Source of the DNA: Saccoglossus kowalevskii
Taxonomy: Eukaryota; Hemichordata; Enteropneusta; Harrimaniidae
DNA length: 57,486 nt
Direction of reading: 5' to 3'
Assembly (NCBI RefSeq): GCF_000003605.2
Contig: NW_003109104.1
Coordinates: forward strand, 140,465-197,950
Below the pieces are notes generated by a model. It was given only the letters and a program-made list of their open reading frames with translations, did not search any database and was not told where the DNA came from. The position numbers were made by a program, and so were the translations under genes. Of this stretch, positions 1-57,486 are shown piece after piece. Position 1 is the first letter of the stretch; each line of letters begins with the position of its first letter.

Positions 1-343
1 TGACATATAATAACGCTCTAAATACAATATTACTACGCCTCGCCAGAGTGAGGAAGGTGAGAAACATTTAGATATTGTGGATTACTTTTCCTCCTCCACA
101 GTAAACGTTAAGGTTTAAGTACAGGGAAGGATGGAACCCAGGTACTCCTAGAGTGAAAAGGCCATGATTGAAAAATGTAACCTTGTTTGAATGGTTTGGT
201 GTAATATGGACAGGCACATTAAAATCAATTTCGATCCTACATTATTTGGTATAGAATAAAAGATCTCCCTTTTCTCTATATGGTATACGTGTACATCAGT
301 CCTGCAATATGATCATCAGTATCATGAGCAATATCAATTTGCT

Positions 344-2640
344 TTGGGAAGTGAATCCCTCACCTGGGTGTCAAAACCCCAATCTGGTCCTGATAAAACC
401 ATGGTTTCAACATTTCTGAAAACACTATTTCATATTAAATGGTATACACAGCAAATTACTTGTTGCTGCAGGGAAAGCAAGCGGAAGATCAACTTAAATC
501 AGAAATCCATGATTGCAGCCAGCCCCTCAGTGATTTAATTAATGACTATGCCTCCGATACAAGTTTCCAATACAAAACTATTGATTATACATCACCCCTG
601 GGTGTTGTTTGGCAAAAGGTGACCGAGCATATATGGCTGGTCTTCATCCACCCGTCCAATTTCCCTGGGGACAATTCCCTAATGTACCTGGTTGACACTT
701 GTTTCCCATTGGCAATGGCCATTGGTCCTTCAGTATTTTTCACAGACTTACCCAAAGCATTGGTTGGGTTATGGTGACCTGCTTAGCTACCAAGATGACT
801 CCTTGATTATTGCAAAAAAACGTATGGTTAGTGTGTCACAGCCTTCTACATTCAATTTCTGAAACTACATAGTTTTTGAATAGCCTGACATAAAGTGAGT
901 ATTGAAATTGACACTATTAACCTTATGCCCCAATTGCCACCTGCTAAACTCAATGAATTCCATACTATGCTGCACAAGCATTGTTCCACCATATAGTCAA
1001 TGATATGAATTAGCTCAAGCAAGCATTCCATAAAATCCAACATCCAGCTGGACAACAAATGGTTGTTATCATATTTCAAATAATGGTTGCCACACGTTTA
1101 TTGATTTCGCTATATTACGGACGTACATATAGGCGCCTCAAACAATGAGCCGGGCTTTTGCTTTTTAAGAAAAATGCTACACATGTACCTGGAAAGCTTA
1201 ACCACATTTTGGATGCCATATCTCAACTTCACCAGCCTTGCCATCTGCTCTTTCTACTCCCATTCTACACCATTCGCAAACAAAAATCCCATGCAGCCCA
1301 CCACATAGACTACCTTTTATTTTCTTAGAACATGGTTATACTGTTGTCACAGTTAATCATATAATCCTGTGTCGGTATGCAGCCTTTCTTGCAAGATGGC
1401 TGGAATTGTTTACGGTTAGGAAGTATCTTATTATCATTCAGCTACTTCAATGGAATGCAGTTCCCCAAACTCCATGGGTGAAAACAGTTGTCATCTGTTC
1501 TTAGAGTTCGGACAGTTACTTTGGCCTGGGGTGGGTCGGTGGATCAGTAGGGGGTACCCTGTTTTTGCTTTTGCGAATAGGGGGTCACGCTGTTTTTGGT
1601 ATCATGAATAGGGGGGTCGCCATGTTTTCCAGAATTCACACACGCGCTTATGTATAAATTTAAAATCAAATTTCAGAACAAAAGATAAAAAAGTTAATCG
1701 TACAAATTTGTTCTCAATAATAACTATTACCTATATTGCCTATAAATTTTTTGATGAAAAAAAAGTTATAGGCTAATTATTTTGGGGTTGAAGTTGACAA
1801 ATAACTAACAGATTATGCAATGCGGCTAGAACACATCCCAAGTGCATGTGCTGCTGATATCAGATTATTTTTAAAGTCTGAAGTCACCATCGTATACGAT
1901 ATTTACTGGATTTATCCAATTATAACAGGAGATGGAAAGACAACACAGCAATTAATACAAAGAGCTGTGATAATTTTTGTTCAGCAAATCAAAAAAGTGA
2001 AATTTTTGAAAATGCTTATATATGTGAGTACTTAAGTGAGTACTCCACAGTTTTGCCATTATTTGCTATCTTTAGCAGCATATATTTCCCTCCTTCCTGC
2101 AGCCTTTTCTGTAATCGTTTTTTTGGCTTTATGCTTCTTGTTTTAAAATATAATGATGGGTTGGATCACCCACTTTTTTTATTTGATAGAGGGTGGTTCA
2201 ACTGAGATTTACAGCTGGCAAAATGGAATCTGCCCCCCTTCCCAGGCTGAAGTAACTGACCAATATCATTAGCATTAGCTAGTTTAAGAGAACTGCAGTC
2301 AACTGCAAACTTCCAGTTATGCCACAATCTTTTTGAGTATCCGCTCGCAATTAGACTTGATCCTGACTGCCTGAATGTGTTTGCTTCTCTTTTTTTTGGA
2401 TTATTGCGAAAATCCAATGTGCTACCAAAGACAGCACACAATTTTGACCCTTCATGGCAGGTCACTCATCTCTTATTATTCGATGGTCTTGGGCTCTGCA
2501 TTGTGGGATCCCAATAGAGTTGCATCCTTTCCTGCCTTTGCCCAAGATACAGCTCCAAGCTGAACCTACTCAATTTACAGTTTACAGGTGTTTAGACAAT
2601 TTGGAAGACTTTGGACCAGTATGTACCAATTTATGAGTTT
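344..2640 (+). mobile_element. Relic of a DIRS-like tyrosine-recombinase retroelement
   Basis: Three decayed blocks lie in the order reverse transcriptase, RNase H, tyrosine recombinase. Around 344-440 a segment reads PDKTMVSTFLKTL, like the start of DIRS-type RT domains. At 640-760 it reads VDTCFPLAMAIGPSVFF, the region before the active site, and at 790-825 SYQDDSLIIAK, matching the RT catalytic Y-x-D-D box. At about 1175-1234 it reads NATHVPGKLNHILDAIS, like the end of RNase H (VPG-x-x-N-x-x-x-D-x-x-S). At about 2390-2480 it reads FFGLLRKSNVLPKTAHNFDP, like box A of the recombinase with the catalytic arginine. The blocks are in different frames with stops, so the copy is dead. The span 1500-2200 between them has no clear coding sense and may hold an insertion. 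No termini were identified. Placement in the DIRS/Ngaro group rests on by-eye motif reading. Confidence 0.6.
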
Positions 2641-3340
2641 AGTAGTGCACCAGTGCGCCTTTTGTGGTACCTAGGTTATTAGTAATAGTGGTCCAAATAG
2701 AATATACTACCCCTATTTCTAAATATCTGTTCTATTTCCTTATTCTCCCTTGCCCATCACAATCTTGTTGCCTAGCTACAGTCAAGGATTTAAAACTAGT
2801 GTTTATTCTAATTGAAATTCAGTATCAGCTCTAAAGATTAGTAACGAGATTGTACCACAAAATACACTATTAATATACTATTAGAAACAAATCTTATTCT
2901 CTAAACAAAAGTATATTTTTTTCCTTCGATATTTGTTTTGTAACGGCTATCGTGAACGCTGGAAGCATGACATATACGCTCTAAGCCGACTTTGCATATA
3001 TTAAATAACTTGCAATTTAGAATCAGCTCTTTTTTCACACTCTTGTAGATGGCTACTTCTTAAAATCAAAGGCACAGATTTAACTATGAACAGACGGGGC
3101 TGATAAAGTATTCTCTTTAATATCGAGTTCGGCAGGATATATCATTGGAATACAAGTCATTGAAAATGACACAGTCTCCGTTAAATTTTTGAAAGTTCTC
3201 TTTGTGCTCGTCATATTAAAGCGGAGGGGTTGTCGCGAGCGTGTCCTTGAAACTTGAGTTCCAAGTGGTGTATACAACAGATTGTTTATTTACATCAAAA
3301 CACGTGTTCCGTGTAGTAGTAATATGTAGTAGTAATATAT
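2641..3340. other. No gene recognised
   Basis: AT-rich sequence without an exon, repeat or RNA signature that I can support. Confidence 0.4.
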
Positions 3341-3344
3341 AGTA

Positions 3345-3945
3345 GTTATTCTGCCATCTTTGATCTGATTATGAAACACACTGATATGTATGATGCATGT
3401 GCCAAATTTGAATGAAAATGGTACATAAATTGTGCAAATATAGTAGTAAGGCCAAAAGGTCAGATGGCTGTCAATCGGCCATCCTTGACCAGATTTTGAA
3501 ACAAATTGTCATGGACATGCATCATAACATGTATAAAGTACATGTATGTGCCAAATTTGAATGAAAACTGACAGAGCACGTCCAAGATACCGCATAAAAA
3601 AACAAGATGCTTGCCAGTCGACCATCTTTGATCCAATTGCGAAATAAATCGTCATGGACATGTATCCTAACATGTGTAATCTATGTACCAAGTTTGAATG
3701 ACAACTGACAAAGCATGTCCAAAATACAACATTTTCAAAAAACAATATGGCTGCCAGTCGGCCATTTTGAATCGAATCGCTAAACCACTGCATATGTCCC
3801 ACATAAGATACTAGGCACTTGCAAAGAATGAACGGAATCGGTCCATAGGATTCTGAAATATGACTCTGGACAGACTGACGCACAGACGCACGGACGCACA
3901 GACGGAGAATTATAAGTCCCCGTTTTCGGACTTTGTCCGAACGGT
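3345..3945. repeat. Diverged tandem repeat ending in a GACGCACGG tract
   Basis: About four related units begin with CCATCTTTGATC-like text at roughly 3354, 3480, 3621 and 3763, giving periods of about 126-142 bp. Each contains a variant of GTGCCAAATTTGAATGAAAA followed by a short block with 'ctgccagtcggcca'. The array closes with a run of ACGCACGGACGCACAGACGG near 3880-3905 and a small hairpin around 'ttcggactttgtccgaa'. This is an interspersed composite repeat, not coding. A degraded copy in the opposite orientation seems to lie at about 7020-7330. Confidence 0.6.
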
Positions 3946-4005
3946 AATCAGTCTTGTTCTAAACAACGCGCAACGTGATTCAAACCATTGGATAGATAAT
4001 CTGCC

Positions 4006-4443
4006 TAGGCCAGACTTTTATTATCCCTTGTTTTGCGAACCCGCCGAATGAACAGGAGCCGAAAATGAAATAAAAATATAATTTTATTTCAGCGTAATTT
4101 CCCGCGCCCGCCGACTTTTAAGCGCCAACAAATTCTAAAAAAATATTATTTATTTTTATCTTCATTTTTTGCCGCCCGCCGCATAACAAATCCAAGTTGC
4201 ATTTTCGTGGGAGTATCATGATCAAAGTACCGAACTTGAAGTCTCGCGCAGATGAGAAACAAGGTTATACATGGAATAACATTTTATTTCATTTCTTCTC
4301 TCCGATCAATGATCTCACTTACAATTCTTTGAGAATCACACAAATCTAATGGAAAAAAAGAATAAATTTTATTTTTTTTCGCCCTCCTCAAAAAAATTGC
4401 CTTATAAAAACTCGCGAAACAAGGAATATAAAAGTCTGGCCTA
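4006..4443. mobile_element. MITE with 15-bp perfect TIRs flanked by TA
   Basis: The ends are inverted copies: both start GGCCAGACTTTTAT and continue with near identity for about 30 bp (CCTTGTTTTGCGA on the left, CCTTGTTTCGCGA on the right). The element body is 4008-4441, 434 bp. A TA dinucleotide flanks each side, as expected for the TA target duplication of Tc1/mariner-type elements. The interior is AT-rich without a transposase ORF, so this is a non-autonomous element. Confidence 0.65.
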
Positions 4444-4739
4444 ATGTGCCTTATATTGTAGTACAGCATATAAAGTTGAAACAATAAAAAGCGTTAACTA
4501 AAGCGACAATTAAAATTATCTTAATATTATAATATTATTATTTTCAGTAAGCCCAAGTTGTTTAATAATGCATGCAAACCAATATAATAAACAAACAATA
4601 TATTGTTATAAGTTTTGTCTGAAGAAACAACAACATAATCTATCATGTAGATCAGAGAGCAATTGAGTGCGTGCGTCAGTCGGTTGAAACTAAGGTTATA
4701 ATATGTCCCACGCATGTGAGGTATGTACTTTGGTTAAGT

Positions 4740-6660
4740 TCACGTGTCGATGTCGTTCAGGGGATCTTCCTACTCTGTACGGTGTTTTTAGTTATTTCAT
4801 TACTAGTTAACTTATAAGTTACATTGTGTTTACGTTCATGCTTGCCATATTTGTATACAATGTACTAAGTTTTGCTCAACACCGGTGCCTCTGTCATGAA
4901 TTTGTTTTCGCGTATCTGTTAACCGACTTAATTAGTTGATTATTAGCTGAATTGCTGTGTTATGTCTGTCATCGTTTAGGCCTATTTGAACGGAACTTGG
5001 CTCAGTGATTTGGAACTAATTACCAGATAACCGTCGCGATTCTGACAGTTGGTATCCATAGTTATTAATGTAGTGAACGATTAATCAAAAGATATGACGT
5101 ATTCAGTACATAGTGTGATTGGCTTTATGATTGAAAGTTACGCCCTAGAGTCTTTTTACTGCTTTGTAATTGGTTAGAGTTTTGAAAATGAATAAAGAGA
5201 GTTTGAGTTGGTTTTGGCGAACACACCACGAGACACAGAGAGTCCAGTCCAGTCAGAGTGCAGTCCTGGGCAGTCGAGAGTCCAGTCCAGGGGCGAGCCT
5301 TGAGGCAGTCCAGTCTTGGGCGAGTCTTGGTTCAGCCTTGTGAGAGTCTTGGGGACTTTTCCCCAGGGCGCTGTGTCTTATAGAGTGCTCGATTGATCGA
5401 CTAAGACGAGAGTTGAAACGTATTTCGTTGTGTGTGCCTTATTTGACTGTAAAGTACAAGTGACTTTCCCGATCCCGTACCTCAAGGGGACGAGATAGAG
5501 AGACGAGACGAGTTTCCCCCTTGACACGTGTGGAGACCCCGAGAGAAGAGATTTTCCCCCTGATACCTCAATGAATCCCCAAACTGGCTACAGACAATAA
5601 CTCATATTATTCAGTCAGTATCCAAATCCACTGTGACTCCCAGTCACCAAAAGTCAGCTAATAATAACAAAATTACTCTAACTAAACTAAACCTTTCTGA
5701 ATAAAGTTCCGAGAATGTTGAGAGTAGGCTATGATCGAATTAGTTCACAATCTGCCGAAAAATCCAAAATCTGACAAAATGTTTGTAGCGACTGAATATC
5801 CAACTAACCATCACTCATATCAATTTACCACGCCTATCAATATGATGTGAATTAGAGAACTTAGGGAAAGCGTGATATCGTCGTTTTCACCTTTATTTAA
5901 GCTGTTTGTGGCAGTTATTTACCCGTTTTCACTCCAGTAATGCTCGATCAATCGGAATAATGCCGAAATCGTGACAGTATAAATAGCATATCCGTTATGA
6001 AAGCGACATCATACCATACCATGTCTTTTATAATCCTTTCAAGTAACGCACAATTCGAAAAGTGATACACGCCTCTAATATTATAACAACATGACTGTCT
6101 TGTTATTGTTACTTGAAATCGGCGGAAATGTGTAACTACATAAACTGAGTTTTTAATATAAGTGTAACAGATCTGGGTTGTCTCAAACTTATTTTAAACA
6201 ACATTATCAATGAATTTGTATGTCCTGAGACATTTATTTTATTTGTTTTATTTTTGAGTTATTAAGCTTCACATAAGTACGATGCTATGAAACTTATAGT
6301 GACATATCTGGACAGCCCCGACTGCAATGGTGACCAAGTAATTTACATAAAAATACTAAATGTTAGTATATGGCTCATGAAATTCTTCATGAAATGCCAA
6401 CTTTCACAAAGAACAATAGTACAAGACTAATGTTATTGCAAGGAAATTGACTGATTATTACTCTGACATCTATGTCTCTTTTGTTGCAACGTGACAAAAT
6501 GATGATAGGATAGTGAAGACTATAATTATAATAAGCTGTATATTATAAATTATGTTAAAGCCACATTCAATAGCCATGTCTGACAGTAAAGCAGGATATA
6601 TCATTAATTACATTACACTTGGTGGACTATAATCGAGTTAATGTTTGATTTATTTTGAAT
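4740..6660. other. No gene recognised; CAGTCC-rich segment at 5236-5360
   Basis: A block around 5236-5360 is made of degenerate short repeats of AGTCCAGTCC and 'ccttggg', with polyadenylation-like AATAAA motifs at about 5190 and 5699 and possible CCAAT-type motifs upstream. This could be part of a retroelement LTR or leader, but no matching second copy or boundary was found. The missing first exon of the downstream lectin gene may lie here or further upstream. I could not identify it. Confidence 0.3.
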
Positions 6661-6665
6661 TACAG

Positions 6666-8341
6666 ATCGATATTTTCTAATCATGCAAACCGAAACATGG
6701 CATGGCGCAAATAGACTGTGTAAAAACCAATTTGCACAGTTGGCAACGATTCGCACGAAAGAGCAGCAGCTAGAGGTAGTTGCATTAATACAAGACCAGA
6801 ATTGTAAGTAAAACAATGTGCTGTAAATCATTTTGAGCCAATAGATGAATGTGAATAGCACACAATTCTGCATTGCAAAACACATTGACATAACTCATAC
6901 ACATATAATGGATTTGGCATCGACCGTCAGTCACTTCTTGTTCAACCCTGGAAAACCTGATAACATTCAATGATTCATGTACCCTGAAAAGCGTTTATTC
7001 CCCACTGGCGGAATACTACTCGTTTTATTTTTTCGTTCGTCCGACTTTTGACGGGCTTACAGCTATTATTGTCCTCATTGTTTTCATACATACCAGTCAT
7101 ACATAATGACTTACCGGTATATGTAAGTTTGTTTTGTGATACGATTCAAAATGATCGATGGGCGGCCATGTTAGTTTTGTCTTCATACGTTCTTAACCAT
7201 TCCCCGGACATGCTATGGACATTTTTGACCGAATTGTAGACATTTTTGCGCATGCCTAATGAGCCGATTTTGTGTAAACATGATATGGGCAGCACACACA
7301 GTATTTTGCCTCGTGATTTGATTCAAAATGTGTAAATGAATAAACACAATCATATAAAGTACAGTATGAAGTATAATCGTATTTTAACATGCTGAATACA
7401 CCTTAAACATGTATAAATCTTTTGTTTATTTATTTTATTATCTGTTATTGTTTATATTTGGGACAATCACTCAAATTGGACGGGGACTATGTTATCACCA
7501 ATGACTTGTTCAATATTGTGACCATTGGCGTTTCTGTATACACCCTTCTTTTGCCTGTATTGTCCATTTTCTCACTTTTACTAATGAGAGAAAGCTAAAG
7601 TAACAACAGTATCCAATTGAGCAATAATATCAGCCAATTCAGTCTTATTGCTACTAGTAACTTCATTGTGTGGATAACGGTCAGTTTGTTCTCCCATTAT
7701 GCACTTTAATAGGGAAGTTCGATTTACTACTGAAAAGAGCTGTTTATCACATTTATTGTTTGGATTAACTGTTTAGTGTGTTGTATATTTTGTTTACTTG
7801 TACTTATTTGTTGCAGAAGAAATACATTTGTCGACATTACATTCTTTCATGACAATTCGAATGTACTCACTTGTGTCGTGTGTAATATGTAGCTAAGGTA
7901 TATATTGTAGTTACAGACACTTGGTGGTTAGGTCTCAGACGTGTGGAGGGTAGATATGTATTTGTTGATGGAACCGGAATGGTATATTCGAATTGGGCAT
8001 CTGATCAACCAGATAAAACAAATGACTGTGCAGCGATAATGTAAGTGAATACTATTATGCAAAACTAAATCACTGTGACTCCTCCAAGCGTGACTCCTTT
8101 CAACTAGAACATCAGAGAGCTGTTCGCTTTCTTCCACAATAAACAACTATAAGTTAGTAGGGGAAATATAGTGCCTCTGAAGGAAAGAGGATTCGAAAAT
8201 AAAGTCATAGTTGCCGTGTTGTTGTTTTTTCACAGGCCTAATTATGAATGGAGCAGCCGTCTATGTTCCTCTCAACACCGTATTGTTTGCGAGCTACCTG
8301 ACTCATCTGGACCAGACATTTCAATTGGCGAACACATTTGA
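6666..8341 (+). CDS. C-type lectin-like domain protein, last three exons (5' end not found)
   Basis: Three exons join in frame: 6666-6803, 7917-8040 and 8236-8341 (stop TGA). Each intron starts GTAAGT and ends CAG. The product reads RYFLIMQTETWHGANRLC, then a segment ending TIRTKEQQLEVVALI, then YTWWLGLRRVEGRYVF, SNWASDQPDKTNDCAAIM, and finally EWSSRLCSSQHRIVCEL. This matches the C-type lectin fold: the W-x-x-A-x-x-x-C helix, the W-x-G-L core, and four cysteines (RLC, NDC, RLC, VCE) that pair in long-form domains. The Ca2+/sugar loop carries QPD, which in the family goes with galactose-type ligands, but the usual W-N-D triad is W-S-S, so Ca2+-dependent binding may be weak or lost. The protein ends about 16 residues after the domain. 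Exon 6666 starts in phase 1, so at least one upstream exon (signal peptide and first cysteines) is missing. Probably secreted. Confidence 0.85.
7020..7330. repeat. Degraded inverted copy of the 3.35-kb repeat family
   Basis: Inside the first lectin intron, phrases such as 'gattcaaaatgatcgatgg' and 'cgttcgtccgac' are reverse-complement relatives of text at 3763-3790 and 3945-3955. The match is partial and was judged by eye. Confidence 0.3.
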
Positions 8342-8475
8342 CATGAATTCCACTTGTTCTGACTTTATTTTGATGTATGTACTGTATAATGATTTCTTTG
8401 CATTGTGTATTTTGATGACAGTGCAGTAATAATACTCGATGAGTATAACTGAAATGGGATTCCAACATTTTAAAC

Positions 8476-9567
8476 TTAAGGTAGCGGGACTATTATTTGC
8501 ATACTTGTTTTCATCTTCTATATGTAACTAAATGACTACAAATAGACCCAGGAAAGTATATATTTTTAGAATCGCCAGACATCAAGTATTTCACAAGTGT
8601 ATTTTGCATGCCCGTATCTGCATTCTACGATGCGTTACTCAACCCAAAAAAAATAATTACGCATTTATGCTGGCGATAAGAAGTATTTTTTTCACTTTTC
8701 CTAGTTGTTCAATAGTCTGGTAAATTGAATGTGTCTGGTCAGTTTTATTCAAGCAACGCGTTTTAAAATATAGTGTGCTGAATTTCAATTACTGTTTTAG
8801 TCGCATTGCCCCCAACTCAAACCACAACTCGTTGGTAAATAATCGATGAAATAGTTTGTCTGGACACATTCAAGTTCCTCTCACTGTCACCTTAAAGCTG
8901 TGAAAATTTGGTGTTAATCCGACGATAATAAGTATACGTTATTTTTTGTTAAAGACCTTGTATTTTGAAAAACATAAACTCCTAGAAAACGTCCATGAAG
9001 TAACAGCAAAGATTTTCAAGCTTGTTTATCGGCACAATCAATTTGTTTTCCCATCAATGTCTGTTTTACCATGTGTAGGGACATCCAAATGTGTAAGGCT
9101 ATTGGAAACCAAAAATTAAAGGAATGGGATAGCTATAATTGGATAAATTCGGCAGATGAAAACACCAAAATCAATGATTTTTTTCAGTGGCTGTGTGACC
9201 TTTGTCTGACACATTCATATGCAAATGACTAATCTGTGAAATAAACAGGGGCGGAGACAAACCACTCAAATGTTTGGAAACACTAATTGTGTGTCAGATA
9301 GCTACTGATAACACATCCTAACATTGCTTTGTCTTGAGTTAATCTTTGAAACTTATAGGCACACAGATTAAACCTGTGTTGTTGATTTTGGAAAACACTA
9401 CTGAAGCTGCCTTGCTTCCCTTCAGAAAATCTACATTTTAACCAACTTACATGTCATTCTATGTTATGTTGACTTTATCACATGAAAGTTTATAGTGCAT
9501 TTCATCAATTAATAAATAAATGTGAAAATCGTAATTTTCAACACAAATAATAGTCTCGCTACCTTAA
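8476..9567. mobile_element. 1.09-kb non-autonomous element with 24-bp TIRs
   Basis: The left end TTAAGGTAGCGGGACTATTA and the right end, read on the other strand, TTAAGGTAGCGAGACTATTA differ at one position and match through ATTTG. The interior contains a 50-codon open stretch near 9080-9230 that resembles nothing I know and is likely chance. No transposase was seen. It sits 135 bp after the lectin stop codon, so the mature 3' end of that gene probably lies before or inside it. Confidence 0.6.
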
Positions 9568-10244
9568 AACAAATACTAAAATACTCATGCATCTCAATAT
9601 TTGTTTGTTTAATTACATTTTTATTAAATTTTAGTCTGTGAACGAAAATGTACAGAGAAAGTGTTTATGTTAGTAAATTTCAGAAGAATGTACTTTTAAA
9701 ACCGGGTGTGATTCGATACGCAATTCGAATTATTTTTGAATTTTACTGTGACAGTCAAAAGTTACTCTTATTTTATGTCATAAAGGCTGAATTTTATGGC
9801 AAATAACGATCACATTTATTATATAGTCAATACTTTAGCATAAACGAAAAGCATATATTTCGTCATTCAATGAAAATGTCCATTTTTCATGACTATCACA
9901 ACCCTGCAACAACCCGATTGGCCAGTGTGAGCTGGCATTCTGGTTTATTTATTGTTTAGTATTGTTATTGGTCAAGCTTGAGTTACTGAATTTACTATTT
10001 TTTGCCTATGCTAGTTTCTCCGCTAGTATATAAAGTCATGGTGTGTACTACAAAGTTATGCCATATTTTTGAAACCTAGAATTCCAGATGGAGATTGTAA
10101 GGTACTACTTCGCCGGATTGCTGAAACAGACACCATTGCCAAATATAACCCTTCAAATATCTTTATGAACTGGGCTAGTTGTATTGTAAACAGAAAGACC
10201 ATAGGATACGATTTGTTATTTTATGTGTCAGTGTCTATAACACA

Positions 10245-10447
10245 TACTGTAAAATACTTTATTTTAGCTGGATTAAATTTTCATTGAAAAGACTTTTTAT
10301 GTGTTTTGTATGGAATTTAATTTTACTGATTTTTGAAGAGTTGAAAGCAAAATATAGTGAAAACGAAATATTCGGTGGATTTAATTTTCACTGAATCATT
10401 CTTTCAGCGAAAATTAATTCCAAGCGAAAATAAAGTATTTTACAGTA
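10245..10447. mobile_element. MITE of the TACTGTAAAA family, copy 1
   Basis: A 203-bp AT-rich hairpin. Both ends read TACTGTAAAATACTTTATTT on their own strands and continue as TAGC or TCGC. No coding capacity. Related copies with the same terminal decamer lie near 37.2 and 52.9 kb. Confidence 0.6.
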
Positions 10448-11238
10448 TTTTCATTTTGTCATGTCTGTTTACAATAATAAATAAATAAATAAATAAATCT
10501 ACTAATACCAATGTAACTGTATGGCGTTGCTTTCTGTCTTCACATACACATATTAGCCTACTATTAAATGCTGAACAAAGCTGTGTACAATTAATATTGG
10601 TCAACTGATGGAAACTTAATAAAGTACTGAGATGAGACATTGAAACAATAAACCACCAGGCGAGTAAAACACGATATTTTGCACAATCTACATGTACACA
10701 CGAGCGTCAGTTTACACAGTTTCGCAATACAAATACTGAGTACATTCAAACTTTACACGCATGCGCGTGTTAAAATATTGTGACATAAATTGTAAGTTAA
10801 AAGTACAGAGCCCTGGCCGTGTGAATGAAAAGCGCACATGTTTGGATACTTTGCAACAACACATTGCACATGTTTATTTTTAAGACTGCTGATACAGTCA
10901 CTGGATTGTGTTGTCAGCAGAATTTGAGATACATACATCCTGTCTCTCCCTGTGGCATAATGGTATGTCTCAGACAGTGACATGGTGATTGTGAAAAACC
11001 TTGGAATGTGCTGAGCCCAGTGTTGTTGGCAATGAAAATAGATATGACATCATTGACCCGAGTCTCCTACTTTAAATTGGTAGAGCTTGGATTAAGAGTG
11101 GTTTATTCCACTACCAAAATTGGCATCCTCTGTACACTGATTTGTCGGCTATTTCGAGATAACCAATCATTTCGTTATATACATTTTATTATTTGCATGG
11201 CCATAAATTAGCTAGAGTATTAAGTGAGACATAAGTGA

Positions 11239-11288
11239 NNNNNNNNNNNNNNNNNNNNNNNNNNNNNNNNNNNNNNNNNNNNNNNNNN
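11239..11288. other. Assembly gap (50 N)
   Basis: Run of exactly 50 undetermined bases, probably a placeholder length rather than a measured distance. Confidence 0.95.
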
Positions 11289-11600
11289 TTTACAGTGTAT
11301 CCCCCTCCTTGCTGGTTCCAGTGACCAGCATCCCTGTTATTTGTTTATTAAAGTACAGGAAACCGTATATATTGTGTTGTGTTGATTTGTTATAATCGTT
11401 ACTGGTATATTTCTTTCTCTGCACAGTCTCAGTTGTGGTGATATACATTCACCAAACGATCCCCACCCTGTGACAGCGGACGAGCTGAGAGGGAGGAGAC
11501 TTATAAGATAAGCACGCTACCAAAGACAAAGACCGGTATTAAAGACAAGCTCCCCGATCCTGAATACGGTGTAGCCCCATAAAGGCCCCCCCCCCGCATT
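11289..11600. other. Possible LTR-like fragment next to the gap
   Basis: After the gap a stretch has an ATTAAA signal near 11347, a CA-rich segment and 'gagggaggagacttataag' near 11490, then a poly-C run at about 11587. Such layouts occur in retroelement LTR/leader regions, but without a second copy this is only a guess. Confidence 0.2.
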
Positions 11601-12299
11601 TAACGTCACAATATTATCAAGTTTGACATACAATTTAGACAGTTTTTTTAGACAATTGTTTTTTATTACAATGGAGTTGCATTGCATATATGTGCAGTAA
11701 AATGATCAGTTATGACACATTTTGATTTGACTTAAACATAAATTTTACAAACATTTAATGAGAAAGAGTTGGCAAGCTTAAAGATCAAGGTCATAAGGAA
11801 AAAGCAGCTAGTACATCTTCTCATATTACCTACACGACCAAACACGTTGATATATTTTGAACCAGTGTATATATTTTGAATCAGGTGGCCCGAGGTGAAA
11901 CAATAACAATGGTACACAGAGTGGATCTCCAAACCCAAACAAAACAACACTGGCAACCTAACCAGTGCTGACCACATTTCAGTTACGAACATGCACATTG
12001 TATATATGCACAACGAAACTACGTTCCGACGTCAGATATTTTACTCACCAAAAAACATCATAAGTTAACTGTTACAATAAATGCAATTATACGATGTAAA
12101 TTCATATTTGATGCTTACATCCGATTTGTTTGTAAATTGCATTTTATTTTATGTCATTCATTTCCATTTTATTACGCCAAACAGTAAACACGCTACACGC
12201 ATTTGTGAACCAAAAACGATTTCATTTATGAAATATTTGCTGAATTTGTTGTTGCTTTTGTTGTTGCATTTTTCCTTTCGAAAAATCGAAACCAGTGTA

Positions 12300-12530
12300 G
12301 GGGGGACTAACTGTGGTGGCGCTCTAGCAACTCGCCCTCATCGCCACCAGTACAAAATGTCGTCTGGTCAGGTGGTAAACCAGACCGCCAACCCTATCTC
12401 AGGATAGTACACAAAAACCCAGTACCCCATAAAAGTCCTCTCCCAGGGGACTAGAAAAACATGTACATGTTCTGGTGATCCGGTGTTCGCCCGAGAACTA
12501 GACACGAACCTGTTTCTCGGTGTATAACTT
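12300..12530. repeat. Cluster of short perfect hairpins, possible retroelement tail
   Basis: Three 7-bp perfect stems lie in a row: GGTGGCG/CGCCACC (12315-12321 with 12342-12348), GTCTGGT/ACCAGAC (12362-12368 with 12379-12385) and CCGAGAA/TTCTCGG (12491-12497 with 12514-12520), plus an imperfect GTCC/GGAC stem near 12435-12451. The plus strand also reads YKMSSGQVVNQTANPISG before a stop at 12407, faintly like the C-terminal tail of some retroelement pol proteins. Identity unknown. Confidence 0.3.
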
Positions 12531-13581
12531 CAGTCACGAGGATAGGCAACGTGACGCCAAAATAACGTTAGTGATTGGGTGATGATTTGAGTGATGGCAT
12601 TTTAATAGTGCTTCCACGATGCCACTCGATGTGTTTACCGACACGTCAGTGCACACAATAAAATCACATACTGTTATTCAAGTTGCACGGCGCTATAATA
12701 ACCTGTATCCATGTATATTCACTTTCATTTGTGCCCTTTGATACGTGGTTCGATACATGGTTTCTCATATTCCAAAAAATAAATTATTAAACAATACATT
12801 TTATTGGCTGCTACATTACATTGAGTGTGATGTTGAATAAAGAGAAAGGCGAGGCAATTGTGTATATCACAGGTGACTGCTCGTAGCGGAATGATTTGAA
12901 CCACGCACAACAAGAGAGACTTAGATTTAGAACATTGTTGAAATTTCTTGCCATGTCATGGGTTGGTTATAAAATGCACACCATTCAAAGTATAGTTTAA
13001 TTTGAAATCAGTCACCCTTCGCATATAGATCATGAAATATGATTGCCATGTTAGAAGCGTCTTATTAAGATTTTAAAAGAATTTTGCAGAAATGCTAGGC
13101 TTGTGATCTTTCGCACAGAACGATTTCACCATCTTGGCCATATGGTGGTTAGGGTTTACTTGCCAATAGAACTGCGTGGTAATCCACGGCCACGCTAACG
13201 TAATTTAGCGTATTCGAATTCCATTTACTAAATGTATTTTACAGGCGTAGTGTACATCGCTATAAGTCCCGTATCGAATACTACTAGGCGCGACGCCCAC
13301 CCCTTTAAACTTGATATTTTGAGGGAACAAAAACACCTTCATTTCCTCTGTGATATTGGTAATTCACGACCAACCATACGTTTAATATTCTTTTCTCTCC
13401 CATGTTTTTTTTTCCGAATCACGCCGAAAGCGACATAATGCAGCTCAGCTAAAACGATTCAAGTAGACATGTAATTACAGTAAAAAAAACAAATAACCCC
13501 AAATCCAGTATCAACACGACACGACAAGGTTGCCTACCAAATACATACAAATTTAAGAAACAAGCAGCCTGTCGGCTGAGA

Positions 13582-14258
13582 TAGCTCCGCTGTTAGCAAT
13601 GCACATGGCAATTAAACAAATCTGAGAGAGGTCCACATGTAGTTCCTATATGTATAATATATCAAAGCAATTGGACTTGCGGTTTTCAACAAGAAGTCGA
13701 AAATATCACTTTTTACCAAAAATTACAAAAATATTCATCAAAATTAGAAAATTAAAGATATCATCATGAAATGAACAAATCTGAGAGAGGTCCACATGTA
13801 GTACCTATATATGTAATATCAAAGCAATTGGACTTGAGGTTTTTAACAAGAAGTCGAAAATATCACTTTTTACCAAAAATGACAAAAATATTCACCAAAA
13901 TTAGAAAAATTAAAGATATCATTATGAAATGAACAAATCTGAGAGAGGTCCACATGTAGTACCTATATATGTAATATCAAAACAATTGGACTTGCGGTTA
14001 TTAACAAGAAGTTGAAAATATCACTTTTTACCAAAAATGACAAAAATATTCACCAAAATTAGAGAATAGAAGATATCATCTGAAATAAACAAATCTGAGA
14101 GAGGTCTACCCAAGGTACATATACACCAAGTATCAAAGCAGGCTTGTAGTTTTCAAGAAGAAGTCGAAAAAGTAAAACATTGACACGGACGACGACAGAC
14201 GACGACGGACAATCACTCATGTGATAAGCTCCGCTCGACAAAGTCAACAGAGGAGCTA
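13582..14258. mobile_element. 677-bp TIR element with four internal 158-bp repeats
   Basis: The left end TAGCTCCGCTGTTAG and the right end, read inverted, TAGCTCCTCTGTTGAC form terminal inverted repeats. Inside are four tandem copies of a unit that begins CTGAGAGAGGTCCACATG, spaced about 159, 158 and 156 bp, followed by a GACGACGGAC-rich tract near 14190-14212. It ends 89 bp downstream of the sulfatase stop codon, so the 3' UTR of that gene may run into it. A truncated copy lies in a sulfatase intron at about 20897-21175. Confidence 0.6.
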
Positions 14259-14347
14259 AAAAGTAGTGAATATGTCTGTAAACTTTTGTGCGACAATAAC
14301 ATGTAAATGTCTTTAAAAATATACGAAGGCATATGTCACATAAAGTA

Positions 14348-17300
14348 TCAACACCACCCAGCTGACCAAACACCACCGAAGTTTTTGGGGTCTCCGGATA
14401 CGTCAGGTGTTTGGTTTACCGCCGGAACTAGATGTTTACGGTGTTCGTCCAATCGATGATGTAATTCTTGTACTATCTCTGGATAGAGTTCGGCAGTGTT
14501 GTTTCGTTCCTCTGGATCATCTACAATGAAATAGAGACAGCGTGTTGTTAAAGAAGTATGTCTTATTGCTAAGCATACATGCTTGCCTGTGTGTAATACT
14601 CGAAGGAGGAAATAACTAGAAACTTCATACTTTACACACAAGTGCTCTATGTAACCCATGTGATATGACACCATTTCAAAAGTTCAAAGTGATTGACAGC
14701 GCAAGTAGCCATTCAATGCTGTCCTGAGTTTAACTTTTACCCTCTTTATTAGCCAATCAGCGACAAGTGGGCACTGTCTTTACTTGTCAATCATTAATCC
14801 AAGATGGCGACGTAAATTGTGTAAAATTGACGAGTCGTAAATACTATGACGCCGTGTTGAAGACTGGTGAACTGTATTCATGACCTATCAATGACGTAAC
14901 ATTGAATAACAAGTGAGCATCGGTACAAGCATGAATACATACATTACACAGAGCATGTTATTCCGATGTGTTTTTATGGTCGGCAATACATTTTTCAGAC
15001 TTTTGAGTGCTAATTTCAAAGGCGGTAATTATTAAATCGGACGAGTAAAATATCCCTGTTGACAGTGGACTGTATTTTAACGGTAATTAGTGTTTGTAGC
15101 CACACTTAACTTACATAGATCGTGTTCGCAATAAATCTCAAAGGAAAATATATTTATCGTCTTCAAATTTCACACACAAGCTCCCCATGCGACATGCAAG
15201 GTCTGGTTTATTTTTAGATCAAAAGATGAATGTCCCTAAACACGTTTCCGACTAGGACCACGCAACCACGAAGTAGTTCTGAGGATTGATATGAATATTG
15301 AGAAAATCTGGCGGAAGTTGACATCTCCAGTTTTATTTAGAGTGTTTTATTTTCCAATGTGTTGTACGAATAGTGGATACACCCATCACGTGAAATACAG
15401 TATCGGCCACGTTCACATGTATATTGCCTGGGTTTTAAAGTAGTTCCAATGACATATACATGCATGTTTGTTACGTGGTCGCGCAAACTAGTGTGCATTA
15501 ATGTCGTTGGTCCGTGAAATAAAGTGGTAAGACTGGCTTGATGAATGTGCCCTCAGGATTCACTTTCATTCATATAACAACGATGCGAATTTTCGTGTTC
15601 TCAGTACGGCAACACTCTAGAACGGTGATTGAACTGAGATATTTTTCATACCTTTGATATTGAACAAGTATGTCACGTTCGATGGAGGTGGAAAGTCCAT
15701 TCCAGTGGTGTCACCTCGAAACACGTGTATAGGAATGTCACCAAAGTTATACCAACCATCTGAAATAAATATGACATATAAATTTATTTTATCATTCAAT
15801 TTAAATTCACTGATATTCCACGCTTTCCTAGCACCACGTTTGGCATGCTGTAATAATGGAAGTAACCTTTTTTCCAGTATAGTAATGGTCAAATAAGGCG
15901 TGCTTAGCCGCAATGTCCTTTTTTATATTTGAGAAACTGTAGTTGCTGAATGCGATTTTTCTAGTGTGGGTTCTGACATTTTGAAGTTTCCATTGAGAAT
16001 TCTACGTGTATTTACCTGATTCATTAGCCAGTCGACATGGATACAATAAATCTGGATTTCCGGTTATCAGCTTATAATCCCCGACTCTAGACATATACAA
16101 AAAAATGCAGAGTAAATGTTATGACAGGAGCAGAGATAGATTGTATGTAACACATACAAAACATAAAGCAGAAAAGAATAGATAGATAATAGCTCACAAC
16201 GAAGATTGGCAATGAGTTCTGACAGACCATTAAAACCACAATCTCTGGGATGAACATTATATTTGTATTAATATACCAAATACAAACCAAACATAATATT
16301 TAATTAACAAAGACTGAAAAAAATGGAATAAAGACGTTTCGTTTTCGACATTGTGAAATTCGTTCTTTTCTGGCAGCAAACTTATTAGTATTTTAAAAGT
16401 AATTTTACCTAGTAAAATTATATTTATAAAAGTTATTGATCATAAATAATTTATATTTTTTTATTTTACAGATTCTGTAAGTCACAATTCAAGACGAAAA
16501 AAATGTCAAAACATAGCGAATTATCTGTATTACTAGATGTTTTGTAATACTCTTGTGAAGTCGGTAATTAAGATAATTATCACAGATATACATATGAAAC
16601 ACACATCGTTGTGGATTAATTATTTCTGAATTGTTTTGTTACAGTCAGTTCTTTTCAGATTTTCCCCAAAGGGATTTCCAATGACGAAAACGGAAAGTTT
16701 CTATCGTGGTTTTTTGATGAATAACATCCTTACAGTTTTAAGTAGGGAACAAATTATAAATATCAACAAATGATATCAAATATATGACACACACAACAGT
16801 TGAGTGTTTTCTTTGAGTTGTTGAAGCTAATCATTCGTTATAATTTATATTTACGATTCATGTGGTATATAGAAGTTCATTAGGCCATAGGTAAAATATT
16901 ATACAGGACTCATCATAGTGGCTTTAGTTGGGTGCATATTATCGTTTGGTTATGGGACTGCGTTACGTACATCTACCGAATTTAGGATGAAAACACTGGC
17001 GGATTTGAGTTACGTACGTCAGGTCACCTTCACACAAGGAACTTATTCATTAATAGATCAAAGTTATCACTTTCTATTTCAAATTTGCTCGTGTTCTATA
17101 TGTTGGATAAACAGTGTCCACAAACCTGATGGCAGCACCAGGGGACAACTCGTCATCATCGATATTGTATACGATCTCCTTTCTTGGCGATTGTTTATCT
17201 TCCGAGAATGTCTCCCACATATTCATCCCATCAATTCCAGATGCTGTCAGGTATAACACGAAAAAAAAATATTCAAACACAAATCATTTTCTAAAAATTT

Positions 17301-20300
17301 GCGATAGAATACTCTGAATATTGCTTTCACAGAGGTTTACAACTCACCAGATTCAGCCCCAGCCAACGAAAGTATCGTTTGATGCAAATCAACCATGTGC
17401 CATAACCTAAAATATGAAATAATTTATAGTAAAAAATAAAGGTACTACTATAGTTATGTGAAGGGTTATCAATACAAAAGAATGCCCCACATACGTTTCC
17501 GACCAGGACCACGCAACCACAAATAGGCTCTGAGGGTTGATATGAATATTAATATTACAGTTATTATTCGCAGAAATAACTTGTTGGCATTGTAGCAACA
17601 ATTCAGCAAGCATGCTACACATGTCTGAACTATTTGACTCTGGATATGCTGCTGTTTCTTCTTTTTAATTCACGTTAATATACACATATGACCATATATT
17701 GATATACGTCATGGGAACGCCGAAATCCAAAATGTTTAGAACAGAATCAGCGACTGGAATCTTTGTGTTGAATCCGGTCAAATTCTGGTGGCAGCCATGT
17801 TTGTTTCTATTATTAGAGGACGCTTACGCCATTGTGTCAACACAGGTGGCGCTATTCAGCACAGACCTGTGTCTTATGACGCATAAATATTGTTAACCGC
17901 GTTTCGCAGTATAGCGGGTAACTATTGTCTGTGCGAGATGGCAAACAGACGGGTATGGTATGTGGGGTCATGTGACAAGGGGTATTTAAGTGGAGGACAG
18001 AAGGTTGAATGTCAATCTAGGCCAGTCTCGCTACAGTGCAGTTTTCAACTTGTTGTTTTGTAAGTTTGTTGTATAATACAGGGCGACACCCGCCACCTTC
18101 CCCTGGGTACGATCGACAGTGCGACGGGTACAGGTTTCCAGGTATTTTTTCCTCAAAGGGTTTTTTATTCCTGGTTTTTCCTGGGCGGTCGGCGTGCCAG
18201 TAACGGGGGTTACTATTTTGTCGATGTTTTTTGTCAGTTATTTTAAATGTTTCTTTAACCGAGTAATGTTGATTTCGAGCATCAATAGTCGATATTTTTT
18301 GCAGTTCATGTATTTTTTCTCTCATTTAGTTTATTTCAATTTGAACACTACATGCAATGTAATGGCAGCCGTTTTTAGTCGGCTTTATTAGTATGTTTTG
18401 TTAAATAAATGGTTTGCCGGACCGACTGCATATACGTGGCCGCACCTGGCATGAACCTTACCTTATGTAAGTGTGTGTTGTACATTGTCGGATGTGACGA
18501 GTCTAGTAAAGACCTAGTCTCTGAAGGCTAAATATCAATCATCCACCATTTTAGTCAGCGTTTCTTCTGCGGAACTATATACAAGTATTTTTTTTTTCTT
18601 GTTTTGAACACATTCTCTCCTTATTTTTTAGCAAGATTGAATCTTTAATGAATTGATCAATTAAAATACCGCACAACACTCATCAGCATGTCTTATCTTA
18701 TTAACATTAAAATGTATGTAAATTGCGAGGTTAAAGGTCTAATGTTTCTCAATATTGTATTGACAAGCAAATTGCCGCAAACCAACCGAATAGCGCCATC
18801 TGTGTTGGCACAGTGTGGAAATAGTTCCGACCACTTTTCCCGTAGTTCCACGCGCGGTATGTGTCAGATCGGTTGGTTTGCGGCGATCTGCGTGTCAATG
18901 CGCTTACGCTCGTAATCATTCTATATTTGGAATTCACATTTCCTAATATGGTAGAATGAAAGTACCTCGTAAATACCGCAAAATTACGGCATGCTGTAAC
19001 ATATGGCGTTACGGTGACAGATGTATAATAATATTATTTATGTGATATATAACTTAGCAATCTAATGATCGTAAAAAACTAAGACTTACTGATTATTTAC
19101 ATATCCAGTCCGCTTCAACATATTTCCATGGGCAAAAGCTGGTACACGAGTAGCGCCCTCAAACAAAGTTGCAATCGTGCCTCGGAATGGCCAATTAGAG
19201 CCGGATGAACATGCTAACGCTCCATTCTGTGTGAATAAATAGAAGTAAACGGACATTAATTATATACATTATAGATGAGTATTCAAGTTACAATCCCAAT
19301 TACAACTTTTGACATATTTGTTCACATTAATTGTAACTACACAAGAGCGGCTTGTCAGTCAGAACGGATACGGTAATTCGAGTGTTTAAACATTTTTATT
19401 CAATTTTCATTATTATTGTCGAAAAATATGTAAGTTGTGACAGCCTAGAGAAGATGAACAGATGCCTAAAAATATGCAGTTTTCTGCTTAAACAAATATT
19501 GACTTTTAACAGTATTTAGTTACTTAATTTTCATGATTAAATCAGTTGCTGCTTCGTGTTCAAACTAGACACACCCCGTCTTAGTCTCCTTTATTCCACG
19601 ACTCGAACCCCTTTCCCTACATTTATTTTCTTTTGTTGTATGTTCATGTCAAAATTGATATGAACTGTTCATTAGGTATGAGACAGCAGATTCCAGATCA
19701 AATTGTGAATCTTTATCTTTCAATCAATTTCTAAAATAATGATTTTAAACATAATACAAAACAATCTCATATTTCTATAATTTTTTCTTAAATTGTCTGA
19801 AGTTAGTTATAAAATGTTCGTGGTTATATGCCATAACCAGGTTATGTTAGACGAGATCAGGGTACCGCTACGATAAACAGCGATACATTATTCATTACTG
19901 AATTCTCAATCACCACGGTACAAATATTCAAATCATGATCACAGTATTCTTATCACCATGCGATCATTATTTAACTATTACATAACCAACAAAGTCATCA
20001 GCTAACATACAACACACCAATTTTCATCACTTACGTCGCTGATGAATATAAATAGCGTATCTTCCCATAATGCACTAGTCTTCAACGCTTCGACCACACT
20101 GCTAATAGCATCATCCATTACAGACATCTTCCCTGAAAGAGTCATTTTACACAACTTAATTGGAGGACCGGAATCCGTTCTAAGCGCGGTTACTTTCATG
20201 ACAATGGTAATAGTTCAAAGACAGGAATCCAGGGTTGTTTTTATATCTGGTGTCTCTACAACTTTTACCATAATTCTTCATGATCTCAAAAAGCATAATT

Positions 20301-23300
20301 GAATGCATTATCTAAGTTTAATAGTGTTTGATATTTATCACATACCGTAAAATTTCCGCGTTCTTTCATCTGCGATATACGAATATTTCGCTTCATACTC
20401 AGGTGGAACCTAGAAAACAGACACACAAATGCATGTGAGAATGTCAAAATTGCTATCATGCTATGTTTTTAGTTTATATTTCCAATGTACCAGGTCCTAG
20501 AAAACAAACACACAGAGACAAATGCATGTGAGAATGTCAAAATTGCTATCATGCTATGCTTTTAGTTTATACTTCCAATGCACCAAGTCAATCCACGGAA
20601 TAAGTAACGATTTACCTCCGGAATCTTTCCAGGTATATCCAGAGAAAACTGAAGAAATAGTGGACATTTTGTGGAATGACCCTTTATTATTTCCACTGCT
20701 CTCTCAGCAAGCATGAACTGTGGGGATGAAAGAGAAGATATGCAATTAATACTTTAAACTTTTATGCATTAGCAATACATGTTGACTTCTCAAGATTTAA
20801 AAATATATATTTCAAATAGCAAAAATTGTGTTTACATTACTTGTTTCTTCATGTCACAAAGTCATAATTATTTGCGAACAAAGATTGATGGTGTGTTAAT
20901 CATAAACAAGCAGCCTCTCAGCTGAGATAACAATGCACATTTCAATTAAAGAATTAACGATAGCGTCATGAAATGAACAATTCTGAAAGAGGACCACCTG
21001 AGGTATCTATATGTATAATATCAAAGTATTTGCGTCTATCAACAAGAAGTCAAAAATATTACTTTTAACCAAAATTAGAGAATAAAAGATATCATGTTGA
21101 AATGGACAATCTAAGCGAGATCTGCCCACAAAGTATCAAAACAATCAGGCTTGTACTTTTCAAGATAAAAATCAGGGGTCAGGGGTATCACATTTTGTCT
21201 CATTCTTGCATTATTATTCATTAAAAAACTGTCGATCTCAGCGTTAGTGTCTGTCTGAGACTAAACCACATTATTATACATCTGTCACCGAAACGTTTCA
21301 GTGTGAGGTAATTTTGCGGTATTTTACGGGGATATTTTTACCCTACCATATTAGAAAATGCATCCTCTAATAATAACAAGACATAAATGTCACAGTCCCC
21401 GTCATTTAATTATAAAATACTCGATATCTGCTGCAGAATTTCTGAGACAATGTTAGAGACCGGAAATAAGAAACTATACCGCCTGAAACGGGGACTAATA
21501 CAAAAAAGGCTGCCACCAGGGTTTGACCGGACTCTACACAAAGAAGTTCGCTGATTCTGTTCTAAACTATTTGTATTTCGGCATCCCCTCACCTTGGAGA
21601 AAAAGATGTATAATAGTATTATGGGGATATAATTACACCTAGGTCAAAATAACGTTAGCACAGTGAGGGATTTTGGCTATAGGACCTCAACGGCTCGAAT
21701 CACAGCCCAGCTGAGACAAAGTTCTTAGTTCCAGTTCTGTGACATTTGTATTACTATTATTTATACTCGCCGTGAGATAAGTATCACTTTCTTGTACCAC
21801 ACCGGTGTTGTCACGGAAATCATACCCGACTGCAGCTGGAAAGACAAAACACGTTTTAGTTAACTAAATAAAAATATCCACGTGAAGAAGCACAAATGAA
21901 TACCAAGTCGCTGGTCCCGTTCTCTGATTGGTAGATTAATTTGTTTATTGACCGAGAGATGAGCGGGAGTTAAACTGATATTTGGACTTATGATATACTT
22001 ACTTTTTCCGCAAGTATCTGTTGCAATTTTACCATAATGTGTAGTTCCGCCTGTCCATGAGCCATAGTGTGAATCAAAGCCACGTCTAGTTGGTAGATAT
22101 TCCTCCTTACAGAATCCCAAATCCCACCTACAAATAAAGTTATATATCACAATAGATTTGGCGGATTTAACATGTGATATATTTGGTAGTAATACGGCAT
22201 CATACAGATATCGTATCACACATAGTATAAGCATGTAGGAGGGTATTGTGCACACGAATTCGCTGATAAACATCGCGATCTACTTACTTGCCAATATTAT
22301 GAGTAAGATAGCCAACATCTTTAAGTCTTTCTGGTAATAATTTAAACTCCAATGGAAGCCCACTAGGGTGAAGGTTGAATAGAATTTGATGCTGAATATA
22401 AAAAAAATCTATTTATGAATAACACGTCAGAGGGCGCATTATACTCACTAGAACTATTTTTCACGTTTTTCACAAAATTTCTTGGACTTTTTTTTACGCA
22501 AAACACCCAAAAAATCGATAATATTATACTGATCGATAATAAAACTTTTATATAGTTTGGGTTAAAAAGTACGAAATTCATACATGGATATACATAAACA
22601 TAAACAGAAAAACACACAACAAAACTGACATACAAATATAACTCACCAGCTCACCCATAATAACATCGTTGGCAATTAAGTTAAAAATATGTGTTTAATT
22701 CCATCACGCTTTCATAAATATGGTTCTTTTATTTTGCACAATAATTGTCCAGGGCTAAAGTGAACCACCTTTCAACATTGACAACAAAAAATATAATGAG
22801 GTTATTATAACACATCTCATTACCTGATTTCCAGTTCTAAATGGATAATAACCCGTCATTAGTGAAACTCTCGATCTGTAGAATGAAATGTACATATATC
22901 AAATCAGTTAAGATGTTACATTTAGAGATAATATTCGCTGTAATGTTGTACCCGCACCGGGGTTATATATGAAACACGTCGCCGATAACCGGGTGCACCT
23001 GATATAAGAATTTATATAGTGGAAGTAGCGTGCATGGATGTTGGCTTAACCAACTGAATAATGTATGATGATATTTGTAGTAATATATCTGGGGGGTATA
23101 AAAGATTATTTGACTTACTATTTGGCTATATAAACTAATATATTTCTCAGCAACAGTGGCATGATCAGATTGGTAATAGTTCAAAATTATGCATTTATTC
23201 TAAATTAAAAAAAAAAATCTTAGCCGGGGAAAAATATCTGGATTCTATCACCATAAGTGTTTTTAGAAAATCTCTCACTTGTTTCAGGATATCTACTCAT

Positions 23301-26300
23301 GATCTCATGATTGAAAAGGGTAGGGCATTGGGAATACCACTTGACCAAAGATTGTGTCCTCTTGGTTGTAATCACATTGAAAACGAGTTCCACTTTCTAT
23401 TACAATGTCCCAAATTTGAGGAAATTAGAACTCGTTTTATAAACAAGTTTTACTATTGCCCAGCGCTTGAATGGAAATTTATTTTGCTACTGCAATCTGA
23501 AAATACACATACACATACAACACAAAATCGTGCAAAATACATATTTTATTCTTTACAAAAACTTCATAGTTTGTTAGAAGGAAATTTAACTGAAATATAA
23601 ATATAATTTAGTATTCATAGGTGAAGTATAAGTTTGTAATATTCAGACAAGTAGTAGTAGTGGTTATTCTTGTCAAACGATCTATCTATTTATTTATTTT
23701 TGTTACATTTAAGTGTGTACATTATGGCCTATGGCCAATGGTACTGGATAAATATATTATTATATAAACTAATCAAATTGATTGCTTGGTTATTTACGGA
23801 GAAGAACGACGATGCTAGCAGTGAGCAGTTATTTATAGAGTAATTGAGAAGACAAAAAAATTGATCTGTATCATAGAATTGGTGAGATAATTTATTTTAT
23901 TAGATTAAAGATGACTTTGGTGGGGTGGAGTATCGAAGAGTTTAAAATTTGAACCATAGTACCAGTGACAACACACAAAGTAGTATATGATCTACTTTCA
24001 ATAATGATAAACTGGTCGACGATAAAGAAGTAGTGTAGTAGTTAAGCCCAGGAACTGAAGACAATAAAATGTTGTCTGCTGTCCAGCTTTGAGGTTTATC
24101 GAGGTGAACTTGATTTATGTGTGAGGTATGAACATGAACATGAGCCAGGGTAACAATGCTATTCGCAACCAAGAATTAAATTATTCCAAATGAGAGCACT
24201 GAGGGTAATTCATGGCAATCGGCTTACTGAGGTCCACATTACGAATTATCTAAGAAAGTAGGACGACTTTATTAACATCGAGAGAAGCCGTGCAATAAAA
24301 CTATCTTACACAACTTATACACAACGTATACACAAGTGATCTAAATTCGCACATGTGTTTCATTACGAAACGTTTATCTTAGACTTGTGCGAACTTGTGC
24401 ATGCATATAGAATAATATATATCGTCCTGTTTGTTTGGCAATTTGTTTCGTGTTCCACACTTACTTTTTAAATGTATAATCTTGCTAATTTTTAAACTAT
24501 AGCATATTTCCATAAACGTCACAACCTAATAACGTCCTTGAAATATTCTAGTTTCATGTGAAGTGAGTACCTTCATAATTCTACAAGTCACGAGGTAGTA
24601 ATTTACATTCCACTCACAGTACGGTGTTATTACTTACGGGGTACATAGAGGCTGGACATATGTTTGGTTGAATATAACGCCATCAGCGGCGAGTTGATTG
24701 AGGACGGGCATCATGACATCTGGGTTGTGCCATCCTACGTCATTCCACCCTAGATCCTCTGCTAGTATTAGAACAATATGAGGCGGCCTTTTTTTGTGCA
24801 CTGATAAAACTGAAAGCAAAATTAAAACATAGCAAATCTATTAGAACCTTGTTCGTTGTTTATTTTATGACAGATTGATAAATAAACATACTAATGAATG
24901 ACGGTAAAACAATTAAGGATATTTAAAAAGTATATTTTATATGTTTTGGTTATTTCCAGCACTAATACTAGTGCCATAAACTGTTCAAACTTCAATGCAC
25001 TGAGATGTAAGACTCATAAGAGTATACACCCTTATATATGTGTGAATTCCGTATATAATAATAGTACTGAACAATTCATTCCACTAAGCCAAAAGGTTTC
25101 AATTATTTTCTCTCAATTTCAGAAGGTGAACAAAGTTATGTTAAACGCTCAAGCAAAAGTTAACATCAGGAAAAAAAATCAAAAATGTATATAACCAAAC
25201 TTATCCACAAATACCTAATCAACATGGTTTTATTATATACGTGTACACTAAAGTTTCGTGAAGGTGGAGTTCAAGGTGGAGGTGAAAACACGTCCTATTA
25301 TCACCTTAAGAACATATTTTCGTTATTTTCTGGTGAAATACATTTCATAGCTTCACAAATTATTAAGTGCCATCTTTTATTCTGCTTAAATATCGAGTGA
25401 CAAAAAACCACATAGCAATTTTCTAATTGCATAGACTCCAATGTAATTTATCGAAAGTATATGGGTCATCCTTTAAAGAGTTGCTTTCATCTCAAAACAA
25501 TGGATGTAAGCAACAGTTGGTGGGGAATATGCTTTAGGAGGTAGAGAGTGGTTTTGATCCTAATGCTTCGACGTCTTATTCGAGTTATTGGAACCAAAAT
25601 AAAACAATTGACTGTGAATATTACAACAGATATTTTGTTTCATATTCCCTTCCCTCAGTCTGCAGGAGAAGATGAAAACAGTATATAGAGGACAGATGAT
25701 CATGAAGTGCATACTACATTACGCCATCTAGCGACACAGGCGCTTTTATGACGTAAAGGATGACATGTCGACTTTAAGATAAAAGCCTACTCCTACAATT
25801 ATGGAGCCATTCTGCCATGGAACAACGAAATAGCAATATTTTATGTGTTTGTGTGTTTTGAGAAACTTGTCCTAATAATTTGCAATCAAATTTAACCTCT
25901 GCTGACCTTGCACATTGTTACATAATATTATTTCATTTATACAAATTTCTTTTAATGTGATTATGTATTGTCATAATTCATTTTGAATACAAACACGTTT
26001 TAGGATTGAAACAGCAATTCGAAAACTTCTTTATTGATGTAATTGTCTTGTTTGATAACAAATAGTGGTGCCTAATTTAATAAAATAGTAAATATACTTG
26101 TTCAGTCTGAACTGTGCCTACACTATTAAATACTGTCACACTGATTATCAAAGTTATACCATTTACTATCTGGAGTTTTGATACAAGCATAGTAATGAGA
26201 TGGTGTTGATTGATGAACTACGACTGCATAGAGTTCAAATACTGTGTTATCACAAATATCACCACTCAGAAACTTTATATAGAAGATAATATTTGGTAAT

Positions 26301-29282
26301 CGTAGTCCTAAGTAACTATTTAAAATAGCTAGACGTTTCGAGCAATGGCTCTTTATCGATAGCATAGAAGAAAATTAATCATTAAGTTAACAGTTAATCC
26401 CGTTAATTAATTATTAATTTATTAACTACTCACCAACTTTGACAGATTTAAAGTACATGGGAAAATAACGGATGTTTCAATTTTGGGGAACAAATCTAAC
26501 CTGCAACTGAATAACAAACTATTATTTCTTCACAGAAATAACGGAAGTTTGTTTTCATTGAATAAATTACTATTATAAAAGCTCGATAGTTAAGTTTTTT
26601 TGATTATCGAAAATTATGTCGACAAAGAAATGTTTGTTATAACAACCATTCCATTTCACATGTCAAATACAGCATACATATTTTTGAGTACAATTTGTCT
26701 TTTAAAATGTATGCAACATTTTGTCTGATATGTATTTTTGCTTTGACAATTTTGGACTAAACAGACATAATTTTGTACTTGCGTCAGATTTCATTGATGA
26801 ATAGGCTTCTACCTTAATATATAACAACTACATTCTATATCATACCAACACTTTATTGTTAGAGGGCGTGCCATATCAGATCTAAAGTTACACCACATTA
26901 ACGTTACCTACCAATGACAACTATCGCTAATACTACGATAACTATGACAAGGACTGTCAGCATGGCACATGATATGGCGTTCTTGCGAATCTTTTTCAAA
27001 GCTGCTTGTGTAAAGTCATCGTCAATGCCAGACATCGTGACGTCACCGATAGTCGAGGGTGAAATGGGATGATCATCGTTCTGAAACAAAACAGATGTTA
27101 CGTGTTTGTAAGACTGAGAAGTCGTGTGAATTCATTATTTTTTTAAACCATTTTTTTTCTTTCAAAGCCAATGAAAGTTGTAAAAAGTGCCTGTGCCAAC
27201 TTATGCTCGTCAGCGGTCGTTGGTGGCGTGGTAAGCATCACGTCGGCGGAAGTTATTACCATTTTTAAAAGTATAATTAATTCATAGCAGATATCAACGC
27301 CAACATATTTTTATATTTTGTTTCTGTAATTATTTTTACTGTGTTGCAATGGGTAAGTGTTTCAATAATGACAACGTTAAATGGGTCTCATATAAACAAA
27401 GATGGCGACTTTGACTGTTGCGCAGATCAACGAGTACAAACTGAGACGTTACCAAGCTTTAATAAGGTATTTTTAGGTGATTGGAAGGTATCGAAGGAGT
27501 CACCGGCGGTAATTAGTGCAAGTCGCATCCAAGTCAAACCTCATACTTGTGATTTCCATTATAAGAGCGCATTGGATTGTGGGAAAATCAATGTTTATCA
27601 ACACATTACAGGTCAATATTTGTATAAGCAGAAATGAAAGGTTAACAGGATATTACATAACACTAAACTACATATGGTTAGCATCTCTTCATGTTATCTA
27701 ACGGACATAGACATCACACAATTTCCAACAACCACATCCCTATAACAGAACTTCCCGGTGTTCTAGTGAGTTTTTACCATACCAATCACGTGACATTTCG
27801 CTATACAAGTGTAACAAAACATACAAGTTGACAAGGCTATCACATGACAACTTCATTTATCGCGTCTTAATCTTATACAACATCTAAGTCGCAATTTGTA
27901 ACGATTAGTGGCGATTTTCAAGCGTGAGTTTTGTTTTGTTGTTTTTATTAAATACCAACGCGTCAAAAGAATAACGGTTATGTTAACACAAGTTCACACA
28001 GAAGTCACCGTGCAGTAAACGTGGGATATGGACAAGCGTGTAAGTCTATAATAGAGCTACTTCAAGGCATAAATTGGGCATATATATATATATACATATA
28101 TATCGTACTCTGTATGTTTAGCACATCCAGCTCGTACTCGGGTGACCTTCTTGAATACACTTCAACAAACTTCGAGACAGGGCGTTACTGAAACAAATTT
28201 ATGACAGTAAAACGATATCAAGGAAATTTGATATATATTTTTAGCATAGGGAATTATATTTCACAGTATATTATTGTATTGTATTTGTGAGCTGTTTTTT
28301 TTTTCTTTGCCGGATTTCACGTCATAATATTATAGACGTTCATGTGCCAATGAATCACGATTAGGTACACACAAGCAGTGTCATCACATGACGTTCAAAT
28401 ATGGACAATGTTATATTATAATAAACCGACAAGACGTTGAAACAAGTTTGCTTTAAGTACAACATACCACTACAGGGACGATAATATATAAGGCTATTTG
28501 TAATGTTCTCATGTGAGCCGGCATAGTTCTTTGACGACGTGTTTAGATATGTGATGACCGACCTGTGGTGGTCCACAAATGTTGTGCATTATGGGTAGTA
28601 TCAGAGCTGATCACAGATAAACTCGCTTGAAGCACTGACTCTTAAAGATAAGGCAATCGTTAACAGCATATTATACGAACTTATCTTCTCTAACATCGTG
28701 TCATATCCACCGTGCATATAACCCATTGCCAACACCACCACCAATACCTAACCTAAACCCGCCCACCCACGCCCTACCCATGGTACCTATTCAAGACGAT
28801 GTAAATTTGCGGAGTAAACAAATCATGACTACTTAAATATGCGTAGTAATAACACAACATAAATTTGCCTAGTAATAGGGACACCATCTATACTATGTAT
28901 AAGACCACAGTAACTGGCTCACATATGAAACAAACAATGTACCCGTCATTTGCTGTAATAGACACATTACTTGAGGTTAATTAACGACATACTTTGATAA
29001 ACTCACCATGTCTTGGAGCTCAATCTCATCCTCATCGCCACTGTCTTTCTTAATTTCCGGTGAATCGGACCCTTGTGAATTTAAAAGTACTGATGTTGAA
29101 TCCGGCATGACGTTCGTGTCTTCTACGCCAGAGTTTACTTCCACATCTCGCCGTTCGGCATCGTAATTAACGGCTTCATTATCATTCTCCGAGTTCAACA
29201 CGACCGCTTCACCGTTCTCTGGTCCAGTTTTGATGTCCTCTTCGACATCCGACGTCGTTTGCTCATTTTTGCCTTCCTCCAT
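14348..29282 (-). CDS. Membrane-anchored arylsulfatase B-like protein, likely catalytically impaired (16 coding exons)
   Basis: Exons in transcript order: 29282-29007, 27080-26912, 24809-24638, 22875-22824, 22391-22288, 22127-22003, 21835-21771, 20717-20616, 20409-20346, 20132-20035, 19226-19090, 17406-17348, 17243-17126, 16086-16016, 15759-15652, 14520-14348. All junctions keep frame. The model gives about 630 residues. Residues 1-120 are acidic and Ser/Asp-rich; KKIRK at 121-125 precedes one hydrophobic helix (about 126-150), predicting a type II membrane protein with a lumenal or extracellular sulfatase domain. That domain has LAEDLGWNDVG, QPLCTPSR (C204 is the formylglycine site), GKWDLGFC, LPTRRGFDSHYG, GYDFRD, SDNGA and DPEERNN, in the order of arylsulfatases B/I/J. 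Compared with human ARSB, D53 is E166, H147 is D260, H242 is G351 and K318 is I427, while D54, C91, R95, K145, D300 and N301 remain. No stop or frameshift was seen. Hydrolytic activity is doubtful. The family alignment was made by eye. Confidence 0.9.
15236..15302. repeat. Intronic 66-bp direct repeat, copy 1
   Basis: About 66 bp beginning ACACGTTTCCGACTAGGACC recur at about 17490-17555 (CATACGTTTCCGACCAGGACC-like) with roughly 85% identity in the same orientation. Copy 1 lies between sulfatase exons 15 and 16, copy 2 between exons 11 and 12. Not coding; origin unknown. Confidence 0.5.
17490..17555. repeat. Intronic 66-bp direct repeat, copy 2
   Basis: Partner of the copy at 15236-15302. It shares the phrase GGACCACGCAACCAC and the ending TTGATATGAATATT. 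Confidence 0.5.
17705..19035 (+). repeat. Older interspersed repeat (parts A and B), split by a younger insertion
   Basis: Part A (about 17705-17820) contains TTTAGAACAGAATCAGCGA and GGTGGCAGCC. Part B (about 18935-19035) contains TACCGCAAAATTAC and GGTGACAGATGTATAATAAT. The same two parts occur next to each other in reverse orientation at 21268-21600. The 1.07-kb segment at 17830-18900 interrupts this copy. Confidence 0.55.
17821..18909. mobile_element. Insertion with 9-bp target duplication CGCTTACGC
   Basis: The 9-mer CGCTTACGC stands at 17821-17829 and again at 18901-18909. Between them is a 1071-bp segment that begins CATTG and ends CAATG. Its first 28 bp (17830-17857) recur inverted at 18788-18815 with 25 of 28 matches. 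A second, perfect-looking hairpin has 32-bp arms at 18758-18789 and 18869-18900 containing GCCGCAAACCAACCGA. It also carries TATTTAAG near 17985 and AATAAA near 18403. An insertion with a 9-bp duplication suggests a Mutator-like or related DNA transposon, internally rearranged. No transposase was seen. Confidence 0.5.
20409..20590. repeat. Tandem duplication of about 90 bp at a splice acceptor
   Basis: Two near-identical copies begin CCTAGAAAACA at 20409 and 20496 and share AATGCATGTGAGAATGTC and AAATTGCTATCATGCTATG. On the minus strand this duplicates the branch/acceptor region (TTTTCTAG) immediately in front of sulfatase exon 9. The inner acceptor at 20410 is the one that keeps the reading frame with the family. 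Confidence 0.7.
20897..21175. repeat. Truncated copy of the 13.6-kb repeat element
   Basis: It shares ACAAGCAGCCT, 'caatgcacat', 'ctgaaagaggaccacctgag' and 'caacaagaagtcaaaaata' with 13560-14160, but has only about one and a half internal units and lacks the right end. Same orientation. Lies in the intron between sulfatase exons 7 and 8. Confidence 0.55.
21268..21600 (-). repeat. Intact inverted copy of the A/B repeat
   Basis: On the minus strand it reads the A part (ATAGTTTAGAACAGAATCAG...) and then the B part (AATATGGTAGGG... GGTGACAGATGTATAATAAT). It serves as the empty-site reference for the insertion at 17.8-18.9 kb. Together with that copy it brackets sulfatase exons 8-11 as a large inverted pair. 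Confidence 0.5.
23127..23773 (+). mobile_element. 5'-truncated LINE with 13-bp target-site duplication
   Basis: TATATAAACTAAT occurs at 23127-23139 and again at 23761-23773. Between them an open frame runs from about 23145 to a stop at 23599. It reads QQQWHDQIGNSSKL, FRISTHDLMIEKGRALG and RLCPLGCNHIENEFHFLLQC. This is the typical C-terminal end of non-LTR retrotransposon ORF2 proteins, with the C-x(3)-C...H-F-x-x-x-C knuckle. A 3' UTR ending in GGATAAATATATTATTA follows. The frame is still open, so the insertion is fairly young. It lies in the intron between sulfatase exons 3 and 4, antisense to the gene. Confidence 0.8.
25515..25635 (+). pseudogene. Decayed C-type lectin exon in a sulfatase intron
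   Basis: After an AG (AAGCAACAG) the text reads VGGEYALGGREWF in one frame and then, after a frameshift, STSYSSYWNQNKTIDCEYYN. This resembles the middle lectin exon at 7917-8040 (WWLGL ... YSNWASDQPDKTNDCAAI): similar start, Y-S-x-W loop and D-C cysteine. It is broken by the frame change, so it would be a pseudo-exon on the strand opposite to the surrounding gene. No partner exons were found nearby. Confidence 0.35.
26110..26290 (-). pseudogene. Fragment resembling the C-terminal box of a ubiquitin-specific protease
   Basis: On the minus strand the text reads DNTVFELYAVVVHQSTPSHY, then YACIKTPDSKWYNFDNQC, and stops. USP-family deubiquitinases have the same order, Y-E-L-x-A-V-V-x-H-x-G...G-H-Y-x-A-Y-I...W-Y-x-F-(N/D)-D, which carries the catalytic histidine in G-H-Y. 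Here G is S, the second Asp is Gln, and no splice sites or further USP parts were seen. It is a remnant within the intron between sulfatase exons 2 and 3, in the same orientation as the gene. A chance resemblance is possible but the match is long. Confidence 0.5.
27270..28975. other. First sulfatase intron, no further gene recognised
   Basis: AT-rich sequence with a short TA run near 28080-28103. No coding exon was found in either strand. Confidence 0.4.
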
Positions 29283-29317
29283 CTCTAGACAGTCGGCGAA
29301 TAAACTCGACCTTACAG

Positions 29318-29345
29318 ACTCTCGCTCACTCTATTAATAAATAGA
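29318..29345 (-). promoter_or_regulatory. Possible TATA-type core promoter of the sulfatase gene
   Basis: On the minus strand CTATTTATTAATAGAG lies 40-60 bp before the ATG at 29282 in a short leader. The spacing would put the start site close to the coding region. No experimental signal is available. Marine invertebrate genes are often TATA-less, so this is tentative. Confidence 0.25.
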
Positions 29346-29449
29346 TGGTGTCATGCACGCGAATGGAATTTTGGGTAGTTCCACCCCGATAAGATAAATA
29401 ACTTGTAAAATGCAGCATCTGGCCTGTAATAACACGCGAGAGTTTTCTC

Positions 29450-30555
29450 TCGCACCAACGCCGACAGTGGATCGTATTTCACCTATACCATGACCCCGTA
29501 AACTTACGATGTTAGTACGGACTGCTGTATACGGTGATTATAGGGGAACGAGGGATTAATGACATTTATAAAGTAACTATATACTATGACAGTACTGCGG
29601 GTGATTGGAAATAACACAGCGGATCACGTTATATTGTATCTCGTTAAATCTTCTTTCTTTTGGGGGTAAATTCAAGTTATCACGTAAAATTTTATGAAAT
29701 CGTACACGAACCGAAGACAGGAACAGCGAGACATTTTCACGTACCCTCAGAATGGAGGTCATATTCCCAATCCTGAATACCACACGCCTGGCAATTCGGC
29801 AGCGTGTTTTTGTTGTTGTTTAATGGGTAGCTGATCATATGTGAATTAATCCCTGGTGAATTAATATAGTGAGTATAAGATAATATTGCCTATTTTGAAC
29901 TTGAACTTCGGTGGTGAATGAAGTTGCGAATAATCCGTTTTCACTTCTCGGGGACGGTTGTAGGTTAGTCCTAAGTAACTTGTAAGTACTATTGTCGTCA
30001 AATAAAACTTATCCAAAATGTTGACCAATTTATGTAGCCAATATGTAATTGTGTCCATTTGGGCCAAAATTACTCAAACAAATATAAACACTAGTTACTT
30101 CTTCTAGTAACCGTGATATAAATTGAAAAAATGTGTCACCAACATTTGGCGGGAATAATTATGCTTCTGAAAAGATTAATAACATTCATACTCACTGAAT
30201 ATGTTTGCAAGTGAGTTGACTTAAGCTTGTGTTCCCTCAGTATGTGTATGCATGACGTAGTTAGATTCGGTGTATTAGTTATAGCGAAAACGAGACATTT
30301 CGAATAATCCTGTTACAGTCAGTTAACGGTACGCCCTCATTTGTACTAATAGCACGTTCGTTACTTTGGTGGCTTGTCTAACTTGATATCCATCCTGACG
30401 CCGGTATTTTTTTACGGGACGAGGCTATATTCATCGATGACGTACTCCGTCCCAATAATAACACAATAGACACGAAAAAAGAGGGTTGACATTCTCATTA
30501 CAGTTTATTCATTGAACACGAATCTTCTAGTTCAGTCATAGATGTTAAAACTCGA
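29450..30555. other. Intergenic, no gene recognised
   Basis: Nothing supported on either strand between the sulfatase 5' end and the AAAT microsatellite. Confidence 0.4.
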
Positions 30556-30556
30556 G

Positions 30557-30698
<142 letters not shown>

Positions 30699-30743
30699 GT
30701 AGATGAAATATGTGTATACTATAACGGAAGTGCTGTGAATATC

Positions 30744-30757
30744 GTTACCATGGTAAT
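30744..30757. promoter_or_regulatory. RFX X-box-like palindrome
   Basis: GTTACCATGGTAAT is a nearly perfect palindrome close to the RFX X-box consensus (GTTRCC-ATGG-YAAC type). Isolated site about 1.5 kb upstream of the sulfatase ATG. Function is unproven. Confidence 0.25.
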
Positions 30758-31612
30758 CGGTGGGTTGAGTGGCTTGGATCGTCGACGACCCTGAGGTCAA
30801 ATTCGTTGATGAAAAACAGAACATACATCTACAAACACAGCTCGGATAAGCTCAAATACTCACTCTCGTTCGCCACCATTTTTTTGCACAAATTTGACAT
30901 GTTCTAGCAGTACAAGACAAATCGTATTTTTTTGACAATCTGAATTATCGTTTACAAAATACAATTTGCAATATTTTTAAGGAATAATTTTCAAAAATAC
31001 ATCATAAGAGACAAGTCACAATTAACAGTATACGAAGTTTAAAATTCGGTGGTTCATTTTTTTTTTGGCCTTAAAATAGTCAAACTCTATCTATAAAACA
31101 TGGCACAGGATGGCGCTCTACGCGAAATGCGAATATGAAGCGCCAACATGCGACCGCGTCAGTATCTGGAAATCAACACGTCACGTGACTTACATTTAAA
31201 TACACAACACATATATTAGCATGATCAGCTAAGGTACTTTAAAACCGCTCAACAGTATTTACAACCATCAGTCGTGTTATCTTAGTACATAAATACACTG
31301 CTTTTCTTCACAAGCAACATATACACGTGACGTCATCAATATAAACTCAAAGAACAGTATCATAGCTTGTCAGTTTAGTTTTTAAAAGTAATTTACAAAA
31401 ACACGAGCATGTTTGCCACATACAATTCGACGTAATATGATGTTATCATACGCTGGAAAATCATACTGAAATAAACTTGAAGTCTGTTACTATGTGTTGC
31501 TAGTGACGTAAACTTTAGGGTTACATATTTAGGTAAATATTGTTATTGATACTAGGATTTGAATTCAAGGACAGTTTGCATATCAGGTGACTATTCGTGA
31601 CCTAGTTTATCC

Positions 31613-31690
31613 AAAATGGCGACCATGACGTAAGGTATCTAAGATGGCAACCACAAAATATATTCAAGAATGGAATGCATCCAAGATGGC
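31613..31690 (+). promoter_or_regulatory. Three YY1-type ATGGC motifs
   Basis: AAAATGGC at 31613, AAGATGGC at 31641 and AAGATGGC at 31683 match the YY1 core AANATGGC within 78 bp. They lie about 0.9 kb beyond the 3' end of the bHLH gene. The cluster could be a remnant of a repeat. Confidence 0.3.
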
Positions 31691-31953
31691 GGACTGTTCG
31701 CCCAGTTGCATTTAAAGAAATGTTGAAGATTACCATCAATTCTCACTCAGGTAATACATGTTGAATACATGCATTAGAAACATTTTTACAATAAGAATGT
31801 TTTACGTAGACCGTAAGATGGATTCGAATCTCATAAGCGAAATATCACCGTGATAACAATTATGAGTTTAAATTCATTTGTATACATATTGAATTATTTA
31901 ATAAGCAATAAATGCTAGGACCATTCCAATGCAATGACTTCGTTACATGTTGT

Positions 31954-32097
31954 TTAAAGTGGGGGCGTCGTCACCTGCGCATGCGTCAGATGGCCATAGC
32001 GTGTCATTGTTTACAAACAAGCGTCTAACCATGAGCCTTTGCGTTTTTTGCGTGTGTTGTTATCGAGCGTGCGCAGGTGTCGACCCTCCCGCTTTAA
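31954..32097. mobile_element. E-box MITE, copy 1
   Basis: The ends are inverted: TTAAAGTGGGGGCGTCGTCA on the left, and TTAAAGCGGGAGGGTCGACA on the right read inverted, each followed by CCTGCGCA. The termini therefore contain CACCTG/CAGGTG E-boxes. 144 bp, no ORF. TTAA at both ends could be a target duplication. Confidence 0.6.
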
Positions 32098-32539
32098 TCG
32101 CTAATTAGTACATGCTGTGAATGAGTTTCAATGACACGGATACCCCAAACCAAGGGGAGAGGTGTGAAAACAAAAACAATATATAGTTATTCCATGAATG
32201 AGGTATACTATACTGTAATCTTTCACGACAAATCCCTGCATGGGGGTCATATGGGACATGGTCTACGTCCAGACATTTTTGGGCCAACAAGTCCTTTTTG
32301 AACCTGGTCGACAGTCTTGAATTCTAGTGAAGAACCCCCGTCCCTCTATCACACCAACACTTTTTTTCAAAACCTTGATCATGATAGGTATGGTTGATCA
32401 GTCTGATAATTAGACACAATAAGAAAAAAAACACGATCGCGGTGGGTGTTGCATGTCACTATTATGATTACAGTAGCTTTCGTTACAGACATATCGGCGA
32501 TGCATCGGGCCCAGAAATGGCAGTCATGAATGTCAAGAT

Positions 32540-35500
32540 TTAGCGCGGGTCTTTCTTTGCAATGTTCTCTAATGCCTGTATTGGGTTGATGGTCGGGCTG
32601 AGTGGCGGTCCGGGAAGAATTCTGCTGCAGTACGAACTGGAAACAGTGGTAGTGGGTGAGGTCGTATATGAAGATTCCTGTGAAGACGAATTCGGGCTAT
32701 GGCCCCCATAGTTTAAGAACTTGGAATATACTGATTCGCTCTGTGGAACGTTAATCGTTGCCGCACTGCTCGTTGTGGGCGCCACTGCTAAAAGAGTGTT
32801 GGGACACTGTGATTGCAGCATGCCGTTTGACGCAATATGATTGGTCGATGTGGACAGCAGATGACCACTAGCTGTAATCACGTGATTAAATGGCGGTGGA
32901 GGTGGAAAGATGTGGCCAGGAGCAGTGGGGTGGTTTAGCAGTATGTGATTAGCCCCCTGGGGTGCAACGTGGACATGTGTTGGAAGCTGAATGCACTGTG
33001 TCGGTGGCAGGAGAAAGTATTGCCCGGTGACTGGGTCTAGTACGATTTTAGAACCCGTCAGGACTTTAGTAGCCGGTGGATGCTGGAATGGATGTGGTAG
33101 AATCGTTAGGAATTGTGGCGATGGGTTTGTAGCAATTCCGTTGGCAGTTACTGGCGAGTTTATGGCAGTCTGGATTCCGTTCGCGCCCATAGGTGTTGTT
33201 TGTACATTGACTGGTAATAACGTTGTTGGTTGCTGGCGTCGACCGTCTTCTGACGTATTGCCATTAGTGGATGAGACAGCCGTTGGTGAATTCGCCGATG
33301 TACACGTGTTCGACGTTTGGCCGTTCGGGCTTAACGCGATTCTTCCCGAGTTTGAACCATTCACCATCGTTGAGGTCGCTGTCGTTCTTGTCGGTGATGG
33401 GCTCGGCGAGGCAAATCTTGTCAAACTAGAAACATTTACGACTTTGAGTTCCCCTGATGAGGTTCTTTTCCGTTTGGCTTCGCATGGCGGTGGATCTGAC
33501 GGCTCCTGTTTCGCGAGGAAATGCGTTGTGACTTGCCTGTCTCGCACAGGAGGTGAGTTCAGCGGTGGAGGTTCGCTTGAGGGCGTTTCAAAATCAGAAC
33601 TCGGAGTGTCCGGACTGCTGATTGGACTTCTGTCATAACGCCCATGATGTAACGCTACTTCCGAGTGACCATTGAGCGATTTCTCAAATCTTGTAATTCC
33701 TATCTTTGGTAGAAGACGTATAGGTTTCACCAGTGGCTTAAGATTCGACTTTTCCTTTTTAAAGACATCTTCGAAATTCTGGTTCTGTAAGTGACATAAC
33801 AGACGAAGGAATCGGATGTCCTGTGGAGCCATGGCTTCTACCTCCGCTAAATAACGAGCAATTTCTTTCATGCAGGCTTTGTAACCATCTTCGAATCGCC
33901 GCTTACCAATTTCTTCGAGTTCTGTTACATCGTCTGTGGAAAACAAAACAAAACACCTTAGTTAATAATGCCCGACATTTCTGACTACTTGCAATATTCC
34001 AATTACCATATCTCACAATGATCGCTCGGACTTTCGTTTTGGAAAATCACATTTCATCAAAGGTGTGAGAATTAGGAACGTATTGTCTATGCGTGTAACC
34101 TGAAACTAGTTGAAATGTGATGGAATCGGATCAGAAAATGATACATCAGTATTCATTTTCATCTTGTCCATGTCATCATAATAGAAAATGTCTGTCCTTT
34201 TGGTGTTGTTGGTGATGTCATGATTTCAAGTACTCAAACCAATTCCATCCAATTTGTTTCAAACTTGGATAATGTCTTAACCAATTTGGAATCTTGGCCA
34301 AGTTCGATTTTGGTACATGTTTCATGAATATTTTTCAAGATAATGGTTAAATTTCACTTAAAATAATTGCCTTCTTGTGGTTAGAATAATTTTTATCTGG
34401 TCATCTTAAAATTTGGGAATCTTATCAGTCAGTATAAAATATCAATCAAGTTTAATTTTCATGGAAGGCAATTTTCAAGACAAAGTGTAAAGTTTGGCCG
34501 AAATAAAACATTTGTTAGATGTAGAAATAAGTGGACGGAATAAAGACGTTTATACTGCTGTGAGAACTAGATGTTGGTAATATGCTTAAAGTAAACCGAT
34601 ATGTTGTTTTCATTGTGAGTATAATTCAAACATGTGACAAGTGCATACAGTTCTCCCGCCTTTTTTTAAATTTGGCTAGTATTTTATTTTGTTTATACAC
34701 ATTTATGCTCAACAAAATTTGAGAACTTTTTAAAATTCCATGTTATATTATTCTATAGGATACACTCGGAGCTAGTAATTTCTACTCAAAATTGTTTAGA
34801 TATATTATTGCATTGTTACAGGACTTTTATACTCACACTTATCATGCAAAGAAAATACCGTGCATCGTTAGTTTGTATCCATCCATCTATTCATCCATCC
34901 TTTCATTTGTTATTTTAACTAGATTCCCAGTAGACATGTTTAATTATATTTTGTTTAAATGATTTCCCGTCATTCTGTGCATTTCTCATATACCACATTC
35001 TCACAATGAAAAAGGGTGTAATTTATTTATTCCACGTATAAAATAAAATGCAGATTATAGAATAAGAGATCAAGGCCTTACCTCGCACTCTACACATTTA
35101 TCTAATATGCTAAATATACGTATGACGTAGGTAGGATATTGAACACGTGATTACAGCTACCTACCTACATCGTTATCGTTGGCATCTACTCTGTCGTCTT
35201 TCTTCGTGTCTAGTGATATATCTTTCCCCGTTCGTTGTATTTCATGGATGTATGCAACTGCCAACTCCAGCACTTCCGCTTTCTCCAGTTTACCAGTATT
35301 ACTGCTGTGTTTCTGATGATGAATAATAAAGTGGTATGTTACTTGCTGTTGAAGGACACAAAGGGACCGAGGAGTTGTCACACAGTCACTGAATAATGAG
35401 ATGTCGTACACCCATGCGTGTTATATAAACGCAATAGTGGATATAAGCCAAGGAGAAAAGCCAAGGAAAGTGTCACTGAAGACTCAGACTGACTGGAGCC

Positions 35501-38500
35501 ATCTTCGAGCTCTGAACGTTATTGTGTGCGTCTGGTAATAGATCGTACTAAACTGTTATAACGTTGATTTATATGACAGAATTTTCTGAAACTACAACTG
35601 AAACTTTCAGGTTGTACATAGCCCCTACACAAGATTTATATAAAATATGTTATCTGTGATGAGATAATATGTTTATCTGCGATGAAATATTATGTTCTGT
35701 GTGAACAAAATATTAATATTAGTTATCATAAATCATGATCAAGTTTGAATATCAATATTCAATACCAGCAATCCATATAGTTCTGGTGTATCAACTGATG
35801 TATTACGTGTGATGTATCAAGATTAGGCTCTCTTACCGATCTGACAAACGATGAAGGAATCACGTGACTGAGCTCGCTGATACAAGAATTGATTCGGTGT
35901 CTGCGCCTGCGTTCTACGATTTTATGTGAGCTGTATTCCTGTAAGAAAATACATAATGAATATGTATATTAGGATGCATTGAACTGTAAATAACACTACA
36001 TGACACATGTAACTGTTTTGGTTGGATGAGACCTAACGTATCTCATTTGTAGAAGGTTTGTTTTCAATCATCAAAAAATCTAAGTAATGGAGAAGATAAA
36101 AACAGGTAATCACGTGCACTGCTGGTGAAAAGGAATTATTACGTAGACTGCTGGTGAAAACGTATATGGACTACTGGTAAAACAGGTTACCACATAAACT
36201 GCTGGTTATAAAAAGTTATCAATTAACGAGGGTATTAAGATAGTATCGACGTAAGATTTACATTTTGAATGTATATACTTCACACAAATCTATTTTCAAA
36301 TTGCCGAACAAGTCACGAGACACCGAAGTGTATCCCAGATTCCATCATCGTTTGACACTACGATGTTTACATAAACATACACATACCATGGTAACACGTT
36401 TGATGCCGCATTCTTAGTTTGCTCATTATTAATAAAAGTCAAAACATGTTTTCATAAACTATGACAGAGACACAATTGCTTTTTGCAGGTAATACATCTT
36501 ATTGAAAACACTGTTACACAATAACACACTTTGGCGAGGTTAGCTTTCAAACCTCTTTGCATCGTTGTTGTTTTTTTTCCCTCAGATATTTAAATGTGCG
36601 TATGTGATGCCACTCAGCGCCATATTGTTTTGTTCATTGTATCATAGCATATGGGTGCTTAGTTGTCTCGTCATTTGGACGACATGATTAATGTGTGATA
36701 TTCTAGGGTTAGGGGTTTGTATATTGCAACGGTTTTGATTTGGTTTAGATTTATAATTATTTATCAGTGAAATATTCAAAAATAAATACCAAACAACCAG
36801 TAACGATACAGTCCGGTACAACATGCGCGGGGAAGTCGTCACCTGCGCATGCGTCAGATGACCATAGCGCGTCATTGTTAACGAACAAGCGTCTACCCAT
36901 GAGCCTTTGCTTTCTTAGCGTGTGTTGTTATCATCGCTTGGGACTCAATTCCCGCGCGTGCGCAGGTGACGACCCTCCCGCTTTAATCTTTTCACTGGCG
37001 GGTACTACTGTAAGTGGAAATTAAGTGATAGTTGAACCTTCGCATATTTATCCAGCTGTGGCTACATCCACGATACAATGTGAAGGCACTACGGCACTGT
37101 CATACAAGTCACAAGCACTCACAGAAGTTCGCGAAGATAATCGCACTGAATTATTGAATTAGGCACATTCTGAATGATTATTTAAAACAAATACTGTAAA
37201 ACATGTCTTTTCGCGAGCATTTCTTTTTTGCGAATTTAGCGAGAGAACTGATTCGCTAATTCAAGACTTAATTATCAGTTCAAAATGGCCGCCAAACAAG
37301 GAAATCAGCAATGACAAGAGAGATTAGCTAAATCAACATTTCGCTATTACGTCATTTTACCACAATTCGCTAAAATTGCATGCCGCTTTTTCAACATGTT
37401 TTACAGTGTAGTATTAGTAACGAACATGAACAGCCGAGAAATTAATAAAAAAAATCGTTCATTCATTTCTAACTCGCTAACCAATAGACGACTTTCCCGG
37501 AAGTCGAAGATACGGCGCTTCGCATGCGCGCGCGTGTCGTTGTTGAATGTATTGCATGATATTGTGCTTCTGGGTCTACCAATCGGCGTCACAAAAATAA
37601 AATTCCCTTCTATCGACTATCAGCAAACTGACATATCTGTATATTCAGCTGTGACAAAGCAGGAGTATTTTTGCACCCCAGTATCGCTACTTCCGGGAAA
37701 GTGGTCTATGAAGGACGAACGTCCATAAAATAGTTAGGAAGTCCGCCCTCTGCAGTTTACCTCGACAAGGCTGCTTATTTGTCTAGGGTTTATATACGCG
37801 GCACTGCCACCCATTTCCCGAGTGCGAACTAATTACATTATTTAAAACAATTCAGCAAAAGTTGTTGGTGGTGAGATTGATTTTGAGTAATTGATTCAAA
37901 TTTGGATAATATCATTACTGATATGGTTAAATTGTTATTGGTTGCATTAGCAAAAATGAAAGAAAGTTTAAAACGTCGTACTGGAACTATTATGACAGGG
38001 TCGAGTTGTTATCTGCGTTGTATAGAGTTTCACATCGGAATTACACCGGAAACACCAGTATATATAAAATCCAGTTTCACATCTAAGACAAATAAAACAC
38101 TTCCCTTGGACGCATGGCTGCCATGCAATAACATCACTGGTTAAAGTCGTATTCATTTCCCTACCCCAGAACAGCAGTGCGTGACAACCACATGCCAACA
38201 CATCAATCTCACACGAGTTACTAGGCACACCCGACGTAAAACTCCGTTATCGAATGTGTTAACAAATGGTGCGATACACTGTACATTTATAGTGTGTCTA
38301 AACGCGGTAAGAATAACCGACTCGTGCTTCATGCAATATATAGAAATACGAAATCCTGTGCTGTTGTTTTAACCAAACTAAATCCGCACAGTGTTCTTGT
38401 CCTGAACCCCGGGTCCTAAACAAACGGAACAGAGGATGCCAGGCACATTAAAATTTCACCGACACTGCCACTAACGCAGACAGGTTACTTTGCCCGCACA

Positions 38501-38729
38501 GACCAGGCAAATACTGCAACAAATTTAAGGTGGAGTATTGTTGGGAAGATGCACAAAACCAACGCGGCGCCAGTGAAACGCTTTTCCTCGATACATATAC
38601 GAAGAATCACACACAATTATTACAGATATTCAATGAATTATAGTAACATACTTCAGCGGCAAATCCCACACAGTGGAGACGCTCTTCGATATCCTGTTGC
38701 ATCTTGACAAAGATCTGTTCGCTTGTCAT
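32540..38729 (-). CDS. bHLH-Orange transcription factor, HELT/clockwork-orange-like (4 coding exons)
   Basis: Exons in transcript order: 38729-38652, 35938-35837, 35312-35165, 33933-32540. Junctions keep frame and give about 573 residues. Residues 28-43 read YSSHKIVERRRRHRIN, the basic region with the E-box-contacting Glu. Helix 1 continues SCISELSHVIPSSF, and after a loop split by an intron helix 2 reads GKLEKAEVLELAVAYIHEIQ (67-86). An Orange domain follows at about 120-160 (GYKACMKEIARYL, EVEAM, RLLCHLQ). The basic region has Lys where Hes proteins have Pro and Hey proteins Gly, as in HELT and DEC/cwo. The rest is a long Ser/Thr/Pro/Asn-rich tail with runs such as FPPPPPFNHV, and it ends ALENIAKKDPR without the WRPW or YRPW corepressor tetrapeptide. 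Likely a nuclear transcriptional repressor. The first exon has an in-frame-free leader and a strong acceptor at 38802, so a non-coding upstream exon probably exists. Much longer than vertebrate HELT (about 240 residues), so orthology is open. Confidence 0.85.
33990..35110. other. bHLH intron 3 with a diverged repeat
   Basis: The stretch 34150-34560 has the look of an interspersed repeat ('ccaatttgtttcaaacttgg', 'gccttcttgtggttagaata'), without copies elsewhere in the window. A short (TCCA)n tract is at about 34878-34905. Confidence 0.3.
36825..36986. mobile_element. E-box MITE, copy 2 (in bHLH intron 1)
   Basis: Same family and orientation as 31954-32097: GTCGTCACCTGCGCATGCG at the left and TGCGCAGGTGACGACCCTCC at the right, giving 15-bp perfect inverted ends with E-boxes. 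Internal text such as AAGCGTCTACCCATGAGCC is shared. It carries about 15 extra bases before the right end. Confidence 0.65.
37192..37410. mobile_element. MITE of the TACTGTAAAA family, copy 2
   Basis: The left end is TACTGTAAAACATGTCTTTT. The right end, read inverted, is ACTGTAAAACATGTTG. GCTAA/TTAGC motifs fill the interior. Inserted in intron 1 of the bHLH gene. Confidence 0.55.
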
Positions 38730-41370
38730 GATCAATATTCTCTTGAAGAAACGAGGATGCTCATCCGAGCTGTCTAATGAGCTGGTGAAGAGACAACACA
38801 CTGCAAGAGGTAGACCCAGGTGACTTTAGATGAGTTCTATGCGCCAACACTTCTAAACAACCCGCGTTTCAAATGACGTCGTTTTTTTGTTTTCCTAATT
38901 AAAATGCGGTAGTGGGGCTTGCGGTAATCGTAAACCGATCCAGAGGCTTGGCCATATCTCGTATTAGCATACGCCCTTTCAGTCATAAAAATGTCATCGT
39001 TTCGACGGTTTAGCAAACGCATAAAACCGATGTAATTTATTTATACTGTATGATATTCTGCCTTTAAGGTGTCCCGACCAATAATAAGACAGGATTGGTA
39101 GTATGTACTCCCACTAACATGGGGACGAGCACACGGTTAACCAGCATCGAATTTGGCTGGAAGAGTTGTGAACGCGGACCGAGTTTTGAGTTTTGAAAAC
39201 TACAGACTCTTTGTGTTGCATGGTGGGAACTTTTATTGGTGTACAAATGAATCCATGTATACTTCCTAGCGTTCCAACGTGACCATTGAACAACACGTTT
39301 GTGTTGTTTTATTTAAAACAACGGGGGTGTACGACAATAATTATTCAAGGCGATCTCGATATCGTAAATAATATAATGCTAGCATTCATGTATGTTTTAG
39401 CGGGTAGCAGGCGTGACTAGTTATTGCTGTACATAACTTACTAATCACTATGTTGTAGGAATCACGATTAGTTTTGTCTGCGATATAAGAGTGTATCTCT
39501 ATAATGCAGCCTTGGTGTAATTAGTCTTACGGCACCCCCCCCCCCTACGACACACTGTGCACCCCAAACCACAATAGTGTATTCAAATTCGTAATACTTG
39601 CCTAGCCAGACTAATCCCGCTACTATGAAACTAAATATTAAATTCTGAGATGAAATATGAAGGGTGTTTTACGAGCGACATAAGTCATGCACGCTCCATA
39701 TGATGCATACATATGTTAAAGACAGTTATGGTTATCACAAAAAATTAAACAGAAAGACTATAGCAGTAATATATGCGTTTTAGTTATATAAACCCAGGTA
39801 CAATTCTAACTAAGAGTTCGCGGGTGTTGAATGTTACGCGACAATGTCTTATGAATCGGTGGTACATAAATACCGACCTCTGACTCGCTTACTTGAGTGT
39901 TGAAAGTCACACGATCATCACCAGGCAGGCTGATCATATCGGGTTTGGTCCTGCATTATATAGTTATCGCGTTGGCACTAGAAATAGTCCATCGTTATTA
40001 ACCGAGTCGCCCGCCAATGCCATCCACATATATATGACAATTGCCTAATTATCATATAATAAGGTCATTGGTATGCTAGGGGTATAGTCGATAACTTTAA
40101 GCTATATTCAGGGAGAATGACAGATCTCTAATAAATGGATATATTTCTAAGGTCCTTTATGATGCTACTATTATGAGAGCAATAACTCATTGATTGACGA
40201 CTGTCATTATCAGTTTTATTGCCATAATAATCCTGTGAATGTGAAAATAAAACTTACCACAGTAGTCATAATATCGGCGATTATTTTGCGTATTCTGCCC
40301 ACCGCGTCACGACGAGTTATATACCTAAACCCCACAGCAAGTATACTACACCGCAATTTTGATTCCGTACTAGGAAATGAATCATCCCATACTGTTACGT
40401 ATGATTCGTATCTTCTACTATAGCTATAGGCGATTAAGCCATATTCGGGAGAAAAAAATATCAAAATCCTAATATGACCCCAATAACTGATATCTCTGTA
40501 AAATACATTGAATTCTTTCTAATTAGTTTTCAACGCACTAACAGTTAAAATCTACGCATTCAAAAGATAATTTTAAATTATTATTATTATTACATATTTT
40601 TTTTTTATTTTAATTCCAAGGCACTAGAATCCGTTTTAGGAATGACGTGCGCCCGCTATTGTCACATTATACTGCTTATTCATTTCTGTTGTTTTTCTTA
40701 CAAGTGGCGATTACAAGATTACAAGTGGCGATTACGTACTCCAAGAAAGATCGAGCGAGAGTAATCAACCTCGTCCTTTTCTAGTGCTTGTAATCATAAC
40801 GCTGCTGTAACGCATGTTAACGCAGACAGGCCCCGAAAGCGTGGCATTTAATCGGGTACCCTTTGACGATAAAAAATATTTGTTTTACGACCTCAGTACA
40901 TGTAATGAAATCGGACCCAGTTACCCAACGAGTAATTACCCTTTTACACCGCTGAAGCGTGAAACGCGACATTCGTCGGGGTTTATTAGGAACTTGATTT
41001 AAAACGAAGAGACGAATACAATGGCACTAAGAGCAGAATAAACGACTTTGGAGTCTAAACGCGACGCATGGCTTTAAAACAGGAGAAAAAGAACGGCATT
41101 GCCATATCTAGATCTTTTACGACAGGGACATAAAATCAGTGTATACTCACTCAAAATTTACGCCCCTTCAAAATTCATTAAAAGTCATAAAATCAACATT
41201 TTGCTGAACTCTGACAGAGTGTTCTCTTCTTTCTTTAAGGAGAAGATAAGGATAGAGTGTGTGTGATTATTGCATCGTCAAGTAGTCCACTCAATACGTG
41301 ATTACAATCCGCCACAGTTCAAAGCTCTCTGTCCGTTCTCTCAGACGTTTAAGTCGCACTCATGTGACGA
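38730..41370. other. Upstream region of the bHLH gene, no other gene recognised
   Basis: Contains the probable leader of the bHLH exon up to the acceptor at 38802 and a poly-C run at about 39533-39545. No further exon is supported. Confidence 0.4.
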
Positions 41371-41377
41371 GGGTTAT

Positions 41378-41463
41378 CACGTGTAATTCCACGTGATTTA
41401 ATAAATGCCACTTGACGTAAGGACATATGACGTAATGCCACAACGTAATACCACATGACGTAA
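41378..41463. promoter_or_regulatory. Cluster of two CACGTG E-boxes and three TGACGTAA bZIP sites
   Basis: CACGTG at 41378-41383 and 41390-41395; TGACGTAA at 41413-41420, 41428-41435 and 41456-41463, with a fourth partial AACGTAA at about 41442. The spacing suggests a small tandem repeat around TGACGTAATGCCA. It lies about 2.65 kb upstream of the bHLH ATG. A bHLH-Orange protein could bind CACGTG, so autoregulation is conceivable but untested. Confidence 0.35.
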
Positions 41464-41580
41464 TATAAGAGTGTAATTCACTGTAATATCATATAGAGCA
41501 TTACCATACAACTAATTGTACTACTTGTATATACCTTCACGTGACAGAGTACCATTCAATGTTTTCACACAAACTCAACG

Positions 41581-42028
41581 TTACGTAACCATGTTGCCTG
41601 GCAACTCAGGGCTGCATGTTGTAACGTAACACAATTCATCAACAACATATTGTTACATAACCATGTTGCTGCGTAACATAATTTTACATTATCGTGTTGC
41701 TGCATAACATATTGTTACATAACCGTGTTGCTACGTAACATATTGTTACATTAATGTGTTGCAACGTAACATAATGTTACATAACCTTGTTGCTGCGTAA
41801 CATGGTGTTACATAACCGTGTTGCTGCGTAACATATTGTTATATAACCGTGTTGCTATGTAACATATTGTTACATCAATGTGTTGCAACGTAACAACGTT
41901 ACATAACCGTGTTGCTGCGTAACATAATGTTACATAACCGTGTTGCTGCGTAACATAATGTTACATAACCGTGTTGCTGTGTAACATATTGTTACATAAC
42001 CGTATTGCTACGTAACATATTACTTTAT
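41581..42028. repeat. 31-bp minisatellite with a palindromic core
   Basis: About 13 copies of a unit like GTTGCTGCGTAACATATTGT + TACATAACCGT. The core GTAACATATTGTTAC has 5-bp inverted ends. A variant pair (unit ending TTAAT followed by GTGTTGCAACGTAAC) recurs after four units at about 41750 and 41876, a sign of higher-order structure. A few outlying units lie at 42170-42247. Confidence 0.8.
41593..41605. promoter_or_regulatory. Perfect RFX X-box-like palindrome
   Basis: GTTGCCTGGCAAC is a perfect 6+1+6 inverted repeat matching the RFX consensus with a one-base spacer. It sits at the edge of the 31-bp minisatellite and may be its seed sequence. Confidence 0.3.
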
Positions 42029-42249
42029 AAGGCCTACAAAATATGCGTCAGTTCCTCTCGTTTTTCGTTGCTTTTTGGTAAATGTGCCTGTCGCGTTGGT
42101 GTGACTTTTGGATGTTTCATAAAAAAAATCATCATTTTTTAAAAGAACTTTATTTTTGGCATATCCGTGATGCTACATAACGTATTGTTACATAGCCGTA
42201 CTCCTACAAAACCATGTTGCTATTTGACATATTGCTACATAACGCTTGT

Positions 42250-44340
42250 TATCGCTCGCGTGCTCAAATCTGATAATGCAATGAAACGTACAACCGTGGT
42301 TAAATGAAATATGCCCTGGAACTGGCATACATCGATTATAAATACACCGAGCGGTGAGCGGTGGCGCAAATTCGCACCCTTATTTTGGGGTTGTGAGGTT
42401 TATTCGTGTAATTTCTTGTTAGCGGTAACGTTTAGTATATGTAAAATCAGTACAGTATATGTGGATATAGAGGGGAGGCAAGGGGGTAGCTGGTACGGTT
42501 TTACGGGAAATAAAAAGGGCTTTTTACAATTTACAAGGAAAAAAAGACGTTTTTACAGTTTACAGTGTTAAAAAAAGGAACATTGAATGGTCCGAAGAGC
42601 TCTCCGGCTCAAATTCTCCGCCATTGCTGCGCCGTGTGTAGAGATGCACGAGCATATTACCCTCGTAATGCTCTTCATTCGGTTAGAGGGCCTTTTACGT
42701 CTTGACATTCAATTTTGTAGTGAATTGTGTCATCTAGTCGTTTTACAGTTTCTATAATGTAATTTCCCTGGATTATTCTTTACGATTTTTTTATTTGGAT
42801 GTAAATTCTTGTACGTACCGAGAAAAATGACACATTTTTACAGTGTACGAAAAAAATATTTGATCGATTACGTTGTACGTCTAGCCTGTGATTACAGAAT
42901 TACAGAATTTATTTTTTCAATTTACGTAGTACGAACAAAAAAATATTGCAATTACGTTGAACGAAAATAACCCTTGCCCCCTCGATATAGTGTTAAACAC
43001 CCATAGACTGGCCTTAATATTTGAAAAACAGCACAGAACTTTGTCGACAGTCCATTCCCGGTCTGTCGCAAACCCCGTTGAGAAACATGTGATGTACGAA
43101 AGCTGTTTCCATCCCTGCCAGTCATTATAACAACTTCAATACTTGTCCCCGAAATATTGTGTCACGCGGTTGCGTACTAACAACAAAGCCTGGCGTGACG
43201 TTTGACCAAGCGTAGCGGTGAAGTGGCGGGCGCAGTATGCAGCTATTGGTTTCTGGTATTGATGTAAACATCAACTGTTGAAATTCAAATAATGTTATAT
43301 AAACACCTACCATAAAATCGGCAGTGATGCCAGTCATATGGGCAGCAAAATCCGATATTATAACAAACCACAATTACAGACAAGATGGACGCATTTACGG
43401 CAAGTGCGCGTCGACGTTTCACTGCTACCACCCCTCTCACAACGAACTCCAAACAAACAAAATAGTCCAATGCAAATGACCTACGTCGTTGAAAATCGAG
43501 TTTAAACGTCCTTACATCATTCCGATCAAAAAACGGCGAGGCCAAAAACGAACGATTTTCGCCCATTTTTTTATAAATTTTTGATAATATTAATTCGGTC
43601 CAGCGGATAGATAGGCTGGATGCAAATCTGTATTTAACTGAGTATATTATTTAATACGAACGGAAAATTTTGATATTTCTTTTACTTTACAAGTAGTGTT
43701 CACGCTACACGAACTACGGGCTAACATTTAAGCTTATCTTGTATGTTTGCATATCGGACAGACCGAATTACGTCCACGCACGGAAAGGAACATTGCTTAG
43801 CACAGGCCATGGTTACTAAAACCGTGCACAGGCTAAGGAACGCCCAAACTTATTAATAATATACAAAATCGTCAGTCATTTTAACTATGATTGCTCAGTA
43901 TATTAGATAGGAAGGTATACATGTTAGTTCTACGGTTATAAAACAATACCAATATTGCAGAATAACAGGAAGTAGCACAGACTCTCATCGTCAGTTTATT
44001 TTTTCTCAAGATCGCGTTGATTGTCATGTCGGTATGATAGTAAATCGCCCAATTGAACATTGAATACAATGGCGTTTTTGGTGCGTAGCTAGAGCTAAGC
44101 GTTCACGCACACTTCGTTAGGAACGCTACTACAGTCTCGGGAGTGATACACGGCCCAACAAACAAACAAACAGAAACTCAATTCTCAGTAGTGCTCGTTC
44201 TCAAAATGTATGTTTACATGTGCGCCTACTATTAGTTTTTAAGTGTAGCATTGTCAACAAACGTACACATTAAAACAAAAAATCACAGAACAAATTTATA
44301 TATGTGCATAATTAATTATGTTCAAACAACATTTTAACTA
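42250..44340. other. No gene recognised
   Basis: A minus-strand ATG at 43566 followed after 17 codons by GTAAGG could be a first exon, but no partner was found. Several short T-rich tracts end in 'tttacagttt'. Confidence 0.35.
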
Positions 44341-44342
44341 AA

Positions 44343-45340
44343 ACAGAGATATGATCTTAAGTGTATGACCCAGTGGACCATAATTAACGAAGTCAATAAG
44401 AATTTCAACTCAAAGGAACTCTAAGATCGCAGACATCGGGTTCTTATTCCCAGAAAACTCCCATAGATTATATATGTCCATAATTAACGAAGTCAATAAG
44501 TATTTCAACTCAAGGAGATTCTATGATCGCAGACATCGGTTTCTTATACCCAGAAAAATCCCATAGATTATATATGTCCATAATTAACAAAGTGAATAAG
44601 TATTTCAACTCAAGGGGATTCTATGATCGCAGACATCGGGTTTTTGTGCCCAGCAAACTCCTATAGATTATATATGTGCATAATTAACGAATTCAATAAG
44701 TATTTCAACTCAAGGGGACTCTATGATCGCAGACATCNNNNNNNNNNNNNNNNNNNNNNNNNNNNNNNNNNNNNNNNNNNNNNNNNNTGAATAAGTATTT
44801 CAACTCAAGGGGATTCTATGATCGCAGACATCGGGTTTTTGTATCCAGCAAACTCCTACAGATTATATATGTCCATAATTAACGAATTCAATAAGTATTT
44901 CAACTCAAGGGGACTCTATGATCGCAGACATGGGTTCTTGTACCCAGGAAACTCCTATAGATTATATATGTCCATAATTAACGAAGTCAATAAGTATTTC
45001 AACCCAAGGGGACTCTATGATCGCAGACATCGGGTTCTTGTACCCAGGAAACTCCTATAGATTATATATGTCCATAATTAACGAAGTCAATAAGTATTTC
45101 AACTCAAGGGGATTCTATGATCGCAGACATTCGGTTTTAAGACTCAGCAGACTCTTATAGATCACATATGAGCATATTTAACGTCAGTAAGTTTGCAATA
45201 CAAAGGGCATATGATCAAAGACATCGGTTTCTAATACCCAGAAGAATACCATAGATTATATATGTGCATAATTAATAACTCTCATAGATTACATAATGTA
45301 AAGATTTAAACATTATGTAAAGATGTATTAATATTTAAAC
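44343..45340. repeat. 100-bp satellite array, about nine units, interrupted by a gap
   Basis: Units contain TTTCAACTCAAGGGGA, CTATGATCGCAGACATCGGG and AGATTATATATGTCCATAAT and recur every 99-101 bp (44403, 44503, 44603, 44703, then 44798 to 45097). Units after about 45130 diverge. The open frame at 44818-45060 is a product of the repeat. Confidence 0.9.
44738..44787. other. Assembly gap (50 N) inside the satellite
   Basis: Exactly 50 N within the 100-bp array. True copy number is therefore unknown and was probably collapsed in assembly. Confidence 0.95.
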
Positions 45341-45399
45341 TCACAAGGCTCTATGATCACAGACATTAATCAACACATTTTGAAATTGTATATGAATGT

Positions 45400-46800
45400 G
45401 TATATTTAATGGTGTCACAAAAAGGTGCCCTGCGAGTTTTGAGATCAAATTTCCCTGGGCCAACTGGATGTGAAAAATCATTGGAAATTACATCTGATCC
45501 TTTGTTGCAACTAGAAGAAACAAAAACTACGATACCAACAAGACATTATGTATCGATTTATACAACTACCCTCAATCGTGATATTATCGCAACAGACAAG
45601 GCAATACAATGCTTCCCAACCAAAATGCCGTTGTTGCTGTAATAGTAGGCGACACAGAGAAGAATGGGTTCTCGCGTGGACTGGATGTGAGATTCGTCTA
45701 TTAGAGGCCGACAGAACCTGTCTTACTCTAAAGATTAATATTAAATGATGGTGTCTCCTAACGCTCCAATTCGCTCAAATTGGGCAGGGAATTCGCTTGT
45801 TTTGAAGTTAGCCTCACGTCAGCTACTCACGTCATCATCTGATGACAGAATGGATGGATGAAGCCGTATCTTATAAATGACCATATGATTGATAACAATC
45901 GATTCGCTTGAGCGAATTCGGCCTCGTTCGCCAACCAATCTATCATCATTTACGACGACAAAGAAAATGATACAACATTCGTGAAACATAGGGTCAAATT
46001 TATAAATAGAGATATTATTGGGACTGTTGTGTTACGTCACCATCACGGAATTGGCAGCCCCGTCGTCGCATACTTGTCGATAAGCGATACATACATATTG
46101 TCTCTACGAGTCTTGGGCAATTCACTATCTAGCATTTGAAAATCAACATCTGCCGAATGCTGCAATGTTCAAAGCGAGACTCTAACAAACCCTGATTTGC
46201 ACGTGTAGAAATACATATTCGTTTCCTCGGAGCCTGAGGCCACGTTCACTTCTTGCTCGCTCTAGTGGTGTTTTTCATACTCAGACGCGTAACACAATAC
46301 ACTATTATGAAGTCTTCGCAAGGATCCTCTGATATACTAATACACATTGATGTCACCATAAATTTTTTTCATGTGAATTCGGTTATTCGAGATGGAAATC
46401 GTGAAGTGAAATTGGAATTTAAACATCTAATTTCAAAGGCATATCCCAAAGTCGAAATGCGGCATTATATATGTGATGGTGAACTGCAACATTAATTCAT
46501 TAATTTTAAGGGTTCGCCAATTCCATTACCGGCACTGTATATTTTTCATGTCCTTCGTGGGGTAATTTATAGGAGATATGAACAAGGAAACGAAATATAA
46601 ACGTACCAAGGAAATGTAACGTTTTAGTTCTGAGTGGAAAGATACGGTAGATCTGGGATTAAGGTGTTTGGCTAATATAACAAAACAATTCACCGCGTGT
46701 CTTTACTTTAAATATGTGCTTTTACTTTATTTACAAAAAAATAGATCATCGAACTACTTTTGCACAAAAATGGGTCGCACGCCCATGACGGTGGGAGAGT
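45400..46800. other. No gene recognised
   Basis: Short ORFs only, none with recognisable domains. A self-complementary GAATTCGCTCAAGCGAATC-type sequence lies at about 45900-45918. Confidence 0.35.
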
Positions 46801-46827
46801 TTGGAGTAATATACGAGTAATACTACT

Positions 46828-46843
46828 GGTTGCTATGGTAACC
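46828..46843. promoter_or_regulatory. RFX X-box-like motif
   Basis: GGTTGCTATGGTAACC is a 16-bp near-palindrome that fits the RFX X-box. In ciliated animals such sites mark ciliary genes. It is about 0.5 kb from the possible exon at 47303-47365. Confidence 0.3.
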
Positions 46844-47302
46844 GGGTCTCACCATATTTCAAACTAGTCGTATCATGATGGCAAGATCAGGGTCGATCAT
46901 GGAAAATCCAAATGTGATGCTAGAGATAATAACAAAGCATATTGTGTTTCCAAAAAATGTTTTTCTTTGAAAAAAATTATGATCCGTCACGTGACTTGAC
47001 GCTTAATATCTATATGTCTATAAATATTTAATTTACCACCCTAAAAATAATATCTTGTTCTCGTGGCGGGAGTCACGCGGCATGTAGTCCCCTGGCGTTG
47101 GATGACATATTAGACACGATTGAGGAAGTATACAAGGGAGGATGAGTGCGAAAGTGTCACGTGAGCTTAGCGACGCTCTACGTAGGTATATGGTTGTCGT
47201 CATCTTCAAAAAGGTTTCCAAAATGGGATTAAAATAACATGTGCATACATGATACAGTACACTCGTGTATGTATATAAGTGAAATGAACATACTTCGCTC
47301 AC

Positions 47303-47365
47303 CTTGGAATCTCGCCTGATCGGCGCCATGCTTTGTAAAAGTTCTTCAGTAAGTCCATTCGCCAT
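47303..47365 (-). CDS. Possible short first coding exon (21 residues), gene unknown
   Basis: Minus-strand ATG at 47365, then MANGLTEELLQSMAPIRRDS + K, followed exactly in frame (phase 0) by AAG|GTGAGC, a strong donor. The composition looks protein-like. No downstream exon could be joined: the nearest minus-strand exon (bHLH leader at 38801) would hit a stop. It may be chance, or the start of a gene with a long first intron. Confidence 0.25.
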
Positions 47366-47454
47366 TCAGTATAATCGGTGGTTTACGTCTCAATAATGAA
47401 ATGAAATGTACAATCGGTGGGATGTAAAATGGTCTTGATGTAAGGTGCTAGGTT

Positions 47455-47600
47455 ACATCTGTCGCTGTGGTGTCGCGGCAGGTAACGTCCTGTACAGCGA
47501 CCAGGTTCACTTCCTGGTAGTGTATGTTTTATAAAACGCTTCCTGTTTTTTGTTTTCTTTCTCTTTTGCTCTATCTCCGCAAAGTGTCTATGTTTGTACT
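47455..47600 (+). repeat. Possible tRNA-derived SINE
   Basis: CTGTGGTGTCGCGGCAGGTA near 47464 resembles a tRNA A box, and CAGGTTCACTTCCTGG near 47504 resembles a B box. The spacing of about 40 bp is near the norm. It is followed by a T-rich, AT-rich tail. A full cloverleaf cannot be drawn, so it is a SINE-like relic and not a tRNA gene. Confidence 0.35.
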
Positions 47601-50600
47601 GTTAAGTTATCTACCACAAGTCTCCTAGGAGACCAGCTCCATTTGTGTCCCGGGCATTCAAATAACGTCTAATATCTACCCGCGCTTGCAGGACATCGCG
47701 GTTATATTATGAACTTCCCGGGTTGCTATGCAGGGATATGAGAAATGAATGTCTGGTTTCATCTGTCATACCCTCAACCATCAATCTTCTTATCTCTGTT
47801 AGCGTGTTTACCCAAGAAGACACAGCAAGAAAATGGTCTTGGGCTTTAGATGATATCAGTTAAAGCAAGCAGGTGAATTTCTCGTCTATGTTTTTGCTTG
47901 TGGATTCACTCATCTTCCGCGGCTATCACCTTCATCATCAGTGCCGTTGCCCAGCGACACCAGCTGCGTTTTCTTTTCCAGTTGACCTGGAAAAAAACAG
48001 AATGGCGTTGATTATAGTCGGGATTGTGATGAATTGTGTGAAAGCGTCCTTGCGACATCGTTTTACAAAACCAAATGAATTACAAATTAGTTCACTGAGC
48101 GAGGTCTCCAAATGAGGTGCTGTCGCCTACACCTCCCTCTATGTTATTCTGTGGGATATTATAAAATAAATGAGAGAAATTGAGAAAGAAGTCAGCTAGT
48201 ATTATTCCCTAACGCCACTTGTACTTAAATCAGCGCAGACCTGTCCACGTACAGACATACAATGTTTTTATAATACTAAACCGTGACAGTCGCCAGGCAA
48301 TGCCAATTTCGGCAATTGATAAGGTGAAATTTACCTTACTAACTTGACGTAAATTGATGACATTGGCAGTACACTTTGATGAAAACCGACCAATTAGCAG
48401 GAACCGAGACTTAATCAAATTCGTTTCAACTAGAAAACTAAATTAAACCTCGGTAGAAACGCCAGTACGTGTCTCTTGTACGGTTACCTTCATACGATCA
48501 AATACTCTGATATTGTTGACGTTACTTTAGTAGGTTAATATATGTACATGGAATGCCTTCTGGGATATGCATTTACACCAATTATCCGTCGCTCCTGAAA
48601 CTCACTATTGTATGATAGACTTTTTCCTCAAATCCCGAGACTGGGGGAGGAGGTATTATCCGTTTATTGTATATAATGTTTCAATTCACATTGGTATTTT
48701 AATAAATAACAACATGGGAAGGAATTTGTGTTTCTATTATAGAAGATGTAAATGCGGAAAGTCATTATTAGAGACGCCGAGTAATCCAAGAATTGAACAG
48801 TGCTATACTATGTCGTGCATTGTACACTGTTAATATTTAATATCAATCTACTTGTTCGTCACTTAGGAGACTAGTTCCAACGAGGGAAAGCAGCCTTCAT
48901 AACAATGCTAACACCATACTCGCGAATTGACAGAATTGCATCGACAGGCTTAAGCACCTTGTCGCTGGATTTCACGGACATTTCTAATATAACAACACAA
49001 AGCTGTAATTTGTTTTTCACGTCAGCTTTTTTATTGCGTGAACTATTGTCTCCTGGCGCATGACCAGTCGCGTTTTCAAGTCGATATCCGTACCGATTTA
49101 GAAGGTAAAATTGTACTCCATACCTATTGCACCGAGGCTAATAAATATCCATAGAAACTGACATTGGGTTATATAATGCAACTTGAAATTAATGTCTAGC
49201 TTTATCGCCATCGCAGTAAAACACATTATCATGATCGAGTAACATTGTTATGTATCATTTCCACGGAGAAACGTTGTTATGTGCGAATAAATTTGACTGA
49301 AACATTATTGTCGGAATACACGTACATGTATACTAAAACGTGTCGACTAAAGCACGCTGATAAACTCACCATTGGTGCATAAGTAAAATCAAATCATGAT
49401 AATACCTTGTCTAGTGCAAAGATGGGACACGGGAACCGGGAAATCAGTGCCTGAAGCTCAATGTAAGCCAAATTGGACGCGTGCCACGTTCCTGCCTCGC
49501 AGTTAGATCGCCGAGATGTCAAGCCGAGTTTCTTTCTCTAAACGACTTCAAAGGACGCCGCCTGACAAGGTAATGTCATTTACCGGGGATGGTTGACTTA
49601 TCGTTGTATCGCATATAGACATTTTACCAATAACTTCCCTGAAAGCTTGAATTGTTTGTTTAATGCGTTTTGACAGGCTGAATTGTCGGCGCGTTTCATT
49701 GGCTTAAAACGCTGCCGAAGAGATCTGGCACGTTGATCGATCAGGCTGAAAAAAAACCTTCTCGAGATTGACTAGCTCTATCCACTTCGTGATTTCAACC
49801 GGGCTTCGTAATTAACATATTGTTGTCAGATGGATAGAGATAAAGCTGAGCTTGTCTGTCAGGGAGAGAGAGGGAGAGAGCATTTGAAGCGTGAACCGTG
49901 AGTTTGATGGATTTCTCGTGGACCATACAGGTGAGAGTAAAGTGGGGTCACATGACGCGGTGCTTATAAATATTCATGAACCCGTCGGAGCTGAGTCATC
50001 TAATACTGTCACCGTAATGCTTTTTCTTCGCATGGTTAAACTGAAAGTTAGATCAGAACTTTTGATGAGGTGAGATTCTCTCGCTGACGTGATTTTATGT
50101 TATTTAGCGGGGATACCAATAAACCTTTGATATTTTTTCCCATCTAGTATGTAGTATTCTTGATCACTCCACCGCGAAGATAAGAACTGTAACAACTAAA
50201 CAGCAAATATCGCATCAATGCGTGAGACTAGTAAATATTCGTTTATATCCGTTATAAATATTACTCCGTTATTACTTCGTATGTTTGTGTCAATCAACTC
50301 CACCAATTACAATGGGCCACTTATTGCACGTGGCACCTCCTGATGCTTGACACAGCTCTCAGTGCGGAAGATATAACTAAAACCGTCCGTATGTGACAGC
50401 GTTAATAAAAACGTGCGAGCGCGTGGTCAATGTACTGTAGTTTGGCACTGCGTTTTGCACTGTTCATTACACGAGGTTCGTCGTCTCCTGTGGAGATTGT
50501 TCACATTTCTCGTTTCACTGAGTTGAATATTTTGTGTGAAAGATGCTGGACTTTGAAATCTACACAGCATGTTTTAAGTGACGAGAATGTGTTCAGTACC

Positions 50601-52890
50601 CGTATGTGATGGCGAATTATCTGCTGTACTAAGGGTAGTTATTATAACGACTAACATAACATCAAGAGTGTCAAACTCTGAACGTTGACGCACCCTCGGT
50701 GTGATGCAGCGGTCGATAAGTCGTGTCATGAAATATGTCTTATTGAAAGCACTGGCTGCGCAACTTCTATGCAAAATTTGCATCAATGCATAAACCCAGT
50801 TATGGGATCTGAATTCCCAAAACTACGCGATCGACAAAAAAAAATATTTGATGCTTCTAAACATTTAATTCATGCGTGCGGTCGCTTTAAGTGCTCTCTG
50901 GGCATCGTTGTCATCAATCCGTTTCGTGATTTCACAACAAAGCGATTCACGCGTCAGCAACACCGCCGTTGTTTGCCAAGCCTTTCTTCCATTCTACACA
51001 TCATTTGCTTCTTCTTTAGAAAACATGCCGTGTAAGATGATCGTGAGGGGGAATGCAATGAAAAGTACATTATGTACATTACACACGTCGACACAAAGCA
51101 ATGAAATTGAACTATTAGCCGCGGCGAGTAATTGTAATTCATTTTGATGTCGTATTTCATGACATCAACAACGGCTTAGTCAATACCGCGATGCTTTCAG
51201 TATTCCAGGGACGAGAAATTTGACTCGCTATCTCCTAAATCTTACATTAACCGCCGATATTGGCCTTCGTTAATTTCATTCAGGGAGAGAAAGAAAGAAC
51301 GAAAATGATCGATGATGGGATAGCAAATTAAGCGTCAGGGAAGCTTATGAACTTCGTATATTGCTCTAAATTAAGTTGACTCATGGTCGTGATGTTAGAC
51401 TATTAATGGTTAAAGATATATGTATACATGTAACTACTTTATTGTCATGAATGCATTGAGTCACATTGTTTTGGTATCAAAGAATATATCAGATCCATAA
51501 TATGCTAAAGGTAATTGCGCGGATGGCACGCGTGAATGTCAGTGACTTCGAGTGTTTTCAACTCTCGCTTCGTGGTATAGTACGCTGTGCATTATTTTGT
51601 ATGGCTTATACCGATAGACGAACATATTTTCCGGCACGGTTTTTCTGATAGACTGTGGTGCTGGCATTATTGTTAATATGGCGCACAGGTTTAATAAAAA
51701 TATGTTATATTGCAGCATATTAATACTTGACTTGACAAGGAAATTATGATGAATCGTGTTTGTTTGTTTGTTTGTTTTTTGTTTGTGCATAGGTGTCTGC
51801 ACCAATTAAAGAAATGAATGTGAAGTGACTTTATAATCTCATGTTAAAAGTAATAGTAATAACGCCCAACGTACAACGCGACATCCTGGTTGGTCCCATG
51901 ACGCTTCACGCTTAAACTTCCTGTTTTGTTAGACAAAGTAATGGCTATGTTGTGCTGTTGATAAACTATGATTGTTGAGAAGAATGTATTGATAACTCGA
52001 ACTCAATATTACCCAACGTCATATCTGACATAAATATTTTTTAGTCTTGAGGTTGTTTAAAGTAAGTGTGTATTTATCCGTTAAATAATGTAAATGTCTA
52101 ACAGTACGAGAAACTTGAACTTGGTGAAGTTCGCATGTGAGGAAAAAAACGTTTCGAAAGGAAAATAATCAGTAATGATAATCCTGTTGTTTTATTTTTC
52201 TGGTTTTAGCTTATCAGGAGGCCCCCACATTATCGCCAAAAAACGACGAAACAATCAAGACGAGTCCTTGTGCTTCCCACTTACATTTTCGAGTAATATG
52301 AAACCATCTTTTTCTAGAGGGCGCTGTATTACCGTGACTTAGTTTACTAAAATATTTCTCTACAAAATATTTGTCTACAGTTCCATCGAGTAGCTATCCA
52401 GCTTCCGTATAATATCGGGATTTTCTTAGCTTTTTAATTCCATAGAGGGCGAGTTTTAATTGTAGTGTCCCCATACATACTACGTATCGCTACATTGTAT
52501 AAACTCATAAAGGGAGAAGCGATCGATATCGCTGTGATTCGGTCACACAATGCTATGTGTACTCAGGCGTACCGTATTTGTTTAGCGAACTCTCGGAAAC
52601 AAAAAAAAACATGGCAGAAAACGCTAACACATGTCACGGAGGGCGTTTAAAATATTGATTTTGTTTTAATATGACATTTGTATGATCCTCGGCGAAAAGA
52701 ATAAGTTATTTTACATCGAAGAAGGTCAGTATTTGGGAATGAGAATGATATTATGATGATGGCCCTTGTTTTAAACGTTTTTATCAATTAAAGTGAGTGT
52801 AGCGTAAGTAGTCACGCTGTAAACGACTAATTCAGAGAAGTCCAACTTGATGAAATTTGTATTATATTATTTTAAACGATTTAACTTGTT
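47600..52890. other. No gene recognised
   Basis: Short open frames without recognisable domains or convincing splice partners. A GAGAGAGAGGGAGAGAG tract at about 49861-49879 and a (GTTT)n tract at about 51759-51785. Confidence 0.35.
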
Positions 52891-52900
52891 CTTTTAAAAC

Positions 52901-53102
52901 TACTGTAAAACATGTCTTTTTAGCTAGCATGATATTTTAGCTAATCTGTAATTTCGCTAATTCAAGATGCAGCTAATTTAACAGAAAGTATATTCTCACA
53001 GGGAGATTGTCGACACTTTAGCTAAATTAAGATTCTATTAATTCATGCCAAGAGTCAAATCCGCTAAAATTGCATGCAGCTATTTCAATGTGTTCTACAG
53101 TA
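52901..53102. mobile_element. MITE of the TACTGTAAAA family, copy 3
   Basis: The left end TACTGTAAAACATGTCTTTT is identical to the copy at 37192. The right end is GTGTTCTACAGTA. It shares CGCTAAAATTGCATGC with copy 2. 202 bp, no ORF. Confidence 0.55.
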
Positions 53103-53109
53103 TTAAATT

Positions 53110-55330
53110 TTGCGTGTAAGCTTTTTATAAAAGAAGACTGTTCACCGTGAAAGATCGCTAGTGTACGCACACCACGACGCGCCAACATTCGGGATGTGTT
53201 TCCCTTTCTCTTTTTCCTCGTCTCTTCACTTCCCCAAAAGAAAATTAAATATTTTAATCTAGAAAACATTGACATAAATTTGACAGAACCAGGCCATGTA
53301 AAACACTGGGAGATCTCATTTCACAATAGGGATGCTCTGAATAGGCATGTTATCTTGCATGTATACGTCCCAGTTTAATTATTTTGACAATCGCATTTGG
53401 TTTGTTATCAACTTCTGCTCTTTAAACTGCTGTTTATACGTGACAGAGGAGAAGAACTAAATTTAGAAAAGGCAATGTTAGTGTTTTCTTTCACGTATTC
53501 ATCGTTTCATTTGTACTCAGAATAATCGAGCTGCAGAGTCGCGGCGATGCATTGTACGCCGCATGTCGTCAGATGAACTCGCCGACCCTGTATATCGATT
53601 TGAAAAGCTTTAGAATGCATGAGGTGTCTACACCACACGTAAAAAGATAACCAAGTAAAATACGAGCGGCGCCTTTGACAACTAATTTGACCCGTCAATC
53701 AGTGTCACATTAGCGACTCCAGGCACTGCGCAATGAATGAAAAGAAATCGACATTGTGATACATTTCACATGCAATGGATTTAATGGAAATCCTGACACG
53801 TTGACAATTGATGACTTTGCTGGTGGCAAGCGCGAGCAACCGTGGCTGCTTACAAACCTTACAATGGGCCCTCCTGTTCAGTTTTCGACAAAGATAAGAA
53901 CTACTTTATTCACTCTTCCAGAGATAATTACCTGGCTGGTATTACACAGCGACCCAATATGACGTGAACATTACACCTTTCGCAATGGAGATGTGCATTT
54001 GCTCGAAAATACGCTTCTTTCTCGAACGATGCTTGTATATTTCGTAATTCGAATCAACGGGTGACGCATGCGCAGATAATTAGCCCTAATGAATAGTAGG
54101 AATAATATTAAACATTAATATTTAAATGACACTTTAAATTTATATTGTCTGACAGTTTCTCTTGGCGACGTTTGTTTACGGCGTGCTCGTTTAATTTACA
54201 ACTGAATCAGAAACTGACTAATAGCATACGTACGGATCTTCTGACCACGATCAAGTTATTTTAACATGTACTGCAGTAACATAAGAAAGTCTATCACTAT
54301 GAAGATCTCAGCCTGCCATGCTGTTGGCGTTTCATTACAGCGTTGTTCGTGTCTCACGTTTCGACAGGATACTAGTGAGAACCTCTTGGGGAATATCACT
54401 TCATTCCAACTTGAACAACATTCATCGATAATGTTGGTGATCATAAAACACAGAGTGGATGTGGCTTGTTTCTTTTGAAAATTCGACTGGCGCCTAAGAA
54501 CGATTGGGTTCTGATGCTTTAAGGCAGTTGCAATTAATACGTGTAAGAACATGTTAGCGATTCCACGTATAATCACTCCCCATATCACTTTGCGGCGAAA
54601 TTCTGAAGACGTTGACGTCTTGTGGTATTTCGTGAGATGTAGGTATGCTGTTCACGTGACACAACTCACAATGTAATACGTAATATACAAATGTAATACA
54701 GTCTTGTGACACCCATACTCCTTTGCGACGAATAAGCAGGTCTTCGTATTGCACGATTTAAAAAGATTTGCCTGTATCTTCATTAACACTAAAAAAGAGA
54801 GTTTCTGCGTGCTCGAATGATGGAACTTGTTTTAGTATCGTCTACTTTTTCCATTACGTATAGTGGACCATTCTACAGTACTAGTATTATGACGCAATAA
54901 CATCCAGACTAATTAAAAACGAGTAATCAACTCTCAAAAATTATCGTGTCAGATAGTTGAAAAAACGTTGGCCACGGTAGTTATTTCGTTGCCCTGCGTT
55001 GTGTGTAATTGTCATGCGATATTCTGCACGTCGTTGAATTAAGTTCGCGCAGTGTACCCTGGGAAAGCGTGGTTACCTATGCCCCCCCCCCCCATTTCCC
55101 CATTATGTTGGATCAAGTATGGATCCCGGTTTCGATCATATTATTGAATACGAAATAGCGTTATAAATAACGACGACGAAGTGTTACGATGAGACAGTAC
55201 GTTGACTATTCAGTACGTAACATATCTATTGTAGTTTACTAATCTATGATGTATGGTTGTATACCCATGGGTGTTACGGATATGCTAAATATGCAATCTG
55301 GAAAATGTACAGGCGGTTTATTAAAGTTGT
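53110..55330. other. No gene recognised
   Basis: No supported exon. Poly-C run at about 55082-55093. Confidence 0.35.
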
Positions 55331-55344
55331 CCAGATATTACTGA

Positions 55345-56330
55345 CTGTGCATCGCCGCCAACACATTGCAGTACATCGCTGGCAGTACATCACTAGCGTC
55401 GCTTACAGTATATTGCTGGTATCGCGGTACAACGCTGGCAGTACATCGCAGTGCAAGATCGCAGCCAGCACATCGCAGTACAACGCTGACTGTGCATCGC
55501 TGCCAGCTCATCACACTACAACGCTGACTGTGCATCGCTGCCAGCACATCGCACTACAAGCTGACTGTGCATTGCTGCCAGCACATCGCAGTACAGCAAT
55601 GACTGTGCATCGCTGCCAGCACATCGCAGTACAGCGCTGACTGTGCATCGCTGCCAGCACATCGCACTACAAGCTGACTGTGCATTGCTGCCAGCACATC
55701 GCAGTACAGCAATGACTGTGCATCGCTGCCAGCACATCGCAGTACAGCGCTGACTGTGCATCGCTGCCAGCACATCGCACTACAAGCTGACTGTGCATCG
55801 CTGCCAGCACATCGCAGTACAGCGCTGACTGTGCATCGCTGCCAGCACATCGCACTACAAGCTGACTGTGCATCGCTGCCAGCACATCGCAGTACAGCGC
55901 TGACTGTGCATTGCTGCCAGCACATCGCAGTACAACGCTGACTGTGCATCGCAGCCAGCACATCGCAGTACAACGCTGACTGTGCATCGCTGCCAGCACA
56001 TCGCACTACAAGCTGACTGTGCATTGCTGCCAGCACATCGCAGTACAGCGCTGACTGTGCATCGCTGCCAGCACATCGCAGTACAACGCTGGCTGTGCAT
56101 CGCTGCCAGCACATCGCGGTACAACGCTGACTGTGCATCGCTGCCAGCACATCGCAATACAACGCTGACTGTGCATCGCTGCCAGCACATCGCAGTACAA
56201 CGATGGCTGTTCATCGCTGCCAGTACATCGCACTACAATACTGACTGTACATCGCAGCCAGCACATCACAGTACATAGCACTGCTGACTGTACACCTCAT
56301 CGCGGTCATTACAGTGCATGCAGTACATCG
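55345..56330. repeat. 36/38-bp higher-order minisatellite, about 25 copies
   Basis: The unit is GCTGACTGTGCATCGCTGCC + AGCACATCGCAGTACAGC. Two length classes exist: 38 bp (ending AGTACAGC or AGTACAAC) and 36 bp (ending ACTACAA). They alternate in blocks, for example 38-38-36 between 55681 and 55793. The edges (55345-55460 and 56210-56330) are more diverged. Long minus-strand open frames rich in C-W-Q-R-C and V-L-A-A-M-H-S come from the repeat. Confidence 0.9.
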
Positions 56331-56344
56331 CTTGCTGCGCGTCG

Positions 56345-57486
56345 TGGGATGGGTGGTTTGGTGGATGGATATACACGTAAATTTTATTTGACACTAAATT
56401 ATGTATGCATACTTTAGTATACATATATGTAATGTCGCGGAATTTAATGGGCGAGAGGGTATTTCCTGTGTTTTACGTGTTACTTCTCCTGGTGTGAAAA
56501 TACGACTGGAATGCCTATCAATTTGATCAGTCATATTCGCAGGATAATAAGAGATAGTACTGGCCTGTTGGTTATCGGACGCCTCATCACGTGACCCACA
56601 TGAGATAATTATTCATCTTTACTCTTGGGAGTAGTATCCAAGACAAGACTATGCATCCGTCTCATCTTATCAGATCGCCGCCCGCCAGCTATGACGTACA
56701 TGGAATATATGTGAATATCCGCCCTCCACACACTTACTTACATTTGTCTTCCACCCCAGGCGTATTTTGGAGAGCAGCTTCCGACGTCACAGTTATTGCA
56801 TATCTTTGTCCTTATTGGTGTGGAATTCCCTTTCTTTATAACCAATGAGAGCTGCTACAAACTAGGCAGACAAAATAACGCACATATGATCACGTCTTGG
56901 GAAGGACGTCCCGGGTAATGTTTAACGACATATTTGCAGCATTTGACACTAGATTATTAATTTCATGTAAGACGTGAAAACTAACAATATTAACCTTACG
57001 CGTCACACTTTGCGGTGAATGTCATCATAGTTTCCCGAGATCTCACGACGGACGTTCGTGGGTTTGCTGTGGCCATCTCTTTACGGTAGAAGAATTACAG
57101 ATTTGGGGTTTCTACTCCCATAGATGTACAACCACAGTGCATGAGGGACTGTGGTACAGCGAAGCAGTACTCAAGTTGGGAATATTGTGCACAGTCGGAG
57201 GGAGCACGAAGAAATCTATGAGATTTTGGACGACTGTCCCTTTAAGGATTCGATTGTGTCTTGAAGTTCACCAACTCCAGATCTTGTTTCATGCGCACCC
57301 ACACGCAATACATGTGTACGGTCGATTGGCGTCCAATTACCCACCATTAAAACTTCACAGTCGTAGCACCACGTCCGGGCGCGCCTCGTGAGCAATAAAC
57401 GAAATTCGTTGCATGACGACTGTTATGTTTCAACAAATTTAAAAGCGATCAATGTTGGTTTTGTGACTCTGATGATCGCCTGGCAT
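56345..57486. other. No gene recognised
   Basis: Only short frames without domains. Nothing supported to the end of the window. Confidence 0.35.

Follow-up and report, generated by a model that had tools for sequence, protein, structure and literature searches.

A selected, expanded family of ARSB-type sulfatase-like genes with replaced catalytic residues in Saccoglossus kowalevskii, and its proposal as a pseudo-sulfatase family

The sulfatase-like gene and its surroundings

The window, by which we mean the whole stretch of 57,486 nucleotides of Saccoglossus kowalevskii DNA that was analysed, lies in contig C367 of the 572 Mb assembly. On its minus strand, at 29282..14348 (stop codon included), lies a sulfatase-like gene of 16 exons. 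The spliced coding sequence of 1893 nucleotides encodes 630 amino acids with no internal stop and with consistent exon phases, which reproduces the stop-free 16-exon frame of the original prediction. Fourteen introns are of the GT-AG type and one, intron 7, is GC-AG (donor gcgagt at 21770), so that all splice sites except the GC donor, 29 in number, are canonical. At this donor (21770, minus strand) all 14 relatives modelled there have GT, in a modelling procedure that penalised GC. The parts of the gene are as follows.

29007..29282, minus: exon 1, 92 aa, acidic N-terminal tail, predicted cytosolic; the start codon begins at 29282
26912..27080, minus: exon 2, tail and most of the transmembrane segment; phase 0 at its start, phase 1 at its end
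24638..24809, minus: exon 3, beginning of the sulfatase domain, LAEDLGW to PLCTP
24757..24759, minus: codon GAG of E166, at the ARSB D53 position (metal ligand)
22824..22875, minus: exon 4, SRVSLMTGYYPFRTGNQ; R95 is retained, and the LTGR motif has Y for its R
22288..22391, minus: exon 5 of the gene model
22003..22127, minus: exon 6, WDLG where WHLG is expected
22121..22123, minus: codon GAT of D260, at the ARSB H147 position
21771..21835, minus: exon 7, followed by the sole GC-AG intron
20616..20717, minus: exon 8, FLQFSLDIPGKIPE in place of FLYLALQSVHEPLQ
20628..20630, minus: codon GGA of G351, at the ARSB H242 position
20346..20409, minus: exon 9 of the gene model
20035..20132, minus: exon 10, last residue D409 (ARSB D300)
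19090..19226, minus: exon 11, N410 (ARSB N301); RGTIATLFEGA in place of RGRKWSLWEGG
19173..19175, minus: codon ATT of I427, at the ARSB K318 position
17348..17406, minus: exon 12 of the gene model
17126..17243, minus: exon 13 of the gene model
16016..16086, minus: exon 14 of the gene model
15652..15759, minus: exon 15 of the gene model
14348..14520, minus: exon 16, C-terminus GVWSAGWC and stop codon

From N- to C-terminus, the protein consists of the acidic tail encoded by the 92-residue first exon, a transmembrane segment, and an ARSB-like sulfatase domain. The Pfam Sulfatase family (PF00884) matches residues 158-472 with an E value of 4.4e-46 and 158 bits, against a curated cut-off of 25. 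The top match in the PDB is human ARSB (1fsu, E 9.2e-102), and identity to it is 43% over the aligned part of the domain. The hydrophobic stretch spans residues 132-150 and has the sequence KKIRK on its N-terminal side; five N-x-S/T sites lie on its C-terminal side.

Elsewhere in the window, an open frame of 473 residues that contains a Hairy-Orange domain (PF07527) adjoins the sulfatase gene at 32540-33961 on the minus strand and probably belongs to a gene for a bHLH transcription factor. Inside intron 3, on the plus strand (23139-23600), there is a 153-residue open frame without a Pfam match, whose Cys/His-rich part resembles, by eye, the tail of a retrotransposon. A long short-unit repeat with the translation LFIYLFIY occupies 30498-30851 (minus strand), and a coding-like minisatellite at about 55220-56280, with units such as LYCDVLAAMHSQ, has several frames open on both strands. 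At gathering scores, Rfam matched nothing in the window.

Replaced and retained active-site residues

Alignment with ARSB places E166 at D53, D260 at H147, G351 at H242, and I427 at K318, and no gap adjoins any of these four columns. The other catalytic residues are kept, namely D54 (D167), C91 (C204), R95 (R208), K145 (K258), D300 (D409), and N301 (N410), and the formylglycine motif C-x-P-x-R is present as C204-T-P-S-R208. Both parts of the original reading of the active site are confirmed, that is, all four replacements (E, D, G, and I) and the retention of the remainder with its C-T-P-S-R signature, which amounts to six of ten residues, including C91. Three of the four metal ligands D53/D54/D300/N301 are thus kept, with E at D53. 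H242 and K318 act on the leaving-group side of the sulfatase active site.

The same columns were read in 81 relatives, comprising 80 bacterial genome loci (the best 80 of 586 confirmed candidates) and L081, the one relative that viral contigs gave. The scan patterns for this set demanded conserved motifs, D/E and H/D being allowed at two sites. Within the set, whose bacterial members are the best 80 of 586, all 80 rows readable at the D53 position have D, 79 of the 81 relatives have H at the H147 position and likewise 79 at the H242 position, and the K318 column holds K in 77 of 80 readable rows, R in two, and I in one. The row with I (L063) diverges from the family around this place. Published conservation figures were carried over by means of an equivalence between ARSB and AtsA residue numbering, which we take to be correct. 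In PMC5066984, the equivalents of D53 and K318 are 96% conserved and that of H242 99% conserved among formylglycine sulfatases, and E is among the rare replacements at the D53-equivalent metal ligand. A concentration of changes in the window protein at catalytic columns is suggestive, not significant (Fisher p = 0.17, 0.065, and 0.086 at three thresholds).

The original prediction had allowed for other exons that restore the histidines. When the whole window was searched by tblastn with the protein and with human ARSB (E up to 10), neither an alternative exon restoring either histidine nor a second sulfatase copy was found.

A clade of related genes under selection

A profile search of the same genome with PF00884 gave at least 118 exon-level matches. 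Close relatives of the window gene occur at no fewer than 15 further places, which makes at least 16 genes with the window gene itself; the original prediction had described one of them. Twelve stretches, with twelve genes, were picked for first-exon matches resembling that of the window gene, and three places were added; all 15 fetched places encode relatives. Their tblastn pieces break where the window exons break. The agreement between exon models is partly built in because the models were guided by the exons and phases of the window gene. Five relatives in all are partial: C3655_54k (exons 3-6), C3655_107k (exons 3-8), C2602_72k (exons 3-10 and the start of 11), C2048_21k (exons 3-12), and C1967_24k (exons 3-13). 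Genes on short contigs, C2048_21k among them, were counted apart from the C843 copies and may be other haplotypes of these. Broken copies make up four of the 15 relatives, three with stops and one frameshifted:

C843_288k: stop in exon 8
C843_296k: stop in exon 6
C843_303k: stops in exons 13 and 16
C4507_547k: frameshift in exon 5

Because these four relatives carry stops or a frameshift, the family turns over. On contig C843 six members cluster at about 230000-353300, five in one orientation and the sixth in the opposite one, and three of the six contain stops; this cluster is an instance of birth-and-death turnover.

Counted over the 16 genes with broken copies included, H242 is kept in none of the 15 readable members (A in 11, G in four) and K318 in none of the 13 readable (A in ten, I in three). 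The D53 column holds D in 11 genes and E in five (the window gene, two C4507 genes, and two C3655 genes), and H147 is retained in 14 of 16, the two exceptions being the window gene (D) and the broken C4507_547k (N). All 13 aligned rows keep C91 and R95, and with CTP-SR or CTP-TR found in three later genes the count comes to 16 of 16. Of the 13 rows, 12 have K145; the exception is the frameshifted copy, in which the end of the exon is unreliable. At residue 182, where T is canonical, all 16 genes have M. Two residues past the H242 position, eight of the 15 readable members have a histidine (PAKH); the window gene reads PGKI and has none.

Outside the clade, H242 is present at all 15 ARSB-type places that were sampled from this genome (13 plus C1340 and C3824), which were picked from Pfam matches spanning the H242 region, a choice that favours profile-fitting genes. 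The other catalytic sites were read in C1340 and C3824 only. D53, H147, H242, and K318 are all present in C1340, and D53, H147, and H242 in C3824, where the part read stops short of K318. C3240, a sulfatase of another type, has a histidine at the H242 position too.

Since C91, R95, K145, and three of the four metal ligands are kept, and 14 of the 16 members have H147, catalysis may persist in a weak or altered form. The gene could still encode a working enzyme, either a formylglycine sulfatase or a hydrolase related to one, whose active site is rearranged, whose substrate is different, and in which other residues stand in for H242 and K318. D54, D300, and N301, retained in the window gene together with C91, R95, and K145, would suit such an enzyme, as would the family-wide retention of C91 and R95 and the PAKH histidine near the H242 position in eight of 15 readable members. 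However, the window gene lacks both histidines and, with PGKI, a neighbouring one; K318 is lost as well; and conservation of the H242 equivalent among formylglycine sulfatases is put at 99% in PMC5066984. We consider a working enzyme unlikely.

The N-termini point to two destinations. C2602 has an upstream exon with the same phases as exon 2 of the window gene (0 at the start, 1 at the end), flanked by a good acceptor and a good donor, which encodes a similar transmembrane segment, RWRKTNLIRAFLVIVSILAVVMALVIIG; its first exon was not found upstream of this anchor exon. C4507_547k and C3655_54k have first exons of the MRLTCLVLVALV type and C843_273k, 288k, 296k, and 353k first exons of the M(S/G)SL type, all of them signal-peptide-like as judged by hydropathy and a donor-site scan, with no trained predictor, and three of these six carriers are broken copies. 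The sequence covered yielded no recognisable first exon for the remaining eight relatives. A signal-peptide first exon was also considered as an alternative start of the window gene; the top candidates in 24810-36000 proved to be pieces of exon 2, and weaker ones exist, for example an ATG at 28524.

A dead copy might also act as a regulator of other sulfatases, either by pairing with active ARSB-type enzymes or by occupying the formylglycine-generating enzyme. Retention of the CTPSR motif despite the loss of turnover residues agrees with such a role, as does the supply of possible partners, given the 118 or more Pfam matches to sulfatase exons and H242 at 15 of 15 sampled ARSB-type places. On the other hand, secreted-looking and anchored forms would put some members away from the endoplasmic reticulum, and this role seems to us distinctly improbable.

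In a protein tree with human ARSB, C1340 and C3824 from the same genome, and four bacterial sequences as outgroup, all 16 genes form one clade with 100% ultrafast bootstrap support and a long stem. Relations within the clade are weaker: C2602 comes out as the partner of the window gene, with 73% support from proteins and 68% from nucleotides, and the outgroup attaches next to the C4507 group (82%). Given this weak inner branching and the outgroup beside C4507, the E, G, and I of the window and C4507 lines may have arisen once or twice. The most likely order of loss has H242 and K318 disappearing at the base of the clade, followed by the changes of D53 to E and of H147 to D. The former, found in the window, C4507, and C3655 genes, would have one or two origins, and the latter would have arisen in the window gene.

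The window gene and its family are under purifying selection. For nine copies without stops in the exons covered (three C843 copies, two incomplete), the codon model gave a pooled dN/dS (omega) of 0.31 between paralogues of this one genome, with lnL -7211.8 and kappa free at 1.70; the neutral comparison model, with omega fixed at 1 and kappa fixed at 2, had lnL -7371.4. Values for the paralogue pairs compared ranged from 0.05 to 0.47. Three-point estimates of omega on the window branch, made with four choices of partner, were 0.25, 0.29, 0.16, and 0.16, with upper bootstrap limits of 0.39, 0.51, 0.25, and 0.37 in the same order, the last two estimates resting on 339 and 237 codons. In a neutral simulation confined to substitutions, a stop arose in every one of 300 runs before four of the ten catalytic codons had changed; the median first stop came at substitution 17, and a median of 338.5 substitutions was needed for four catalytic changes.

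These values bear on whether the gene is a recently dying pseudogene whose stops are still to come. Such a gene would have company in the four of 15 relatives with stops or a frameshift, but the dN/dS of 0.16-0.29 on the window branch, the 0 of 300 simulated runs, and the 16 of 16 open exons, whose splice sites are canonical except for the GC donor, all argue against it, and we regard it as very improbable. A plain pseudogene had been pictured in the original prediction as showing dN/dS near 1 together with stops in close relatives. Stops or a frameshift do occur, in four of 15 relatives, whereas the pooled ratio among paralogues, 0.31, is not near 1. Because broken relatives stand beside selected intact copies, the pattern reflects turnover of a family and not a plain pseudogene. 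The earlier proposal of a pseudo-sulfatase encoded by an intact gene is supported by the analysis: four near-invariant active-site residues are changed in a selected gene with dN/dS far below 1.

A proposed binder of sulfated ligands and its known counterparts

With a probability of roughly 0.6, we propose that the genes form a selected, expanded set of ARSB-type pseudo-sulfatases, membrane-anchored in type II fashion in the window gene, which would bind a sulfated ligand without hydrolysing it. The sulfatase domain, presumably with a fold like that of ARSB, would face the secretory lumen or the cell exterior, where it would bind a metal ion and possibly carry formylglycine. The family has given up the leaving-group histidine and lysine and kept the formylglycine motif, the arginine, and most metal ligands, and the window gene has additionally lost the other histidine and changed one metal ligand. 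A sulfated glycan or other sulfate ester could then be bound and not turned over, anchored members serving as putative cell-surface or sorting receptors and secreted members as soluble lectins or decoys. The sulfate-ester binder, decoy, or receptor proposed earlier would fit these sequence features.

We put forward more tentatively a broader picture, that of a lineage-expanded animal family, part anchored and part secreted, which discarded the leaving-group half of the active site and kept, under selection, the half that holds formylglycine and metal, and in which formylglycine might itself capture the sulfated ligand for a receptor or decoy. Families that face changing outside ligands commonly show clusters in which broken copies stand beside selected ones. 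By analogy, and as speculation, recognition of food, microbes, or gametes would suit the clustered turnover seen here. The selected, expanded clade offers a record of active-site loss together with two apparent modes of delivery, anchored and secreted, and raises a testable question, namely whether the fold of formylglycine sulfatases can work as a receptor that recognises sulfated glycans. Annotation from the CTPSR signature alone would call such genes active sulfatases.

Among known systems, ARSB (N-acetylgalactosamine-4-sulfatase; SulfAtlas S1_2, PDB 1fsu) shares with the window protein CTPSR, K145, R95, and three of the four metal ligands, and differs from it in H147, H242, K318, and D53, all replaced in the window protein. 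Cysteines C117 and C121 of ARSB are L and G in the window protein. The N-terminus of human ARSB is a signal peptide, whereas the window protein has a type II anchor and the 92-residue first exon in its place. In bacteria, L005:1342-2811 (Betaproteobacteria) and the ARSB-like part of a long open frame in L015 (Burkholderiales) are pseudo-sulfatases that have lost both histidines, as the window protein has; however, they have also lost K145 and the formylglycine cysteine (changed to S), both of which the window gene keeps. A sea urchin arylsulfatase is reportedly a component of the extracellular matrix, going by the title of a 2009 work of Mitsunaga-Nakatsubo, and on that title it may be likened to the window protein as a sulfatase-type component of the extracellular matrix. 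PMC5066984 states that nine planctomycete or lentisphaere sequences without the positively charged signature residue may be inactive.

Judged from titles, searches of an open-access library gave no description of a sulfatase pseudoenzyme family. Phrases for inactive sulfatases led, by title, to sulfatase deficiency, arylsulfamates, COPD, and a zebrafish model, searches on duplication together with inactivity gave nothing on sulfatases among the titles listed, and those on catalytic residue names found no paper. Pseudoenzymes are well known among kinases and phosphatases, as pseudokinases and pseudophosphatases. Like pseudoenzymes in general, the window family has retained its fold and remained under selection with catalytic residues lost; pseudoenzymes as such are already known, and what would be new here is a family of them built on the sulfatase fold.
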